A stretch of DNA of 64,000 nucleotides, taken from the NCBI GenBank assembly GCA_028280505.1, contig JANQLO010000011.1, positions 1 to 64,000 of the forward strand, in the 5' to 3' direction. The notes beneath the pieces were generated by a model. The model worked only from the letters and a program-made list of their open reading frames with translations. It had not been told where the DNA came from and searched no databases. The stretch's first letter is position 1; the number at the start of each line of letters is the position of its first letter. Both the position numbers and the translations under genes were made by a program. Positions 1 to 64,000 of the stretch are shown here, piece after piece. This stretch comes from Chromatiales bacterium (GTDB lineage: Bacteria > Pseudomonadota > Gammaproteobacteria > Chromatiales > Chromatiaceae).

Positions 1-21
1 TACCATACGCGCCTCGTTTGA

Positions 22-97
22 GGGGCCATAGCTCAGCTGGGAGAGCGCAACACTGGCAGTGTTGAGGTCGGCGGTTCGATCCCGCCTGGCTCCACCA
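22..97 (+). tRNA. tRNA-Ala (anticodon GGC)
   Basis: A complete cloverleaf can be folded. The 7-bp acceptor stem pairs GGGGCCA with TGGCTCC with one G-U pair. The D arm is GCTC/GAGC, the anticodon stem is CAACA/TGTTG around the loop CTGGCAG, and the T arm is GGCGG/CCGCC around TTCGATC. The loop gives anticodon GGC, which reads GCC alanine codons. The CCA tail is encoded at 95-97. It lies 15 bp before a tRNA-Glu gene and is probably co-transcribed with it; the promoter is outside or at the very edge of the window. Confidence 0.97.
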
Positions 98-112
98 AAA
101 ATCCGGTTTCAC

Positions 113-188
113 GTCCCGTTCGTCTAGAGGCCTAGGACATCGCCCTTTCACGGCGACGACAGGGGTTCGACTCCCCTACGGGACGCCA
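113..188 (+). tRNA. tRNA-Glu (anticodon TTC)
   Basis: The sequence starts GTCCCGTTCGTCTAG, the usual beginning of bacterial tRNA-Glu. The acceptor stem closes with CGGGAC before GCCA. The anticodon loop CTTTCAC gives anticodon TTC, and the T arm is GGGG/CCCC around TTCGA. CCA is encoded at 186-188. It is followed within 10 bp by a strong terminator, so the Ala-Glu pair is a short unit of its own. Confidence 0.97.
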
Positions 189-197
189 TTCGACAAG

Positions 198-231
198 GCC
201 CGGAGTTGAACGCTCCGGGCTTTTCTTTTTT
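198..231 (+). terminator. Intrinsic terminator of the tRNA unit
   Basis: Inverted repeat GCCCGGAG (198-205) and CTCCGGGC (213-220) with a 7-nt loop, followed by a run of T at 221-231 interrupted by one C. This is a textbook rho-independent terminator and ends the tRNA-Ala/tRNA-Glu transcript. Confidence 0.93.
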
Positions 232-268
232 GTGTTCGGTGTTGTTCGTTTGACCGGAGAGACGGTGG

Positions 269-412
269 TCAGTGCCCCGATAGATTGGGTTGGCTGAGGT
301 GAGTTTCAGTATGCTCGATACCCCGGTCGGGCATGCTCCACACGACCAGGGCGACTGCGCTGAACAGCGCCAGCAGCTTGATGCCTTCGACCAGGTGTTT
401 TGCGATCTTCAT
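269..412 (-). CDS. Small single-pass membrane protein (47 aa), unknown function
   Basis: A 48-codon frame starts at ATG (412-410) and stops at TGA (271-269). The translation begins MKIAKHLVEGIKLLALFSAV, has one hydrophobic stretch at about residues 12-26, and ends in a polar, histidine-containing tail (HTETHLSQPNLSGH). A purine-rich GGGGGAA lies about 9 nt before the ATG and serves as a ribosome-binding site. The gene follows csiV on the same strand, 113 bp downstream, and converges on the tRNA unit. I do not recognise the family. The ribosome-binding site and clean topology make it more likely real than chance, but it is short. Confidence 0.5.
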   Translation of the reverse strand: MKIAKHLVEGIKLLALFSAVALVVWSMPDRGIEHTETHLSQPNLSGH

Positions 413-525
413 GCAACGGATTCCCCCAGGTAGGTGTCAGTCAGTCGTTCGGCGCGACGAATTGTCTATTTCGTTTCTGACAAAGTCGTTTCAGCTTGGG
501 AAAAGTTTTGATTTTCTTGGTTTGA

Positions 526-1167
526 CTAACCGGGTTGTGGCGTTGCCAAGGGTTCAGCCGGTTTGGGCTCGCCGCTTGCGGCGCCGCCTGTTTCCGTCGC
601 AGGGGGATTCTCAGGTGGGACATAACGCTCGGCGCGGATGATGATGCCGAGTTTCGGGTGATCGATATAGTGTAATTCTTCACTTCGCATGCGCCGGCTG
701 AGCTGAACGCGGTAGATCTCCGGTGAATCCTGATCTTTGAGCAACAAGTCGGTATCGAGATGCAGAAAACGGCCGCGTGTGACCCGAATCAGGCCATTTA
801 GTCGTGTGCCGTCGAGCCGGTGCCAGGTGTCACTGTTGCGTCGTCCCGGTGTTTGTCGCCAGCTCAGATGTTTGTGCACCACCATGCCTTTTTGTCGCAG
901 CGTGTAGGCGACGGGGCCCAGTGCCTTCGGGCCTCCGGGTAGCGCGTTTGGACCTTCGAGGTCGTTGACGGCGAGCGACTGGTCGGGCTCTCCGGGTGAT
1001 TCGGGCCAGTATTCGCCGTCACCATAGCCGGGTCGTTCGAAGATCAGCATCTCAAAATTGTAAGGCTCGTCTTCGGCGAATGCATAAGGTGCCGCCAGCA
1101 CGAGTAGCGCCAACACCACCGAGGAAAGGTAAGCCAAACTGCCGTGTTTCATACGATTACACTTCAC
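526..1167 (-). CDS. csiV: CsiV-family periplasmic protein
   Basis: The 213-aa product has an N-terminal signal peptide (hydrophobic residues about 11-31, ending APYAFA before EDEPYN). The mature part shows the pattern seen in CsiV proteins: the early strand YNFEMLIFERPG, then repeated beta-type segments such as RLNGLIRVTRGRFLHLDTDLL and a basic SRRMRSEELHYIDHPKLG stretch. CsiV is known as a peptidoglycan-binding or division-related protein in Vibrio and is very often encoded beside mfd. The GTG start overlaps the mfd stop (GTGA). An ATG five codons further (1152) is an alternative. The C-terminus is rich in Pro, Ala and Glu. Family assignment rests on the motif pattern plus position. Confidence 0.78.
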   Translation of the reverse strand: MKCNRMKHGSLAYLSSVVLALLVLAAPYAFAEDEPYNFEMLIFERPGYGDGEYWPESPGEPDQSLAVNDLEGPNALPGGPKALGPVAYTLRQKGMVVHKHLSWRQTPGRRNSDTWHRLDGTRLNGLIRVTRGRFLHLDTDLLLKDQDSPEIYRVQLSRRMRSEELHYIDHPKLGIIIRAERYVPPENPPATETGGAASGEPKPAEPLATPQPG

Positions 1168-4100
1168 TGTATCCCGACTATTTGGTCAAGTACGCTCTTC
1201 ACGGATGCGACACGAGTCTCGACATCGGCCAGATCGGCAAAAAAGCGCAGTTTGTCGCTACCGTCGAGCTTGAATGCCTTCGGTTTGGTCTGAATGAGAT
1301 GGATAAGGCGCACCGGGTCGAATTTAGGCGTCTCATCGAAATGGATTTTGCCGCCGGCGGGGCCTGCCTCGATTTTACGGATGCCGTAAGGCTGAGCATT
1401 CAGCTTGAGCTCAGTGACGTCGAAAAGGTTGTTGGCTGATGCGGGCAGCAGACCGAAACGATCGATCATTTCGACCTTGAGCTCACGCAGTTCCTCTTGC
1501 GATTCGGCCGATGCGATGCGTTTGTATTGAATCAGTCGGATGTGCACATCGGGCAGATAATCTTCCGGCAGCAACGCTGGGATGTGCAAATCGACTTCGG
1601 TGCCATGATCCAGTGGTCGGTCGAGTTCGGGTTGACGGCCGGCGCGAATTGCCTGCACCGCCTGTTCCAGCATTTCGGTGTACAGGGTGAAACCGATTTC
1701 GTGGATTTGGCCGCTTTGCTCGTCGCCCAGTAACTCCCCGGCACCACGGATTTCCAGATCATGCGTTGCCAAGGTGAAACCGGCGCCAAGCTCCTCGAGT
1801 GACTCGATGGCTTCGAGGCGTTTACGTGCATCCGCTGTCATCGCCTTGGGTGGTGGTGCAATCAAGTAGGCATAGGCGCGATGGTGCGAACGCCCGACAC
1901 GACCGCGTAGCTGGTGAAGTTGGGCCAGCCCCAGCTTGTCGGCACGATTGATAATGATGGTATTGGCACTTGGCACGTCGATACCGCTTTCGACAATGGT
2001 AGTGCAGACCAGAATATTGAATCGTTGGTGATAGAAATCGCGCATGATGCGTTCGAGTTCGCGTTCTCGCATTTGCCCATGTGCGAATTCCACCCGTGCA
2101 CCGGGTACGAGGTCGGCAATCTTCTGTGCCGTTTTTTCGATTGTCGAAACCTCGTTGTGCAGTAAATAGATTTGACCGCCGCGGTTGATTTCGCGTTGAC
2201 AGGCCTCGCGGATCAGGCCGTCGTTCCATTGGTTGACGAAAGTCTTGATCGGATGGCGAGCCGCGGGTGGGGTTGCGATGATCGATAAATCACGCAGGCC
2301 CGACATCGCCATGTTCAGCGTGCGGGGGATCGGCGTTGCGGTAAGCGTGAGGATGTCGACCTCCGAGCGCATGGATTTCAGACGTTCCTTGTGTCTCACG
2401 CCAAAGCGGTGTTCCTCATCGATGATGACCAGGCCGAGGTCCTTGAACTTGGTTGTTTCGCCGAGCAGTTTGTGTGTACCGACAATGATGTCGATGCGGC
2501 CGTCCGCCAGGCCTTTGAGTATCTGGCCGCTTTCCTTGGCGGAACGGAAGCGAGACAAGCTTTCGACCTTGAACGGCCAATCGGCGAAACGATCGGAGAA
2601 ATTTTGGTAATGTTGTTGTGCAAGTAGGGTGGTCGGTACCAGTACCGCTATTTGACGACCGGCATTCGCTGCGATGAAGGCGGCCCGCATGGCAACTTCG
2701 GTTTTACCAAAGCCGACATCGCCGCAGACCACGCGATCCATGGGTCTGGGTGCCGTCATATCGTCGACGATAGCCTGGATGGTTTGTTCTTGGTCGGGTG
2801 TTTCCTCGAACTCGAAGTCGGCGGCGAAACGCCGATAGTCGTCGTCCGGTATCGGAAGTGCGGTACCTTGACGAGCCTCGCGCCGAGCATAGATGTCCAG
2901 TAACTCGGCGGCAACGTCATGCACCTTTTCGGCCGCGCGCTTACGGGCCTTTTCCCATTGGTCGCTACCGAGCCGGTGCAGCGGTGCGGCCTCCGGCGAG
3001 GCGCCGGTGTAACGGCTGATCAGATGTAATGAACCGACCGGAACGTACAGTTTGTCGCCGCGCGCATATTCCAATGTCAGAAATTCATTGGTTTGGCCAC
3101 CGGCTGTGAGTGTTTGCAGGCCGATGAAACGTCCGATACCGTGATCCTCGTGGACTACCGGCGCACCTTCGGTCAATTCGGCGAGATTGCGGATGATCTG
3201 GTCGGCATCCTGCCCTTTGCGTCGGCGCCTTTGTTTCACCCGCTCGCCGAGTAACAAGGCCTCCGGGATGATCATGAGTTCGGCGTCTGTTAACCAAAGA
3301 CCGCTTTCAATCGGGGCTACGGTGATGCAGGGTGAACCTGTCCGCGCGACGAAATCGTGCCAGGAGGTGCAGTGTTCCGGGCGGATGCCGAAGCCGTGCA
3401 GCGTATCGAGAAGCGACTCACGCCGACCGGCGCTCTCGGCAACGAACAGCACCCGGACATCGGTTTGGGCCAGCGTATTTTGCAATGCCTGCCCCGGATG
3501 GGCGGCACGTGCCTGGATACCTACCGGCGGTACAGGTTTGGCCGCAAGGTTGAAGCACGACGTCGTGGCGTTGTCGCACTCAATCTCACCTGGGTGGTAC
3601 TCGATGCCCGGGAACCGGGCAATCTGTTCGAGTAACTCGTCGGGTTCGAGATAGAGGTCGGTCGGCGGTAACAGGGGACGTTCGATGTCGTAGCGACGCT
3701 GTTCGAAACGCTCGTTGATGTTATCGAACAGATGTTTTGTCTCGTCCGTAAGGTGATGATCGACTACCACCACGCTGTCTGCGGGCAGATAGTCGAACAA
3801 GGTTTCCGTTTGTTCGAAAAATAACGGCAGATAGTATTCGATGCCGCCCGGCGGTTGCCCGTCACTCACGCCGCGATAGATCAGGCTGCGTTGTGGATCG
3901 CCTTCGATGCGTTCACGATAGGCTTGGCGGAAACGCGAAATGGCGTCTTCGTCAATGGGGTATTCGCGTGCGGGCAGTAGTTCGATGCGATCGACTTTGT
4001 CATCGGTACGTTGGGTTTCCGGATCGAAAGTACGGATGGAATCGATTTCACGGTCGAACAGGTCGATCCGAAATGGCTGTTCGCTGCCCATGGGGAACAG

Positions 4101-4652
4101 GTCAAGCAACGAGCCGCGAACGGCGAACTCGCCGTGCGTCATAACCTGCGATACGCAACGGTAACCTGCGGCCTCGAGGCGCCGGCGAAAATCGTCTAAA
4201 TCCAGTTCTTCCCCAGTGCCGAGCAGCAGGCTGTTGGCGTCGAGATAGGTACGCGGCAGCAGGCGTTGCATCAAGGTGGCGACTGGGACGACCACCACGC
4301 CGCGTTGCAGGCGGCGCAAACGATGGAGCGTCAGCAGGCGTTGCGACACCAATTCGGGCAAGGGAGAGAAGATGTCGTAGGGCAGCGTTTCCCAGTCGGG
4401 AAAACCGAGCACCTCGACCGTCGAGTCGTCGATGAAAAAGCGAATCTCCTCGATCAGACGGGTTGCGCTTTGCACATCGGCCGTGGCGATCAACATAGGC
4501 GCGTTTGCCTTGTCGACGGCCTGGGCGATCAGGTAACCGGGTGCGGCGCCGGCGCAACGCCCCCAGCGGGTGAGATGTCGATTTTCGGCGAATGGTGGTA
4601 CTGCGAGACTCACGGGTTCGGGCGGCGTGCGGTAAACCCCGCATTTTGACAT
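1164..4652 (-). CDS. mfd: Transcription-repair coupling factor Mfd
   Basis: The 1162-aa product (about 1150 in E. coli) is a DNA translocase that removes RNA polymerase stalled at lesions and recruits UvrA. The order is the UvrB-like N-terminal module (about 1-350), the CarD-like RNA polymerase-interacting domain (about 490-590, HEDHGIGRFIGL), then the RecG-like helicase core with Walker A GDVGFGKT at 644-651 and Walker B DEEH at 745-748. TRG-like and C-terminal D7 regions follow. The start MSKCGVY gives the expected N-terminal length; no strong ribosome-binding site is visible before it. It is the first gene of an mfd-csiV pair with overlapping stop and start codons. Confidence 0.97.
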   Translation of the reverse strand: MSKCGVYRTPPEPVSLAVPPFAENRHLTRWGRCAGAAPGYLIAQAVDKANAPMLIATADVQSATRLIEEIRFFIDDSTVEVLGFPDWETLPYDIFSPLPELVSQRLLTLHRLRRLQRGVVVVPVATLMQRLLPRTYLDANSLLLGTGEELDLDDFRRRLEAAGYRCVSQVMTHGEFAVRGSLLDLFPMGSEQPFRIDLFDREIDSIRTFDPETQRTDDKVDRIELLPAREYPIDEDAISRFRQAYRERIEGDPQRSLIYRGVSDGQPPGGIEYYLPLFFEQTETLFDYLPADSVVVVDHHLTDETKHLFDNINERFEQRRYDIERPLLPPTDLYLEPDELLEQIARFPGIEYHPGEIECDNATTSCFNLAAKPVPPVGIQARAAHPGQALQNTLAQTDVRVLFVAESAGRRESLLDTLHGFGIRPEHCTSWHDFVARTGSPCITVAPIESGLWLTDAELMIIPEALLLGERVKQRRRRKGQDADQIIRNLAELTEGAPVVHEDHGIGRFIGLQTLTAGGQTNEFLTLEYARGDKLYVPVGSLHLISRYTGASPEAAPLHRLGSDQWEKARKRAAEKVHDVAAELLDIYARREARQGTALPIPDDDYRRFAADFEFEETPDQEQTIQAIVDDMTAPRPMDRVVCGDVGFGKTEVAMRAAFIAANAGRQIAVLVPTTLLAQQHYQNFSDRFADWPFKVESLSRFRSAKESGQILKGLADGRIDIIVGTHKLLGETTKFKDLGLVIIDEEHRFGVRHKERLKSMRSEVDILTLTATPIPRTLNMAMSGLRDLSIIATPPAARHPIKTFVNQWNDGLIREACQREINRGGQIYLLHNEVSTIEKTAQKIADLVPGARVEFAHGQMRERELERIMRDFYHQRFNILVCTTIVESGIDVPSANTIIINRADKLGLAQLHQLRGRVGRSHHRAYAYLIAPPPKAMTADARKRLEAIESLEELGAGFTLATHDLEIRGAGELLGDEQSGQIHEIGFTLYTEMLEQAVQAIRAGRQPELDRPLDHGTEVDLHIPALLPEDYLPDVHIRLIQYKRIASAESQEELRELKVEMIDRFGLLPASANNLFDVTELKLNAQPYGIRKIEAGPAGGKIHFDETPKFDPVRLIHLIQTKPKAFKLDGSDKLRFFADLADVETRVASVKSVLDQIVGIQ

Positions 4653-4694
4653 ATTGTGTCGTTAGTCGGGACGGCCTTTTACGGGCAATTGCAA

Positions 4695-4725
4695 CAAATA
4701 CAAAAGGCGGTCTATGGAACCGCCT
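4695..4725 (-). terminator. Terminator of the rhodanese unit
   Basis: On the minus strand AGGCGGT (4725-4719) pairs with ACCGCCT (4711-4705) around a 7-nt loop. TTTGTATTTG follows on the transcript side. It lies 26 bp after the rhodanese stop and 42 bp before mfd, so it separates the two transcripts. Confidence 0.7.
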
Positions 4726-4750
4726 CGATTGGCTCGATGTGGGTGAAAAC

Positions 4751-5407
4751 TCAGGGTTTCACAGTGGTCAGCCCGAGAATTGACCAATCCTGCATGCCGC
4801 CGCGATACCATTTGAGTTTGTCGGCGGGATAACCGAAGCGCATCAAATTCTTGATGTTGTTTGGCGATTGGCCGCACCATGCCCCGTTGCAGAACATAAC
4901 GAGAGTTTTGGCGTTGCTGAAATCCCAGAGGCCTTCTATTTCTACGGCACCGAACTGGCCGGTAAAAATCTCGGCAATCGAGATCGGGTCGGCACCCTTC
5001 GAAGGATTGAGCTTTGTCCACGGTAAATTGATCGAGCCGGGAATAGTGCCTTTCGCCACCCAGTCGGGCGTGCGCGAGTCGATTAAAAGGATGCCGTCGT
5101 CTCCGGCAGCCATTTTCTCGACGTATTTTATCAGCTCGACTTCACCGATGGTTTCGACGCCGCCAGCAAGTTTTGAGGGCTGAATACAAAACGGTGGACA
5201 TTTTCGTGAGGTTTTAGCGAACGCGGGACTCACGGTGTTGGATTGATTCTGATTACGCATGATGGTGATAGGCTTGCCATTGACTGTGCCTTCGAATTTA
5301 TCCATCGAGCGGGTGATACCGACGGCAAGATCCGACGCTAAGGTATCTACCGCCAAGGCCATCGTTAGTACACCAATGGTGGCAGTGGCGATGCTTGTGA
5401 GTTTCAT
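4751..5407 (-). CDS. Exported rhodanese-domain protein
   Basis: The 218-aa product has a signal peptide (MKLTSIATATIGVLTMALAV then DTLASDL), so the rhodanese domain is periplasmic. The domain covers about residues 85-215. It contains the CH2-type elements GILLIDSRTPDWVAKGTIPG and the sulfur-carrying loop MFCNGAWCGQSPNN, in which the second Cys is the expected persulfide site; the CxxxxC arrangement resembles other secreted rhodaneses. Residues 50-75 carry two further cysteines (KCPPFCIQ). AAGGAGG lies 8-14 nt before the ATG. It is the last gene after two tiny exported proteins on the same strand. A role in periplasmic sulfur transfer or redox is inferred. Confidence 0.85.
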   Translation of the reverse strand: MKLTSIATATIGVLTMALAVDTLASDLAVGITRSMDKFEGTVNGKPITIMRNQNQSNTVSPAFAKTSRKCPPFCIQPSKLAGGVETIGEVELIKYVEKMAAGDDGILLIDSRTPDWVAKGTIPGSINLPWTKLNPSKGADPISIAEIFTGQFGAVEIEGLWDFSNAKTLVMFCNGAWCGQSPNNIKNLMRFGYPADKLKWYRGGMQDWSILGLTTVKP

Positions 5408-5526
5408 CCGCGTTTTTCCTCCTTTGAGAACAATGATGTTGTTATGTGTCGTGTTTCAAAAAGGCGACGCGCTTGACCAGAGTTATTGATAAGGCCGAGA
5501 CAAGCTGCGCCGCCAAAGTTTTATGT

Positions 5527-5769
5527 TTATGAGGTGCTTTTCTTATCTTCGGCTTCCGTAGCTTCGGGTTGCGCTTCCGATGCACACCAGGGTGGACATA
5601 GTGGCGGCCATGCAATCAGGTCCAATGCCGGCTGTTCGTTGGGTGACGCGGCCGGTTTCTGTCCGGTTGAACCTTGCTTCGAGTCCGTCGTAGGCACAGC
5701 TGCAGCAGCGACGGAATAAATCAAAGCGACGATGCCCGTGGCAATAGCAGTATTTTTGCTAAGTTTCAT
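5527..5769 (-). CDS. Small exported CxxxC protein (80 aa), unknown function
   Basis: The 80-aa product has a clear signal peptide (MKLSKNTAIATGIVALIYSV, cleavage near AAAA-VP). The mature part is about 55 residues: a low-complexity T/S/G/Q/P stretch, then LIAWPPLCPPWCASEA and a charged tail (EATEAEDKKSTS). The CPPWC element is the only pair of cysteines and resembles a redox or metal-binding turn. A perfect AAGGAGG ribosome-binding site lies before the ATG. It sits 112 bp after a 57-aa exported protein and 119 bp before the secreted rhodanese, all on one strand. I do not recognise a family. Confidence 0.7.
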   Translation of the reverse strand: MKLSKNTAIATGIVALIYSVAAAAVPTTDSKQGSTGQKPAASPNEQPALDLIAWPPLCPPWCASEAQPEATEAEDKKSTS

Positions 5770-5881
5770 CCTTGCTGTTCCTCCTTATGGAACGATGACC
5801 AGTCGATACTGATCGGTTACATGGATGCGTCATGGACACCGCTCGCTCGATGTCGTTATGACGCGCTACAGGGAGGAATGA

Positions 5882-6055
5882 TCACTCACACTCGGGCTCT
5901 TCGCTGCTTGAGTCCGGCTTCTTGTCATTCCCATCCTGGCTTTGAGCTTCTGCGCAGTTCGTGGGGGTGTCAAGTCCGGTGCCGGCAAGCAGTGTTGTTT
6001 GCCAGCTGATGGTTAAAGCGATGGCGACCAGCAAGATTAAAACAAACCTTATCAT
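5882..6055 (-). CDS. Small exported protein (57 aa), unknown function
   Basis: A 58-codon frame runs from ATG (6055-6053) to TGA (5884-5882). The product begins MIRFVLILLVAIALTISW and has a typical signal peptide ending TLLA before GTGLDTP. The mature part is about 33 residues, acidic and serine-rich (DDKK/SSSEEPE-like), with two cysteines, one near its start (PTNCAEA) and one at the extreme C-terminus (PECE). AGAGGA lies 5 nt before the ATG. It is the first gene of the set that continues with the 80-aa CPPWC protein and the rhodanese. No family recognised. Confidence 0.6.
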   Translation of the reverse strand: MIRFVLILLVAIALTISWQTTLLAGTGLDTPTNCAEAQSQDGNDKKPDSSSEEPECE

Positions 6056-6110
6056 CGAAGTCCTCTAAACGAACAATTGGCGCGAGAAACTGCGATTCTT
6101 TCGCGGTCGT

Positions 6111-6122
6111 CTGGGTACCCAG
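6111..6122. repeat. 12-bp perfect palindrome CTGGGTACCCAG
   Basis: A perfect 12-bp dyad sits 56 bp upstream of the 57-aa exported protein gene, in the 242-bp leader shared with the divergent DUF3530 gene. A second, 10-bp palindrome (GAGATATCTC, 6208-6217) lies nearer the FNR-like site. Either could bind a dimeric regulator or be chance. Confidence 0.3.
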
Positions 6123-6239
6123 ATCTATCAATGACGCCTTAAAGAAATCCTTATCGATGTGTATTACCCATATGACTTGTGGGTTGATCGGCGAGGTTAC
6201 ACAACGCGAGATATCTCAAAATAACTAAATGAGTAAGCC

Positions 6240-6253
6240 CTGATTCAAATCAA
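6240..6253. promoter_or_regulatory. FNR/ANR-like box
   Basis: CTGATTCAAATCAA matches 9 of the 10 defined positions of the FNR consensus (TTGAT, four any, ATCAA). It lies between the divergent small-exported-protein/rhodanese set (185 bp to its first start) and the DUF3530 gene (45 bp to its GTG). A site centred near 6246.5 could activate at about -41.5 in either direction. It suggests oxygen- or redox-responsive control, matching a thiol-rich periplasmic gene set. Binding is an inference from sequence. Confidence 0.5.
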
Positions 6254-6297
6254 GAAAAATAAAGCGCACTTCACAGGAGCGCGGAGGTCTGCGTGCA

Positions 6298-7158
6298 GTG
6301 TCGGTCATAGGTCGAGCAACACGATGGAGGCTGGCGAGTAATCGCGAAAGTAGAGCAATGCAGATTCGACGCTGTTTAATGACGGCTCTGCTGGGCGGTG
6401 CATTAACGATTACGGCACAGGCCTTATCTCAGTCTGATTTGGCGCGCGAACAGCGCATGGCCGACGATATCGTCGATGCGATACTCGATGGCGAATCGCT
6501 CCACCTGGCGACAGCTCGGGGCCATCGGTTTCTCGGGATATTCACCCACGCCGTCGATGACGTAGTGGTTAAGGGTACGGCGGTCATTCTGCATGGTCGC
6601 GGTCTTCATCCAGACTGGGCCGACGTCGTTCAGCCACTGCGTATTGGGCTCCCGGAGCATGGCTGGAACACTTTGTCGATTCAGTTGCCCGTGCTCACAA
6701 AAGGCGCGAAGTATTACGACTATGTCAATGTTTTTAGTGATGTAATTCCGCGGATCGAGGCTGCAGTCATGCATGCGCGGAAGCATGCGGGACGCAACCT
6801 GGTGCTGATCGCTCACAGCTGCGGTACGCATATGGCGCAACACTGGTTCAATGTCCGTGGCGATGCTGCGGTGACCCGGATTAACGCCTACGTGGGTATC
6901 GGCATGGGCGCGACCGATTATGGTCAAGTCATGGTGGAGCCTTTCGGATTGGAGGGCATCCGGGTTCCCGTGCTCGATGTCTATGGGGCTCAAGATTTCC
7001 CGGCGGTCCGGCGTTTCGCGTCTGAACGACTTTTAGCGTTGGAGGCGGGTGGACATCCGCAAAACACCCAAATCATGGTGCCTGAGGCCGATCATTACTT
7101 CGTCGACCGCGGCGATGCCTTGTTGGAGGCCGTTGCCGGCTGGCTGGAGGCCCTATAA
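6298..7158 (+). CDS. DUF3530-type exported alpha/beta hydrolase
   Basis: The product is 286 aa. Following residue 21 (MQIRRCLMTALLGGALTITA) is a signal-peptide-like stretch ending TAQALSQ. The hydrolase fold shows the strand GTAVILHGRGLHPDW, the nucleophile elbow LIAHSCGTHMA (Ser in HSCG) and a late His in PEADHYFVD. This pattern fits the DUF3530 group of periplasmic hydrolases, whose substrates are not defined. GGAGG lies 10 nt before the GTG at 6298, favouring that start; the ATG at 6358 would give a more usual signal peptide but has a weak site. The gene is monocistronic and converges with the Rieske gene. Confidence 0.75.
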   Translation: MSVIGRATRWRLASNRESRAMQIRRCLMTALLGGALTITAQALSQSDLAREQRMADDIVDAILDGESLHLATARGHRFLGIFTHAVDDVVVKGTAVILHGRGLHPDWADVVQPLRIGLPEHGWNTLSIQLPVLTKGAKYYDYVNVFSDVIPRIEAAVMHARKHAGRNLVLIAHSCGTHMAQHWFNVRGDAAVTRINAYVGIGMGATDYGQVMVEPFGLEGIRVPVLDVYGAQDFPAVRRFASERLLALEAGGHPQNTQIMVPEADHYFVDRGDALLEAVAGWLEAL

Positions 7159-7162
7159 CCCG

Positions 7163-7483
7163 CTAGTCCGCGCGCGCCCAGATTTGGCCGGATTCGATTT
7201 TCACAGGATAGGTGCCGATGGGGTCGCTCGCCGGTTCATCCAATGCGGTGCCTGTTTCCAGGTCGAAATAACTGCCGTGCAGCGAGCACTTGATGCGTTT
7301 GTCCTTGATGCAGCCCAGTGCGAGCGAGTAGTCCTCGTGGGTGCACATTTCATCGACCAGATAGAGCCTGCCGCCGGCATTGACCAACAGCAGGCGTTTG
7401 TCACCTACCGTGACCGCCTTCATCGCGTCATTGTCGATTTCGCCCTCTTTGGCGATCGCGACCCAAGCGGAGTCAGCACTCAT
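7163..7483 (-). CDS. Rieske [2Fe-2S] ferredoxin-like protein
   Basis: The 106-aa single-domain Rieske protein has both cluster-ligand boxes: C-T-H in VDEMCTHEDY and C-S-L-H in IKCSLHGSYFD, 18 residues apart as in biphenyl-dioxygenase-type ferredoxins and NirD-like proteins. It would act as a soluble electron carrier. It has no signal peptide and no oxygenase partner nearby. Its ATG overlaps the stop of the TrpD-like gene (ATGA), so the two are translationally coupled. The physiological redox partner is unknown. Confidence 0.9.
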   Translation of the reverse strand: MSADSAWVAIAKEGEIDNDAMKAVTVGDKRLLLVNAGGRLYLVDEMCTHEDYSLALGCIKDKRIKCSLHGSYFDLETGTALDEPASDPIGTYPVKIESGQIWARAD

Positions 7484-8601
7484 CTGACACGATCGGCGGC
7501 GCGGCCGCTGTTGAGCGCATCGCGCAGGATCTCGCCCGCGCTACCGATGTTGTCCGCACGGCCGAGGTGGGTCAGGACCAATGCACCGGCATAGACGAGG
7601 GAATCATAGGTTGCGCCTTTTTCACCGGATAACGCGGCCATGCCGTATTCGGCGGCCTTGCGCGCGCCGGCATCGATATCCGTTAGCGTCACGGCGCCTT
7701 CGCCTTTTTCGGTTTGTGGAACATCCTCCGGGATGGGTACGGCGCGGGTCGGTTGTTCAATACCGAGCATGCCGGGATCGATGTCGTAACCGGTTTCTTC
7801 GCCACCGTCGGTATAGGCAAAATACTTACCTGCCTGGCGTAGCGAAGGAACAATGCCACCTTCGACGCCGCGGACGATCAATGCGGAATCAAAACCCGCG
7901 TGTCGGGCAAGATCGGCGTATACGGGCGGATAGGGTTTGTGGACATAGCCGGTGACAAAATGGGTTTTTTTGCGTCCTATGATCGGTCGGGCCAATACTT
8001 CCACCGTAGTGATGACCGAGCGTTTGACCATCCGTTGGCGCAGGCCAATCAGGTCGTGCAGACCGGGTACGTAGCGCGCCTGATCGACGTAGGCCCAGCC
8101 CAGTCCCGGATCGGCCAAACGGGCGGCAGCCTGAGCGCTGTCGAGGTCGACGTCGATACCGGCGGCCGCCAGCACATGACGATGGGTGACGCCGTATTTC
8201 GGGCCAACCGCATTGAGCCCGTGGCTGAATGCGGGGATGCCGCATTCCGCGAGCAGCGGGGCGAGAAAGGGTGACGCCGGAACGGTCCGATTGTAGCCAT
8301 CGTAAGGATCGGCGATATCGACGACCTCGTCGACGTCGGCGGTAGCCAGGTCGCGGAGATCCAGGATCGCCTGCAGCACACCGCGGTTTTCCTCCGCGGT
8401 TTCGCGTTTCATCCGCAATGCGATCAGAAAGATGCCGGCACGTACCGGATCTATCTCACCCTTGAGAATGCCGCGCATGCCGATTCGCGCCTCTTCCTGG
8501 CTGATGTCCTTCGATAGTTCGGGACCGGTGGCGATGCGCTGGATGATCGAGAACATCGTTTGTTCTGTCTCGGTTTGGCCGGCGGACTCCAGGGCATTCA
8601 T
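7480..8601 (-). CDS. TrpD2/YbiB-like glycosyl transferase family 3 protein
   Basis: The 373-aa product belongs to the anthranilate phosphoribosyltransferase fold. It has the helical N-terminal domain (EEARIGMRGILKGEIDPVRAGIFLIALRMKRET) and the central motif HGLNAVGPKYGVTHRHVLAAAG in place of the canonical KHGN/GSAD-type sites of true TrpD. No trp genes are near, and YbiB-type TrpD2 proteins are known to be DNA-binding rather than tryptophan enzymes, so a non-Trp role is likely. AGGAG six nt upstream selects the ATG at 8601 over one two codons earlier (8607). It is coupled by ATGA to a Rieske ferredoxin, an unusual partnership. Confidence 0.8.
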   Translation of the reverse strand: MNALESAGQTETEQTMFSIIQRIATGPELSKDISQEEARIGMRGILKGEIDPVRAGIFLIALRMKRETAEENRGVLQAILDLRDLATADVDEVVDIADPYDGYNRTVPASPFLAPLLAECGIPAFSHGLNAVGPKYGVTHRHVLAAAGIDVDLDSAQAAARLADPGLGWAYVDQARYVPGLHDLIGLRQRMVKRSVITTVEVLARPIIGRKKTHFVTGYVHKPYPPVYADLARHAGFDSALIVRGVEGGIVPSLRQAGKYFAYTDGGEETGYDIDPGMLGIEQPTRAVPIPEDVPQTEKGEGAVTLTDIDAGARKAAEYGMAALSGEKGATYDSLVYAGALVLTHLGRADNIGSAGEILRDALNSGRAADRVR

Positions 8602-8660
8602 TAGCATCTCCTAAATTATTCCCTCGCGGAGTATAAGTAACCGATAAGGCCCGTCAATAA

Positions 8661-9548
8661 TCAATCCCTGAATCGCCTTCGTAGATCATGGTATTCCTCG
8701 ATCCGGCGATCGCGCAGAAAAGGCCAGATGCGACGGACCGATTCGCTTCGGGTGCGGTCGATCTCGATCAACAGTGTCTCTGCCGCTTCGCCGCCTTGAA
8801 CCAGGATTTCGCCTTGTGCGCCGCAGGCGAAGGAACCACCCCAGAAGCGGATACCCGGTGAATTCGGATCGGGTGAGGGTTCGATACCTACCCGATTGCA
8901 GGCCAACAGGGGAATGCCATTGGCCACGGCATGCCCACGTTGAACCGTAACCCAGGCGTCGCGTTGGCGGCTGCGTTCCGCGTCGTCGTCCCGCATATCC
9001 CAGCCTATCGCGGTTGGGTAGAGCAATAACTCGGCTCCGGCCAACGCCATCAGACGGGCAGCCTCGGGGAACCATTGATCCCAGCATACCAGCACGCCGA
9101 GTCGCCCGAGCGATGTATCGATCGGCTGAAAACCGAGATCACCCGGCGTGAAATAAAACTTCTCGTAATAGCCCGGGTCGTCGGGGATATGCATCTTACG
9201 GTAGCGCCCGGCCAGTTGTCCGTCGCGGTCGAGTACGACAGCGGTGTTGTGGTACAGACCTGCCGTACGCTTTTCAAATAGGGAGGCGACGATTACCAGC
9301 GACAGACGTTTCGCCAATGCGCCCAATGTTTCCGTGCTCGGCCCCGGAACGGGCTCGGCGAGGTCGAAGTGCACGACATCTTCGTTTTGACAGAAATAAG
9401 GGCCGTTATGGAGCTCCTGAAGCAACGCCAAGCGCGTGCCTTTTGCGGCCGCCTGTTCCAGTTCATGCGTGATCAGTGCCAGATTCGCCGCCGCGTCGCC
9501 TTGATCGGCATGTTGGATTATCGCCACCTTCAATGTCGTATCGCTCAT
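8661..9548 (-). CDS. aguB: N-carbamoylputrescine amidohydrolase
   Basis: The 295-aa nitrilase-superfamily enzyme hydrolyses N-carbamoylputrescine to putrescine, CO2 and ammonia. The Glu-Lys-Cys triad is visible: Glu in LLQELHNGPYF, Lys in RYRKMHIPDDPGYYEK and Cys in VLVCWDQWFPEAARL. The ATG at 9548 (MSDTTLKVAI) overlaps the aguA stop as ATGA and gives the family length; an upstream in-frame start at 9611 lies inside aguA. It is the last step of the agmatine route to putrescine, with AguA encoded directly upstream. Confidence 0.95.
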   Translation of the reverse strand: MSDTTLKVAIIQHADQGDAAANLALITHELEQAAAKGTRLALLQELHNGPYFCQNEDVVHFDLAEPVPGPSTETLGALAKRLSLVIVASLFEKRTAGLYHNTAVVLDRDGQLAGRYRKMHIPDDPGYYEKFYFTPGDLGFQPIDTSLGRLGVLVCWDQWFPEAARLMALAGAELLLYPTAIGWDMRDDDAERSRQRDAWVTVQRGHAVANGIPLLACNRVGIEPSPDPNSPGIRFWGGSFACGAQGEILVQGGEAAETLLIEIDRTRSESVRRIWPFLRDRRIEEYHDLRRRFRD

Positions 9549-10609
9549 GTCGCCATCGGTTCCAGGGTGTTGTTCAGCGTGACCGCTGCCGGGAATTGCA
9601 TCGTCAGGCAATGCAGGCTGCCGTTTTGGCGAATGATCTCACGACAGTCGATGGCGATCACCTCCCGTCCGGGAAACGCCAGTTTCAGTGTCGCGATTGC
9701 CTTCTCGTCTTGCGCCACGCCGTAAACCGGCGCCAATACGGCTTCATTGATGATCAGAAAGTTGGCATAGGTTGCCGGCAGTCGATGTCCATCGTCGTTT
9801 TCATGCACCCCGGGAAAGGGCAACGCCAGTAAGCGGTAGGGTTGTTGCCCAGCCGTTTTGAGCGCCCGCAACTGTGCTTCCATCGCCGTTAAACTTGTGT
9901 GGTCGGCATCGCCGGCGGGGGCTGTTGCGTAAAGAATGGTTTCAGGATCGGCGAAACGTGCCAGCGTGTCGATATGGCCGTCGGTATCGTCGCCCGAGAT
10001 GTTTCCATGATCCAGCCAGAGAAAACGTTCGATGCCGAGCGCGGATGCGAGTTGCCGCTCCAGGGTTGCTTGGGCCAAGCCGGGATTCCGGCTTTCGGTG
10101 ATTACGGCCCCCCGCGTCGCCAGCATGGTGCCTTTCCCGTCGACCTCGATCGCGCCGCCTTCGAGCACGATGTCAAGTGGATTGAACTCGACGTCACCGA
10201 ATGTACCCTGACCAACAAGCTTCCCAGTCAATGCATCGTCAAGGTCGGCGCTGAATTTGTTCCCCCAACCGTTGAAACGGAAATCGTTCAAGCGGGCGCT
10301 GCCGTCGCGGTCATTCAGCGTCGTGATGGGGCCGAAATCGCGTGCCCAGGTATCATCGCTTTCGGCGATGGCGAACACCAGGCCGCCGGGATCGGCACCG
10401 TGTTGCGACAAGACGGCATTGATGTGCTCGGCGTGAGCGTGGGATCGGCAGACGGATAGCAGCGTTTCGTGCCGAGCGATTGCGGCACCGATCCGGGCGA
10501 ATACAGGCTCGATTAGGCCGAGTCTGTCGTGCCAGTCGGTGCCGGCATGAGGCCAAGTCAGCAGGGCGCCAGCCTGCGGCTCCCACTCAGCGGGCAGGCG
10601 GGTCGGCAT
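9545..10609 (-). CDS. aguA: Agmatine deiminase
   Basis: The 354-aa product is of the peptidyl-arginine-deiminase-like guanidino-modifying fold and converts agmatine to N-carbamoylputrescine and ammonia. Visible elements are the N-terminal MPTRLPAEWEPQAGALLTWP, the DTWARDFGPI substrate loop, the LDHGNISGDDTDGHIDTLARF segment with the catalytic His/Asp, and the nucleophilic Cys near the C-terminus in NGSLHCLTMQFPA. It lies 17 bp after a BamE-like gene and is coupled to aguB by ATGA. No arginine decarboxylase gene is in the window. Confidence 0.95.
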   Translation of the reverse strand: MPTRLPAEWEPQAGALLTWPHAGTDWHDRLGLIEPVFARIGAAIARHETLLSVCRSHAHAEHINAVLSQHGADPGGLVFAIAESDDTWARDFGPITTLNDRDGSARLNDFRFNGWGNKFSADLDDALTGKLVGQGTFGDVEFNPLDIVLEGGAIEVDGKGTMLATRGAVITESRNPGLAQATLERQLASALGIERFLWLDHGNISGDDTDGHIDTLARFADPETILYATAPAGDADHTSLTAMEAQLRALKTAGQQPYRLLALPFPGVHENDDGHRLPATYANFLIINEAVLAPVYGVAQDEKAIATLKLAFPGREVIAIDCREIIRQNGSLHCLTMQFPAAVTLNNTLEPMAT

Positions 10610-10626
10610 GAGGCCGGTCGGTTATG

Positions 10627-10911
10627 TTAGCGATGAACGACGACGTTAATGACCTTATCGTGCTCGAAGTACACCGTATAAGACGGATAAATCCAGCGGG
10701 TGATGGGAGGCTCGCCAATGGCATCCATGACGTTTTGCGGATCGCCATGGTTCGATTGTACCCGTGCCATGCTGCTGCCGCGGTGTGGACGCGGCACACC
10801 GGATGCATCGTTCGGTGGTGCGGAGGTGATGGCATCCAGCAACAGTACGTCGGCTTGTACCGGTAGCGTCAGGGCAAGCGTCAGTGCCATCGGTAAAACA
10901 AAAGTTTTCAT
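10627..10911 (-). CDS. Small periplasmic BamE/OmlA-like protein
   Basis: The 94-aa product has a signal peptide (MKTFVLPMALTLALTLPVQA). The mature sequence contains GSSMARVQSNHGDPQNVMDAIGEPPITRWIYPSYTVYFEHDKVINVVV, a helix-turn-two-strand pattern like the small SmpA/OmlA (BamE-like) fold, in which a GxxxxxVxxxxG helix is followed by W-x-Y and a strand pair. There is no lipobox cysteine, so it should be soluble in the periplasm. It is the first gene before aguA (gap 17 bp) and is probably co-transcribed. Function unknown; the link with agmatine metabolism may be positional only. Confidence 0.65.
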   Translation of the reverse strand: MKTFVLPMALTLALTLPVQADVLLLDAITSAPPNDASGVPRPHRGSSMARVQSNHGDPQNVMDAIGEPPITRWIYPSYTVYFEHDKVINVVVHR

Positions 10912-11075
10912 CTTGAACTCCGGCCTAATCTAACTATCCAATCGACAGCCGCAAGGGTATACGAACGGCGAATTTTGTGTCCTTATGTCTGAGTTTAACC
11001 AGTAAATGCGGACTGACAAACCGATAGGGCCGGATTACGCCGCGGCAGGTCAGCGCTTTGTGATTTAATTCGCCT

Positions 11076-12323
11076 ATGTATCACCCCTTATCGCTCTTCG
11101 TCGGGTTACGCTACACGCGTTCACGCCGCCGTAATCACTTTATTTCCTTTATCTCGCTGGTATCGACGCTGGGTATTGCACTGGGTGTCATCGTGCTGAT
11201 CACGGTTCTATCGGTCATGAACGGCTTCCACAAGGAGGTGCGTGAGCGCATCCTGGGTATGGCGTCACATGGCGATATTCAATCGCTCGACGGGCGTATG
11301 GTCGACTGGCCGCAGGCAATGGCGCTCGCGCGCAACAATCCCCGGGTGTTGGGTGCCGCACCCTATGTCGAGGGGCAGGCGATGCTGAGTCATCGGCGCG
11401 AGGTCACCGGTGCGGTTGTGCGCGGCATTGATCCTGCCCTCGAGCCCGATGTGGTCGATGTGGCCGAACACATGCTTGCCGGCAGTCTTGCCGATCTCGA
11501 ACCGGGTGCCTTTCGAGTCATCCTCGGTCGTGAGCTGGCGAACCTGCTTGGCGTGACTGTAGGCGACAAAGTGACCGTGGTGGTGCCGCAGGTTACCCTC
11601 ACGGTGGCCGGCAGTATGCCCCGCCTGAAGCGCTTTACCGTGTCCGGCATCTTCGAGGTCGGTATGGGTGAATACGACCGCGGCGTAGCGATGGTCCATA
11701 TCGAAGACGCCGCCGTGCTGCAGCAGATGGGCGATGCGGTCAGTGGGGTACGCATCCGTATCGATGATGTTTGGTTGGCGCGTCAGGTCGGCATCGAATT
11801 GGCGCAGGCGCTTCAGGGTCGCTATCGGGTGTTGAACTGGACCGACTACCATCGCAATTTTTTTGCTGCGCTGAAGATGGAAAAGCGCATGATGGGCCTG
11901 TTGCTGTTTTTCATCGTCGTGATCGCGGCATTCAATATCGTATCGACCCTGGTCATGATGGTGGTCGACAAACAGAGCGATATCGCCATTCTCAAGACAT
12001 TCGGGGCCTCGCCCGGTCAGATAATGCGTATTTTCATCGTGCAGGGGACGACGCTCGGTGCCATTGGTACCCTGGTCGGTGTGATTGCCGGTGTCGCCTT
12101 GGCCTTGAATATCGAGGACGCGGTTGCTGCGGTCGAGCAGGCGTTCGGTATTCGCTTTATCGACCCGAGTGTTTACTATATTGCCAAGCTGCCTTCCGAC
12201 GTACAGGCCAACGATGTCGCGATTGTCGGTCTCGGTTCCTTCCTGCTCAGTCTTCTGATGACCTTGCCGCCGGCCTGGCGGGCGTTGCGTACACAGCCGG
12301 CCGAGGCTTTACGTTATGAATAA
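11076..12323 (+). CDS. lolC: Lipoprotein-releasing ABC transporter permease (LolC/LolE/LolF)
   Basis: The 415-aa inner-membrane permease extracts outer-membrane lipoproteins for LolA. The N-terminal signature [29 protein letters not shown] precedes the first membrane helix (about 22-48). A large periplasmic domain follows, then three C-terminal helices (about 270-400) of the FtsX type, ending in [11 protein letters not shown]. LolD overlaps its last 8 nt. No second permease gene is near, so the complex may be a LolDF type with a permease homodimer; the gene symbol is therefore approximate. Confidence 0.9.
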
Positions 12324-12999
12324 TGCCCCCGTTATCGCTTGTGAGGCATTGGAGAAAACTTTCGAAACCGGGCCTTCGAAGGTCGAGGTATTGCGTGCTT
12401 TGGATTTCGCACTGGGCGGCGGTGAGCAAGTGGCGATCGTCGGTGCTTCCGGGTCGGGTAAAAGCACTTTGATGCATTGTCTCGGGGGGCTCGACCGGCC
12501 GACGTCCGGCGAGGTGAAGTTGTTTGGCAAGCCGTTCAGCCGTTTGAATGAAAAGCATCGTGGTGCCATGCGCAACCGCTCGATTGGCTTCGTCTACCAG
12601 TTTCACCATCTATTGCCCGAGTTCAGCGCATTGGAGAATGTCGCCATGCCGTTATTGATCGGCGGTGTTTCGGTCGCGGAGGCAACCGCCCGCGCGATGG
12701 CCTTGCTCGAAAGAGTGGGTCTCGGTAACCGAGTGCGGCACAAGCCGGCGGAACTTTCCGGCGGGGAGCGTCAACGCACAGCCATTGCGCGGGCGATGGT
12801 CGTCAATCCGGCGTGTTTGTTGGCGGATGAGCCGACGGGAAATCTCGACCGTCAAACCGCCGAGGCGGTTTACCAGACCTTGCTGGAACTCAATCGGGAG
12901 CAGGGTACCAGCTTGCTGATCGTGACCCATGATCTCGATCTGGCGGCACGTATGGATCGGATGCTGACGTTGCGGGACGGCAGCTTAACCGTCGCCTAG
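12316..12999 (+). CDS. lolD: Lipoprotein-releasing ABC transporter ATPase
   Basis: The 227-aa ATPase has Walker [10 protein letters not shown] (about 43-51), a Q-loop in [16 protein letters not shown], signature LSGGERQR, Walker [13 protein letters not shown] and the switch His in VTHD. The [10 protein letters not shown] segment is typical of LolD and distinguishes it from FtsE and MacB. It overlaps the permease gene by 8 bp and converges with a DUF2062 gene, sharing 15 bp at the 3' ends. Confidence 0.95.
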
Positions 13000-13521
13000 A
13001 TCATCGTTCGGCTGGGGGCGGCCGCGTTCCCGATAGCGTTTCAGCACGTGCCAGCGCCAATAGAGGCGCATGGTGAAATACCCAATGACGGCGAGTACAA
13101 CGCCGATAACGAAACTACCGAAGTACAACGGCATCCAAATCGCATTGATCTCGGCGGCAATCCATTCGAACGACAGCTGGAATTCGCCGACATGGGCCGG
13201 TGTGCCCAGTAGCCAGGTGCCGATCAGGTAGTTCATGTAGAAGACTGCCGGCATGGTGAGCGGGTTGGTAATCCATACCAAAGCGACCGAAATCGGCAGA
13301 TTAATGCGGAAAACGATGGCCGACAGTGCCGAAGTCACCATTTGGATCGGGATGGGGATCATGGCCCAGAAGAGTCCCGAGGCGACTCCACCCGATACCG
13401 AACGACGGTTCAAATGCCACAGGTTCTCGTCGTGCAACAGGATGCCGAGATGCCGAAGATACTTGTGCTTCTTCAGTGCCGATGGATTCGGTGTGTAACG
13501 TTTTATAAGGTGCCGTGGCAT
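12985..13521 (-). CDS. DUF2062 membrane protein
   Basis: The 178-aa protein has a basic N-terminus ([20 protein letters not shown]) and the DUF2062 signature [25 protein letters not shown] followed by [21 protein letters not shown]. It has about three membrane segments (60-80, 85-110, 135-160). DUF2062 proteins are common in gammaproteobacteria and occur beside lol or comEC genes; the function is not known. The 3' end overlaps lolD on the other strand. Confidence 0.85.
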
Positions 13522-13741
13522 GAGGTGACGAGTCGTAGGCTGCGCGACAATTGAAGCACGGTAACCGATTGTTGACTACTACGGCGCTTGAAGGCGATTC
13601 TTGACCCGCGCTATTTGAGCAGACGCTTGTGACAGGGACATGGCGGCCGTTTTTCAACTTGAGCATTTGTCGTTGCGATAACCCGGATTGGGCAAGGAAT
13701 GCCCTTCCGTCAAAGATGTTTTCCACTTCCAGGGAGGGAGC

Positions 13742-16063
13742 GTGGTCCTTTTTGCCTTCTTTTTCGGTGCAGGTGTACTGGTGTTCCATCAGTTACCCGG
13801 GTTGCCGCACACGGCCTGGCTGTCTGTCGGCCCGATCATTGCGTTTTTCGTCTCCCGTGTATCCTGGCGCCTGATTCCGCTGGGTCTTCTTGCGGGTTTA
13901 TGGTGGTCGCACGGTTACGCCGTCCTGAACAAACCTGCTGATCTTCCCGTGGCCGAGCCGGTCGTCAGGGCCTGGGTAGAAGGCGACGTGGCGAATCTTC
14001 CACAGCATCGATCGCATGCCACGCGTTTCGTGCTGCAAGCGCAGAGACTCACAATCGGTGATGTCGACTATCACGGTGATTGGCGGTTTCGACTCAGCTG
14101 GCGTGATGCCCCCGAGGTCAGACCGGGCCAGCGTTGGCTGCTGCCCGTACGTTTGAGAGCTGCACACGGCTATGCGTCACCCGGCAGTTGGGATTACGAG
14201 GGTTGGTTGTATCACCAGGGAATACGCTATACCGGCTATGTCAGTGGCGACGGTGAAGCGCTGCCCCTCACCGATCTTTCGTGTTGCGGGGTCGATCGTG
14301 CTAGGGCAAGTATCAGCAGCGCCATCGCGGGCATCGACGCTTCAGCCTTCGCACTTGGGGTCATGCGGGCCCTCACAGTTGCTGACAGGTCCGGGCTCTC
14401 GACCGACACCAGAGCCTTGTTTCGTAACACCGGCACCAGCCACTTAATGGCGGTTTCAGGTCTGCATATCGGCTTGGTGGCCGGCCTGGCGATGCTAATC
14501 GTCACGATGTTCTGGCGGCTGGTACCCACGCTGTGCAACCGCATACCGGCACGTATCGCCGGCGCCGTTGTCGGGATGCTCGCTGCCACCTTCTACGGTG
14601 TGCTGGCCGGTATGGGCCTGCCGACACAGCGTGCGCTCATCATGTTGTGCGTTTTCGCGACCGCCTTGATTTTGCGGCGTAGGATCGCCCCGTTCAAAGT
14701 GCTCGCGGTAGCGTTGATGTGCGTGCTGCTGTGGCATCCGCCGTCGATTATCGATGCCGGTCTCTGGCTGTCTTTCGGCGCCGTACTTGTCATCCTTACG
14801 GCAGCGACTTGGCAACGAGGGATGGGCAAGGTTCGACAGGCGATAGGTACCCAGTTGGCGATTACGATAGGTCTTTGGCCGATCTTGGTGGCCTTCGGTC
14901 TGCCGGTAAGCGCTGTAGCGGTCGTCGTAAATCTGCTGGTTGTCCCGCTGTTCGGTCTGCTGATCGTTCCCGGGTCGCTGTTGGGTACCGTTGTGCTGTG
15001 GGTACATGCGGAGGCCGGAGGCGTATTGCTGGTGTTGCTCGCGCGGTTACTCGATGGCGTGCACTGGGGGCTCGTACGATTCGAGGATTTGGCGACCGTA
15101 TTGCCGATGGGGGGTAGTGCGGACGTTTTTGCCATCGCCGCCGCGGCCTTTGCGGTAGTGATATGGCTGCAACCGCCGGGATGGCCGTTACGCTGGGTGG
15201 CTATACCGCTTTTTGGTTTGGTATGGCTCCCGCGTGCCCCTGCGTTGGCAATCGGAGATTTTCAATTCGACCTACTGGATGTCGGGCAAGGTCTCAGTGC
15301 CGTGGTGAGCACACGCAACCATTGCCTGGTTTTCGATACCGGCGTGGCTTACCCATCGGGGTTTTCCACTGCGAATGCAGTGGTCATACCATTTCTTCGC
15401 ACAAACGGCCGGTCGCGGATCGACCGCCTGATTTTGAGTCACGGCGATCGTGACCATGCGGGCGGCGTGGAACACCTGAAGGATCAACTGGTCGTCGGCG
15501 AGATTGTTTCGGGCGAACCGGGCAGGGTGCCGGGTGCGCGTGCATGCGTGGCCGGACAGGCATGGCATTGGGACGGGGTGCATTTCGAGATTCTCCATCC
15601 GGCATCGTCCGGTACGTGGTCGGGCAACAATGCCTCTTGTGTCTTGCGGGTAAGTAATGCAGCAGGTTCTGTGTTGCTCAGCGGGGATATCGAGGCTTCG
15701 GTAGAGCGTCGATTGGTGTCTGCGATGGGGAGCCGTTTGCGTAGCGATTTGGTTGTCGCACCACACCACGGCAGCGCGAGTTCGTCTACTCAGGCATTTA
15801 TCGCCGCGACCGACCCACGCTTTGTGCTTTATCCGGCGGGATGGGCGAATCGATACGGTTTTCCGGCCGATGAGGTCGTCCGGCGTTGGTACGAAGCCGA
15901 TGTGACCGGTTTGAACACCGCACAACTCGGCAGCATCGGGTTTCGTTTCGGGGTGGATGGCCGGATTATCGGACCGAGTGCTCATCGACGAGAAAATCGG
16001 CGCTATTGGTGGCACGACGCCGGTTCTGTCGACGCCGTCCATGCAGTATCATCCGTCGATTGA
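13742..16063 (+). CDS. comEC: DNA-uptake channel protein ComEC/Rec2
   Basis: The 773-aa product has an N-terminal membrane/DUF4131 part, a central Competence domain with many helices (motif TSHLMAVSGLHIGLVAG), and a C-terminal metallo-beta-lactamase-like domain with LILSHGDRDHAGGVEHL and VAPHHGSASSS. It forms the inner-membrane channel for transforming DNA. The GTG at 13742 is preferred because AGGGAGG sits 4 nt before it and the protein then begins VVLFAFFFGAGV; a TTG 18 codons upstream is less likely. It heads the comEC-exbB-exbD-lpxK order common in gammaproteobacteria. No other competence gene is in the window. Confidence 0.92.
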   Translation: MVLFAFFFGAGVLVFHQLPGLPHTAWLSVGPIIAFFVSRVSWRLIPLGLLAGLWWSHGYAVLNKPADLPVAEPVVRAWVEGDVANLPQHRSHATRFVLQAQRLTIGDVDYHGDWRFRLSWRDAPEVRPGQRWLLPVRLRAAHGYASPGSWDYEGWLYHQGIRYTGYVSGDGEALPLTDLSCCGVDRARASISSAIAGIDASAFALGVMRALTVADRSGLSTDTRALFRNTGTSHLMAVSGLHIGLVAGLAMLIVTMFWRLVPTLCNRIPARIAGAVVGMLAATFYGVLAGMGLPTQRALIMLCVFATALILRRRIAPFKVLAVALMCVLLWHPPSIIDAGLWLSFGAVLVILTAATWQRGMGKVRQAIGTQLAITIGLWPILVAFGLPVSAVAVVVNLLVVPLFGLLIVPGSLLGTVVLWVHAEAGGVLLVLLARLLDGVHWGLVRFEDLATVLPMGGSADVFAIAAAAFAVVIWLQPPGWPLRWVAIPLFGLVWLPRAPALAIGDFQFDLLDVGQGLSAVVSTRNHCLVFDTGVAYPSGFSTANAVVIPFLRTNGRSRIDRLILSHGDRDHAGGVEHLKDQLVVGEIVSGEPGRVPGARACVAGQAWHWDGVHFEILHPASSGTWSGNNASCVLRVSNAAGSVLLSGDIEASVERRLVSAMGSRLRSDLVVAPHHGSASSSTQAFIAATDPRFVLYPAGWANRYGFPADEVVRRWYEADVTGLNTAQLGSIGFRFGVDGRIIGPSAHRRENRRYWWHDAGSVDAVHAVSSVD

Positions 16064-16184
16064 AAAACAAAGTGCTGTCGGCGATTCGCGGCAATCGGAT
16101 TCGTCACGAGGGCAATAGTGAGTTGTCGGCCACGCCCTGACGTGTGCGGACCACATCGATTTCGAATAGAGGGGTAGAAGCGAC

Positions 16185-16796
16185 GTGCTGGAACTCGTGC
16201 AAGCCGGCGGATGGCTCATGTGGCCGATTCTCGCCTGCTCGGTCATCGCGATGGCGATCATCGTCGAACGTCTTTGGGCCTATCGCCGACGCAAGGTACT
16301 TCCATCCAATCTCGTCGCACAGATTTGGCAGCTGCATCAAAACAACCAGTTGACTGCCGCGCATATCGCCACGGTGCGCAAGAGTTCGCCCCTTGGGCGC
16401 ATCCTCGCTGCCGGTCTGGTCAATCGCAAACATTCTCGCGAGGTGATGAAGGAGGCGATCGAAGAGGAGGGTCGCCAGGTGGTGCACGAACTTGAGCGCT
16501 ACCTCAATACCCTCGGCACCATTGCGAATATCTCGCCTTTGCTGGGCCTGCTCGGTACCGTAATAGGCATGATCAAGGTGTTCACCGCGATCACCAGTGC
16601 CGGAGTCGGCAATCCGGCGGTTCTGGCCGGCGGTATATCCGAGGCATTGATTACCACGGCCGCCGGTCTGTCCGTCGCGATTCCGGCGGTGATTTTTCAC
16701 CGGTATCTCAGCGGGCGAGTAGACCGGATCGTGCTGAGTATGGAAGAGCAGGCTTTGAAGATGGTCGAAGTCATGCACGGCGAGCGCGAGAAATAG
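16185..16796 (+). CDS. exbB: MotA/TolQ/ExbB-family proton channel protein
   Basis: The 203-aa protein has three membrane segments (about 10-30, 110-135, 155-178) and the family block NISPLLGLLGTVIGMIKVFTAI followed by ISEALITTAAGLSVAIPAVI. With the following ExbD it forms a proton-driven stator. GTG is the start. The position before lpxK is the conserved exbBD-lpxK arrangement rather than a TonB operon, so a role at the envelope other than siderophore uptake is possible. Confidence 0.93.
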   Translation: MLELVQAGGWLMWPILACSVIAMAIIVERLWAYRRRKVLPSNLVAQIWQLHQNNQLTAAHIATVRKSSPLGRILAAGLVNRKHSREVMKEAIEEEGRQVVHELERYLNTLGTIANISPLLGLLGTVIGMIKVFTAITSAGVGNPAVLAGGISEALITTAAGLSVAIPAVIFHRYLSGRVDRIVLSMEEQALKMVEVMHGEREK

Positions 16797-16800
16797 ACGG

Positions 16801-17235
16801 ATGAATCTGCGACCGCGTCGGACCGAACCGCCACGCGTCGATCTGACGCCGTTGATCGATGTCGTTTTCCTGATGCTCATCTTTTTTATGGTTTCGACGA
16901 CTTTCGACAAGCAAACGCAGCTCAAGGTCGATTTGCCGCAGGCCAGCGACCAGCAGGTCGCCGAGCAGCCGGACGAGAAAATCGAGATCACCATCGATGC
17001 GCAGGGACAGTTCTACGTCAACGAGCGAGAACTGGTGAAACACGACGCCGTGACTTTGCGCCGCAGTCTGGAAAAAGCCGCCAACGGGCGAGTGGATTTG
17101 CCGATCGTCGTCTCCGGGGATCGCAGCGCGCCCTTGCAGTCCATGATGACCGTGCTTGATGTATCGGCGCAGCTCGGTATGGCCCGCTTGAGCTTTGTCG
17201 CTCGGCAGTCCGAGCCGGAAGACGGCGGCGAGTAG
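16801..17235 (+). CDS. exbD: ExbD/TolR biopolymer transport protein
   Basis: The 144-aa protein has one N-terminal membrane helix with the essential aspartate in VDLTPLIDVVFLMLIFFMV, then a periplasmic domain ending in a TolR-like fold (LPIVVSGDRSAPLQSMMTVLDVSAQLGM). It starts 4 bp after exbB and is followed 17 bp later by lpxK. Confidence 0.94.
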   Translation: MNLRPRRTEPPRVDLTPLIDVVFLMLIFFMVSTTFDKQTQLKVDLPQASDQQVAEQPDEKIEITIDAQGQFYVNERELVKHDAVTLRRSLEKAANGRVDLPIVVSGDRSAPLQSMMTVLDVSAQLGMARLSFVARQSEPEDGGE

Positions 17236-17252
17236 GCGTCATATCGTACGGT

Positions 17253-18269
17253 ATGCGTCGTCTCGACCATCTCTGGTATTCGAAGAATCCCATCGCGTTT
17301 TTGTTATTGCCGCTTGGGCTTTTGTTCGGTGCCGTGACCGCATTGCGCCGCGTGGCGTATCGTGCCGGGCTGAAGCGCACGCGGCGTTTCGAGGTTCCCG
17401 TGCTGGTGATCGGCAATATCACCGTTGGCGGCACCGGCAAGACACCCTTGGTCATTTGGTTGGCCGATTACCTGCGTCAGCGGGGGTTTCGACCCGGGAT
17501 CGTCGCGCGTGGCTATGGCGGTGGGGCACGTCATTGGCCCCAGCAGGTTAGGCCGGACAGCGATACGGCAACGGTCGGGGACGAGGCGGTAATGCTGGCT
17601 GCTCGAACGGGTTGCCCGATGTGCGTTGGGCCGGATCGGCCGGCAGCCGTGGCAGCCCTGTTGGCCCATACCGATGTCAACGTCGTTCTCTCCGATGATG
17701 GTATGCAGCATTATGCGTTGGCACGCGATATCGAGATTGCCGTCATCGACGGCGAACGCCGCTTGGGCAACGGTTTCTTACTGCCGGCCGGGCCGTTGCG
17801 CGAGCCCGCATCACGTCTAGCTCGGGTCGATATGGTCGTGGTAAACGGTCAGGGCGGCAACGGTGAGTTTTCGATGAAGCTCCATCAGCCTGGCGTTGTC
17901 AGCCTAGACGGTCAGACCAGAGGGAGACTGGAGGACTTTTCGGAACGTAAGGTGCACGCGATCGCCGGAATCGGCAATCCGGAACGGTTTTTTTGCCTGC
18001 TGGAACGCCATGGTTTGAACATCGTGCGTCATCCCTTTCCCGATCATCATGTCTTTACCGAGAAAGATCTGTTGTTCGATGAGGAACTGCCGATTCTGAT
18101 GACCGAGAAAGATGCCGTAAAATGTCGTCGACTGCCGTGTCGAGATTGCTGGGTTGTGCCTGTGGATGCGCAACCGGACGCCGCTTTCGTTCACCGCTTG
18201 AGTGTTATGTTGAAGGATATTATCGATGGACAAGAAACTGCTGGACATCCTGGTCTGTCCGATCTGTAA
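17253..18269 (+). CDS. lpxK: Tetraacyldisaccharide 4'-kinase
   Basis: The 338-aa membrane-associated kinase phosphorylates the 4' position of the lipid A disaccharide precursor. The N-terminal amphipathic/membrane anchor ([20 protein letters not shown]) precedes the P-loop [13 protein letters not shown] (about 54-66). Later motifs are DDGMQH and GNPERFF, and the C-terminal TEKDAVK typical of LpxK is present. The gene overlaps the start of the trm112-like gene by 44 bp. MsbA, often encoded just before lpxK, is absent here. Confidence 0.95.
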
Positions 18270-18411
18270 AGGCAAGCTGGTCTATAAACCGAAGGCCGGT
18301 GAATTGATCTGCAAGGTCGATCGCTTGGCCTTCCCGATCCGGGACGGTATTCCAGTGATGCTGGAACAGGAGGCTCGAGAATTGCCCGCCGATGAAGAGG
18401 TCGCGGATTGA
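18226..18411 (+). CDS. Trm112-family small zinc protein (YcaR-like)
   Basis: The 61-aa protein [20 protein letters not shown] contains CPICKG, a further Cys in ELICKVDR, and the [12 protein letters not shown] block of bacterial Trm112-like proteins. In eukaryotes Trm112 activates methyltransferases; the bacterial role is unclear. It begins inside the end of lpxK and its last bases overlap the TTG start of kdsB (TTGA), so the three genes are tightly coupled. Confidence 0.92.
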
Positions 18412-19175
18412 CTCGTGCCGGCTTCAAAGTAGTCATTCCGGCGCGATATGCATCCCAGCGCCTGCCCGGTAAACCCCTTTTGGACATCGCCGGTCGGCCA
18501 ATGATTCACCATGTTTACGATCGTGCCTGCGAAAGTGGTGCCGAAGAAGTGGTGATCGCGACGGATGACGAACGTATCGCGTCTGCGGCACGAAAATTCT
18601 GTGACCGGATTTGTATGACTTCGACCGCGCATGTCAGCGGTACCGATCGCATTGCCGAGGTTGCAAGTCGCCTGGGCTGGACGGAAGAAACCTTGGTAGT
18701 CAATCTGCAAGGCGACGAACCGCTAATGCCGCCGAGTCTGCTGAATCAGGTTGCCGGGACGCTTGAACAACACCCGGCGGCCGCGATGGCAACGCTGGCC
18801 GTGCCTTTGGAAGATCCCGCTCATCTGTTCGATACGAATGTTGTCAAGGTTGTTACGGACCGCGACGGTTATGCCTTGTATTTCAGTCGTGCGACCATTC
18901 CGTGGAAACGTGACACTTTTGCCAAAACCGCTGTGCCAAAGACCGACTGGTTGACAGGTGTGTTGCGCCATCTGGGTATCTACGCCTATCGCGCCGGATT
19001 TCTTACCGGTTACGCGGAGCTTCCGGTGGCGCCGATCGAGCGCATGGAATCGCTCGAGCAGTTACGGGTCCTGTGGAACGGTGACAGGATTGCGGTCGAT
19101 ATTGCCGCCCACGTCCCGCCGGCCGGCGTAGATACCGCGGAAGATCTGGCAAGAGCGGTCGCGGCCTTGAATTGA
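18408..19175 (+). CDS. kdsB: CMP-Kdo synthetase
   Basis: The 255-aa enzyme activates Kdo with CTP for lipopolysaccharide inner core synthesis. The N-terminal [28 protein letters not shown] is the nucleotide-binding signature; later blocks [13 protein letters not shown] and YFSRATIPW are typical. The start is TTG overlapping the trm112 stop. With lpxK this makes the operon a lipid A/core unit. Confidence 0.97.
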
Positions 19176-19341
19176 CGTGTGACCGTAGGGTATCCCCAAT
19201 GATTGTGGATACCCGGATTGGGCGACATCATTCGCGGATGGAGGCGAAGATCGCATGTCATAGCCCGGCTATTGCGAAGCGTTTCAACACAGAGACGGTG
19301 AATGCCGTCGTTCACGAAGAGTTAGAGGTGCCCTGCAAAGG

Positions 19342-19620
19342 TCAATTGCTATGGTGGCCCTCCAGCAGCACCAGTATGTCCTGAGAGTAGGTGTCTTCGG
19401 TTTTGTCCGACACTGCCAATGTCAGCGTGTCCTGCGCCCGTCGATTGGGCATGCCGAAAGCGTTTTGTTGCACATTGTATGGTGCACAGTCTTTACAGCG
19501 CTGCAGCACGATACTGTCGATGTCGCCGAGCACCTCGACCAGTATCCAGACTTCCCCGAGATAATCGAAGCGGTGCCCGATCAGTCGTTCGAGTTTGCGG
19601 TGCAGCGTATCAGCGGTCAT
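19342..19620 (-). CDS. Conserved-looking small hypothetical protein (92 aa)
   Basis: The minus-strand frame reads as a normal soluble protein: TLHRKLERLIGHRFDYLGEVWILVEVLGDIDSIVLQRCKD, then RRAQDTLTLAVSDKTEDTYSQDILVLLEG. It looks like a compact beta-rich domain with a short N-terminal helix. The plus-strand frame over the same bases is less protein-like. There is no good ribosome-binding site before the ATG at 19620, and the gene lies between kdsB and the phosphatase on the opposite strand. I do not recognise the family with certainty. Bases 19176-19341 hold nothing I can support. Confidence 0.5.
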   Translation of the reverse strand: MTADTLHRKLERLIGHRFDYLGEVWILVEVLGDIDSIVLQRCKDCAPYNVQQNAFGMPNRRAQDTLTLAVSDKTEDTYSQDILVLLEGHHSN

Positions 19621-19661
19621 GATAACGAGAACTTTTTTGCGCTTTGGGTCATTTACTCATC

Positions 19662-20138
19662 ATGGTAAAGATTTTATTCGTCTGCATGGGCAACATCTGC
19701 CGTTCGCCCACGGCGCACGGGGTTTTTAGGGCATTGGTAGAGCAAGAAGGTTTGGATGGCCGGATTAGTATCGATTCGGCGGGCACCCATGCGTACCACG
19801 TGGGCAATCCGCCGGACACTCGCGCCCAGGAGACCGCACGCCGGCGCGGTATCGATCTGTCCGATTTGGTGGCGCGACGTGTCAGTGCGAACGATTTCGA
19901 GGTCTTCGATTATGTTTTGGCGATGGACCAGGACAATTACATATCCCTGAGTGAGATTTGCCCGCTGGAGCATGTCGACAAGATCCATATGTTCATGGAT
20001 TTTGCACCGGAGATGCGCACCCGTGAGGTACCGGATCCTTATTACGGCGGGGGGGCGGGATTCGAACGCGTGTTCGATCTCGTGGACGCAGCGGCCCAAG
20101 GGTTGTTACAGGATATTCGCCAGCGCCACCTCGGTTAG
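19662..20138 (+). CDS. Low-molecular-weight protein tyrosine phosphatase
   Basis: The 158-aa product has the P-loop CMGNICRS (Cys8 and Arg14 of the CX5R motif) right at the N-terminus and the general-acid aspartate in VPDPYYGG. It dephosphorylates phosphotyrosine, in bacteria often on polysaccharide-export kinases. The ATG at 19662 is chosen because it puts VKILFVCMGN at the N-terminus as in the family; a TTG six codons upstream is possible. There is no partner tyrosine kinase in the window. It converges with rne. Confidence 0.93.
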   Translation: MVKILFVCMGNICRSPTAHGVFRALVEQEGLDGRISIDSAGTHAYHVGNPPDTRAQETARRRGIDLSDLVARRVSANDFEVFDYVLAMDQDNYISLSEICPLEHVDKIHMFMDFAPEMRTREVPDPYYGGGAGFERVFDLVDAAAQGLLQDIRQRHLG

Positions 20139-20348
20139 TGGCTGTGCCCTTGTCGGGCTCCCTTTTGGGCGGCACCGGTACGGGCTTTCGGCATTGTTGC
20201 GCGCGCTTGCATGGGCAACGTCCGGTTCCGCGCTCGTACGCCTGACTGAACGGCCGGTAGTGCCGGTGCGCTGATGTGCAGTGAATCACCGGACAGGACA
20301 TTAACGCCTGGCAAACCGGATCGAGTCGCGAATCGCCAGGCGCTCTGC

Positions 20349-22991
20349 TCAGTCCGTATCTTTTGGCGGCATTTCGGGCGCCGGCTTCGGTGTGGCCGTG
20401 CCTGTTGTGCCAGTGGCGGACCCTGCAGCACGTTCGATTGATGGTGGCTTTTTTTCGCCGGTGTCATGTTTTATCGGCGCAGGTTTTTCCGCTCGCTTGT
20501 TGTCCACCGTTGTCGCAGGGGCGGCAGGTTTGCTTGCCGGTGGTGTAGGCGGTGTCGGATTTTCCGGTTTCGTTTCAACTGGTCGATTTTCCGTTCGCTC
20601 GGCGCGTGCCTTGTCGGGTGCCGGCCGGGCGGTTGGTTTAGCATCGTACTGTGGTCCGGCATTTTCGGCCGGTTTGGCTGTCGTCGGACCCGACGATGCT
20701 GCGACGTTTTTCGATACTTCCTTTGCGGCCGGGCCAGCGCCGGCACTCGCGTCTTTGGGCTTGGGTGTCTTGGGGCTGTCGGTTTTTTGCTGTGTTTGGC
20801 GATCTTCCCGTGGCTTGTCAGACTCGGATTGCGCCTGCTTGGCACCGTCCGGAGAATTATTTTCGGTGTTCACCGCGTTCGATTCGGCCGATTTGTCCGC
20901 ACTGCTGCGACGCCGGCGTCCGCCGCGGCGCCCACGGCGTGAACTGCGCTTAGGCGAGGTATCGCCGCTGTCTTCACCGGTGGTTTCCTTCGCTTCGGTC
21001 GGCGGCTGTTTTTGTTTCTTTTCCTGTTTTTCTTCGGCTTTCGGCGGGGTGGCGTCTTTACCTTTCTTTTGCCCGTTACTGCTCTTTTGTCCGTTACTGC
21101 GCTGAGTACCGGATTGACTGTTGCCACGACCTCCGCGGCGCCCACGGCTTTGCTTGGTTTCCCCCTGGCGGCTGTTGCGTTGACCGCCGCTGCGACGATT
21201 GCCGGTTTTTTGTTTGGATTCGTCTTTGGTTTCCGATGTCTTGACGGTCTCGGCTTCTTGCCCGGTTCCAGTCGTATCGCCGGTTTCTTCGCGGTTAGAA
21301 AAAATGCTGCTGAACAAACGCTTTATGAACCCGCTTTCCGATGTCGACGATGTGGACTCGGGGGGCGACGACTTGGCGTGCTGCGGCGCCGGGCTGGGCG
21401 GAGAGATCTGTTTGACCGCCGGCTGTTCCATACGGGCTGGGGCACGTTCGGCCGGTGGCAAGCTTTCTGTCGTATAGTCCTTTTCCTGCGCGTGACTGGG
21501 CATATCGTCTTCACGCATATCTTGGCGCCTGATACGTTCCAGTTCGTATTTCGGTGTTTCCAGGTTGCGGTTCGGGATCAGGACGATGCCCACATCGTGA
21601 CGGTTCTCGATGTCGGCGATCATCTGGCGCTTTTCGTTCAGCAGGAAGGTTGCGACATCGACCGGTAATTGGGCGATTACCCGGCCTGTGTTCTCCTTCA
21701 GCGCCTCTTCCTCGATGATGCGCAGGATCGATAATGCAAGCGAATCCACACTACGGATGAACCCGTGGCCGTCACAGCGCGGGCAGACCTGGTGGGCGGA
21801 CTCGCCCAAGGAGGGACGAAGGCGTTGGCGTGACATTTCGAGTAGGCCGAACCGCGAAATGCGTCCGATCTGGACTCGCGCACGGTCTTCTTTCATCGCC
21901 TCTTTCAGGCGGTTCTCGACCTCACGTTGATTACGTGACGGTGTCATATCGATAAAATCGATCACGAACAGACCACCGAGGTCACGCAGGCGTAACTGGC
22001 GGGCAATTTCGTCCGCTGCCTCCAGATTGGTATTCAGCGCGGTTTCTTCGATATCGGAGCCCTTGGTGGCCCGTGCCGAGTTGATATCGATCGATGTGAG
22101 CGCCTCGGTATGGTCGATGACGATCGATCCCCCGGAAGGAAGTCGAAGTTCGCGCCGAAAGGCCGATTCGATCTGCGATTCGATCTGATAACGCGAAAAG
22201 AGCGGGACTTCGTCTTCGTACAAGCGCAGTTTACGCAAGTATTTCGGCATCACCTGCTCGATGAACTGTCGGGCCTGATCATGGATATCGGGCTGATCAA
22301 CCACGATTTCGCCGATATCGGCACGCAGGTGGTCGCGGATTGACCGGATAATGACGTTGCTTTCTTGGTAGATCAGGAAAGGCGCCTTGCGTTCGGCGGC
22401 GGATTGCTCGATCGCCCGCCAGAGCTGCAGCAGGTAATCGAGATCCCATTGCAATTCTTCGGCGACTTTGCCGACGCCGGCCGTGCGCACGATCAGACCC
22501 ATGCCTTCGGGAATTTCCAGACTGCTCATGGCCTCGCGCAGTTCCGAGCGGTCCTGTCCCTCGATACGCCGCGATACGCCGCCTGCGCGGGGGTTGTTGG
22601 GCATGAGCACCAAATAGCGTCCGGCCAGCGAGAGGAAGGTAGTCAGCGCTGCCCCTTTATTGCCGCGTTCTTCCTTTTCGACCTGGATGATGAGCTCTTG
22701 GCCTTCCTTGAGTAACTCGTTGATATTGCGTTTCCCGGCGTCGAATGCGGCGGAATCGAAATATGAACGCGAGATCTCCTTCATCGGCAGGAAACCGTGG
22801 CGTTCGGCGCCGTAGTCGATGAACGCGGCCTCGAGACTGGGTTCGACTCGGGTAATGCGGCCTTTGTAGATATTGGCCTTTTTCATCTCCCGGCCGGGAG
22901 ATTCGATGTCCAGGTTGAACAGTTTTTGGCCATCAACGATGGCCACCCGCAACTCTTCCGGCTGAGTTGCGTTGATCAGCATGCGCTTCAT
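20349..22991 (-). CDS. rne: Ribonuclease E
   Basis: The 880-aa product has a catalytic N-terminal half comprising an S1 domain (about 35-125), a DNase I-like domain with the metal-binding aspartates in SIDINSA (302) and FVIDFID (345), and the zinc-link CPRCDGHG (403-406). The C-terminal half (from about 500) is low-complexity, rich in Lys, Arg, Glu, Pro and Gln, with [10 protein letters not shown]-like RNA-binding and degradosome-scaffold segments. AAGGAAC six nt upstream supports the ATG at 22991 over one 19 codons earlier. The long leader and divergent rluC match the usual arrangement. Confidence 0.96.
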
Positions 22992-23475
22992 GTATTGTTC
23001 CTTTGTGCCCGGCAGGTGCTGCGCGATCCATCGACCCACTGCGCCCAAAGATCACGCATTGGTCTTGCGAAGTCCGGCATCGCCGAACGTGTTCACGCGG
23101 TACCTGAACCGAGGCAAAAATCAGTCACTAAGGCAGCTAAGGGACGGCCGCGTCATTCACCGGTCAAGGTGGGGTTCGCGCGTCAGCAAATAGCCACGCC
23201 CAATTTTTTCGGCGCTCAGTGCATGGGGTTTGGGGCATACCGCGCGAAGCGGATATCGACCGCCCGGCATGGTTTGCGTGACCACTCTTTTCGAGATTTG
23301 CGCCACATGCATGTGCGCTTCACAATGCGCCGAGAAATAGGTCCGGCGCAGGCAATTCATCCGTCTCAAACCCATCGCGTGACCATTCTCAGGGTCCGCG
23401 TGTCGGGTTGAAACGTTCGCGAAATATACCAGATTATCAGGCAGATGCATCATTCTTTGTACAGATCGTCAGAAC
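22992..23475. other. 484-bp rne-rluC divergent intergenic region
   Basis: No gene is supported here; the open frames on both strands lack ribosome-binding sites and protein-like composition. In E. coli the rne transcript has a long structured leader that RNase E uses to autoregulate its own message. The position and length here suggest an analogous leader on the minus strand. I did not find a clear stem-loop set by eye. The rluC promoter must lie at the right end. Confidence 0.5.
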
Positions 23476-24441
23476 ATGGCTGAAGATATTGCCAAAGCGA
23501 CCCGTGTACGCACGATAACGATCGATGAAAACAACGATGGGCAACGGGTCGATAATTTTTTACTATCGATTCTCAAGGGAGTACCGCGTAGCTGGGTCTA
23601 TCGCGTACTTCGGCGGGGCGAGGTGCGCGTCAATAAGGGGCGCTGTAAGCCCGAAAAGCGATTACGCCGAGGGGATGTCGTGCGGGTACCCCCGGTTAGG
23701 CAATCGGAAAAGCCGGCCGGGACTGTGCCGGCGCGACAGATCGAGGCAATTGAGAATGCCGTTCTTTTCGAGGATCCGGCATTGCTCGTCGTGAACAAAC
23801 CGGCGGGTTTTGCTGTGCATGGCGGTAGCGGCTTGTCGCATGGGGTAATCGAGATTCTCCGCGCATCGCGGCCGGACGCACCCTATTTGGAATTGGCACA
23901 TCGCTTGGATCGCGAAACCTCGGGCTGTCTGATGTTGGCAAAAAAACGCGGTGCTTTACGGCGCCTCCAGGAGTTACAGCGCCAAAAACGCGTTGAAAAA
24001 CGCTATGTTGCGCTACTGTTCGGGCGTATTCGCAAAGGGGGCTGGCGGGCCGATTTGCCGCTCCGGAAAAACACCTTGAAAAGTGGTGAGCGCATGGTCC
24101 GCGTCGATCCACAAGGTAAACCGGCCGTTACGCAGTTTAAGGTTTTGCGCGCTTATGCTGATGCAACCTTTGTCGAGGCGCAGTTGGAAACAGGGCGTAC
24201 CCATCAGATTCGGGTGCACGCCGCGGCCGCGGTCCATCCGATCCTGGGCGATCCAAAATACGGTGACGAAACGACCAATCGGGCCTGGCGGGATAGGGGT
24301 TTGAAGCGATTGTTTCTGCATGCGGCATCACTGAGATTCGCGTGGCCGGACGATGGGATCGACTTTGAGATTCAGGCACCGTTACCCGACGAGTTGAAGC
24401 GACTGTTGGAGAAGTTGGAGCAAAATGACGAGTCGATATGA
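23476..24441 (+). CDS. rluC: 23S rRNA pseudouridine synthase RluC
   Basis: The 321-aa product has an N-terminal S4 RNA-binding domain (about 20-80, GQRVDNFLLSILKGVPRSWVY) and an RluA-type catalytic domain with the aspartate in ELAHRLDRETSG. It modifies uridines 955, 2504 and 2580 (E. coli numbering) in 23S rRNA. Divergent orientation from rne is the classic arrangement. Its last 17 nt overlap the HAD phosphatase gene. Confidence 0.94.
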   Translation: MAEDIAKATRVRTITIDENNDGQRVDNFLLSILKGVPRSWVYRVLRRGEVRVNKGRCKPEKRLRRGDVVRVPPVRQSEKPAGTVPARQIEAIENAVLFEDPALLVVNKPAGFAVHGGSGLSHGVIEILRASRPDAPYLELAHRLDRETSGCLMLAKKRGALRRLQELQRQKRVEKRYVALLFGRIRKGGWRADLPLRKNTLKSGERMVRVDPQGKPAVTQFKVLRAYADATFVEAQLETGRTHQIRVHAAAAVHPILGDPKYGDETTNRAWRDRGLKRLFLHAASLRFAWPDDGIDFEIQAPLPDELKRLLEKLEQNDESI

Positions 24442-25084
24442 TCTGATCGTATTCGATTGGGACGGCACATTGATGAATTCCGAGCGGCGTATCGTGACTT
24501 GTATGCAGCGGGCCGCCGAGGACGTCGGTTTGCCTTTGCCCGATCAAGCGGCAGCAAGCGATGTGATAGGGCTCGGACTGGACGATGCCTTAGCGCGTTT
24601 GTTTCCGGAGGCGGATGATGACGCTCTCGATGCCGTCGTAGCGGCTTATCGCAGGCATTGGCTGGGAAACGAGGTGGAATCCGCAACGATGTTCGATGGT
24701 GCCACGGAGGTGGTCGAACGATTGCACGCCGGTGGCCATTTGCTCGCGATTGCGACCGGGAAGAGCCGGCGCGGACTGGATGTCGCACTCGGTCAGAGTG
24801 GGCTGGGCGCGTTGTTCCATGCAACGCGTTGTGCCGACGAGACTTTTTCCAAACCTCATCCGCAGATGCTGGAGGAGATTCTGACCGACCTCGATACCGC
24901 GCCGGCGCGCGCTGTCGTGGTTGGCGATACCGAATACGATATGCAAATGGCGGCCAATGCGGGTGTTGCGGCGGTGGGTATGGCACATGGTGTGCACAGT
25001 CCCGAGCGCTTACTCGCTAACGGCGCGCTGTTTTGCTTCGCCAATCTGTTCGAATTATCCGAATGGTTACATGATTTACGCTGA
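24425..25084 (+). CDS. HAD-family phosphohydrolase (Gph-like)
   Basis: The 219-aa HAD hydrolase has motif I FDWDGTLMNSE, a helical cap, motif II ATGKSR, a lysine in FSKPHPQM and motif IV VGDTEYDMQMA. This is the phosphoglycolate phosphatase/beta-phosphoglucomutase-like subgroup usually found next to rluC. The exact substrate cannot be told from sequence. It overlaps rluC and is followed after 21 bp by the S49 peptidase, making a three-gene operon. Confidence 0.9.
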   Translation: MTSRYDLIVFDWDGTLMNSERRIVTCMQRAAEDVGLPLPDQAAASDVIGLGLDDALARLFPEADDDALDAVVAAYRRHWLGNEVESATMFDGATEVVERLHAGGHLLAIATGKSRRGLDVALGQSGLGALFHATRCADETFSKPHPQMLEEILTDLDTAPARAVVVGDTEYDMQMAANAGVAAVGMAHGVHSPERLLANGALFCFANLFELSEWLHDLR

Positions 25085-25105
25085 TTTCCGGCTGGGAGTA
25101 TTTTG

Positions 25106-26074
25106 ATGGACCGAAATCAAGACGATGACAACGCGCGCTGGCACCAAGAGCTGGTGGAAAAACTCGCGACCGATGCACTGAAAGAACGTCGCCGTGCTCG
25201 CCGCTGGGGCATTTTTTTCAAGCTTTTGACTTTTGCCTACCTGGCGGTCTTGTTGGTTCTGCTGTTGCCGGCGGAATGGTCGGAAAAAACCATGGGTGCG
25301 GAGGAATCTCACACCGCCTTGATCGAGGTCGAGGGTATGATCGCACCGGGGGAAAAGGCCTCCGCCGATAATATCGTGACGGGGCTGCGGGAGGCATTCG
25401 AGGACGCAAGCACCAAGGGCATCATTCTACGGATCAATTCGCCCGGCGGACTCCCGGTTCAAGCAAGTTATGTACAAAAAGAAATCGTGCGTCTGCGCGA
25501 GAAATATCCGGATATTCCGCTTTATGCGGTGATCAGCGATATCTGCGCATCCGGAGGCTATTACATTGCATCGGCGGCAGATGAAATCTATGTCGACGAA
25601 TCCAGTCTGATCGGCTCGATTGGCGTCATGATCAACGGTTTCGGTTTCGTCGATGCAATGGAGGATTTCGGCATCGAGCGGCGTCTCATGACAGCCGGTG
25701 AACACAAGGGCTTGCTCGATCCCTTCAGCCCGCTGAGCGAGTTCGACAAGGCCCATACTCGGCAGTTGCTCGACGGCTTACACCAGACTTTTATCGACGC
25801 GGTCAAGGCCGGGCGGGGCGATCGGCTCAAGGGCGATCACGACATGTTGTTCAGTGGACTGTTTTGGAATGGCGCGGAAGGTATCGAACTGGGTTTGGCA
25901 GACGCCATCGGCAGTGCGAGCCATGTCGCTCGTGAAGTCATCGGAGCCGAGGACATCGTCGATTTCACGGCCAAAGATGATCCATTGGCCCGTTTGGCGC
26001 AGCGTTTCGGGGCCGGCGTGGCCGAAACTTTGGCCAAAGTAACGGGGCTCACTCCGGACTTTCACATTCGTTGA
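25106..26074 (+). CDS. sppA: S49 family signal peptide peptidase SppA
   Basis: The 322-aa inner-membrane protease has a single N-terminal helix (about 36-55) and a periplasmic catalytic domain. The Ser-Lys dyad is visible: Ser149 in ICASGGYYIASAADE and Lys201 in AGEHKGLLDPFSP, matching the short (Bacillus-type) SppA. It degrades signal-peptide remnants. The ATG at 25106 is preceded by GGGAG at a proper distance; a TTG one codon earlier is ignored. Confidence 0.92.
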   Translation: MDRNQDDDNARWHQELVEKLATDALKERRRARRWGIFFKLLTFAYLAVLLVLLLPAEWSEKTMGAEESHTALIEVEGMIAPGEKASADNIVTGLREAFEDASTKGIILRINSPGGLPVQASYVQKEIVRLREKYPDIPLYAVISDICASGGYYIASAADEIYVDESSLIGSIGVMINGFGFVDAMEDFGIERRLMTAGEHKGLLDPFSPLSEFDKAHTRQLLDGLHQTFIDAVKAGRGDRLKGDHDMLFSGLFWNGAEGIELGLADAIGSASHVAREVIGAEDIVDFTAKDDPLARLAQRFGAGVAETLAKVTGLTPDFHIR

Positions 26075-26081
26075 CGCAATA

Positions 26082-26115
26082 ACGTCATCTCTCTGTCACA
26101 ATGTCATTCTGTAAT
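26082..26115 (+). promoter_or_regulatory. Pho box and -10 element upstream of phoB
   Basis: Two 7-bp repeats, ACGTCAT (26082-26088) and CTGTCAC (26093-26099), are separated by 4 bp exactly as in a Pho box (consensus CTGTCAT, 4 bp, CTGTCAY; 5 of 7 and 7 of 7 matches). Ten bp downstream is TGTAAT (26110-26115), one base from the ideal -10, the spacing of PhoB-activated promoters. It predicts autoregulation of phoB under phosphate limitation. Confidence 0.7.
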
Positions 26116-26151
26116 GGCGCGCTAACTTGGTTGATGACAGGGTGAATTTCG

Positions 26152-26847
26152 GTGGCTGTTACACAAATTTTAATCGTTGAAGACGAATCAGCGGTGCGCG
26201 AACTCTTGGCGGCGACGCTATTGGGGGCGGGCTACGATGTGCTCGAAGCCGCCAGCGCCGGCGAGGCACAAAACATGGTCGTCGATCAGACGCCGGCTTT
26301 GATCCTGCTTGATTGGATGCTACCGGGTATGACGGGGTTGGAATTCGCCAAATGGTTGAAACGAGACGAACAGCTGAGTGAAATTCCAATCATCATGCTT
26401 ACCGCACGCGACGAAGAAAACTACAAAGTACAGGGGCTGGATGCCGGTGTCGACGATTATGTCACCAAGCCTTTTTCGACCCGTGAGTTACTGGCTCGGA
26501 TTAAAGCGGTACTGCGGCGTGCCGGCAGTGACGCCAGCGAATTGATTCGGGTGAACGGTCGCTTGGAAATGGATTTGGTGCAACATCGCGTTTTGGCCGA
26601 CGATCAGCCGGTTTCGATCGGCCCGACCGAGTTCAAATTGTTGCACTTTTTCCTCACCCACCAGGAAAGAGTGTATTCCCGTGCACAGCTGCTCGATCTG
26701 GTGTGGGGGCGTAATGTGTATATCGAGGAACGCACGGTGGACGTTCACATCCGGCGTTTGCGCAAAGCCCTCGAGCCCCACGCGTTAGAGAATCTGGTTC
26801 AGACTGTACGCGGAGTCGGCTATCGCTTCTCCGTGAGGCCAAGTTGA
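26152..26847 (+). CDS. phoB: Phosphate-response regulator PhoB
   Basis: The 231-aa OmpR-family regulator has a receiver domain with phospho-acceptor Asp in ALILLDWMLPG and Lys in YVTKPFSTREL. A winged-helix DNA-binding domain follows (GPTEFKLLHFFLTHQERVYS and RTVDVHIRRLRKALEP). GTG start. phoR overlaps its stop by 4 bp. A Pho box lies 53 bp upstream. Confidence 0.96.
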   Translation: MAVTQILIVEDESAVRELLAATLLGAGYDVLEAASAGEAQNMVVDQTPALILLDWMLPGMTGLEFAKWLKRDEQLSEIPIIMLTARDEENYKVQGLDAGVDDYVTKPFSTRELLARIKAVLRRAGSDASELIRVNGRLEMDLVQHRVLADDQPVSIGPTEFKLLHFFLTHQERVYSRAQLLDLVWGRNVYIEERTVDVHIRRLRKALEPHALENLVQTVRGVGYRFSVRPS

Positions 26848-28136
26848 ATCCCGGATCGAGCTGGATACAAGAGTTCTGGCGAATAGCCCTTCTTGTCGCG
26901 GTCGCCTGGGTCGCGGGCTCGGTTTTCGACCAGGTGGTTTTGTTCCTGCTGCTCGCGCTGCTGGCGTATACCTTCCGCAATCTGTTCAACCTGCAGCGCT
27001 TGGCAAATTGGCTGGGCGATCCGAACACCGAAGAGATTCCCATTCGATTCGGTGTCTGGGGCGATATCTACTCCCGCATTGCGCGGGTTGCTCGGCGCCA
27101 GGCTCAACGCGAAAAGCGTCTCTCCGCTCTTCTTCAAGAGTACACGTCGTCGACCTCGGCGTTGCCCGACGCGGCGGTCGCATTGGATGCCGAAGGACGG
27201 ATTCGCTGGTTCAACGATGCGGCCAGCCGACTGTTGGGTTTTCAGGCGGCGAAGGACATTGGCCAACCCTTGCTGAATTTGTTGCGTGCACCGGAAATGG
27301 TGTCCTTTTTCCATAAACGAGACCATGGCGCCAGTCTGCAGATTACCGCGCCGGGCAATGCACAACGGCAGCTCGAGGTCCGCACGACGCCCTACGGTGA
27401 AGGTCAGACCCTTTTTCTGGCCCAGGATATTACCGAGCGCCTGCAACATGAGCGTATGCGCAAAGACTTCGTCGCCAATGTGTCACACGAACTGCGTACG
27501 CCGCTTACGGTTATCAGCGGTTTTGTCGAAAACTTGCAGGCGGACGAGCAAACGGATCCACGCTTGATGCGTCCATTGGAGCTCATGTCGCAGCAGGCGG
27601 AGCGGATGCGGCGTATCGTCGAAGATCTGTTATTGCTCGCGCGTCTTGAAAGTGAATCCACCCCGAGTCAATCGACGGAGGTCAACGTCAAGCACCTGCT
27701 TGAAACTATTGCCGACGAAGGTCGGGCGTTACGCGATAACAGTCCCGTCATCGAGTGTGAAATAGAATCCGAACGCAAACTTCTGGGTGACGAAACGCAG
27801 CTACGCAGCGCGGTAACCAATCTGATGGTCAATGCGGTGAATCATACCCCGGTCGAGGGTCGGGTTACGTTGTCTTGGCAGGACGATGGCGAAGAGAGCC
27901 GGTTGACGGTAACCGATACCGGCGAGGGGATCGCGACGGAGCATTTGCCCCGTTTGACCGAGCGTTTCTACCGGGTAGACACCGGGCGCTCGCGGGAACT
28001 TGGGGGTACGGGGCTCGGTCTAGCCATTGTGAAGCATATTCTCAGTCGCCATGACGCAAACTTGCAGATAGAGAGTCGCTTGGGTAGCGGTAGCCGGTTT
28101 CTGTGCGTTTTTCCCGCATCGCGTCTGGCTGCCTGA
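26844..28136 (+). CDS. phoR: Phosphate sensor kinase PhoR
   Basis: The 430-aa histidine kinase has two close N-terminal hydrophobic segments (about 12-45), the PhoR-type linker with a PAS domain (about 100-195), HisKA with His215 in NVSHELRTPLTVISGF, and an HATPase with N, G1 and G2 boxes (NLMVNAVNHTP, DTGEGI, GGTGLGLAIVKHI). It lacks a large periplasmic sensor domain, as expected for PhoR, which reads phosphate status through PhoU and the Pst transporter. The pst genes are not in this window. Confidence 0.95.
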   Translation: MNPGSSWIQEFWRIALLVAVAWVAGSVFDQVVLFLLLALLAYTFRNLFNLQRLANWLGDPNTEEIPIRFGVWGDIYSRIARVARRQAQREKRLSALLQEYTSSTSALPDAAVALDAEGRIRWFNDAASRLLGFQAAKDIGQPLLNLLRAPEMVSFFHKRDHGASLQITAPGNAQRQLEVRTTPYGEGQTLFLAQDITERLQHERMRKDFVANVSHELRTPLTVISGFVENLQADEQTDPRLMRPLELMSQQAERMRRIVEDLLLLARLESESTPSQSTEVNVKHLLETIADEGRALRDNSPVIECEIESERKLLGDETQLRSAVTNLMVNAVNHTPVEGRVTLSWQDDGEESRLTVTDTGEGIATEHLPRLTERFYRVDTGRSRELGGTGLGLAIVKHILSRHDANLQIESRLGSGSRFLCVFPASRLAA

Positions 28137-28213
28137 TACACTTTTGGCAAAGACAGTCCGGGCACCAAGCATGCTGGACGCTCATGCCACGCTTCGTGGA
28201 TTTAGAGGAAACG

Positions 28214-28927
28214 ATGGATACATCTGATATCAAGCACCATTACTCTCAACAGTTCAATGCCGATTTGGAGGCGATTCGCACCGAGGTCCTCGCAATGGGC
28301 GGCCTGGTGGAGAAACAGTTGAATATGGCGATTCAGGCGCTCAGCAAAGGGCAGTCGGAGCCCGCTGAGAGTGTTGTTTCGAGTGATTACAAGGTCAATG
28401 CCTTCGACGTGACGATCGACGAGCGTTGTACAAACATACTCGCGTTACGTCAGCCGACCGCCAGTGATCTGCGATTGGTACTCACGGTCATCAAGACCAC
28501 GGCCGATTTGGAGCGTATTGGCGACGAGGCGAAGAGGGTCGCGCGTATGGCCATTCGCGCGGCCAGTGGCGATCATGGCCGTAATCTGTTCAGTCAGATC
28601 GCGCACCTGGGTACCCAGGTCCAGCAAATGTTGCATCAGGTGTTGGATGCCTTCGCACGTATGGATATCGATGATGCGATCGAGGTTGCGCATGAAGACG
28701 TGAAGATCGACCGGGAATACGAAAACATCATGCGACAAAGCATGACCTATATGATGGAAGATCCACGCTCGATTCCGAACGTGTTGGATTTGATCTGGTC
28801 GGCGCGGGCGCTCGAACGTATCGGTGATCGTTGTTGCAATATCTCCGAGTACATCATCTATTTTGTTCGCGGCAAGGATGTTCGTCACGTCGGGCTCGAT
28901 CAAATGAAGAAAGAACTCAGCGAGTAG
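28214..28927 (+). CDS. phoU: Phosphate transport regulator PhoU
   Basis: The 237-aa protein is made of two three-helix PhoU repeats (HHYSQQFNADLEAIRTEVLAMG ... RQPTASDLRLVLTVIKTTADLERIGDEAKR, and the second copy with LDLIWSARALERIGDRCCNISEYIIY). The E/DxxxD-type metal motifs in both repeats are intact. AGAGGA before the ATG at 28214 selects this start over a longer frame that overlaps phoR. Finding phoU directly after phoBR without pstSCAB is a common variation. Confidence 0.95.
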   Translation: MDTSDIKHHYSQQFNADLEAIRTEVLAMGGLVEKQLNMAIQALSKGQSEPAESVVSSDYKVNAFDVTIDERCTNILALRQPTASDLRLVLTVIKTTADLERIGDEAKRVARMAIRAASGDHGRNLFSQIAHLGTQVQQMLHQVLDAFARMDIDDAIEVAHEDVKIDREYENIMRQSMTYMMEDPRSIPNVLDLIWSARALERIGDRCCNISEYIIYFVRGKDVRHVGLDQMKKELSE

Positions 28928-29020
28928 GCTTCGGCGATGCTGATCTCGATGCATCGTTTTGCCTAGTCGCGCCGTCTAGACGAGACGCGGCGGCATCACG
29001 ATGCATTCGTATGTGAAACG

Positions 29021-29959
29021 ATGATTGCGAAGTTGGCCTCGGCGGTGATGGCGCGCCGTTCTCACCATACGTTGATTTTCCACCGGGTTTTGTCCGAGGT
29101 GGATCCGATGTCGCCTGACGAACCGACGGCTTCGTGGTTTCACGATCTGTTAGTGCGATTGAAATCCAGGTTCGAGATCATCCCGCTCGGCGACGCAATC
29201 CAACGAGCAGCCAACGGGGACTTGAAAGGGCGTACGCTGAGCATCACCTTCGACGACGGTTACGCCGATAACTGCACGGTCGCGCTACCTGTGCTGGAGC
29301 AGCTCGAACTGCCCGCGACTTTCTTCGTCGCCAGCGCCTTTATCGACGGTGGTCGGATGTGGAACGATTCCATCATTGAAACCTATCGTCGACTGGCGCC
29401 GGGACCGCATCGGGTCGCTTTGGAAAAAGTAGAGACCATCGAGGTCGACGACTGGTCGTCCAGACGCGCCGCTGCCTCGGCCGCTATCGCAGCCTGGAAG
29501 CACTTGCATCCTGATGAACGCCAAGCCAGGGTCGATGAATTGGCCTTGCAGGTCGATGGATTGCCGAACGATCTTATGATGACCGGTGTCCAACTGCGGC
29601 GCATGGCCGAATCGCCTTATGCGGAGATTGGTGGGCATACGCGTAATCATCCGATATTGGCAAGTTTGCCGGTCGAGCAGGCAGGTGTGGAAATCGAGGG
29701 TGGTAAGGTCGATCTGGAAGCCTTCATCGGTCGTCCCCTGCGCTTGTTTGCCTATCCCAACGGCAAACTCGGTCGCGACTATCGTCCGGAACATGCCGAG
29801 TTAGTGCGTGAGGCCGGATTCGACGCGGCAGTCGCGACAGATTGGGGGACTTTGGATAACTCGACCGATCTCTATTCGATTCCGCGTTTTACGCCTTGGC
29901 ATCGAAACTACAATCGCTTCTTTATCGATCTTGCGCGTTGTCACTACGGCATGATCTAG
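29021..29959 (+). CDS. NodB-type polysaccharide deacetylase
   Basis: The 312-aa protein has the NodB homology motif 1 LSITFDDGYADN (metal-binding Asp-Asp) and GGHTRNHPILASLP as the His-x-x-x-His metal site. It lacks an obvious signal peptide, which fits the cytoplasmic deacetylases found in exosortase/exopolysaccharide loci. It would remove N-acetyl groups from a sugar intermediate. It ends 11 bp from the convergent amidotransferase gene. The substrate is unknown. Confidence 0.88.
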   Translation: MIAKLASAVMARRSHHTLIFHRVLSEVDPMSPDEPTASWFHDLLVRLKSRFEIIPLGDAIQRAANGDLKGRTLSITFDDGYADNCTVALPVLEQLELPATFFVASAFIDGGRMWNDSIIETYRRLAPGPHRVALEKVETIEVDDWSSRRAAASAAIAAWKHLHPDERQARVDELALQVDGLPNDLMMTGVQLRRMAESPYAEIGGHTRNHPILASLPVEQAGVEIEGGKVDLEAFIGRPLRLFAYPNGKLGRDYRPEHAELVREAGFDAAVATDWGTLDNSTDLYSIPRFTPWHRNYNRFFIDLARCHYGMI

Positions 29960-29970
29960 CCGAACCTCCG

Positions 29971-31803
29971 TCAGGGTTCGTAACCCTGCGCAGTCAACCA
30001 TAATTCCAACATCATCAATACCCAGATGAATTCACCGTAGTAACCGGAATGCTGACCAAGATGCAGCTTTGACAACTGGTCAATAAAAGCGGGCTTAACA
30101 TAGCGGCGACGTTTCATTCGCGACAGGTTATCGGCCGCCAACTCCTGCAGTCCCGGATGTTCGCTCATCCAGACGCCGAAAGGGAGACCGAATCCATGTT
30201 TGGGCTTGTTGATAATCTGTTCCGGCAAGAGATCCTTGACGGCGCGCTTGTAGAAGTCCCGCAGTTTGTTGCGGCGCATTTTTCGACCCGATGAAACCCG
30301 TGTCGAAAACTCGACCAAGCGATCGTCGAGCATGGGATACTCGACGTCGATACCGGCCAACTGGCACATGCGGTTGACCTTTCTCAGGTCATTGTCGGTC
30401 AAGGTGTGGTGCCAATCCAGATACAGCATGCGATTCAAGCGTGATGCCGATTGGGGTAGTTCATAGATCGCGCGTTCCAGTTGAGCCGGTTGTTCCGGGT
30501 CGGTGGTCTGCCACAAATCGTCGTTGAAAATCTCGCGGTGTCGGAATCGGTTCAGGAAATTGTATGCATGCAGGCGATCCGGTAGCGGAACGTTCGCCTG
30601 GCGGATGTAACTTCGCGCTTTGTCGATTCTAGGTACGGCATTGACTATCGGAGCGTTCACCACAGGTTCCAACAGATAACGACGCGACCACTCGGGCAAC
30701 CAGCCGTAACGTTCGAACACGGTTTGTTTGGCGTACCGCTCGTTACCTGCGAACAGCTCGTCACCACCATCGCCGGCAAGCAATCGCTCACGGCCGTCCG
30801 CCAAGGCGAAACGGGCGCAGAAGTAGGCGGGCAGGGCGGATGAATTACCGAAAGGTTCATCGTAAGCGGCCGCAATTTCCGGCAAGGCCGAGAGCACATC
30901 TTCCGGTGTTACATAGTAGGTGTTGAAATGGGTGCCGAAGCGTTCGCTCGCCATTCTGGCGTACTCGATTTCGTCGTAGCCTTCTGCGTTGAAACCGATC
31001 GAGTAAGTTTCCGGGTTAGCGCGGTGCTTGGCCAACAACCCGGCCACGGTCGAGCTGTCGAGCCCACCGCTGAGAAAGGCACCGACATCTGCGCCTTCGG
31101 CCAGGCGGGCAACCGAACTGCTGAGCAATCCCAGCATTTCTTCTCCCGCGTCTGCCAACGAGGTATCGGCATATTCGTCGAACGACGGTTGCCAATAACG
31201 CACCGGCTTCCACGCGTCACCTTCGAAAATCAGTGCATGGGCCGCCATCAGCTTGTTGATACCGCTGAAGATGGTGTTTGGCCCTGGCACCATATGAAAG
31301 TACAGGTAGTTGAATATCCCTTGGTCCGATAATTCGGGTCGATGGCCTAGCAGATGCGTCACCGCGGTTGCAGTCGGACCGAAAACCAAGCGGCGTTTGT
31401 CATCGCGGGCCCAGTACACGGGCATTTGCCCGAAACGATCACAGGCGATCAGCCCCCGTTTGTTGGCTTTGTCCCAGACGAAACAGGCAAAGCGCCCGCC
31501 GATGGCATCTAACAGCCCCGTGCCAAGTTGCCGGTAAGCATGCAACAAGGCGGCTGCCGGCCCTTTTTTCAGTTGGATATCGGCGTATTCGACATGCAAC
31601 CAGTCGAGGTTGCCGCTCAATCCGCAATGCACGCCGCCATCCGACAGCAAAGTGCCTCCAACTACGGCGGCATTGATGGCTGGCTCATGCAGCAAGCCCG
31701 GCTTCTCACCGGCTCCGAGGTGTTCGAGGGCCTTGATCAACAGGGATTCATCGGAATCGGATGCCGGTATACCGACGCGGCCTGCAATGCCAGGAATGAC
31801 CAA
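29971..31803 (-). CDS. Asparagine-synthetase-like amidotransferase lacking the N-terminal Cys
   Basis: The 610-aa protein has an N-terminal Ntn-glutaminase-like domain (about 1-190, DRFGQMPVYW) and a C-terminal PP-loop synthetase domain with SGGLDSS at 245-251 and GDGGDELFAGNERY. It resembles the AsnB-like amidotransferases of exosortase-A/EPS loci. The usual MCGI N-terminus, whose Cys attacks glutamine, is replaced: the TTG start at 31803 (GGGAG upstream) gives MVIPGIAGRV, with no Cys. The upstream open frame to 32193 is antisense to the acyl carrier gene and has no such Cys either. It may use free ammonia or have lost amidotransfer. Only 151 bp separates it from the divergent ACP gene. Confidence 0.85.
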   Translation of the reverse strand: MVIPGIAGRVGIPASDSDESLLIKALEHLGAGEKPGLLHEPAINAAVVGGTLLSDGGVHCGLSGNLDWLHVEYADIQLKKGPAAALLHAYRQLGTGLLDAIGGRFACFVWDKANKRGLIACDRFGQMPVYWARDDKRRLVFGPTATAVTHLLGHRPELSDQGIFNYLYFHMVPGPNTIFSGINKLMAAHALIFEGDAWKPVRYWQPSFDEYADTSLADAGEEMLGLLSSSVARLAEGADVGAFLSGGLDSSTVAGLLAKHRANPETYSIGFNAEGYDEIEYARMASERFGTHFNTYYVTPEDVLSALPEIAAAYDEPFGNSSALPAYFCARFALADGRERLLAGDGGDELFAGNERYAKQTVFERYGWLPEWSRRYLLEPVVNAPIVNAVPRIDKARSYIRQANVPLPDRLHAYNFLNRFRHREIFNDDLWQTTDPEQPAQLERAIYELPQSASRLNRMLYLDWHHTLTDNDLRKVNRMCQLAGIDVEYPMLDDRLVEFSTRVSSGRKMRRNKLRDFYKRAVKDLLPEQIINKPKHGFGLPFGVWMSEHPGLQELAADNLSRMKRRRYVKPAFIDQLSKLHLGQHSGYYGEFIWVLMMLELWLTAQGYEP

Positions 31804-31908
31804 CTGGAAACTCCCAAGAGATGGAAAGTGCCGTATTGTAGCTGGAGTCGGTCCGGCGGCGTGATTTGATGTGTGATTATCTGGGTGATCTTCCGTTGTT
31901 GTCCGGTT

Positions 31909-31917
31909 TGATATACT
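31909..31917 (+). promoter_or_regulatory. Extended -10 promoter element before the ACP gene
   Basis: TGATATACT contains the extended -10 dinucleotide TG one base before TATACT (5 of 6 to TATAAT). It lies 37 bp before the chosen ACP start in the 151-bp divergent region. No good -35 is seen, as is common with extended -10 promoters. It would serve the ACP-hydrolase-hydrolase operon. Confidence 0.4.
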
Positions 31918-31954
31918 GCGCCCGCATTTCAATATGGTTTGGAAACAGTTGCGG

Positions 31955-32200
31955 ATGACAACCTTTGAACAAGTAAGACAAATAGTCGGTGATGTATTGC
32001 AGCTCGGCGACAGAACACCGGGTCTAACACCCGAAACCCCCCTTCTGGGTAACATACCGGAATTCGATTCCATGGCCGTAGTCAGTGTCATTACCGCATT
32101 GGAAGACCAGCTTGGCATTTTTGTTGAAGACGACGACATCACCGGGGACACTTTCGAGACCTTGGGTAGCTTGACGGATTTCGTACAAACCAAGATGTAG
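31955..32200 (+). CDS. Acyl carrier protein (exosortase-locus type)
   Basis: The 81-aa carrier protein has the phosphopantetheine attachment serine at 39 in IPEFDSMAVVSVI, one residue pattern away from the DSL of fatty-acid ACP. It has the acidic helix II of carrier proteins. The ATG at 31955 gives the usual length; an ATG seven codons earlier is possible. It leads a plus-strand unit with two hydrolases (gaps 11 and 2 bp). A phosphopantetheinyl transferase that could activate it is encoded 7.2 kb away (39.4 kb). Confidence 0.9.
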   Translation: MTTFEQVRQIVGDVLQLGDRTPGLTPETPLLGNIPEFDSMAVVSVITALEDQLGIFVEDDDITGDTFETLGSLTDFVQTKM

Positions 32201-32211
32201 CGTCGGTTGAC

Positions 32212-33018
32212 GTGGAACGTGTCGTTCGCTTCATCAACGGGAAGGCCGGCAGGATTTTATGCTCCGGCTTCCTAACCCGACATTCCAAGAAAGGGGACAA
32301 GCTGTTTCTGATTGCGCCTCCTTTCGCCGAGGAAATGAACAAATCCCGCTATGTGCTTTCACGGTTGATATCGGCCCTGGCCGGTGCAGGCCACAGTGCC
32401 TTGCTGTTGGATTTCTACGGCACCGGCGATAGCGAAGGCGACTTCGAGGATGCGACACTCGATATCTGGCACGCCGATTTGGATGCCGTGGCCGATCAGT
32501 TCAAAGACGGATTTGAACTCGGCCTCATTGGGTTGCGTAGCGGCGCTTTGATCGCCGCACATGTCGCGCAACAGGGCGGCTTCGACTCTTTGATGCTATT
32601 GCAGCCCACGGCAGAGGGTCGGCAGCAGCTTGCGCAAATGTTGCGTCTGCGTGTTGCGGCAGCGATGTTCGGCGACGGACAGACCGAAACGGTTTCCGAT
32701 TTACGTGCTTTGTTGGCGAGCGGCCAATCGGTCGAGATCGCCGGTTACAATTTGTCGAGCCGATTGGCGGCAGACCTGGATACCTTGTCTTTAGGTGCAA
32801 TGAGGCCAAAAACCTTATCGCCGGTGAATTGGATAGAGGTGGTGACCCAGGCCGAACGCGGATTGACACCGGTGAGCCGCAAGGTCATTGCCGCGTGGAA
32901 CGACGCAAAAATCGATGTCAGAGATGCGGTTGTCGAATGTGATCAGTTTTGGGCAACCCAAGAGATCGCTGTTTGTCCGGAATTAGCGCAAACGGCGGTG
33001 GCGATGGTGTCGAGCTGA
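32212..33018 (+). CDS. Alpha/beta hydrolase of the exosortase-A-associated hydrolase 2 type
   Basis: The 268-aa product has a serine-hydrolase fold: strand DKLFLIAPPFAEEMNKSR, the LLLDFYGTGDSEGDF motif shared by exosortase-associated hydrolases, and a nucleophile elbow GLRSGALIA. GTG start after an 11-bp gap from the ACP gene. It is probably a thioesterase-like or acyl-transfer enzyme acting on the carrier-bound product; that role is inferred from neighbours. I recognise the family from the FYGTGDSEGDF block and the gene order. Confidence 0.78.
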   Translation: MERVVRFINGKAGRILCSGFLTRHSKKGDKLFLIAPPFAEEMNKSRYVLSRLISALAGAGHSALLLDFYGTGDSEGDFEDATLDIWHADLDAVADQFKDGFELGLIGLRSGALIAAHVAQQGGFDSLMLLQPTAEGRQQLAQMLRLRVAAAMFGDGQTETVSDLRALLASGQSVEIAGYNLSSRLAADLDTLSLGAMRPKTLSPVNWIEVVTQAERGLTPVSRKVIAAWNDAKIDVRDAVVECDQFWATQEIAVCPELAQTAVAMVSS

Positions 33019-33020
33019 GT

Positions 33021-33902
33021 ATGTCTACGATGACCGAACAGCCTGTCATTTTCAATTGCGCCAATGCCGATCTCGTCGGCATTCTGCATAGGCCCGATGA
33101 GATCGAAAGCGATGTCGGACTGTTGATCGTTGTAGGCGGCCCGCAGTATCGCGTCGGAAGTCACCGGCAGTTTGTTCTCCTGGCCCGCCAACTCGCATCC
33201 GAAGGCATACCCGTTTTTCGCTTTGACTATCGTGGTATGGGTGACAGCGACGGTGAACGCCGGTCTTTCGAGGACATTGACGATGACATTGCCGTAGCAA
33301 TCGAGACCTTTCTGCACCAATGTCCAGCGTTGAACGGCATCGCACTTTGGGGGCTTTGTGACGCGGCGACAGCCAATGCCTTTTATGTCCACAATACGAA
33401 ACATTCCATCGTTGTCGGACAGGTCGCGCTGAATCCCTGGGTGTTTACCGCCGAAGGAAATGCCGAGACCTATCTTAAGCATTATTACGGGCAGCGTTTC
33501 TTGAGTTGGGCGTTCTGGCGCAAGGTGTTGACGTTAAAGTTTGATCTCCTGGGGTCGGCCAAGAGCTTTCTCGGCAAGGTCCGAAGTGCCTCGGGTAAGA
33601 GAAACAAGTCGCACTCGACATCTCATCGATCATTACCGCAACGATTGTGTGACGCGCAGCTTTCGTTCTCGGGCCCGACTTTGATCATACTCAGCGGACA
33701 AGACCTTACCGCAAAGGAATATGTGCATCGGGTCGGTGAAACGACGGCCTGGCGCGAATGGCAGCAATCCGATTCTGTCGAAGTGCGGACTCTAGAGGCC
33801 GCGGATCACACGTTTTCGCGCGCGGTCTGGCGTGACCGGGTGGCGGCCTGGACACGTGACTGGTTGTTGGCGCTGCCGGACTCGCGAGTGGAAAAACACT
33901 AG
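33021..33902 (+). CDS. Alpha/beta hydrolase of the exosortase-A-associated hydrolase 1 type
   Basis: The 293-aa product has VGGPQYRVGSHRQFVLLARQL, the RFDYRGMGDSDGERRSFE motif and an elbow LWGLCDAATAN in which the nucleophile position is Cys rather than Ser. The catalytic His is likely in LEAADHTFSR. These blocks fit the hydrolase 1 group linked to exosortase A. The ATG at 33021 is 2 bp after the preceding stop, so the ACP and both hydrolases form one operon. It ends 5 bp from the convergent decarboxylase. Confidence 0.8.
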   Translation: MSTMTEQPVIFNCANADLVGILHRPDEIESDVGLLIVVGGPQYRVGSHRQFVLLARQLASEGIPVFRFDYRGMGDSDGERRSFEDIDDDIAVAIETFLHQCPALNGIALWGLCDAATANAFYVHNTKHSIVVGQVALNPWVFTAEGNAETYLKHYYGQRFLSWAFWRKVLTLKFDLLGSAKSFLGKVRSASGKRNKSHSTSHRSLPQRLCDAQLSFSGPTLIILSGQDLTAKEYVHRVGETTAWREWQQSDSVEVRTLEAADHTFSRAVWRDRVAAWTRDWLLALPDSRVEKH

Positions 33903-33907
33903 AGGCG

Positions 33908-35140
33908 TTATACCAATACCTGTACCGGGGGCGGGTGGCCCAGAAACAGGTGGGGACTTGCGGTATAGCCATAGGCGCCGGATTGCAATACGACCACCAG
34001 GTCGCCCACGTCTGCGGCACCCAAATCCATTTTGTCTCCAAGAATGTCCAGGGGCGTACAAAGCGGGCCGACCACGCTCGCTGTTTCGCGCGGTGCCGCG
34101 CTGACCTTGTTGGCGATAAGAACGGGGTAATTCTTACGGATGACCTGACCGAAATTGCCGGATGCTGCGAGGTGGTGATGCAAGCCGCCATCGGTCACCA
34201 AGTAGGTCGTACCGCGCGAGACTTTCTTGTCCAGGATTCGGCACACGTAGACGCCGGCCTCGGCGACCAGATAACGCCCGAGTTCGATCACGATCTCGAT
34301 GTTGCCGAGACGTGATTCACATTCGGTGAGACGCTGTTGCAGATTGTCCGACACCGAAGTCAGGTCGAGGCGGTTTTCACCCGGAAAATAGGGCACGCCG
34401 AATCCGCCACCGATGTTCAGGGTCTCCATTTTTTCCGGTGCGTCTTCGGCCAGGCGGTAAGCCAGTTCGAAGGTTGCGGTTTGTGCCTCGATCAGACTGT
34501 CCGGACGGAGATTCTGCGAACCGCTGAAGATGTGCAAACCTCGGAAATGTCCATCGGATTCGCCGATGCGCTTGAGTACCTGCGGTACACGCTCGGCATC
34601 GATACCGAAGGGTTTCGGGCCTCCGCTCATCTTCATGCCCGAGGACTTAAGCTCGAAATCGGGATTGACGCGTACCGCCAGATTGGGAACGATGCCCAAG
34701 GCGTCACCGATGAGTAGGGCCCGTTCGAGCTCGTTTTCGGATTCGAGATTCAGCGTGATACCGGCTGAAATAGCAGCAGCCAGCTCATTATCGTGCTTGC
34801 CCGGACCGGCGAAGCTGATATCCGCGGGTCCGGTGCCGCTATCCAACGCAATCTGCATCTCGCCGGCAGAAGCGACATCGAGACCGTCGACCAGGCTTGC
34901 CATGTGGTCGACCACCGCCGGCATCGGATTGGCTTTCATGGCGTAATGCAGGGAAACGCCGTCAGGTAGCACTTCTCGCAGCTCACCGACACGGCGCGCC
35001 ATCGCCTCCCGGTCATAGGCAAAGAAGGGCGTACGTCCGACACGTGATGCCAGTTGAGTCAACTTCATGCCGCCGACGATCAATTCATCATCGATAACCG
35101 GAAACTGCATCAGTGGGGCGTGTATTGGTTTTTCAGCCAT
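33908..35140 (-). CDS. PLP-dependent decarboxylase, exosortase-A-associated type
   Basis: The 410-aa enzyme has the alanine-racemase/ornithine-decarboxylase fold (fold type III). The PLP lysine is Lys69 in LHYAMKANPMP, the phosphate-binding loop is in LNIGGGFGVPYFPGEN, and the C-terminal domain has the active-site Cys in GPLCTPLDILGD. Such enzymes decarboxylate diaminopimelate, ornithine or an amino acid tethered to a carrier. The ATG at 35140 overlaps the stop of the ligase gene by 8 bp, showing coupling; the longer open frame to 35428 lies inside the ligase gene. The pairing with an AMP-ligase, ACP and two hydrolases is the exosortase-A accessory set. Confidence 0.88.
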   Translation of the reverse strand: MAEKPIHAPLMQFPVIDDELIVGGMKLTQLASRVGRTPFFAYDREAMARRVGELREVLPDGVSLHYAMKANPMPAVVDHMASLVDGLDVASAGEMQIALDSGTGPADISFAGPGKHDNELAAAISAGITLNLESENELERALLIGDALGIVPNLAVRVNPDFELKSSGMKMSGGPKPFGIDAERVPQVLKRIGESDGHFRGLHIFSGSQNLRPDSLIEAQTATFELAYRLAEDAPEKMETLNIGGGFGVPYFPGENRLDLTSVSDNLQQRLTECESRLGNIEIVIELGRYLVAEAGVYVCRILDKKVSRGTTYLVTDGGLHHHLAASGNFGQVIRKNYPVLIANKVSAAPRETASVVGPLCTPLDILGDKMDLGAADVGDLVVVLQSGAYGYTASPHLFLGHPPPVQVLV

Positions 35141-36728
35141 GATTGTCGTCCGTGGCCTGAAAGATGTCGGAGAACCGGGTGGCCAGTGTTTTGCGATCGA
35201 TTTTGCCATTGGGGTTACGAGGCAGATCGTCGGCGAAATGAATATGGCCCGGCAACATATACATGGGCAAATGTACCCGGCAGTGAGCAAGTACTTCATC
35301 GACGTCAAGACCGTTACGCGACGCTTGCACGACGAGGACAATGGCTGCGCCCAGTTGCGGATGCGGTGCGCCGAGTGCGACCGCTTGTTCGATACCATCG
35401 ATCTGAAACACGATCTCTTCGATTTCACCGGGGCTGACGCGATAGCCGGAAGTTTTGATCATCTCGTCGTTACGGCCGATGAAGTACAAAAACCCCTCGG
35501 TATCTCGTTTGACCCGATCGCCGGACCAAACGGCGATCTCGGGGTTGGGTATACCATCGACTTGCCCGGGTGCCGGTTTGAAGCGAATGTCGGTTTTTTG
35601 CTTGTCCCCCCAATAACCCAGTGCGACGAGAGCTCCGCGGTGAATTAATTCTCCAGGCTCGTCGGCGTCGCATTCACTGCCGTCCGGACGGACGACCATG
35701 ATGTCGGCATTGGGAATGGCTTTTCCCATGGATTCCGGTTTGGTGTCGACATGATCGGGCGGAAGATAGGTCGATCGGAACGCCTCGGTGAGGCCGTACA
35801 TGAGATACACCTGAGTATTCGGCAATGCGGCGCGCAGGTTTCTCGTCGTGCCGACCGGCATGGCACCGCCGGAGTTCGTTATGTAGCGCAAGCAATCGAC
35901 AGCCTCTTCCGGCCACGGCAGATCGGCAAGCTGATTCCACAATGGCGGTACCGCGGCCAGGCCGGTGACGCCATAGCGGCCGATCGCCCTGATGACGTCA
36001 CGCGGCAAGAGATAGTCCATTAACACGACGGACGCACCGACCGAGAAAGCCGTGGTCAACTGACTCAGACCGTAATCGAAACTGAATGGCAGTACCGCCA
36101 ACAGGCGATCTTCCATGGTGTTTTCAAGATAGGTCGCGACGCTTTCGGCGCCAGCCAGCATGTTTCGGTGCGACAACACCACGCCTTTGGGTCGACCCGT
36201 ACTGCCCGAGGTGTAAAGGATCGCCGCCATATCGGCGTCGATCCGTCGTGTTGTGACACCCGGCGGCTGCGATAACAACGAATGCCAAGAGCCGATTTCG
36301 TAATGCGGGTTTCCGAAGCCGCCTTCGGGCGGGTCGGCAATTAAGATGACATGCTTTAGATCGGGGCAGTCACGCAGGGCCTCGGCCAGTAGTTGCGTGC
36401 GCTCGGGGCTGGTGATCAGCACCTGAGTCGAACAGTCTTGCAAAATATGGGCGACCTGCTCGGGCTTGAGGATCGGATTGACCGGTACGAAAACGCCGCC
36501 TGCCTCAGCGGCGCCGAACATCGTGATTACCGTCTCGAATTGCTTTGGCAAATAGACCGCAACACGTTCATTGTACTGTACGCCAAGGGTACGCAGGCCG
36601 GCCGCGGCGCGGCTGACCGCATCGCTCAGCGCCCGGTAGCTGAGGGTCTTGTCCTTCAGCAGCAATGCATCGGCATCCGGTGTACGCTGCGCGGCGTGAT
36701 GAATCAGTTGGTGGAGCAAATAGGCCAT
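35133..36728 (-). CDS. AMP-forming acyl-CoA/ACP ligase, exosortase-A-associated type
   Basis: The 531-aa adenylate-forming enzyme has the core motifs ILYTSGSTGRPKGVVLSH (A3), YLMYGLTEAFRSTYLP (A5), GRNDEMIKTSGYRVSPGEIE and the C-terminal NPNGKIDRKTLA with the catalytic lysine. It would activate a carboxylate and load it on the nearby carrier protein. The start MAYLLHQLIHHAA overlaps by two bases the ATG of a protease gene on the other strand. It is coupled to the decarboxylase downstream. Confidence 0.9.
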   Translation of the reverse strand: MAYLLHQLIHHAAQRTPDADALLLKDKTLSYRALSDAVSRAAAGLRTLGVQYNERVAVYLPKQFETVITMFGAAEAGGVFVPVNPILKPEQVAHILQDCSTQVLITSPERTQLLAEALRDCPDLKHVILIADPPEGGFGNPHYEIGSWHSLLSQPPGVTTRRIDADMAAILYTSGSTGRPKGVVLSHRNMLAGAESVATYLENTMEDRLLAVLPFSFDYGLSQLTTAFSVGASVVLMDYLLPRDVIRAIGRYGVTGLAAVPPLWNQLADLPWPEEAVDCLRYITNSGGAMPVGTTRNLRAALPNTQVYLMYGLTEAFRSTYLPPDHVDTKPESMGKAIPNADIMVVRPDGSECDADEPGELIHRGALVALGYWGDKQKTDIRFKPAPGQVDGIPNPEIAVWSGDRVKRDTEGFLYFIGRNDEMIKTSGYRVSPGEIEEIVFQIDGIEQAVALGAPHPQLGAAIVLVVQASRNGLDVDEVLAHCRVHLPMYMLPGHIHFADDLPRNPNGKIDRKTLATRFSDIFQATDDNHG

Positions 36729-37551
36729 GGGAAAACTGCAACTGTCTGGAAAGCGCGATTATACCTGTAATGTGTTCTTCGGCCTCGGCGCCGGTGGATT
36801 GTTGACCGCGATTCTGATGGCGTTCGGCGTGCTGTTACCGGGCCCCGCTGTTGCCGCCAGTCTGCCGGATACAATCGACAAGGTGCGCCCCTCGATTGTC
36901 GCCATAGGCACTTACCTCCCTAGCGGCAGCCCCAGGCAACGGTTTAGGGGGACGGGTTTCGTCGTCGATAATGGTCACTTGGTCGTCACGAACTACCATG
37001 TATTGCCGACCGATCTCGATACGGAGAAGAACGAACAGTTGGGTGTGTTTTCCGGGCGTGGCCGTACGGGGAAATTTCACAAAGCGAAAATCATGGCCGA
37101 GGATCCCGTGCGTGACCTTGCCGTGCTATACATTTCGCAGCCCCTGTCGGCACTCAAGCTAGCCGGTGACAAACAGGTGCGCGAAGGTACGGAGATCGCC
37201 TTTACCGGGTTTCCGCTCGGCATGGCGCTCGGGCTTTATCCGGTGACCCATCGGGGTATCGTCTCCGCGATCAGCCCTATGGCGCCGCCACAGCTTGGTG
37301 CACGGGTATTGACCGCCAAGATGATTCGGGCGATGCGCGACCCTTATGACGTGCTTCAATTGGACGCCACCGCCTACCCGGGAAACAGCGGCAGCCCGGT
37401 ATACGATCAGCATAATGGCGAGGTGGTTGGCATCATCAACAGCGTATTCGTCAAGGGTAACAAAGAGGCGGCAATCCAGAATCCATCGGGTATCACTTAT
37501 GCGATACCTGTGCGCTTCGTGCATGAATTGCTCAAGCAGGCGCGTCAATAG
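36727..37551 (+). CDS. Secreted trypsin-like serine protease
   Basis: The 274-aa product has an N-terminal signal-type hydrophobic region (about 17-43, ending PGPAVAAS) after a 15-residue basic n-region. The chymotrypsin-fold triad is His91 in VVTNYHVL, Asp130 in EDPVRDLAVL and Ser221 in YPGNSGSPV. No PDZ domain follows, so it is not a full DegP/HtrA. The ATG at 36727 overlaps the divergent ligase ATG within CATG; a later GTG (36772) would shorten the n-region and may be the true start. The 3' end overlaps uppP by 7 bp on the other strand. A role in processing surface proteins is a guess from context. Confidence 0.85.
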   Translation: MGKLQLSGKRDYTCNVFFGLGAGGLLTAILMAFGVLLPGPAVAASLPDTIDKVRPSIVAIGTYLPSGSPRQRFRGTGFVVDNGHLVVTNYHVLPTDLDTEKNEQLGVFSGRGRTGKFHKAKIMAEDPVRDLAVLYISQPLSALKLAGDKQVREGTEIAFTGFPLGMALGLYPVTHRGIVSAISPMAPPQLGARVLTAKMIRAMRDPYDVLQLDATAYPGNSGSPVYDQHNGEVVGIINSVFVKGNKEAAIQNPSGITYAIPVRFVHELLKQARQ

Positions 37552-38345
37552 ACCAGCAAGAGTATCGCGATCCCGAGAAACAAGCGGTAAATCACGAACG
37601 GCCACATACCCATGCGTTCGATGAAACGCAAGAACAAATGGATGGTTATATAGGCCGCGATACCCGACAGCACGACGCCGAGTGCAAGTGAAGACCAGTC
37701 CACCGGTGCGTTTTGTTCGATCAGATCACGCAGAACCAGGGTCGTGGAGGCAAGAATGGTCGGAATCGACAACAGAAAAGAAAAACGCGATGCGGCGGCG
37801 CGGGTAAGCCCCAACCATAGGCCCGCGGTCATGGTAATGCCCGAGCGAGAGGTTCCCGGGATCAGTGCCAGGATCTGGCTCATGCCGATCACGACGGCAT
37901 CTCGCAGCGTGAGATGCTCTATCTCGCGCTCGCGTTTTGCCCGTAAGTCGATCACACCGAGCAATAGGCCGAAAACGATCGTGGTCAATGCGATGACCCA
38001 GGGGGCCCGCAGCTCGCCCTCGACCAAGGATTTCAGCAACAGACCGGCGATGACCACCGGGATGGTGCCGATGATGATGGCCCAACCGAGCCGGCTCTCG
38101 GGTGATCGCGGTCTGCCGGGCGGCAGGGCGCGAAACCAACCGACGGCGATATTCAAGACATCGCGATAGAAATAGCCGAGCACAGCCAGCAGCGATCCCA
38201 GATGGACCGCCACATCGAACGCCAAACCCTGATCATCGAATCCGAAAAGATGGGGCGCCAGAATCAAATGGCCGGAACTGGAGACCGGCAGGAACTCGGA
38301 CAGACCCTGAACGATCGCCAGGATCAGGATTTGCAGTTCAGTCAT
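37545..38345 (-). CDS. uppP: Undecaprenyl-diphosphatase
   Basis: The 266-aa multi-spanning BacA-type enzyme recycles undecaprenyl diphosphate, the lipid carrier for peptidoglycan and polysaccharides. Signatures are QGLSEFLPVSSSGHLIL (about 14-30) and LALIPGTSRSGITMTAGL. Eight membrane segments are expected. Its start overlaps the end of galE by 8 bp, making a galE-uppP unit beside the polysaccharide-related genes. Confidence 0.96.
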   Translation of the reverse strand: MTELQILILAIVQGLSEFLPVSSSGHLILAPHLFGFDDQGLAFDVAVHLGSLLAVLGYFYRDVLNIAVGWFRALPPGRPRSPESRLGWAIIIGTIPVVIAGLLLKSLVEGELRAPWVIALTTIVFGLLLGVIDLRAKREREIEHLTLRDAVVIGMSQILALIPGTSRSGITMTAGLWLGLTRAAASRFSFLLSIPTILASTTLVLRDLIEQNAPVDWSSLALGVVLSGIAAYITIHLFLRFIERMGMWPFVIYRLFLGIAILLLVY

Positions 38346-39330
38346 TACGTTCGGCGAGCTTTCGTTCCCAATTCAATGAGCTGCGGGCGATTTCTTCCAG
38401 GTTGTCGTAGCGGGGTTCCCAGCCGAGCACCTTGCGCACCTTTTCCGCACCGGCGATCAGTGCGGGCGGGTCACCCGCGCGGCGCCCTTCTTCGATGATG
38501 TTTAGCGGTGCGCCATTGACTTTTTGCACAGTGTCAAGCAGCTCGCGAACACTGTAACCATGGCCGTAACCGCAGTTCAGGGTCTGCGAATCTCCGCCTG
38601 CACGCAAGTAATCGAGCGCTTTCAAATGGGCATCGGCCAAATCTTCGACATGGATATAGTCGCGCACGCCGGTGCCGTCCGGTGTCGGATAGTCGGTACC
38701 GAATACACAGACGGCCTCACGTTTGCCGACGGCCTGTTCCGCAGCGACCTTCATCAACAGCGTAGCACCGGGCGTCGATTGTCCGATGCGGCCCTCCGGG
38801 TCGGAACCGGCAACGTTGAAGTAACGTAAAATCACTGAGCGTAAATCAGATGCCGCACCCAGGTCGCGCAACATGTGTTCGGTCATCAGTTTCGACATGC
38901 CGTAGGGATTGATCGGTTGTGTCGGTGTGTCTTCCCAGCACTGCTCCGATTCGGGAATGCCGTAGACGGCCGCGGTCGATGAAAAGACGAAGTGTTTGAC
39001 GCCGGCCTCAGCGCAACATTCCAGTAGATTGCGGCTGGCGCAGGTATTGTTGCGGTAATACTTCAAGGGATCGGCGACCGACTCGGGTACGATGGTATGA
39101 GCGGCGAAATGGATGACCGTATCGACGTCGTAATCACGCAGAAGCTTCGATACCAAGGTTTTGTCTGCGGTATCGCCCTCGACGAAATCGCCGTAGAGTA
39201 CGGCGTCGCGAAAGCCTTTGGAAAGGTTGTCCAGCGTAACCACGCGTTCCCCGCGTTCGCCCAGCTGACGAACCGTGTGACTGCCGATATAGCCGGCGCC
39301 GCCAGTAACCAGAATTGCATTCGAGGACAT
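38338..39330 (-). CDS. galE: UDP-glucose 4-epimerase
   Basis: The 330-aa extended short-chain dehydrogenase has the NAD-binding VTGGAGYIGSHTVRQLGERG at the N-terminus and the catalytic block SSTAAVYG followed by YGMSK. It supplies UDP-galactose for surface polysaccharide. It is translationally coupled to uppP. No gal-operon partners are near. Confidence 0.95.
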   Translation of the reverse strand: MSSNAILVTGGAGYIGSHTVRQLGERGERVVTLDNLSKGFRDAVLYGDFVEGDTADKTLVSKLLRDYDVDTVIHFAAHTIVPESVADPLKYYRNNTCASRNLLECCAEAGVKHFVFSSTAAVYGIPESEQCWEDTPTQPINPYGMSKLMTEHMLRDLGAASDLRSVILRYFNVAGSDPEGRIGQSTPGATLLMKVAAEQAVGKREAVCVFGTDYPTPDGTGVRDYIHVEDLADAHLKALDYLRAGGDSQTLNCGYGHGYSVRELLDTVQKVNGAPLNIIEEGRRAGDPPALIAGAEKVRKVLGWEPRYDNLEEIARSSLNWERKLAERND

Positions 39331-39404
39331 CTGAAATCCTTGTGTTGTTATTCACCGAGTTAGGGTGTTTTCGAGCGGCATGATAACCGTTGCGTGTGAC
39401 GTCT

Positions 39405-40016
39405 TCATTCTCGATCGAAGTCGAGGAATCTCAAATCGGGTGGGGTATCCTCAGTATCTATCGCGACGCAGGCTCTTAAGCCTTCACCAGCCGAAAAACC
39501 GACACTGAATAACGCGTTGGGATCGACGGGCTCCGCGAATATGCCGCGCCCCAGCGTTTTTTGGCGTGCCTCCAGGCGTGTCCAGAGGTCAAAAAAGAGT
39601 GTCGCCCTGCCGTCGGCCGGGCAGGCCGCTAGCGATTCCAGCTCTGCGGTCGACATCACTCGTCGGGCGAGGCGAATCGGGTCGTCAATCCGGCGCCGGC
39701 ATTCGATATCGACACCTACGGCGCAACGGGCATGTACGGCCAGCAACGCCGTGCCGCGTGTATGCGAAAGATTGAATTGCAACGCTGTCTCAGGGGAAAT
39801 CAGCCTGGGCTTGCCGCCCGGCGCAGGCGAGAGACCGATGCTATCGGGCTCGACGTCCAAATACCGTGCGAGAATGGCGAGACGTGCCTTGTGGGCTTGC
39901 GCACGTTGTTTTTCCGTTGACGATTTCAGGTCGATTCGCCAGATATCAAGCGTCTCTCCAGATAATCTCGATGCCGAATCGCCTTGGTGCCAGTGTGCCT
40001 CGATTTCCCGGTGCAT
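39405..40016 (-). CDS. 4'-phosphopantetheinyl transferase (Sfp-type)
   Basis: The 203-aa enzyme has FNLSHTRGTALLAVHARCAVGVDIECRRR, with the metal-binding Asp/Glu of DIE, and the later block LFFDLWTRLEARQKTLGRGI. This corresponds to the WxxKExxxK motif, here with Leu in place of the first Lys but Glu and the second Lys kept. It attaches phosphopantetheine to carrier proteins. It stands alone on the minus strand before the galE-uppP unit (gap 74 bp), and the ACP at 32.0 kb is an obvious candidate substrate. Confidence 0.87.
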   Translation of the reverse strand: MHREIEAHWHQGDSASRLSGETLDIWRIDLKSSTEKQRAQAHKARLAILARYLDVEPDSIGLSPAPGGKPRLISPETALQFNLSHTRGTALLAVHARCAVGVDIECRRRIDDPIRLARRVMSTAELESLAACPADGRATLFFDLWTRLEARQKTLGRGIFAEPVDPNALFSVGFSAGEGLRACVAIDTEDTPPDLRFLDFDRE

Positions 40017-40094
40017 GAAGGTTCCACGTGTCGCCCGGGCTCATCTTAGCAATCCTTCCTGTTATGCTGGCGACACACGATCATTCGCGAAAAA

Positions 40095-41840
40095 ATGCAA
40101 AAGTCCATCGTTCGCCACGGCCAACCGCATAACCTTGCCGACGATCCTTTACCAGATGGTATGTCGGCGCTGCTGTGGCGAATCTATCGCACGCGTGGCG
40201 TTGAAAAAGTCGAAGATATACAGCGCGATCTGGCGTCTTTGCTATCCCCAACGCAAATGCGGGGCCTGGATGGCGCCGTCGAACTCCTTATCGGGGCATT
40301 GCAGGCTCAAACACGCATCCTGGTGGTCGGGGATTTCGATGCCGACGGTGCCACCAGTTGCGCCTTGGCGGTTTTGGCCCTTCGGGCATTGGGTTATCGA
40401 CATGTCGACTATCTGGTGCCGAATCGTTTCACTTTCGGTTACGGCCTGACGCCGGAGATTGTCGAACATGCCAGCGCGCGCGACCCGGAACTGCTGATTA
40501 CGGTCGACAACGGCATATCCAGCGTTGCCGGCGTCGCGGCGGCGAACGCCCTCGGCTGGCAGGTGATCGTAACCGATCATCATCTACCGGGTGCCGAGTT
40601 GCCGGACGCTTCAGCCGTGGTCAATCCGAACTTGCCCGGCAACCCGTTCCCGTCAAAGGTACTGGCGGGGGTAGGGGTGCTGTTCTATGTGCTGCTCGGC
40701 CTGCGGGCCCGTCTGCGCACCGAGGGATGGTTCGATGATCAGGGTATCGGTGAGCCGAATCTGGCGGACTATCTGGATTTAGTCGCCCTGGGCACGGTCG
40801 CCGACGTCGTCGGCCTGGACCGTAACAATCGTATTTTGGTTCATCAGGGCCTGGGACGAATCCGTGCCGGCCGATGCCGACCGGGGATTACCGCACTGTT
40901 GCATATCGCCGGGCGCAACCCGGCAAACACTCGGGCGGCTGATCTCGGTTTCGCCGTGGGGCCACGCCTCAATGCCGCCGGGCGCCTGGAGGATATGTCG
41001 CTCGGCATCGAATGTCTGTTGGCCGAAAACCCCGATGAGGCGCATGGGCTCGCCGTCGAGTTGGACCGACTCAATCGCGAGCGGCGCACTATCGAAGCGG
41101 ATATGCAGGCCCAGGCCGAGGCGATGCTCGATGATTGGGCACCCCAGGACGACCAAGCGCTGCCTTGGGGGCTTTGTCTCTATCGAGAAAACTGGCATCC
41201 CGGCGTAATCGGTATTCTGGCGTCGCGCATCAAAGAACGTTGGCATCGACCGGCGATCGCCTTCGCGTCCAATGGCGACGGCACGGTGCGAGGCTCGGCC
41301 CGCTCGATTCCGGGTCTGCACGTCCGCGACGCCCTGGATGAGATCGCCGCCGCGCATCCGCAACTTTTGAGCAAATTCGGGGGACATGCGATGGCCGCCG
41401 GTATGACGCTGCGAGCCGAGGATTTCGACGCTTTTGCAAAGGCCTTCGATCAAGTCGTTCGGCGTCATTTGACTACCGACGACATGCAGGCGACCCTGCG
41501 TTCCGATGGGCAGATCGAAGCCAACGACCTGCATCTCGATACCGCACGAGCGATTCTCGACGGTGGACCTTGGGGGCAGGGCTTCGAGGAACCTTTGTTC
41601 GACGATACTTTCGACGTCGTCGATAGTCGAATCGTCGGTGAACGCCATTGGAAAATGGTGCTCGCACCGCAGAATGCTCCGCAGCATTTGGTCGATGCAA
41701 TTGCCTTCTATGCAGTCGATGACTTGCCGCAAATGCCGAAACGGGTGCGTGCCGCCTACCGCCTGGATGCCAACGAATGGCAGGGCAGGGTCGATTTACA
41801 ACTGCGAATCGAGTATCTCGAAGCAGCGGAGACAGTATGA
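40095..41840 (+). CDS. recJ: Single-strand 5'-3' exonuclease RecJ
   Basis: The 581-aa DHH-family nuclease has VVGDFDADGATSCALAVLAL (motif I), TVDNGISS (motif II), TDHHLPGAELPDA (DHH motif) and the DHHA1 part with KFGGHAMAAGMTL. It acts in recombination and mismatch repair. The start at 40095 gives the E. coli-like length. Its stop overlaps the darP start (ATGA). Confidence 0.97.
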   Translation: MQKSIVRHGQPHNLADDPLPDGMSALLWRIYRTRGVEKVEDIQRDLASLLSPTQMRGLDGAVELLIGALQAQTRILVVGDFDADGATSCALAVLALRALGYRHVDYLVPNRFTFGYGLTPEIVEHASARDPELLITVDNGISSVAGVAAANALGWQVIVTDHHLPGAELPDASAVVNPNLPGNPFPSKVLAGVGVLFYVLLGLRARLRTEGWFDDQGIGEPNLADYLDLVALGTVADVVGLDRNNRILVHQGLGRIRAGRCRPGITALLHIAGRNPANTRAADLGFAVGPRLNAAGRLEDMSLGIECLLAENPDEAHGLAVELDRLNRERRTIEADMQAQAEAMLDDWAPQDDQALPWGLCLYRENWHPGVIGILASRIKERWHRPAIAFASNGDGTVRGSARSIPGLHVRDALDEIAAAHPQLLSKFGGHAMAAGMTLRAEDFDAFAKAFDQVVRRHLTTDDMQATLRSDGQIEANDLHLDTARAILDGGPWGQGFEEPLFDDTFDVVDSRIVGERHWKMVLAPQNAPQHLVDAIAFYAVDDLPQMPKRVRAAYRLDANEWQGRVDLQLRIEYLEAAETV

Positions 41841-42370
41841 CCGAGCAGGCACGAAAAGAGCGACCCAATAAATCCGCGCTCAAACGCGAGTGGCAGGAAA
41901 GGCAGGCTATCGTCGAAAAAATGGCCGGATTGGCACACACTGAATTGGTCCGCCTTGGCGTTGCCGACAAGCTGCGCGATGCGTTGCACGAACTGGCCAT
42001 GATGCGCTCGTCCGGCGCACGCAATCGCCAGCTCAAGTACTGCACCAACTTGATCGATCCCGAAGAACTGGCGCCTATCCGTGCGTTCCTCGCCGACCGG
42101 CAATCGCAGCGTGTCGAGGCCAATCAGCGGTTTCATCAAGCGGAACGTTGGCGTGATCGCTTGATCGTTGAAGGTGACGATGCTCTGGAATCGTTGCTGC
42201 AGGATTTTCCGCACCTGGATCGACAACATTTGCGTCGGCTCTGTCGGGATGCGTCTCGTGAACGCAAAGACGGCAAGCCGGCCGGCGCAGGACGCAAGCT
42301 CTTCCGCTACCTTAAGGAGACCTTATCGATAGGCGTTTCCTCGGACTCTCATAACGAGTCAGGCCGATGA
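41837..42370 (+). CDS. darP: Ribosome biogenesis factor DarP/YjgA (DUF615)
   Basis: The 177-aa basic helical protein has KSALKREWQERQAIVEKMAGLA, RQLKYCTNLIDPE and GKPAGAGRKLFRYLKETL, the DUF615 blocks. In E. coli DarP binds 50S precursors late in assembly. The ATG overlapping the recJ stop is chosen; an earlier in-frame start lies inside recJ. The 263 bp after it contain no gene and probably hold the sdh promoter. Confidence 0.9.
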   Translation: MTEQARKERPNKSALKREWQERQAIVEKMAGLAHTELVRLGVADKLRDALHELAMMRSSGARNRQLKYCTNLIDPEELAPIRAFLADRQSQRVEANQRFHQAERWRDRLIVEGDDALESLLQDFPHLDRQHLRRLCRDASRERKDGKPAGAGRKLFRYLKETLSIGVSSDSHNESGR

Positions 42371-42633
42371 TAATCGAATCGTGTTGTTCTGATCTCGGAA
42401 GGTCGTCCGGAAACGCTTTGCTTGTACAATCACGGATCTGAAAGCGTCAAAAAATTAAATACTTAAATACGGCGCGCCTGGATGGCGAATGTAAACTCGC
42501 GTAATATCGGCAATTATGTTGCGATGCAGCAGGAAAACTAGGACGACCGTCCGTATTGCGGATTGATTTCTATCGTCACTTTCCGTAAATAGGCTATTAC
42601 TTACCAGGCTAACCTCTGACAAACCCTAGCAAA

Positions 42634-43014
42634 ATGACAACCAGTACACGTCGACCGGTACATCTGAACCTGATGAAAATCCGGCTCCCCATCGGGGGCA
42701 TCATGTCCATCATTCACCGCGCCACCGGGGTTTTCATGTTCCTGGCGCTGCCATACCTGATCTATTTGCTCGATCTGTCTCTGGCCGGCCCGGAGGGCTA
42801 TGCACAGGTGGCGGCATCGGTGCATAGCTTCTTTGGCGTGGTGTTCGTGTTTCTGATCATGTGGTCTTTGATGCATCACCTGCTCGCGGGTATTCGCTAT
42901 CTGCTGATCGATGTCGATATGGGCGTCGATAAAGAGATGGCGCGAAAGACGGCGCTTGCCGTGGTCGTCGCAGGCCCCGTACTCGGGCTGCTGTTGACCG
43001 GAGGTGTGCTATGA
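42634..43014 (+). CDS. sdhC: Succinate dehydrogenase cytochrome b556 subunit
   Basis: The 126-aa membrane anchor has three helices. RPVHLNLMKIRLPIGGIMSIIHRATGVFMF is the family N-terminus, and the heme-ligand His is likely His82 in MHHLLAGIRYL. No clear ribosome-binding site precedes the ATG. sdhD overlaps its last 4 bp. Confidence 0.95.
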   Translation: MTTSTRRPVHLNLMKIRLPIGGIMSIIHRATGVFMFLALPYLIYLLDLSLAGPEGYAQVAASVHSFFGVVFVFLIMWSLMHHLLAGIRYLLIDVDMGVDKEMARKTALAVVVAGPVLGLLLTGGVL

Positions 43015-43352
43015 GCCGTAAAGCCTCGGGACTCAAGGCCTGGGCCATTCAGCGTCTTACCGCTATCTATGTCGGCCTGTTCACGCTTTATCTGGTCGCT
43101 GTGTTGCTGTTTTCTGCACCGGAAGGCTATGAAGCGTGGAAGGCCTGGATCGGTGGCCCCCCGGTCAGCGTCGCCTTATTGCTGTTCGTGGTCAGCGTAC
43201 TCATGCATGCCTGGATCGGCGTACGCGACGTATTGATCGATTATGTTCACCCGATCGCGATCCGCGCCACATTGCTGGGGCTGATCGCCTTATCGCTTAT
43301 CGCCATGGGATTGTGGGCCGCTCAGGCGCTGATCCTGGTTCGTCTGGCCTGA
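43011..43352 (+). CDS. sdhD: Succinate dehydrogenase hydrophobic anchor subunit
   Basis: The 113-aa subunit has three membrane helices and the conserved VLMHAWIGVRDVLIDYVHP, with His for heme and the DY pair near the quinone site. ATGA overlap with sdhC. sdhA starts 11 bp later. Confidence 0.94.
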   Translation: MSRKASGLKAWAIQRLTAIYVGLFTLYLVAVLLFSAPEGYEAWKAWIGGPPVSVALLLFVVSVLMHAWIGVRDVLIDYVHPIAIRATLLGLIALSLIAMGLWAAQALILVRLA

Positions 43353-43363
43353 GAATAAATACA

Positions 43364-45124
43364 ATGGCATTGAATAAGAGACGTTTCGACGCATTGATCA
43401 TCGGTGCCGGCGGTGCCGGTCTGAACGCGGCTACCCAGTTGGCCAATACCGACGCGCGGGTTGCGGTCGTTTCCAAGGTTTTCCCGACACGGTCGCACAC
43501 GGTTGCCGCGCAGGGCGGTGTGAACGCCGCTTTGGCCAATGTGTTGCCCGACAATTGGCACTGGCATATGTTCGATACCGTAAAGGGTTCGGACTATCTC
43601 GGCGATCAGGATGCCATCGAGTTCATGTGTCGCGAGGCGATCCCGACCGTCTATGAACTCGAACATAACGGCGTACCTTTCTCTCGTCTGGACAATGGCA
43701 AGATCTACCAGCGTGCATTCGGTGGTCAAAGTCAGGATTTCGGTGGCGCGCAGGCGGCACGTACCTGTGCCGCGGCCGACCGCACCGGCCACGCGATTTT
43801 GCACACGCTCTATCAACAGAACGTGCGTGCGCGCACCCATTTCTTCGACGAATACTTCGCTATCGATCTGATCAAAGACGATGAAGGCGCCATCCTCGGC
43901 GCCTTGATCATGGAGATCGAAACCGGTGAACCCCTGTTGATCGAGGCCAAAGCGACCGTACTCGCGACCGGTGGCTGCGGTCAGGTCTATCGCACCACGT
44001 CGAATGCCCATATCAACACCGGTGACGGCAATGCCATGGCCTTACGCGCCGGTATTCCCATGATGGACATGGAGTTCTATCAATTTCATCCCACCGGCAT
44101 TGCCGGGCGCGGCATGCTGATTACCGAGGGTGTGCGCGGCGAGGGTGGTTATCTGGTCAACAAGGACGGTGAGCGTTTCATGGAACGTTATGCGCCGAAC
44201 GCCAAAGACCTCGCCAGCCGCGATGTGGTTTCACGCGCGATCGTGACCGAGGTGAAGGAGGGTCGCGGTTGCGGCCCGGACGGCGATCATGTGTTGCTCA
44301 AGGTCGATCATCTCGGTGAGGAGATCGTCAGCAAGCGCCTGCCCGGTATCCGCGAAAGCGGAAAGATCTTCGCCGGTGTTGACGCCGCTCAGGAACCGCT
44401 GCCGGTCTTCCCGACGGCGCACTACATCATGGGGGGTATTCCGACCGACCCTTACGGACGCGTCATCGTGCCCGAGGGTACCGGTGAGGAGATCGTGCCC
44501 GGGCTCTACGCCGCCGGCGAGTGTGCCTGTGTTTCGGTGCACGGCGCTAACCGACTGGGTGGTAATTCGCTGTTGGATATCTTGGTGTTCGGGCGCGCAG
44601 CCGGTCTGGACGTGCTCGAGAATCTGAAGGAAAACAAAAACCACCGGCCGATGAATGAAACCAGCGTCGAGGCGGCGATGTCGCGTCTCACCCGTTGGGA
44701 TCAGACGGGTGACGGTATCTCGGTACGCGAACTGCGCGACGAATTCCGCAAGACCATGGAAGACCATGCCGGCGTGTTCCGCACCGAAGAGATCATGGCG
44801 GAAGGCGTCGAAAAACTGAAAGCCTTGCGTGACAAGCTGCCGGACGTGCGCCTGAGCGATCAGTCAAAGGTGTTCAATACCGCTCGGGTCGAGGCGCTGG
44901 AGTTGGAAAACCTGTTCGACACCGGTATCGCGATTGCCTATTCGGCGCTGATGCGCAAGGAAAGCCGCGGCGCCCATTCGCGACCGGATTATCCGGACCG
45001 CAACGATGCCGAGTGGATGAAACACAGCCTGTACTTCAGGGAAGGCGACCGCATGGACTACAAGCCCGTCAGGACCAAGCCGCTGACCGTCGAAACCTTC
45101 CCGCCGAAAGAGCGTGTGTATTAG
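43364..45124 (+). CDS. sdhA: Succinate dehydrogenase flavoprotein subunit
   Basis: The 586-aa flavoprotein has the FAD-binding DALIIGAGGAGLNAA, covalent-FAD His45 in RSHTVAAQGG, and active-site segments FHPTGIAGRGMLITEG and HYIMGGIPTD. The ATG at 43364 (MALNKRRFD) is chosen; the open frame continues upstream into sdhD but has no reason to be used. The C-terminal Y-R-x block ends ERVY as in bacterial SdhA. Confidence 0.97.
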   Translation: MALNKRRFDALIIGAGGAGLNAATQLANTDARVAVVSKVFPTRSHTVAAQGGVNAALANVLPDNWHWHMFDTVKGSDYLGDQDAIEFMCREAIPTVYELEHNGVPFSRLDNGKIYQRAFGGQSQDFGGAQAARTCAAADRTGHAILHTLYQQNVRARTHFFDEYFAIDLIKDDEGAILGALIMEIETGEPLLIEAKATVLATGGCGQVYRTTSNAHINTGDGNAMALRAGIPMMDMEFYQFHPTGIAGRGMLITEGVRGEGGYLVNKDGERFMERYAPNAKDLASRDVVSRAIVTEVKEGRGCGPDGDHVLLKVDHLGEEIVSKRLPGIRESGKIFAGVDAAQEPLPVFPTAHYIMGGIPTDPYGRVIVPEGTGEEIVPGLYAAGECACVSVHGANRLGGNSLLDILVFGRAAGLDVLENLKENKNHRPMNETSVEAAMSRLTRWDQTGDGISVRELRDEFRKTMEDHAGVFRTEEIMAEGVEKLKALRDKLPDVRLSDQSKVFNTARVEALELENLFDTGIAIAYSALMRKESRGAHSRPDYPDRNDAEWMKHSLYFREGDRMDYKPVRTKPLTVETFPPKERVY

Positions 45125-45157
45125 AGCCTGTCAACAGGTTCTAAGGAGTATTGCCGA

Positions 45158-45850
45158 ATGAAGTTTCTGATTTCCCGATTCAATCCGGAGACCGACAGCA
45201 AGCCGTACATGCAGGCCTTCGAAGTGGAGGTAACGCGCGGCATGATGTTGCGCGATGCGCTGCTCGACGTGAAACGCCAGGACGAGTCCTTTGCCTTCCG
45301 GCATTCCTGTGGTGAAGGCGTTTGTGGTTCCGATGGGGTCAATGTCAACGGTGTCAACAAACTGGCCTGTGTCACGCCGGTTTCGGAGCTGAAGGAGCCG
45401 GTCGAGGTACGACCTTTCCCCGGTCGTCCGATCATCCGCGATCTGGTCGTCGACATGACTCAGTTTTACCAGCAGTACAAGGCGGTCAAGCCGTGGTTGG
45501 TACGTGAGGATCCCATGCCGGAGCAGGAGATCCTGCAGTCACCGGAAGACCGCGACAAACTCGATGGTCTGTACGAATGCATCTTGTGTGGATGCTGTTC
45601 GACCTCGTGCCCGTCATTCTGGTGGAACCCCGAGAAATTCCACGGCCCGCAGGCGCTGTTGACCGCTTGGCGTTTTCTCGCCGACTCGCGCGACCAGGCG
45701 ACCGACGAGCGCCTGGACGAGTTGGAAGGGCCGTATAAGCTGTTTCGTTGTCACACGATCATGAACTGTGTCGAGGTCTGTCCCAAGGGGCTGAATCCGA
45801 CGCAGGCGATCGGGCATATCAAGAACCTGATGCTGAAAAACGCGGTCTGA
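45158..45850 (+). CDS. sdhB: Succinate dehydrogenase iron-sulfur subunit
   Basis: The 230-aa subunit has all three clusters: [2Fe-2S] in FRHSCGEGVCGSDGVNVNG...LAC, [4Fe-4S] in CILCGCCSTSCPSF and [3Fe-4S] in CHTIMNCVEVCPKGLNP. It passes electrons from SdhA to the membrane quinone site. AGGAG precedes the ATG. Confidence 0.97.
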   Translation: MKFLISRFNPETDSKPYMQAFEVEVTRGMMLRDALLDVKRQDESFAFRHSCGEGVCGSDGVNVNGVNKLACVTPVSELKEPVEVRPFPGRPIIRDLVVDMTQFYQQYKAVKPWLVREDPMPEQEILQSPEDRDKLDGLYECILCGCCSTSCPSFWWNPEKFHGPQALLTAWRFLADSRDQATDERLDELEGPYKLFRCHTIMNCVEVCPKGLNPTQAIGHIKNLMLKNAV

Positions 45851-45860
45851 TCCGCGCGGT

Positions 45861-46106
45861 ATGCCGTCATCCGTTCCGCTCAGTGAGCAACTGCGCTGGC
45901 AATGCCGGCGCGGCATGCTCGAACTCGACTTCGTCCTCGAACGTTATCTGGATAACCATTACGACGCGGCCGATGAGGCCGAGAAGCTGCTGTTCAAGGA
46001 ATTGCTTACCGCGCAAGACCCCGAACTGCAGATCTGGATACTCAACGGCGAGTCACACCCCCGGGCCGAGTTTCAAGCGCTGATCAATAAGATTCGCGGT
46101 ATCTAA
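45861..46106 (+). CDS. sdhE: FAD assembly factor SdhE
   Basis: The 81-aa protein has the RGxxE motif in RRGMLELDFVLERYL required for flavinylation of SdhA, and the acidic C-terminal helices of the YgfY/Sdh5 family. It starts 10 bp after sdhB and completes the sdhCDAB-sdhE operon. Confidence 0.93.
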   Translation: MPSSVPLSEQLRWQCRRGMLELDFVLERYLDNHYDAADEAEKLLFKELLTAQDPELQIWILNGESHPRAEFQALINKIRGI

Positions 46107-46184
46107 ACTTCATTTTCGGCCGGAACCGTCAGACCGGCTTGGGCAGCAGATGCTGTTGCCTGTATACCCGCGCGACCCGCCTGG

Positions 46185-46205
46185 GTGCGAAGCTCGACTT
46201 CGCAC
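46185..46205 (+). terminator. Hairpin after sdhE (first of two)
   Basis: GTGCGAAG (46185-46192) pairs perfectly with CTTCGCAC (46198-46205) around a 5-nt loop. There is no T-run, so it may act as a transcript-stabilising 3' hairpin or as part of a bipartite terminator with the next hairpin. Confidence 0.45.
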
Positions 46206-46208
46206 TGC

Positions 46209-46239
46209 GAAGCAATGGTTCGTTCGATTGCTTCTTCCC
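46209..46239 (+). terminator. Hairpin after sdhE (second of two)
   Basis: GAAGCAAT (46209-46216) pairs with ATTGCTTC (46227-46234) around a 10-nt loop and is followed by TTCCC, a weak pyrimidine tail. Together with the hairpin 4 bp upstream it forms a tandem structure at the sdh operon end. Confidence 0.45.
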
Positions 46240-46458
46240 GTATTCAATAGTTTAGCCTCTTGATCTTCCCGGCATAACGAACCGGCAATGCCGAGACGAT
46301 TTCGTGATGACTTGTGTAAGCCATTAAAATTTCAAGTAAACAATTTGCTGGCATACATTCGGATAGCCACTAGACACTTGTTTTACGGAGCCAACGAAAG
46401 CGCACAGCAGAAGAGGCCAAGAGGTGCCGTGTAAGGGTGTCGCAAAGCATGGGCAAGT

Positions 46459-46732
46459 TCAGTCTTTCAGACGTTCCTCAACCTGTGTCACCAATCCGCC
46501 GAGCGTCGCCGCATCCAAAGCGCGAATGAGTTTTCGAAAGCGGGCCAATAGACTGGCCAACTTCTGATCGTGCAGCTCGCTCAGCGCATAGCGTTTCAGT
46601 GTGACCGTCGCGTCGTCGAACGCTATGCCGTTGGTGAAGTCGGGTTCGTCGAGAAAAGCTTTGGTTTTGGCACGAAAGTCATCGACGACTTGGGTCCTGG
46701 ATTCGAGTACCGTGTGGTCTCCCGTTTTTCAT
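46459..46732 (-). pseudogene. Frameshifted small ORF after dctM (about 90 aa)
   Basis: An ATG (46732-46730) overlaps the dctM stop as TGATG. Its own frame stops after 17 codons. The neighbouring frame is open from 46728 to a TGA at 46461-46459 and encodes a protein-like helical sequence (VVDDFRAKTKAFLDEP ... YALSELHDQKLASLLARFRK ... LVTQVEERLKD), yet it has no start codon. Removing one A from the A5 run (46725-46729 on the other strand as T5) joins the ATG to this frame, giving MKTGDHTVLESRTQ. It may be a disrupted gene, a sequencing error in a homopolymer, or a product made by frameshifting. No family recognised. Confidence 0.45.
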
Positions 46733-48021
46733 CAAAGCAGACCAAACAATTCGGGGAATACAAGAATGGCGACCACCAGTGACGCCTGCATCATGATAAA
46801 AGGCACGACGCCACGGTAGATATCTACGGTATGCACCTGTGGCGGTGCCACGCCCTTGAGATAAAACAGACTGAAGCCGAAAGGCGGCGTAAGAAACGAG
46901 GTTTGCAGGTTCATGGCGATCAGGATTGCGAACCACAGCATACTGATCCCCAATGTCTCGGCGATCGGCGCCAGTATCGGGACGACAATGAACGAAATTT
47001 CGACGAAATCGATAAAAAAGCCGAGCACCAGGATAATGATCATCGAAAGGATCAGGAAGCCCCATTTTTCACCCGGCAGTTGCAGCATGAACTCCTCGAC
47101 CACGGCATCGCCGCCGGTATAGGTGAAAGCCATCGAGAAAGCCGTGGCGCCAAGCAAAATAGCGAACACCATCGCCGTGATCTTGACCGTTTCCAGGGCC
47201 GAATCGTAGAGCATCCGCCAAGAAAACTTACGATAAAGCAAAGACAGCAGCACTGCACCGACGCCACCGAGCGCGGAGGATTCGGTCGGGGTGGCGATGC
47301 CGGCGAAGATCGAGCCGAGTACCACGATAATCAAAAGCAACGGCGGCACGATTGCCTTGAGCGCTGTCATGTACTGCCGCCATGCGGCCGAGTTGTCGTC
47401 TTCCAGAGGCACCGCCGGGGCGACCTCCGGTTTGGCGAAGGCATAGATGAGCACGTATGTGATATACAGGCCGACCAGCACCAGCCCGGGGATCAGCGCG
47501 GCCTGAAAAAGATCGCCGACCGGCAAACCCAATACATCGCCCAGAATGATCAAAATGATCGACGGCGGAATGATCTGGCCGAGGGTGCCTGCACCACAGA
47601 TAGTGCCGCAGGCCAGCGAGCGCCGATAACCGTATTTGAGCATCACAGGCAACGAGATGACGCCCATGGCGACCACGCTGGCACCGACCACGCCGGTCGA
47701 CGCGGCAAGCAGGGCCCCGACCAGGATGGTCGATACCGCAAGACCGCCACGCATATTGCCGAACAAGCGGCCCATGGATTCGAGCAGTTGTTCGGCGAGT
47801 TGGGTCTTCTGCAACACGATACCCATGAAGATGAACAGCGGTACCGCCATCAAGACCGTGTTTTGCATAATGTTATAGATGCGGAACGGCATGAAGGCGA
47901 AAAGATCCCAGCCTTCCGCCAGCACCCCGAAGATCACGGCGACGCCGCCGAAAGTAAAGGCCACGGGAAACCCGAACAGCAAAAGCACCAGGGCGACGAG
48001 AAACATAATGATGCCGATCAT
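46732..48021 (-). CDS. dctM: TRAP transporter large permease (DctM)
   Basis: The 429-aa protein has about 12 membrane segments. The N-terminal MIGIIMFLVALVLLLFGFPVAF and the GTLGQIIPPSIILIILGD block are family signatures. It couples sodium movement to solute import with DctQ. The ATG at 48021 has AGGA upstream; an earlier in-frame start lies within dctQ and lacks support. It is the third gene of a dctP-dctQ-dctM operon on the minus strand. Confidence 0.94.
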   Translation of the reverse strand: MIGIIMFLVALVLLLFGFPVAFTFGGVAVIFGVLAEGWDLFAFMPFRIYNIMQNTVLMAVPLFIFMGIVLQKTQLAEQLLESMGRLFGNMRGGLAVSTILVGALLAASTGVVGASVVAMGVISLPVMLKYGYRRSLACGTICGAGTLGQIIPPSIILIILGDVLGLPVGDLFQAALIPGLVLVGLYITYVLIYAFAKPEVAPAVPLEDDNSAAWRQYMTALKAIVPPLLLIIVVLGSIFAGIATPTESSALGGVGAVLLSLLYRKFSWRMLYDSALETVKITAMVFAILLGATAFSMAFTYTGGDAVVEEFMLQLPGEKWGFLILSMIIILVLGFFIDFVEISFIVVPILAPIAETLGISMLWFAILIAMNLQTSFLTPPFGFSLFYLKGVAPPQVHTVDIYRGVVPFIMMQASLVVAILVFPELFGLL

Positions 48022-48040
48022 GAGATGTCCTGCTGGGCGG

Positions 48041-48598
48041 CTAAGGCGTGAGGGATTCGTATTTGTGCGCTTTTTCCAGCCCGAGATATTCATTGAGCGA
48101 GCGCAGCATGAAGCCGACGCTGGAAATCAGTACGCAGACAAAGGACAGGGTGATCATGCCCTTGATGACCCATCGGTAGGGCAGACCGCCGGGGTCACCG
48201 CTCATTTCGTTGATCGAATACGCCTGGTGCGCGAATCCAATGCCATAACCGGCGACCAGAAAACAGAACGGCCATAAAAACAGCAGGGTGCCGGTGATGT
48301 CGATCACGGCACGCTTTTTCGCGCTCAGACGTTCATAGATCATATCGACGCGCACGTGCCCGTCGGCTTTGAGGGTATAAGCCACGCCGAACAAAAAGGT
48401 CATGGAATACAAGTGCCATTCAAGCTCTTGCATGCCGATCGACACGTCGTTGAACAAATAGCGCATCACGACGTCGTAGAAGACGTTGGCCACCAACAAA
48501 AGCAATAATACGGCAGAGAAACTGCCGATCGCATCGGAAAAGCGATTGAAGATCTGCTCGGCCTTGACCAGTCTCGGCGTCATTTCGGTTCTCGGCAT
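48041..48598 (-). CDS. dctQ: TRAP transporter small permease (DctQ)
   Basis: The 185-aa protein has four membrane helices and the DctQ pattern (SFSAVLLLLLVANVFYDVVMRYLF, MQELEWHLYSMTFLFGVAYTLKADGHVRVDMIYERLS). It lies 64 bp after dctP and 19 bp before dctM. Confidence 0.93.
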   Translation of the reverse strand: MPRTEMTPRLVKAEQIFNRFSDAIGSFSAVLLLLLVANVFYDVVMRYLFNDVSIGMQELEWHLYSMTFLFGVAYTLKADGHVRVDMIYERLSAKKRAVIDITGTLLFLWPFCFLVAGYGIGFAHQAYSINEMSGDPGGLPYRWVIKGMITLSFVCVLISSVGFMLRSLNEYLGLEKAHKYESLTP

Positions 48599-48662
48599 AA
48601 AACAGAGGCGGCAATGTTAGCCCATTGCCGCCTCTGGCGCAGTTCCCGCCGACCGATCGGGC

Positions 48663-49778
48663 TCAGTCGCCCAGGCTGGTCAGATAGGCCTGGTCCGAGA
48701 TCTGGGTCCATTCGCGTGCCTTGGCCATATAGGCCGCTTGCGAATCGATGATCTCTTTGGCCAACGGATCGGTTGCCGCACGTTCGGTGAGTAATGCCTC
48801 GTTGGCGTTGCGCATGGCGTCGATGACCTCACTCGGGAAGGTCTTGATCTCGACGTTGGGATACTCCTGCTTGATCGAGGCCCAGTTCTCACCGCTCGCA
48901 TGGTACGACTGAGCATACATATCGTAGGCCGCAGTACGCATCGCCACACGAAGAATTTCCTGCAGATCGGCCGGTAGCTCGTCCCATTTCTTTTTATTGA
49001 TCATGAACTGCAGCTCAGTTGCCGGCTCATGCCAACCGGTGTAGTAGTAGGGCGCGATCTTGTGGAAGCCCATGCGCAAATCGAGCGAAGGGCCGACCCA
49101 CTCGAGCGCGTCGATAGTGTTGCGTTCCAGTGCGGTATACAACTCGCCCGGCGGAATATTGGTCGGCTTGGCGCCCAGCTTGGCTAGCACCTCGCCGGCA
49201 AAACCCGGAATACGCATCTTCAGGCCTTCGAGGTCGGCAACCGAATTGATCTCCTTACGGAACCAGCCCCCCATTTGATTGCTGGTGTTGCCGCCGGGGA
49301 AGGAGAGTACGCCGTGCGGATCGTAGACCTTTTTCATCAGCTCCATGCCACCGCCGTAGTAGAACCAGGCGTATTGTTCGGGCGCGGTCATGCCGAACGG
49401 CATGCTGGTGAAATACAGTGTGTTCGGATCTTTGCCCTTCCAGTAGTACGACGCCGAATGCCCCATGTCGTATTGGCCGCTCTTGACCATATCGAACACG
49501 CCGAACGGGGCTTTGTGCTTGTTGGACGAGTCGATGGTGATTTTCAACCGGCCGTTCGACATGGTGTCGACCATTTTGGCCAGGTTTTGCGTGGTATCGC
49601 CAAAGATGGGGAAATTCGGTCCCCAGGTTTCGGCCAACTTCAGCGTGAAGTTCTGCTGGGGTGGCGCGGCCGGTGCCTGTTGTGCGGTTTGCTGCGCCTG
49701 CTGTTCACCGGGCCCACACGCGGTGAGCGATATCAGCAGGAGTGCCGCGAATGCGGCGCTGAGTAGTCTGTTAAGCAT
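48663..49778 (-). CDS. dctP: TRAP transporter substrate-binding lipoprotein (DctP/TakP-like)
   Basis: The 371-aa binding protein has a type-II signal peptide with lipobox LISLTAC (Cys21) followed by a Gln/Ala/Pro-rich linker, so it should be membrane-anchored instead of free in the periplasm. The fold shows the carboxylate-binding Arg in GLKMRIPGFAGEVLAKLG and the EWVGPSLDLRMGF block of the TakP (2-oxoacid) subgroup, which suggests an organic-acid ligand. It is the first gene of the TRAP operon. Confidence 0.93.
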   Translation of the reverse strand: MLNRLLSAAFAALLLISLTACGPGEQQAQQTAQQAPAAPPQQNFTLKLAETWGPNFPIFGDTTQNLAKMVDTMSNGRLKITIDSSNKHKAPFGVFDMVKSGQYDMGHSASYYWKGKDPNTLYFTSMPFGMTAPEQYAWFYYGGGMELMKKVYDPHGVLSFPGGNTSNQMGGWFRKEINSVADLEGLKMRIPGFAGEVLAKLGAKPTNIPPGELYTALERNTIDALEWVGPSLDLRMGFHKIAPYYYTGWHEPATELQFMINKKKWDELPADLQEILRVAMRTAAYDMYAQSYHASGENWASIKQEYPNVEIKTFPSEVIDAMRNANEALLTERAATDPLAKEIIDSQAAYMAKAREWTQISDQAYLTSLGD

Positions 49779-49896
49779 CGTAGCCCCCTCAAACTCTGTT
49801 TTATTTAGTCGAAGCAGGCCGCGGCAACCCGCGGTCGCGGTCGGTGACCGGCAATGTAGCTTAGCGCAAGCGACGAAACAACGTTGCGAATGATGA

Positions 49897-49917
49897 GGGC
49901 GGGTTTGTTACCCGCCC
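49897..49917. terminator. Strong hairpin between dctP and the PCu(A)C gene
   Basis: GGGCGGGT (49897-49904) pairs perfectly with ACCCGCCC (49910-49917) around a 5-nt loop. TTC follows on the plus strand and TCAT on the minus strand, so the U-run is missing on both. It lies 45 bp after the PCu(A)C stop and most likely ends that minus-strand transcript. Confidence 0.5.
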
Positions 49918-49961
49918 TTCATAGCGCGAGGGATTCGACGTGATCGTGGCCGAGAACGGGA

Positions 49962-50435
49962 TCAATGTCGCATCATATCGGTGACCGAGCGTACGGGCGC
50001 CTCGATAGTTTTACGTGAGTCGTCATCGAAAATCAGGGTAATGGGCACGCTGTCGCCGGGTTTCAGCGTCTTTTTGAGATCGAACAGCATGATATGCAGG
50101 CCGCCGGGCTCGAGCGACACGTCTTTTTTCGGTGGGAGATGAATGTGTACGATGCGGCGCATGCGCATGACCCCATCGTCGTGTTCGTGCATATGTAATT
50201 CGACCACGCCCGCCACCGGCGATTCCGCGTTCACCAGAAAGCGCTCGACCGAGTCGTCGCTGCGCAATTGCATGAAGGCAGCCGACGTTTTAACGACCGG
50301 TGGCACCGCACGCACGTAGGGTTCGGTTACGCTGACCTTGCCGGCCACGCCGTCGGCCATTCCGCTGCCTGCCATGAGGATCGAAGCGAACAATAGGATC
50401 GTGCGTGCCATGCGCAATCGTTTACCTGCAATCAT
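49962..50435 (-). CDS. PCu(A)C periplasmic copper chaperone
   Basis: The 157-aa product has a signal peptide (MARTILLFASILMAGSGMADG after a short extension). The cupredoxin-like PCu(A)C domain contains the copper-ligand set of His and Met residues in VELHMHEHDDGVMRMRR and GGLHIMLFDLKK. It delivers Cu(I) to cytochrome oxidase. GGAG six nt before the ATG supports the start. No Sco or oxidase gene is near; the 282-bp upstream gap carries a long inverted repeat. Confidence 0.92.
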   Translation of the reverse strand: MIAGKRLRMARTILLFASILMAGSGMADGVAGKVSVTEPYVRAVPPVVKTSAAFMQLRSDDSVERFLVNAESPVAGVVELHMHEHDDGVMRMRRIVHIHLPPKKDVSLEPGGLHIMLFDLKKTLKPGDSVPITLIFDDDSRKTIEAPVRSVTDMMRH

Positions 50436-50468
50436 TATCTACTCCATGGGTGGTTATCGGATCAGTCC

Positions 50469-50637
50469 AGCCTGCCTATTGCACGAAGGTGGTTGGCCGA
50501 GATGCGACGCCGGATCTTCCACAAAACCGAATAGGACAAAGGGTATCCGCGCCGTTGAACGCCAATCGATGTGCGAATGTCTGATGGCCATGGTTTTATC
50601 GATCATGCCGGCTCCGCCTTCGTGCAATAGGCAGGCT
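50469..50637. repeat. 169-bp element with perfect 21-bp terminal inverted repeats
   Basis: The left arm (50469-50489) begins AGCCTGCCTATTGCAC and ends GAAGG; the right arm (50617-50637) is its exact reverse complement. The spacer is 127 bp. It lies in the 282-bp gap (50436-50717) between the thioesterase and PCu(A)C genes. A shorter hairpin (CCGACC/GGTCGG, 50643-50658) follows the right arm. No open frame across it is convincing and no target-site duplication is seen. It could be a small non-autonomous mobile element or a long-range RNA fold. Confidence 0.7.
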
Positions 50638-50717
50638 AATGGCCGACCGCTTGGTCGGACCTTGATGTATGTCATGGTCGCCGGTCGATAACGAGCGGCG
50701 AGGAAACGACGAGCTGT

Positions 50718-51107
50718 TCAGTCGCCGAGCCGTCTCGGTTTTCCGTCCGGGGCCAGAGCGACATAAACCAGGGTAGCATCGGCGACCTCATGAACGCTAT
50801 TGGCCTCGAGCTGCCGACAGGCCTCGGCAACGACATGCACGGTGATCGAGGTGTTGCCGCGACTGCGAATCTCGGCATAACAGCTGACCAGATCGCCGAC
50901 CGCGACAGGGGAGAGAAAACGAAATTCCTTGACCGCGACGGTTGCGACTCGCCCGGCCGCCTCACGGATCGCCAGGATACTGCCGGCAATGTCGACCTGG
51001 GACATCACCCAACCGCCAAAGATATCGCCATAGGCATTGGTGTCGGCCGGCATGGCCACGACCCGGTAGGTGAGTTCGCGGCCGGGTACCGCGTCAATGT
51101 CCGGCAT
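50718..51107 (-). CDS. Acyl-CoA thioesterase (YciA-like hot-dog fold)
   Basis: The 129-aa single hot-dog domain has MPADTNAYGDIFGGWVMSQVDIAGSI, with the Asn/Asp of the active site, and FLSPVAVGDLVSCYAEIRSRGNTSITV. It hydrolyses acyl-CoA. The start overlaps the 3' end of the acyl-CoA ligase by 14 bp, so it is the last gene of the beta-oxidation operon and may protect the CoA pool when acyl-CoA builds up. Confidence 0.92.
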   Translation of the reverse strand: MPDIDAVPGRELTYRVVAMPADTNAYGDIFGGWVMSQVDIAGSILAIREAAGRVATVAVKEFRFLSPVAVGDLVSCYAEIRSRGNTSITVHVVAEACRQLEANSVHEVADATLVYVALAPDGKPRRLGD

Positions 51108-52887
51108 ACAATCGTTCGGTGAGCTCGTGATAACGTTCCAGTATACGATTGCGCCGCAGCTTCAGCGTCGGCGTCGCCAGACCATTATCCGGTGTCCAGG
51201 GCTCGTTGACCACCGCGACACTGCGTACCCGGGCATAACCGGGGAAAGACTGCGTGCGCTGCTCGACATGCTGCATGAAGATCGAGACGACATTTTCGTC
51301 ACAACAGACCGACTCGTTGGCCGGGTCCAGATGCAAGGTCTGTGCGATGCGTGCAAACGCTTCGGGGTTGGGTACCACCAGTGCGCTTAAATAGGGTTTG
51401 CCTTCACCGATGACCATTACTTGATCGACCAGTTCGTCGAGCGCGATGGCGTTTTCCATATCGCCCGGCGGGACTTTCTCGCCATTGGCCAATACGATGA
51501 TATCCTTGATTCGGCCGGTGATGGTGACGTGACCGCTTTCCGCGATCGATACTTTATCGCCGGTGTGCAACCAGCCTCGTTCGTCGACGATCTTTGACGT
51601 CGCCTCGGGGTTGTTCCAGTAGCCCAGCATCACGCTGGAGCTGCGCGTCATGAGTTCACCCTCGTGTCCGATACGCACCTCGATACCGGGCAGCGGTATG
51701 CCGACCGACGCCGGTTTGTTGTCGTACAGCGGGTTGGCGGTAATGATCGGCGCGGTTTCGGTGAGTCCGTAACCCTGCGCGACCGGGATACCCAAACCGA
51801 TGAACAGCCGTGCGACATCGTTCGCCAATGCGGCGCCACCACAGACGGTAAAGCGCATACGCCCTCCGAGTTTCGCCCGGACCTTGCGCGCGACGAGCAG
51901 GTCGAGCAGCGGCCTTAACAACAAAGTCGGACGCCAGGGTGCGCGGCCCTGGCGGTATTCGAAATGTGCCCAGCCGGTATCCACCGCGAGGTGGAACAGG
52001 CGCTGCTTGAGCGATGATTCGGTGGCCAGCTTGTCCATGATCTTGCCGTACACCCGCTCGAAGATGCGCGGCACGGAGATCATGATGGTCGGCTGTACTT
52101 CGACGAGGTCTTCGGCCAATTGCGGAATCGAGCGGTTGTACGCGATCGCCGAGCCGGTCGCCATCGGTAGGTAATAGCCGACGGTGCGTTCGAAGGCGTG
52201 TGACAGCGGCAGGAACGACAGCAATAGGTCGTGTTCGAAAACGTCGAACATCTCCAACGCCGCATGGATATTGAACAGGATGTTTCTGTGGCTGAGCATG
52301 ACCCCTTTGGGTCGTCCCGTCGTACCGGAGGTGTAAACGATGGTCGCCAGGCTGTCGGGGTCGCCGGGTTGGCAACGATAGTCCGGCACGTCATCGGGCA
52401 GCCAGTCCGCAGGCGACACCAGATTGGCCGGGCCAGTGGTGCCGCCCTCCAGGCAGACGATGCGTGTGAGGTCGGCCAGTTTTGCGTGTAAGGGGGCCAG
52501 GCTGTCCCATTGCTCGACACTTTCCAGCATCAACATGCGCGCGCCGGAATCTTCGATCAACCAGGCGATGTTTTCGGGTCGGTCATTGGTATAGATCGGT
52601 ACCGTGACCAAGCCCAAACCTTGCGCGGCCTGGTCGCAGACCACCCACTCCCAGCGATTGGCGCACATGATGGCGACGCGATCGCCCGGCACAAGTCCGT
52701 CCTGATGCATCGCCGCCTGCCAGCATGCGACGGCTTCATGGGTTTGTTGCCAGGAATACTCCTGCCAATCGCCATCGCGATGTTGCACATAGGCGAGGTT
52801 TTGCGGGGTCAAGTGGCAACGTCGGTCGAACAACTCGGCCAACGTCGGCGCATCGGCCCGGGTAATGTAACGCTTGTCCTGTGGCAT
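51094..52887 (-). CDS. fadD: Long-chain fatty acid-CoA ligase
   Basis: The 597-aa AMP-forming ligase has ATIVYTSGTTGRPKGVMLSHRN (A3), QGYGLTETAPIITAN (A5), RGWLHTGDKV and GRIKDIIVLANGEKV. This is the FadD15-like long-chain type with the YTNDRPENIAWLIEDSGA N-terminal region. It activates fatty acids for the enzymes encoded upstream in the same operon. It lies 39 bp after fadJ. The symbol is by function, not strict orthology with E. coli FadD. Confidence 0.93.
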   Translation of the reverse strand: MPQDKRYITRADAPTLAELFDRRCHLTPQNLAYVQHRDGDWQEYSWQQTHEAVACWQAAMHQDGLVPGDRVAIMCANRWEWVVCDQAAQGLGLVTVPIYTNDRPENIAWLIEDSGARMLMLESVEQWDSLAPLHAKLADLTRIVCLEGGTTGPANLVSPADWLPDDVPDYRCQPGDPDSLATIVYTSGTTGRPKGVMLSHRNILFNIHAALEMFDVFEHDLLLSFLPLSHAFERTVGYYLPMATGSAIAYNRSIPQLAEDLVEVQPTIMISVPRIFERVYGKIMDKLATESSLKQRLFHLAVDTGWAHFEYRQGRAPWRPTLLLRPLLDLLVARKVRAKLGGRMRFTVCGGAALANDVARLFIGLGIPVAQGYGLTETAPIITANPLYDNKPASVGIPLPGIEVRIGHEGELMTRSSSVMLGYWNNPEATSKIVDERGWLHTGDKVSIAESGHVTITGRIKDIIVLANGEKVPPGDMENAIALDELVDQVMVIGEGKPYLSALVVPNPEAFARIAQTLHLDPANESVCCDENVVSIFMQHVEQRTQSFPGYARVRSVAVVNEPWTPDNGLATPTLKLRRNRILERYHELTERLYAGH

Positions 52888-52926
52888 GACGTTTGACCTC
52901 CCTTATGCCTCTTCCGTGATATGGCC

Positions 52927-54951
52927 TCAGGCGATCGCACCCCAGCCGGTATCGGCATGGAAATGCTCGCCGTAACGATTCTCCAGTTCCCCGAGGCGGC
53001 GTTGTACGGCATCGCTGCCCCGGCTGTGTACATAGTGCATCGGGCCGCCGCGAAATGGTGCGAAGCCGGTACCGAAAATCACGCCGGCATCCAGCAGATC
53101 TTCATCTTCGACGACACCTTCGCGTAAACAGGCCACAGCCTCGTTGATCAGACGCAAGATCAGCCGGTCGCTAATATCTTCGTCGCTCAATGCCGTTTCT
53201 TCGACTGTCCCTTTCTTGACGGCATGGTCTTTTTCCCAAGCATAGAAGCCCTGGCCGGATTTGCGCCCCAGATTTCCGTCTTCAACCAACTGTTTTAAGC
53301 GCTCCGGCACCGGATTGTGCAAAGCTGCGGCCATTTTTTCCGCCACCGAAAGACAAATATCGAGTCCGACGGTGTCGGCCAGCTCGATCGGCCCCATCGG
53401 CATACCGAAAGCCACGGCGGCGCGATCGACCACCGGCGCTTCGATACCTTCCTCGACCAATTCCACCGCTTCCAGCAGATAGGGCATCAAAATGCGGTTC
53501 ACCAGGAAGCCGGGGCTGCTGCGCACCTTCAATGGCAGCTTGCCGATATGACGCGTGAACGCGGCAGCTCTTGTGATCATTTGTGTATCGGTGTGTGTAT
53601 CGTGAACGATCTCGACCAAAGGCATTTTGGCCACCGGATTGAAGAAATGCAGCCCGACCAAGCGCTCCGGGCGATCCAGTTGTTCGCCGAGCACCGTGAG
53701 CGGAATGCTCGAGGTATTGGTCGCCAACACAGCGTCCGGTTTCATGCGTGGCTCCAGTTCGGCATAAAGTGCGCGTTTGGCGTCGACGTCTTCGAAAATC
53801 GCCTCGATCACGACATCGGCAATGGCGACACCGTTGCCGCGATGATCGGGCATCAAACGATCGACTGCCGACCGCATCTCGTGGCGGCGCTTGAGCTTAC
53901 GTTTGAATAGGGTATGTGCGCGTTTTACCGCACGGCTGAGATAGACCGGTGCGCGATCCTGCAGCGTCACGCGCATGCCGTTGAGCACACACCAGGCCGC
54001 GATGTCGCCGCCCATGACCCCACCGCCGACCACATGAACATGGCGCGGTTGGAAATCGGCCTTGTCGCCCTCGGTCTTCAGGCGATCTTGCAACATGAAC
54101 ACCCGGATCAGATTCTGTGCGTTGCTGGCGTTGATCAGACGGGCCACACGGCGGGCCTCGCCGTCATACATCGCCGCAGCGTCACCGGCCGTCTCGCGCC
54201 AATGCGCCAGCAATTCAAAGGGGGCCGGGTAATGTACCTGGCGCACGCGCTTGCCGACCTGACGTGCGAGCAAGTGGCTCACCAAGGGACGTATCGGTGA
54301 CGCCGTCGGCAGGCGTTGCCACCAGGCGGCCTGTGCCGGAGTCCGCCCTTCGGTGATCAATCCTGTCGCGGCCGCACGCAGTTGGCGCTTTGGAACGGTG
54401 AGATCGACCAAGCCCATACGACGGGCTTTGCGGCCATCGAGCGTGCGTCCGCCGAGCATCAGTTCCAAAGCCTTGAGATCACCGAGCAAGCGGGTTGCAC
54501 GCACGGTGCCGCCATAGCCGGGGAAGATGCCCAGTTTGACTTCGGGAAAGCCGAGGCGCGTGCTGCGATCGTCTGTCGCGACGCGGTAATCGCAAGCGAG
54601 CGCCAGTTCCAGGCCGCCGCCGAGACAGAAGCCGTTGATCGCAGCGACCGTGGGAAAGGCCATGGCCTCGAGGCGATGGAATATCTCATGGACCCGTTCG
54701 ATGTGTTGCTCGGCCGAGGCGACGCCATCGACTTTGGCGAAGGTTTTCACATCGGCACCGGCGATGAAACCGCCGGGTTTGCCGGAGATGATCACCAGGC
54801 CTTTGGGATGCCTCTGGGCTATCTGAATGAGGGTTTGGTCAAATGCCTCCAACACCTCGGGGCTGAGCACGTTGGTTCCGCTGCCGGCCTTGTCGAACGT
54901 GAGCCAGGCGATGCCTTCGGCATCGGTTGTCACGGTGAAATGCTGATTCAT
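52927..54951 (-). CDS. fadJ: Fatty acid oxidation complex alpha subunit (enoyl-CoA hydratase/3-hydroxyacyl-CoA dehydrogenase)
   Basis: The 674-aa bifunctional enzyme has an N-terminal crotonase domain (VISGKPGGFIAGADVKTF and INGFCLGGGLELALACDYRV) and a C-terminal dehydrogenase with the Rossmann motif VVGGGVMGGDIAAW and catalytic HFFNPVAKMPLVEIV. The ATG at 54951 overlaps the thiolase stop as ATGA, which sets the start; a longer frame to 55014 lies in the thiolase gene. It performs steps two and three of beta-oxidation. Confidence 0.94.
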   Translation of the reverse strand: MNQHFTVTTDAEGIAWLTFDKAGSGTNVLSPEVLEAFDQTLIQIAQRHPKGLVIISGKPGGFIAGADVKTFAKVDGVASAEQHIERVHEIFHRLEAMAFPTVAAINGFCLGGGLELALACDYRVATDDRSTRLGFPEVKLGIFPGYGGTVRATRLLGDLKALELMLGGRTLDGRKARRMGLVDLTVPKRQLRAAATGLITEGRTPAQAAWWQRLPTASPIRPLVSHLLARQVGKRVRQVHYPAPFELLAHWRETAGDAAAMYDGEARRVARLINASNAQNLIRVFMLQDRLKTEGDKADFQPRHVHVVGGGVMGGDIAAWCVLNGMRVTLQDRAPVYLSRAVKRAHTLFKRKLKRRHEMRSAVDRLMPDHRGNGVAIADVVIEAIFEDVDAKRALYAELEPRMKPDAVLATNTSSIPLTVLGEQLDRPERLVGLHFFNPVAKMPLVEIVHDTHTDTQMITRAAAFTRHIGKLPLKVRSSPGFLVNRILMPYLLEAVELVEEGIEAPVVDRAAVAFGMPMGPIELADTVGLDICLSVAEKMAAALHNPVPERLKQLVEDGNLGRKSGQGFYAWEKDHAVKKGTVEETALSDEDISDRLILRLINEAVACLREGVVEDEDLLDAGVIFGTGFAPFRGGPMHYVHSRGSDAVQRRLGELENRYGEHFHADTGWGAIA

Positions 54952-56285
54952 GCCGAAACCTCCGTGCTGTCGCTTTCCAACAAGAGTGCGCCGCCCTGTC
55001 CGCCGCCGATACATAGGCTGGCGATGCCGCGTCGTGCCCCGGTACGCTGCATGGCTTTTAGCGCATGTAAGGTGATACGTGCACCGCTGGCGCCGACCGG
55101 GTGACCGAGGCTGATGCCCCCGCCGTCGACGTTGAGGCGTCCGGGATCGATCGGTGCAAAGGCGTGTGGCAGATCAAGAGCCTCTCGTGCGTAGTCCTGC
55201 GATGTCCAGGCCTTGCAGCAAGCCAGTACCTGTGCCGCGAAGGCCTCATTGATCTCCCAGATGTCGATATCGTCGCTATCGAGCCCGTGTCGTTGCATGA
55301 TGGGCGCCATGGCATGCACCGGACCCAGGCCCATCTGCGCCGGATCGAGGCCGGCCCACTGACTATCGACGATACGTCCCAGTACCGGCAGATCGTGACG
55401 TTTGACGGCGTCTTCCGAGGCGAGCAATAACGCGGCTGCACCATCGGTGACCTGTGCGCTGTTGGCGGCGGTTACGCGACCGACAGGGCGGTCGAACACC
55501 GGGCGTAGCTTCGCCAAGGCCTCGACCGACGAATCCTCTCGCAGGCCGTCGTCGTGTTCGTAGACATTGCCGTCGTTGTCGTACAGTGGCTCGATTTCGT
55601 CCAGCCAACCGGATTCGCGCGCCCTGGCCAGACGCCGATGACTGTTCACCGCGTAGGTATCCATGGCTTCACGATCGATACCGAAACGCTCGGCCAGTTC
55701 CTCTGCGGTCTGACCCATCGAGAGGCCGACGACCGGATCGGTCAGGCCACGCAGCAAGGCGACGACGGGTTTAAAATGTGCCGCACGCAGTTGCGCCAGT
55801 ACCTTGCCGCGCGCGCGCAGTGAACGGGCCCGGCTCCAAGCGCCCAGCCAGGCGACCATCAACTCGTTGAGCATCACCGGATGATGGCTCATGGCCTCGG
55901 TACCGCCGGCCAGTACCAAGTCGCTGCGTCCGGTGGCGATATTCAGTGCCGCGCTTTCCAACGCCTGCATACCCGAGGCACAGTTACGCTGTACCGTCCA
56001 GGCCGGCACCTGTTCCTTGCAACCCAAACGTAATGCCACCACGCGTCCGATATTGGCCTCGTCCGGCCCCGATGAGACGCAGCCGAGTACGACTTCGTCG
56101 AGCGTGCCGGCATGCATACCCAACCGGATCAGCAGGGCACGGCTCGCGGTGAGCGCAAGATCGCCGGCGCGAAACGGACCGGGTTTGCCGCGTGCCTTGA
56201 GAAAGGGTGTGCGTGTGCCATCGATCACATAAACCGGCCGTCCGTTCAGGTTTCCGGACGGTTGTTTTTCCGTATCTCGGCTCAT
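54948..56285 (-). CDS. fadI: Acetyl-CoA C-acyltransferase (thiolase)
   Basis: The 445-aa thiolase has nucleophile Cys102 in TVQRNCASGMQALESA and the C-terminal GGISLGHPVGASGARI and CIGGGQGGALLLE blocks with the second Cys and His. CAGGAG before the ATG at 56285 selects this start over one eight codons earlier. It cleaves 3-ketoacyl-CoA, the last beta-oxidation step, and is coupled to fadJ. Confidence 0.94.
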   Translation of the reverse strand: MSRDTEKQPSGNLNGRPVYVIDGTRTPFLKARGKPGPFRAGDLALTASRALLIRLGMHAGTLDEVVLGCVSSGPDEANIGRVVALRLGCKEQVPAWTVQRNCASGMQALESAALNIATGRSDLVLAGGTEAMSHHPVMLNELMVAWLGAWSRARSLRARGKVLAQLRAAHFKPVVALLRGLTDPVVGLSMGQTAEELAERFGIDREAMDTYAVNSHRRLARARESGWLDEIEPLYDNDGNVYEHDDGLREDSSVEALAKLRPVFDRPVGRVTAANSAQVTDGAAALLLASEDAVKRHDLPVLGRIVDSQWAGLDPAQMGLGPVHAMAPIMQRHGLDSDDIDIWEINEAFAAQVLACCKAWTSQDYAREALDLPHAFAPIDPGRLNVDGGGISLGHPVGASGARITLHALKAMQRTGARRGIASLCIGGGQGGALLLESDSTEVSA

Positions 56286-56309
56286 CGCTTGGCTCCTGTT
56301 GTTAAACAT

Positions 56310-58781
56310 TCAGACGGCGTAAATCGCCGGTTTACGTGTCTGCCTGGCATTCAAGGTGAATTGCTTGCCGTAATCGGAGAAGCTGTCGACCATGATGACC
56401 TGCCGTCGCAGCACCTGCATGTGTCGCAAGTCCTCAGCCTGCCCGGTATTGATCACGCCCTCGGTCAGCGCTTCATCGATCTGCGCCTCGTAGCCTTCGC
56501 TGCGTAGCAGGCCGGCGCGGCGTGCATCGCGTAGCGTGCGTTCGATCGGTGCGACCACGGCGGCTTGGCGAAGCGCCAGTTCGATCTGGCCCTGGCGATA
56601 CCGCGGATCCAGAGTGGTGAAAATGCCATCGGTCAGTCGGTCGCGCGATGGATTGGGCGACAACAACAGGCGCGCCACTTCGCGGTCGACCCGATCGCGG
56701 GTTTCGGTATACGGACCGCCGCTCGGGAACACCATAAGGCGCAATATCCAGGCCAGCGGCCGTAGCGGCAGGTTGCGGAACAAGAGGCGGAAGCTTTCCT
56801 GCATCCGATACAGGGAATTGGTGCAGGCCCAATGCACCAAAGGTAGGTCGCCTTCCGGCCGGTCCTGGTCCTCGAAACGCTTGAGTACCGCCGAAGTCAG
56901 ATACAGCTCGCTGAGAATGTCGCCGAGTCGTGCCGACAACCGCTCCTTGCGTTTCAACGCACCGCCCAGGGTCATCATGGCAACGTCGGCGCTGAGTGCG
57001 AATGCGGCACTCATCCAGTTGAGTTGTTGGAAGTAACGCCGGGTCGGCCCATCGACCGGTGCACGAGACAGTCGCCCGCGCGTAATGCCCAAAAAAAGGC
57101 TGCGTGCGAGATTGCCCAACAGGAAACCAACATGGCCGAAAATCGCGTGATCGAAATCGCTCAGCCCGCGTTCGGTATCCGCTTGCTGCGCGGCCTGGAA
57201 CTCTTTCAACACCCAGGGGTGACAGCGGATCGCACCCTGCCCGAAGGTGATCATACTGCGTGTGAGTATGTTCGCACCTTCGACCGTAATCGCAATCGGG
57301 ATGGCCTGATAAGCGCGGCCGATGAGATTCGACGGGCCCAGGCAAATACCGCTACCGCCCTGGATATCCATGGCGTCGTTGATGCAGCGACGATACTTCT
57401 CGGTGAGATGGTATTTCACGATTGCCGATATCACCGAGGGTTTTTCGCCGATATCGAGAGCGCCCAGTGTCAAGGTGCGCGCCGCATCCATTTGATACGT
57501 CAGCGAAGCGATTCTTGCCAGCGGTTCCTCGATACCTTCGAAACGACCGATTGCCACATTGAACTGTCGACGTATGGCTGCATAGGCACCGGTAAATCGA
57601 CAGGCGGTTTTGCCCGCGCCGACACTCAGTGCCGGCAACGAAATGCCGCGGCCTTCGGCCAGACACTCGACCAGCATGCGCCAACCCTGGCCGACGAAGG
57701 TCTGGCCGCCGATCAATTGGCTCATCGGGACGAAGACGTCGTGACCCTCGTTAGGCCCGTTCTGAAACGGGATGTCGAGGGGGACATGACGTTCTCCGAT
57801 GTGCACCCCGGGGGTGTCGCGCGGAATCAACGCCAAACTGACGCCGCGATAAGTTTGTTCGCCGAGCAGATGATCGGGGTCGTAGAGTTTGAACGCCAGC
57901 CCGAGTAGGGTGCATACCGGACCCAGAGTGATGTAGCGCTTTTCCCAATTCAGTTTGACGCCGAGTACACGCTCGCCCTGCCATTCGCCATAACACACCT
58001 CGCCACGATCCGGTATCGCCCCGGCATCGCTGCCGGCGTCCGGGCCGGTCAGTGCGAAACAGGGAACCTCTTCACCGCGTGCAAGGCGCGGCAGATAGTG
58101 TTGCTTTTGCTCGCGGGTTCCATAGTGCAGCAGCAGCTTTCCCGGGCCGAGCGAGTTCGGCACCATTACGGTGACCGCAGCGGTAATGCTGCGGCTTGCG
58201 AGCTTCATGACAACAGCCGAATGGGCGAGAGCCGAAAAGCCCTTGCCGCCGTATGCTTGAGGGATGATCAAACCGAAGAAGCCCTGTTCTTTGATGTAAT
58301 GCCAGGCCTCGGATGAAAGATCCTTGTTTTCGTGAGTGATGCGCCAGTCGTCCAGCATGTGACACAGGGTCTCGGTTTCGTTGTCGAGGAAGTTCTGTTC
58401 CGTCTGGCTGAGATGTGGTCTTGGAAGATTGAGCAAGCGTGCCCAATCCGGTCGTCCACTGAACAACTCGGCGTCCCACCAAACACTACCGGCCTCGAGC
58501 GCTTCGCGTTCGGTCTGTGACATTGGCGGCATGACTTTCTTGAATTGTCGAAACAGCGGCGCGGTGACATAGCGCCGACGTACACGCGGTACGCCCAAGA
58601 TCACGATGAACGCCGCGGCCGATAACCATAGAGGAAGATTGATCTGCCAACCGGCATCGGCGCTCAGCGTAAACGCAGTCAGGCCGGCGGCCAGCGTTGC
58701 AATCCAGACACCGGTACCTGCACCCCAGTACGCAAGTGCCCAGATCAGCGCGAATCCCAATACGAGTGCCGTGATCCACAT
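56310..58781 (-). CDS. fadE: Acyl-CoA dehydrogenase (FadE)
   Basis: The 823-aa dehydrogenase is close to the 814 aa of E. coli FadE. There is a membrane-associated N-terminus (two hydrophobic segments in the first 60 residues), then the FAD-dependent core (FALTGPDAGSDAGAIPD, DIQGGSGICLGPSN) and a long C-terminal DUF1974 part. It performs the first oxidation step. It begins 5 bp after the YiiX-like gene and ends 24 bp before fadI. Confidence 0.95.
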   Translation of the reverse strand: MWITALVLGFALIWALAYWGAGTGVWIATLAAGLTAFTLSADAGWQINLPLWLSAAAFIVILGVPRVRRRYVTAPLFRQFKKVMPPMSQTEREALEAGSVWWDAELFSGRPDWARLLNLPRPHLSQTEQNFLDNETETLCHMLDDWRITHENKDLSSEAWHYIKEQGFFGLIIPQAYGGKGFSALAHSAVVMKLASRSITAAVTVMVPNSLGPGKLLLHYGTREQKQHYLPRLARGEEVPCFALTGPDAGSDAGAIPDRGEVCYGEWQGERVLGVKLNWEKRYITLGPVCTLLGLAFKLYDPDHLLGEQTYRGVSLALIPRDTPGVHIGERHVPLDIPFQNGPNEGHDVFVPMSQLIGGQTFVGQGWRMLVECLAEGRGISLPALSVGAGKTACRFTGAYAAIRRQFNVAIGRFEGIEEPLARIASLTYQMDAARTLTLGALDIGEKPSVISAIVKYHLTEKYRRCINDAMDIQGGSGICLGPSNLIGRAYQAIPIAITVEGANILTRSMITFGQGAIRCHPWVLKEFQAAQQADTERGLSDFDHAIFGHVGFLLGNLARSLFLGITRGRLSRAPVDGPTRRYFQQLNWMSAAFALSADVAMMTLGGALKRKERLSARLGDILSELYLTSAVLKRFEDQDRPEGDLPLVHWACTNSLYRMQESFRLLFRNLPLRPLAWILRLMVFPSGGPYTETRDRVDREVARLLLSPNPSRDRLTDGIFTTLDPRYRQGQIELALRQAAVVAPIERTLRDARRAGLLRSEGYEAQIDEALTEGVINTGQAEDLRHMQVLRRQVIMVDSFSDYGKQFTLNARQTRKPAIYAV

Positions 58782-58786
58782 ATGTC

Positions 58787-59767
58787 TTACCCCCTGCGAC
58801 GCAGAAATGGGAAACCGGAATGCCGGCGTGGTTGCGCATCGGTGTCGTTCCGTTCGTCATCGTTACTTGCGGTTTCGACGTCGAGTTCGTTCCTTTCCGG
58901 CTCGGCGTCCGTCGTATCGAGCGCGTTCGGTTCATCCAACGTCTTACTCGGCGGCGGATTGAAGGCGTGACGCTCGTCGTTATAGATGTCGTCGTCGCTC
59001 CACGGCAGCCGGTGATACAGGCCGATGTCGTTTACGCCAAGGTAGGGATACTTGATGATCGAGAAATACGGTGAATAATCGAAATCACGCGGCGCGAACA
59101 AACGCGGATTACGTTTAAAGAAACGCACGCTGCCGTCGTCCGAGCGTTCGATGAACGGCAGGATGGGGAAGTCGACGGTGCCGAAAGCCTCGGCGAGCAA
59201 GGTCGAGCAAACCGTCTTGGTCGGGCCGCCCGCATTGTGCTGAAACAGGCTCGAGCGCCAACGCCGCGGCAGGAAACTCCAAGGGAAGAAGAAACGTGCC
59301 AGATCGAGTATCTGGCGCATATCGTAATCCCATCCAAGATGTTTGACTGTATAGGCGATCACCGATTCGGCATCGGCCGGTGACAAGCCCGTAGGACGAC
59401 AAATACGCAAATGGTCGTTGCGATAGCTTTCCAGGGAGCTGATGATCGTACCGTGCCCCATGAGCGCCTCGATCAACAGCTGATCCTCCGGGTCGCCGTC
59501 GTAGTGATATTCAATGACCGCCCGCAGGTCCGGGTCTTGGACGTCGTAAATGCGACCGATGTAGAGTGCCGAATGACTCCAGGGACTCTGCGTGATCGTT
59601 CTGATCACTTCCGCGACTCGGCTGGTGCCTTCTATCAGCAATACGTCGCCGGTACGTAATTCGAAGCAAAGACGGTTGAAATCGCACAGTGGCGATGGGG
59701 AGGGAGGACCGCTTTTTGTCAGCCAGTCGATGGCCTTGTCATATACCCATCTCAGGAGATCGCGCAT
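58787..59767 (-). CDS. YiiX-like permuted NlpC/P60 cysteine hydrolase
   Basis: The 326-aa product has a permuted papain fold: the catalytic His is His65 in SPWSHSALYIGRIYD and the Cys is Cys187 in KTVCSTLLAEAFG. The early RTGDVLLIEGTSRVAEVIR is the family strand-helix start. The C-terminal 80 residues are acidic and low-complexity (DTTDAEPERNELDVE). Permuted members include lipid acyl-transferring enzymes such as LRAT, so an action on an acyl lipid is conceivable. It is the first gene of the beta-oxidation operon, 5 bp before fadE, under the AT-rich promoter region. No signal peptide is seen. Confidence 0.8.
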   Translation of the reverse strand: MRDLLRWVYDKAIDWLTKSGPPSPSPLCDFNRLCFELRTGDVLLIEGTSRVAEVIRTITQSPWSHSALYIGRIYDVQDPDLRAVIEYHYDGDPEDQLLIEALMGHGTIISSLESYRNDHLRICRPTGLSPADAESVIAYTVKHLGWDYDMRQILDLARFFFPWSFLPRRWRSSLFQHNAGGPTKTVCSTLLAEAFGTVDFPILPFIERSDDGSVRFFKRNPRLFAPRDFDYSPYFSIIKYPYLGVNDIGLYHRLPWSDDDIYNDERHAFNPPPSKTLDEPNALDTTDAEPERNELDVETASNDDERNDTDAQPRRHSGFPFLRRRG

Positions 59768-59828
59768 AAGCCACGCCTCTCACTCGGTTCATGAGAGTAT
59801 AGACCGGCATATTGGACGCTTTGTTTCT

Positions 59829-59857
59829 TTTATAATTTAGTATGTTTGTACTAATAA
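59829..59857 (-). promoter_or_regulatory. Putative promoter with palindromic operator of the fad operon
   Basis: On the minus strand TATAAA (59834-59829) lies 62 bp before the YiiX-like ATG, with a weak -35-like TTATTA (59857-59852) 17 bp upstream. Between them is the dyad TTAGTA, 6-bp spacer, TACTAA (59837-59854), the usual place for a repressor site. The whole region 59815-59935 is strongly AT-rich compared with its surroundings. A fatty-acid-responsive TetR or GntR repressor would fit, but none is encoded in the window. Confidence 0.45.
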
Positions 59858-59920
59858 AAAATCGATTAGATCTCAAACAATAAAAATATTCAGAACAGTA
59901 TTTTATGAAAAATTTATAAT

Positions 59921-61054
59921 TTATTGGATTATTTGATTAAACTTGCTAATTGCATTGTCAAGTACACTGACAGGCGTGTAAAAATGAGGCGCGAAGCGAA
60001 TGCCGCCGGCTCGTGCGGCGCAAATGACACCGGCTTTCATCAGCGCCGGGTGAATGTTGCCGTCGGCCATCGCCGGATGCCGAAAAGTCACGATACCGGC
60101 CCGTTTCGGCGGGTCTCGAGGTGTGACTAACTCAACTTCCGGTATTTCATCCAGAGCATTGATCAGATGGGTGATGTTTTCCGTCAGGCGTTGCTCGACG
60201 GATGCCATGCCCATTTCTTCGAATAGGCTCAAACTTGCATCGAATGCCTGGATCCCCATCATATTGGGCGTGCCCGACTCGAATCGTCTTGCCGACCGGG
60301 CAGGCGACCATGTGTCGGCATCGAAGTCGTACGGCGATTCGCGCATCGCCCAGCCGAATTGACGCAGTTGCAGCTTATGACTCAGCCGAGGTCTGCAATA
60401 AAAAAAACCCAAGCCTTCGGGTGAGAGCAACCATTTGTGCCCGCCGCAGGTAACGAAGTCGGCGTCGATTTCGGCCAGATCGAATGGAACAGCGCCGAGA
60501 CTCTGTATGGCATCGACCGAAAACAGGACACCGTGCGCTTTACAGGCATTCGCAAGCCTCACAAGGTCGAAGCGATAGCCGTTTGCATAGTGCACGCTGC
60601 TTACGGCAAGTAATCGCGTGTTGGGTGTGAATGCGGCAATCAATGCCCCTTCGGGGTCATCCGATACCATGGCGTCGATCGCGTGATAAGTCACGCCACG
60701 TGACCCCAGCACCTCCCAGACCATGCGATTGGAGACGAAATCGTTTGCCATACCGACGATTTCATCGCCTTCGTGCCAATCCAGTCCTTGACTAATGGTT
60801 GACAGGCCTTCGGAGGTGTTTTTGGTCAGCGCGATATCTTCGGCGCTCTCGGCGCCAACGAGTGTCGCGATACGCTGGCGCAGTCGACGCTCGACCTCGA
60901 GCCAATCGGGATAATCGGCCCCGCCACGCATCATATTCTGCTGCGCAAAATTCGCGACCGTCTGCGCTGTCCTTCGTGGCCAAGGGCCGATCGCGGCGTG
61001 ATTGAGATAACAAAGATCCGGGTCTTGGGGGAACTCCGCGGGCAAGTAAAGCAT
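59921..61054 (-). CDS. Class V aminotransferase (cysteine desulfurase-like)
   Basis: The 377-aa fold type I PLP enzyme has the Schiff-base lysine at 207 in VTCGGHKWLLSPEGLGFFY, LFSVDAIQSLGAVPF as the pyridine-ring aspartate block and RFESGTPNMMGIQAF near the C-terminus. It lacks the long Cys-bearing loop of IscS/NifS, so it may be a kynureninase-, isopenicillin-epimerase- or selenocysteine-lyase-like member with unknown substrate. AGAGG before the ATG at 61054 selects this start. It follows the AEC transporter after 83 bp and ends at the AT-rich patch. Confidence 0.88.
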   Translation of the reverse strand: MLYLPAEFPQDPDLCYLNHAAIGPWPRRTAQTVANFAQQNMMRGGADYPDWLEVERRLRQRIATLVGAESAEDIALTKNTSEGLSTISQGLDWHEGDEIVGMANDFVSNRMVWEVLGSRGVTYHAIDAMVSDDPEGALIAAFTPNTRLLAVSSVHYANGYRFDLVRLANACKAHGVLFSVDAIQSLGAVPFDLAEIDADFVTCGGHKWLLSPEGLGFFYCRPRLSHKLQLRQFGWAMRESPYDFDADTWSPARSARRFESGTPNMMGIQAFDASLSLFEEMGMASVEQRLTENITHLINALDEIPEVELVTPRDPPKRAGIVTFRHPAMADGNIHPALMKAGVICAARAGGIRFAPHFYTPVSVLDNAISKFNQIIQ

Positions 61055-61137
61055 CCGGCTACCTCTAATAGTTTTCAGTCCAACGATATCGGTTATATGC
61101 ACCCGGCGAAAGCAGGGAAACGTGAGCCAACCATTAA

Positions 61138-62091
61138 TCAGGCAAGCCCGAAGTAACGCAGCCCGGTGATACCCAGTGTGGTTATGATGATCGAGCCGAT
61201 AGTGCTAAGACCGATGATGTTGGCTGCCAACTCGGCGTTCCCGCCCATCGCGCGCGACATCACATAGCTGGCCGATGCGGTCGGCGCGGCCGACATGAAA
61301 AATACGATACCCAACTCGATTCCACGGAACCCCATCAGATACGCGGCGAACGTCAAGATCAGCGGTGACAGAAAGATTTTGCCACCCGTCGCGACAAAGG
61401 CGTTGCGCGATTCCATACGTAATGCCTTGAGACTCAGGGAGCCGCCGGTGCAGAGTAGGGCGAGTGGTAAGGCCATTTGGGCGAAATACTGGCCGGTATC
61501 CAGTAACAATCTGGGTAGGGCGATTTCGAGATAGGCAAAGGGCAGGGCGGCGAGTATGCCGATAATCAACGGGTTTTTGATAATCCCCTTCAATGTGTTG
61601 CTGATCGAGCGTCGGTCATCCATTGCGCGGCTGAGGGTGACCACCGCCAGCACATTATAGAGAATGGTGACGAAGCCCAGATAAAGCGAAGCGGCTGCCA
61701 AGCCGAGGTCACCATACGCATTCACACAATAGGCGAGGCCAACGATTGCCATGTTCGAACGGTAACCGCCCTGCACGACCACGCCGCGATCCTGCGTGCG
61801 GTTCACCGTGCCCGCCGCAAGCATCTCCATGAGCAAAAACACCGCCAGGGTGCCTGCCAGTCCGAGAAGTACCAGCGCAAGATTGGCCGTTTTATCGAAA
61901 TCGGTCTGTGCGATAGTGATAAAGAGCAGGGAAGGCAATACGATATTGAAAGTCAGCTTCACGCCTGCGTCGATGAAGCCCTCGGTGAGCATGCCGCGTC
62001 GTGTCAACACGACGCCCAGCGCCAGCATCAGGATGATCGGGCCGGTTACCGTGAAAGCAAAGCCGAGGTTGGCCAGCAAAGACTGCAACAT
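61138..62091 (-). CDS. AEC-family transporter
   Basis: The 317-aa membrane protein has about ten hydrophobic segments arranged as two five-helix halves, with VTGPIILMLALGVVLTRRGMLTEGFIDAGVKL at the N-terminus and MSAAPTASASYVMSRAMGGN in the second half, typical of auxin-efflux-carrier-like proteins. Bacterial members export or exchange small organic acids. It precedes the aminotransferase on the same strand, so the two may share a substrate. Confidence 0.88.
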   Translation of the reverse strand: MLQSLLANLGFAFTVTGPIILMLALGVVLTRRGMLTEGFIDAGVKLTFNIVLPSLLFITIAQTDFDKTANLALVLLGLAGTLAVFLLMEMLAAGTVNRTQDRGVVVQGGYRSNMAIVGLAYCVNAYGDLGLAAASLYLGFVTILYNVLAVVTLSRAMDDRRSISNTLKGIIKNPLIIGILAALPFAYLEIALPRLLLDTGQYFAQMALPLALLCTGGSLSLKALRMESRNAFVATGGKIFLSPLILTFAAYLMGFRGIELGIVFFMSAAPTASASYVMSRAMGGNAELAANIIGLSTIGSIIITTLGITGLRYFGLA

Positions 62092-62203
62092 AAGAGACTA
62101 AGGTCCGGCGATTTCGGGGCGACGAAGCTTACACTGTCTCCAAAGACAAGTCCTGGCGATCAACTGTTGAAAACAACTCATGGCTCGTCTCAGGTGAGAG
62201 AAG

Positions 62204-62863
62204 ATGTACATCGGTGTCGATTTGCAAGTGGTGCGCGATTGTTCCTACGCGGTTATGAATGCACACGGCGAGGTGCTACGCAATGGATGGGTAGCGGCGA
62301 CCGAGGCGGATACAAGGCTCGTCGAGCTCAGCGAGGAATATCCCGGCGCCGTTGTTGGCATCGATGCGCCACGGATGCCGTTGCCGACGCGTCGACGTCA
62401 TTATTGGAACGGCCGTGAGCGCAACTGGCGGTCGAGAAGAAATGCCGATCGCGGTTTCGGCCGTCATTGCGAGATCGTTGTCGCCGCTTGTGAATTGGCC
62501 AGGCCGCAATGGACGCCTACGGCGGATGCCGAGTTGCCAAATTGGATGGCGCGCGGGTTCGAACTGTTTTCGTCGCTGGAACAGGCAGGTGTGCGTGTCG
62601 ACGAGGTGTTTCCTTCGGCTGCCTATCGCATGCTCGGCAACCAGCGAAATGCCACTATCACGATGCCATTGTCCGGCTTCCTTCCCGGCCCCAAGGATAT
62701 GCTCGATGCCGTGGTTGCGGCTTTTACCGTACGGGAATTCATCCAAGGGCGGGGTTGCGAGGTCGGTGGTGGCGATGGTTTAGGCACCATCGTGCTGCCG
62801 CGATCCGTCGATCATCCGAATTTCGCTCTGGTGAACAACTGGCCGAATAGTAAAGCCGGCTGA
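62204..62863 (+). CDS. DUF429 domain protein
   Basis: The 219-aa protein begins MYIGVDLQVVRDCSYAVMNAHG, has VVGIDAPRMPLP and VDEVFPSAAYRMLG, and ends with KDMLDAVVAAFTVREFIQG. These are the RNase H-like blocks of DUF429, a family with no settled function (predicted nuclease or phosphotransferase fold). The conserved acidic residues (D of VGVD-type, D of GIDAP, D of LDA) are kept. It is monocistronic and divergent from the AEC transporter. Confidence 0.82.
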   Translation: MYIGVDLQVVRDCSYAVMNAHGEVLRNGWVAATEADTRLVELSEEYPGAVVGIDAPRMPLPTRRRHYWNGRERNWRSRRNADRGFGRHCEIVVAACELARPQWTPTADAELPNWMARGFELFSSLEQAGVRVDEVFPSAAYRMLGNQRNATITMPLSGFLPGPKDMLDAVVAAFTVREFIQGRGCEVGGGDGLGTIVLPRSVDHPNFALVNNWPNSKAG

Positions 62864-63052
62864 TTGCAACAGAATCTCACGCAAGCTGAGTTTGCTGCGG
62901 ACAGCGATATTCCGATTCAGGTTCCTATGCGGTAGGCGAGGGAGCGAATGGGATTTTCAGGCATTCATGAAACGAGAACTACCTCTCCCCTCGATCTCAT
63001 TTTTTGAGCCATATTTCAGTGGCAAGTTGTACCACTACACGGAGGCGTAGCC

Positions 63053-63847
63053 TTGTTTACTTCATTGGATAGACGCAATAAAACCCTCGGCGTCCTTTAT
63101 CTGTCCAGCGATCGCTTCAATGGCGGCGCATTGAAGGTGATTTTGGAAGACATCGGACACATGGACGTAGTCACCACCATTTCCGCAGAAGATGCCTTCT
63201 CGCATTTCAGTCGACGACGTTTCGATCTGTTCATCACCGATGTCGGACTGGATGGAATCGACGGCTTGGATTTGATTCGCCGGATTCGACAAGGTGAAAC
63301 GTCGGCGCCCCATGACGTGACCATTCTTGCTTTGGGTGCGAATGACGATTTCAAGACAACGCGCTACAACCTCGCGGGCTTGGGACTCAACGGCATCGTC
63401 ATGACTCCCTTCACGTTGAAAACACTGGCTGACCAAGTTGCCGATGCACTTAGTCATCCGCATCTCGCTCAGGTGGCTAATCCGGTTCCGGATACGCAAA
63501 CCCAAATGACGAGAGATGACGCCGAGATCTCGCGATATCCCGAGCGGATATTCACGCTGCCATTCGGTGCCTTGGGTGCAGGGATGTATTTGGTGGAGCC
63601 TGTCACCGTGCAGGGCAATGTATTGATCCCGGCGGGAACATGTTTAGATGAAAATCATCTGATGCTGATCGAGCAAATGGAACATGTACTCGAAGGCGAT
63701 GACGCGCTACTGAGTTCCACTCGTCCATACGAGTACAAAGCGGCCAAGGCAGAACTGCCCACGCCAATACCGACGGTGCCATTGGATTTGCCGAAAGTCG
63801 AGCCCAGAGGCCTTGAAGGAACCAGGCTTGGATTCGGTTTTGGTTGA
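63053..63847 (+). CDS. Receiver-domain protein with degenerate active site
   Basis: The 264-aa product has an N-terminal CheY-like domain (about 12-130) with the phospho-acceptor Asp63 in DLFITDVGLDGIDGLDLI. The conserved switch Lys is replaced by Thr (Thr118 in GIVMTPFTLKTL), so normal phosphorylation signalling is doubtful. After residue 140 there is a 125-residue tail with EPVTVQGNVLIPAGTCLDENHLMLIEQM, a pattern seen in HD-domain and c-di-GMP regulatory proteins, then a proline-rich end (LPTPIPTVPLDLPK). GGAGG before the TTG supports the start. No output domain is recognised. Confidence 0.75.
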   Translation: MFTSLDRRNKTLGVLYLSSDRFNGGALKVILEDIGHMDVVTTISAEDAFSHFSRRRFDLFITDVGLDGIDGLDLIRRIRQGETSAPHDVTILALGANDDFKTTRYNLAGLGLNGIVMTPFTLKTLADQVADALSHPHLAQVANPVPDTQTQMTRDDAEISRYPERIFTLPFGALGAGMYLVEPVTVQGNVLIPAGTCLDENHLMLIEQMEHVLEGDDALLSSTRPYEYKAAKAELPTPIPTVPLDLPKVEPRGLEGTRLGFGFG

Positions 63848-63867
63848 TTGCTTGGTGCAGCGTTGAT

Positions 63868-63887
63868 TCGCCGAACTTGTTCGGCGA
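63868..63887 (+). terminator. Hairpin after the receiver gene
   Basis: TCGCCGAAC (63868-63876) and GTTCGGCGA (63879-63887) form a perfect dyad 20 bp after the stop. With a realistic 4-nt loop the stem is 7-8 bp. There is no immediate T-run (GGGTTTTC follows 5 bp later), so this is a weak terminator candidate. The rest to 64000 holds no gene I can support. Confidence 0.4.
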
Positions 63888-64000
63888 TCGCCGGGTTTTC
63901 GATGTTTGGGTCGTGCTCACGTCCGGCATCGAACAGTTAGGTTGGGCTGAACAGGATACGGTTTTCGGATCATGCTTTCGTTGGTCGGCTGCTTTAAACC

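Follow-up and report, generated by a model that had tools for sequence, protein, structure and literature searches.

Which system does a set of exosortase-A accessory genes serve when no exosortase lies beside it, and what do its enzymes make? The question is raised by positions 29021-40016 of the stretch of DNA that was analysed (the window, 64,000 nt). An earlier note on this DNA had listed eleven genes in this island, and all eleven were found where it had placed them, by matches scored against NCBIfam curated cut-offs (TIGR models) and Pfam cut-offs (PF models):

29021..29959, + strand: polysaccharide deacetylase-like protein, adjoining the AsnB-like gene (PF01522, 72.8 bits, cut-off 23.1)
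29971..31803, - strand: AsnB-like amide synthetase whose glutaminase domain is degenerate (PF00733, 255.4 bits; 5' limit approximate)
31934..32200, + strand: stand-alone acyl carrier protein, ACP (PF00550, 29.2 bits, cut-off 20.8)
32212..33018, + strand: hydrolase 2, alpha/beta-hydrolase-like (TIGR03101, 211.4 bits, cut-off 202.75)
33018..33902, + strand: hydrolase 1, alpha/beta hydrolase (TIGR03100, 327.0 bits, cut-off 168.45)
33908..35128, - strand: PLP-dependent decarboxylase (TIGR03099, 615.4 bits, cut-off 478.45)
35133..36728, - strand: AMP-forming ligase (TIGR03098, 774.8 bits, cut-off 592.35)
36727..37551, + strand: trypsin-like serine protease, divergent from the ligase (PF13365, 96.4 bits, cut-off 27.6)
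37545..38345, - strand: UppP undecaprenyl-diphosphatase (TIGR00753, 254.5 bits, cut-off 217.5)
38338..39330, - strand: GalE UDP-glucose 4-epimerase (TIGR01179, 445.3 bits, cut-off 262.3)
39405..40016, - strand: HetI/Sfp-like 4'-phosphopantetheinyl transferase, PPTase (PF01648, 50.9 bits, cut-off 25)

All four core enzymes thus exceed the curated cut-offs of the exosortase-A accessory models TIGR03098-TIGR03101, whose names derive solely from association with exosortase A. Within the limits set by the contigs, the gene order of the island is preserved across the genus, which indicates that the island is not a product of chance. The AsnB-like and deacetylase genes are neighbors at a distance of ≤600 bp in 8 cases in 40 loci, mostly in the genus of the window. 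The serine protease gene adjoins the ligase gene in this genus and, outside of it, in loci L087, L124, L131, L133, and L134. Its product carries an N-terminus that resembles a signal peptide when judged by eye.

Exosortase A in the genome

In the window, neither an exosortase nor a PEP-CTERM match was found, as the earlier note had stated. Its title, however, described the island as being without an exosortase, and this does not apply beyond the window. A gene for exosortase A (XrtA) above cut-off is located on the same contig (C66:75414-76964). It is separated from the island by 35 kb and lies 11.4 kb beyond the end of the window; the missing exosortase is a window-edge artefact. XrtA is preceded by seven exopolysaccharide genes (67.5-77.0 kb together with XrtA), six of which match models named after XrtA/PEP-CTERM. 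Eight PEP-CTERM matches above cut-off are present genome-wide, and contig C34 carries the XrtA glycosyltransferase (TIGR03088) and the XrtA amidotransferase (TIGR03108, 1071.6 bits), so that the system is not exosortase-less at the genome level.

The island does not adjoin the XrtA exopolysaccharide genes, an adjacency that was not counted as defining. The distance between accessory module and xrtA, 35 kb here, amounts to 309 kb in the complete genome G007 and 27 kb in G011, and the two are likewise separate in G155 and G347. An orphaned relic that survived the loss of its exosortase would fit the window, but is ruled out by XrtA and the exopolysaccharide genes on the same contig and has next to no probability given the PEP-CTERM proteins encoded in the genome and a split layout that recurs elsewhere. 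For glycosyltransferases, a Pfam scan of the island ORFs and 20 others among the 54 ORFs of the window returned PF00591/PF02885 at 7483-8607 as the only match whose name contains this term; these are phosphoribosyltransferase families.

Co-inheritance with XrtA

Co-inheritance was assessed in a sample of 299 genomes and separately in 56 closer relatives. In the larger sample, the decarboxylase occurs in 26 genomes and XrtA in 29; both are found in 24 genomes from 8 families, only the decarboxylase in two, only XrtA in five, and neither in 268. Hydrolase 1 exceeds its cut-off in 23 of the 299 genomes, all of which belong to the set with both genes, and in the 24th member of this set (G176) it scores 166.0 bits against 168.45. 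The AsnB-like branch of the island occurs in seven genomes, all inside the same set. The two genomes that harbor the decarboxylase without XrtA (G160 and G198) also lack hydrolase 1; G198 contains another exosortase, G160 none. The earlier note had allowed for the case that the core genes show no co-inheritance. The 24 genomes with both genes speak for the contrary, and support the island genes as exosortase-A accessories that are co-inherited with XrtA in the 299-genome sample.

The overlap is looser in the 56 closer relatives (decarboxylase 12, XrtA 14, both 8, neither 38). Here, the decarboxylase alone is above cut-off in four genomes (G004, G005, G027, and G042) and XrtA alone in six (G001, G006, G019, G032, G044, and G055). 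G027 is unsafe as a core genome without exosortase, as an exosortase fragment lies at a contig end; the XrtA-associated O-ligase model TIGR03097 is matched near its core. An exosortase is recognized in G042 by PF09721, but at 187.4 bits it stays below the cut-off of the XrtA model. The decarboxylase gene of G006 is interrupted by a contig end.

The hydrolase pair

Residue counts for the core proteins included near-identical duplicate rows and were repeated without them. Hydrolase 1 harbors a cysteine nucleophile, Cys114 in a GLCDA motif, in 64/64 rows (61/61 without near-identical rows). Asp229 is found in 55/64 rows and His264 in 56/64; eight of the nine rows that lack the aspartate also lack the histidine. 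In hydrolase 2, the expected nucleophile position is taken by Arg109 in 57/57 rows (54/54). The two proteins are fused in five loci, and the AF2 model of one fusion reached a pTM of 0.89 over 600 residues. The fusions together with the Cys/Arg pattern suggest that hydrolases 1 and 2 act as an acyltransferase pair. The earlier note is corrected in that hydrolase 2 has no nucleophile.

The fold neighbors of both proteins are esterases and lipases, which leaves room for plain hydrolysis. They could accordingly form a thioesterase pair that clears mis-loaded ACP, while an unlinked enzyme performs the transfer. This is unlikely: hydrolase 1 is encoded in all 24 genomes with decarboxylase and XrtA (in one just below cut-off), but in neither of the two with the decarboxylase alone, and a cysteine in place of serine presumably fits acyl transfer from thioesters. 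PHA synthases use a cysteine nucleophile for acyl transfer from thioesters.

Ligase, carrier protein, and decarboxylase

The attachment residue of the ACP, Ser46, is part of an E-[FL]-D-S motif in 62/62 rows (58/58 without near-identical rows). The island PPTase, one of two PF01648 matches of the genome at E ≤0.01, is the probable activator of the ACP; for the second protein (on contig C24), the frame tested gave no NCBIfam match.

The nearest solved relatives of the ligase in the PDB include LgrA modules as best match, VinN (3wvn), which is the best match among stand-alone enzymes, and a prolyl-carrier ligase. Asp218, Arg318, and Lys509 are invariant in 48/48 rows (45/45 without near-identical rows). 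Asp218 in the F-D motif is taken to bind the amino group and Lys509 to be catalytic, and with both residues conserved the ligase carries VinN-type traits. By analogy with VinN, Arg318 is a candidate for binding the carboxylate of the substrate that stays free. The ligase thus resembles amino acid adenylation enzymes and may load an amino acid on the ACP.

The best PDB sequence match of the decarboxylase is BtrK (249 bits, next best 163), which is also its nearest relative among the solved decarboxylases. The superfamily includes Orn/Lys/DAP enzymes, and a separate DAP-decarboxylase-like homolog with a lower score (201.1 bits) is encoded at C6:13168, which rules out that the island enzyme is the cell's own LysA. 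Together, the ligase and the BtrK-like decarboxylase may generate an omega-aminoacyl-ACP from Asp or Glu.

Alternatively, the ligase could be a fatty-acyl-CoA/ACP ligase, with an acylated module product and a decarboxylase that yields a free diamine. The NCBIfam name of the ligase is "acyl-CoA ligase," the fatty-acyl models PRK06187 (321.7 bits) and PRK08316 (293.1 bits) outscore the amino acid adenylation model TIGR01733 (261.2 bits), all of them below cut-off, and the Orn/Lys/DAP members of the decarboxylase superfamily point in the same direction. In a profile search with the ligase, FadD5 (245.6 bits) ranked amid adenylation enzymes. Among solved structures, however, the ligase comes closest to amino acid adenylation enzymes, Asp218 with its presumed amino-group role is present in every row, the decarboxylase is closer to BtrK than to the free amino acid decarboxylases in the PDB, and the genome has its separate DAP-decarboxylase-like gene, which makes this alternative rather improbable. 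The earlier note had guessed that an amino acid is loaded by the ligase, trimmed by the decarboxylase, and transferred by the hydrolases. This proposal agrees with what the ligase and the decarboxylase most resemble among solved proteins (adenylation enzymes and BtrK) and is weakened by some acyl-CoA ligase models that outscore the general adenylation model.

The AsnB-like amide synthetase

The earlier note had described the AsnB-like protein as an amidotransferase, and its motifs refute a glutamine amidotransferase. Among 80 relatives, MC[GSA] occurs in the first 200 residues of none and RGPD in none, NGE[IV] is found in one, and SGGxDS is found in all 80. Glutaminase motifs are hence lost and the synthetase motif is kept, as expected for a beta-lactam-synthetase-like enzyme. 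The intermediate-scoring homologs from the same loci have kept MC[GS] in 16/22, RGPD in 20, and NGE in 20. The gene was also considered as the XrtA amidotransferase and rejected, as its product scores 274.3 bits against TIGR03108 (cut-off 816.9) with a match that starts only at profile position 103, the N-terminal cysteine motif is absent, and the true TIGR03108 protein is encoded on C34. The architecture of canonical TIGR03108 proteins is homologous, but the island branch is devoid of their MC[GS], RGPD, and NGE motifs.

The AF2 model of the AsnB-like protein (pLDDT 92.1, pTM 0.92) has TsnB9, asparagine synthetase B, and beta-lactam and carbapenam synthetases as Foldseek neighbors. Their folds align with the greater part of the protein (TM by query 0.55-0.72, rmsd 6-9 Å) and SGGxDS is shared, whereas the branch is separate in sequence. 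The N-terminal cysteine is likewise missing in beta-lactam synthetase. The branch is unnamed and matches no NCBIfam model above cut-off; roughly half of the 80 loci show it in linkage with the XrtA module.

Proposed pathway and relation to known systems

Presence, linkage, co-inheritance, residue patterns, and nearest structures are observed; from these we infer the chemical steps, the substrate, and the acceptor. The pathway would start with the conversion of the ACP to holo-ACP by the PPTase. Subsequently, the ligase would adenylate Asp or Glu, an acidic amino acid in either case, and load it on the ACP via the side-chain carboxyl. The BtrK-like decarboxylase would strip the alpha-carboxyl on the ACP, yielding beta-alanyl- or 4-aminobutyryl-S-ACP. 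The acyl group would then be taken over from the ACP by hydrolase 1 with its cysteine nucleophile, in a pair with hydrolase 2, which has no nucleophile. Hydrolase 1 would transfer the group to the XrtA glycan, either to a hydroxyl or to an amine, and a deacetylase could expose such an amine. The glutaminase-less AsnB homolog might form a further amide from an ATP-activated carboxylate and an amine other than glutamine-derived ammonia. The overall reading, in which the island serves the exosortase-A (XrtA/PEP-CTERM) exopolysaccharide system as an accessory module and works by these steps, is tentative and judged slightly less probable than its contrary.

The more general proposal is possible and carries heavier doubt. 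Exosortase-A bacteria would use a dedicated carrier protein to make an omega-amino acid, either beta-alanine or 4-aminobutyrate, as a substituent for the exopolysaccharide or for the glycan to which PEP-CTERM proteins are joined. A Cys/Arg pseudo-heterodimeric acyltransferase would deliver it and the glutaminase-less AsnB amide synthetase would extend it in beta/gamma-proteobacteria, which would amount to an NRPS-like side pathway in polysaccharide biosynthesis.

Instead of a general substituent of the exopolysaccharide, the module might supply an amine acceptor (linker) for XrtA-cleaved PEP-CTERM proteins. It is co-inherited with XrtA, loading and decarboxylation of an amino acid would provide a primary amine, and the TIGRFAM note on the decarboxylase reportedly proposes a carrier or linker precursor. 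Decarboxylase and hydrolase 1 are, however, absent from 5/29 XrtA genomes, so that their product is not a universal XrtA acceptor, and a linker role is decidedly unlikely.

Compared to the XrtA accessory module defined by TIGR03098-TIGR03101, the island agrees in the four core enzymes above cut-off, the XrtA and PEP-CTERM genes in the genome, and the ACP beside the hydrolases; it differs by the distance from xrtA and by the additional PPTase, galE, uppP, and AsnB branch. Butirosin biosynthesis, with the glutamyl-ACP decarboxylase BtrK and the ACP BtrI (PDB 2J66, 7RU7), has the stand-alone ACP and the decarboxylase to which the island enzyme is nearest in common with it. The loading enzyme there is BtrJ, in contrast to the AMP-forming ligase of the island. 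BtrJ is presumably of another fold.

The set of adenylation enzyme, ACP, and PLP decarboxylase recurs in VinN/VinL/VinO and FlvN, which serve beta-aminoacyl starter units of macrolactams. As described in PMC11284099, VinN, VinL, and VinO are a stand-alone adenylation enzyme, an ACP, and a PLP decarboxylase that load and then decarboxylate on the ACP. Their setting is polyketide biosynthesis, whereas the setting here is exopolysaccharide and exosortase.

A literature search on exosortase-A accessory enzymes found no published account of their function, and the accessible parts of PMC1569441, PMC9850573, PMC3584217, and PMC3684757 gave no explanation of the core enzymes. A carrier-protein pathway of loading, trimming, and transfer offers a testable idea for the role of these helper genes. 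In view of the residue patterns and the structures, the question comes down to whether the ligase loads Asp or Glu and the decarboxylase then causes a loss of 44 Da; if true, exosortase-A polysaccharides gain a specific aminoacyl substituent to search for. A TIGR03100 match, Bcam1334, is listed in PMC3584217 as a predicted hydrolase in a Burkholderia polysaccharide cluster.

Genomic context of the island and its association with XrtA

The island is best supported as a load-and-decarboxylate module that would serve the polysaccharide of the exosortase A (XrtA) system, with every chemical step inferred. All eleven genes listed in the earlier note are found at 29021-40016, flanked by phoU and recJ, in the order recJ-PPTase-galE-uppP-protease-ligase-decarboxylase-hydrolase 1-hydrolase 2-ACP-AsnB-deacetylase-phoU. 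The ligase (TIGR03098), decarboxylase (TIGR03099), hydrolase 1 (TIGR03100), and hydrolase 2 (TIGR03101) pass the NCBIfam cut-offs of exosortase-A-associated models. The gene order is conserved in seven other genomes of the genus (G002-G008, loci L065-L071) to the extent of their contigs, which in L065, L067, L068, and L069 stop within or at the edge of the island. The PPTase, found in other loci of the genus, is undetected between recJ and galE in L070, from the complete genome G007. A trypsin-like protease gene, at 36727-37551 in the window, is also found close to the ligase outside the genus (L087, L124, L131, L133, L134) and lies 1-6 kb from it in L084, L147, and L072.

The genome comprises 85 contigs (4.65 Mb), with the window at C66:1-64000. 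The description of the island as lacking an exosortase is not borne out, and an orphan island is rejected, as XrtA lies on the same contig at C66:75.4-77.0 kb (TIGR03109, 346.9 versus 208 bits) and PEP-CTERM matches lie elsewhere in the genome (12 at E ≤1, eight over cut-off, none on C66). XrtA is preceded by TIGR03027, TIGR03007, TIGR03018, TIGR03016, TIGR03015, WecB, and TIGR03006, all over their cut-offs. On C34, the XrtA amidotransferase (TIGR03108, 1071.6 bits) adjoins the XrtA glycosyltransferase (TIGR03088, 495.1 versus 409.05 bits). The system is therefore scattered among no fewer than three sites. In G007, 309 kb separate the decarboxylase from XrtA, and in G011 27 kb.

Three exosortase matches occur in the genome, two of them over cut-off, and the second of these is XrtD on C12 (TIGR04152, 539.9 versus 400). 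Its separate locus (C12:20001-60000; L021, L022) contains glycosyltransferase-like genes, as judged by eye. A nearby open frame of 3648 residues, cut by the end of the stretch, looks like a filamentous-haemagglutinin-type exoprotein and comes after a porin-like gene that has no NCBIfam match.

Co-inheritance of the core and XrtA

Among 56 relatives, the decarboxylase is over cut-off in 12, XrtA in 14, and both in eight. Four carry the decarboxylase only: G004 and G005 are incomplete genomes, G027 has a fragmentary exosortase where a contig ends, and G042 has an exosortase that scores under the XrtA cut-off. Six carry XrtA only (G001, G006, G019, G032, G044, G055). In a wider sample, 299 genomes drawn from the phylum and requested at ≥90% completeness, the decarboxylase is over cut-off in 26, XrtA in 29, both in 24, and neither in 268, so that phylogenetic profiling finds decarboxylase and XrtA co-inherited (Fisher p 2.3e-28). 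The 24 genomes represent eight families, but 14 belong to one (f61), and the p value therefore overstates the independent evidence. Of the 299 genomes, 23 score above the cut-off for hydrolase 1, and every one of them has both genes; the 24th genome with both, G176, scores 166.0 against a cut-off of 168.45, and weak matches (75-113 bits) occur in four others. Only the best few first-look candidates per genome were scored (e.g. four for the AsnB branch), and presence counts may therefore include misses.

Two genomes of this sample carry the decarboxylase only (G160, G198) and five XrtA only (G061, G069, G270, G301, G338). XrtA genomes without the module argue against the proposal that it supplies a general acceptor for exosortase transfer.

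A sub-cut-off decarboxylase branch is found in loci L093-L097 and, at 373-455 bits, in nine further genomes of the 299 without XrtA at the threshold used (G064, G068, G076, G082, G169, G179, G189, G195, G273). Three of the nine genomes (G064, G068, G169) carry an exosortase whose type is different or unsettled, and in some loci a ligase homologue lies nearby. The genomic setting of this branch might reveal the chemistry.

Ligase, ACP, and decarboxylase

A sequence search ranks LgrA modules, another peptide synthetase, and VinN (3wvn) highest among solved relatives of the ligase. A prolyl-carrier ligase and beta-aminoacyl-ACP synthetases come next, with malonyl-CoA synthetase placed lower. FadD5 (245.6 bits) falls among these enzymes when a profile is used for the search. 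Counter to the amino-acid adenylation reading drawn from the solved relatives, the NCBIfam fatty-acyl ligase models PRK06187 (321.7 bits) and PRK08316 (293.1) outscore the general amino-acid adenylation model TIGR01733 (261.2), all three under their cut-offs. Asp218 (F-D motif), Arg318 (directly after YGLTEAF), and Lys509 (NGKxDR) are each present in 48/48 rows from the fetched loci, and in 45/45 when near-identical rows are removed. In adenylation domains, the Lys has a catalytic role and the Asp binds the amino group of the substrate; in VinN, the second carboxylate is reportedly handled by an Arg of the region where Arg318 lies. Asp or Glu would be the candidate substrate, which is the weakest link of the reading.

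The best solved match of the decarboxylase is the glutamyl-ACP decarboxylase BtrK (249 bits), followed by a “probable diaminopimelate decarboxylase” (163 bits), with other diaminopimelate decarboxylases at ≤134. The attachment serine of the ACP is conserved in 62/62 rows, and two PF01648 matches occur in the genome, namely the island PPTase and one at C24. According to a review (PMC11284099), VinN loads 3-methylaspartate on VinL, where VinO decarboxylates it, and loading must come first; island ligase, ACP, and decarboxylase would share this three-part logic. In the literature searched, with most subscription journals outside its coverage, no paper gives the core a function.

In Thioalkalivibrio loci (L125, L126, L127, L130, L135, L137, L148), a lower-scoring AMP-ligase homologue (~200 bits) lies ~3-5 kb from hydrolase 1.

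Hydrolases 1 and 2

Both hydrolases have esterases and lipases as Foldseek neighbours. The nucleophile elbow of hydrolase 1 carries Cys in 64/64 rows, and the corresponding position of hydrolase 2 Arg in 57/57 (61/61 and 54/54 without near-identical rows, which are three loci from the AsnB-branch scan that repeat contigs of G004, G005, and G008); rows were admitted by score thresholds, and distant members are not represented. The other triad residues of hydrolase 1 are less uniform (Asp229 in 55/64 rows, His264 in 56/64), and the window's protein has the full Cys, Asp, His triad. Among the nine deviating rows, eight show Gln in place of His and are also missing the Asp; L172 lacks the Asp only. 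The deviating protein is the sole copy in the fetched stretch in L147, L165, L172, L180, and L183, and the second of two in L140, L143, L150, and L171.

Five of 16 long hydrolase 1 reading frames checked across 38 loci are fusions with hydrolase 2 (L132, L141, L142, L146, L190). The AF2 model of the L146 fusion (mean pLDDT 89.6, pTM 0.89) shows two alpha/beta domains, with poor order in the linker (residues 295-312). We infer that the hydrolases form a pair in which the acyl group would be borne by hydrolase 1, with hydrolase 2 as a non-catalytic partner.

In L140, L143, L150, and L171, tandem double hydrolase 1/hydrolase 2 sets adjoin the AsnB-like gene. The second hydrolase 1 retains its Cys and has lost the triad Asp and His, as if it had turned into a binding partner.

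AsnB-like protein

The AsnB-like protein aligns to TIGR03108 and the Pfam glutaminase domains from mid-domain onward only. A scan of the genome contig collection for its branch gave 529 confirmed matches, the best 80 of which represent 80 loci. Wherever a title names a group, the locus is gamma- or beta-proteobacterial, L179 (Candidatus Acetothermia) being the exception. Among these 80 proteins, MC[GSA] within the first 200 residues occurs in none, RGPD in none, NGE[IV] in one, and SGGxDS in all; in 22 intermediate-scoring homologues from the same loci, MC[GS] is found in 16, RGPD in 20, NGE in 20, and SGGxDS in 22. At least one core gene lies within ~10 kb in 46 of the best 80 loci. Counting XrtA and intermediate-scoring paralogues alongside the core genes raises the number to 56; the other 24 loci, several on short contigs, have none of these. 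The branch occurs in seven of the 299 genomes, all with both decarboxylase and XrtA. The predicted model (pLDDT 92.1, pTM 0.92) matches TsnB9, AsnB, and the beta-lactam/carbapenam synthetases over most of its length at an rmsd of 6-9 Å. The protein would be an amide synthetase that depends on ATP and makes no use of glutamine.

Close to their N-termini, the AsnB-like proteins of L125, L127, L130, L142, and L148 carry the sequence GLCGW. It resembles a vestige of the glutaminase start in which the Cys does not occupy position 2.

Elsewhere in the window, agmatine-deiminase-like and carbon-nitrogen-hydrolase genes are adjacent (8664-10609) and probably encode a putrescine route.
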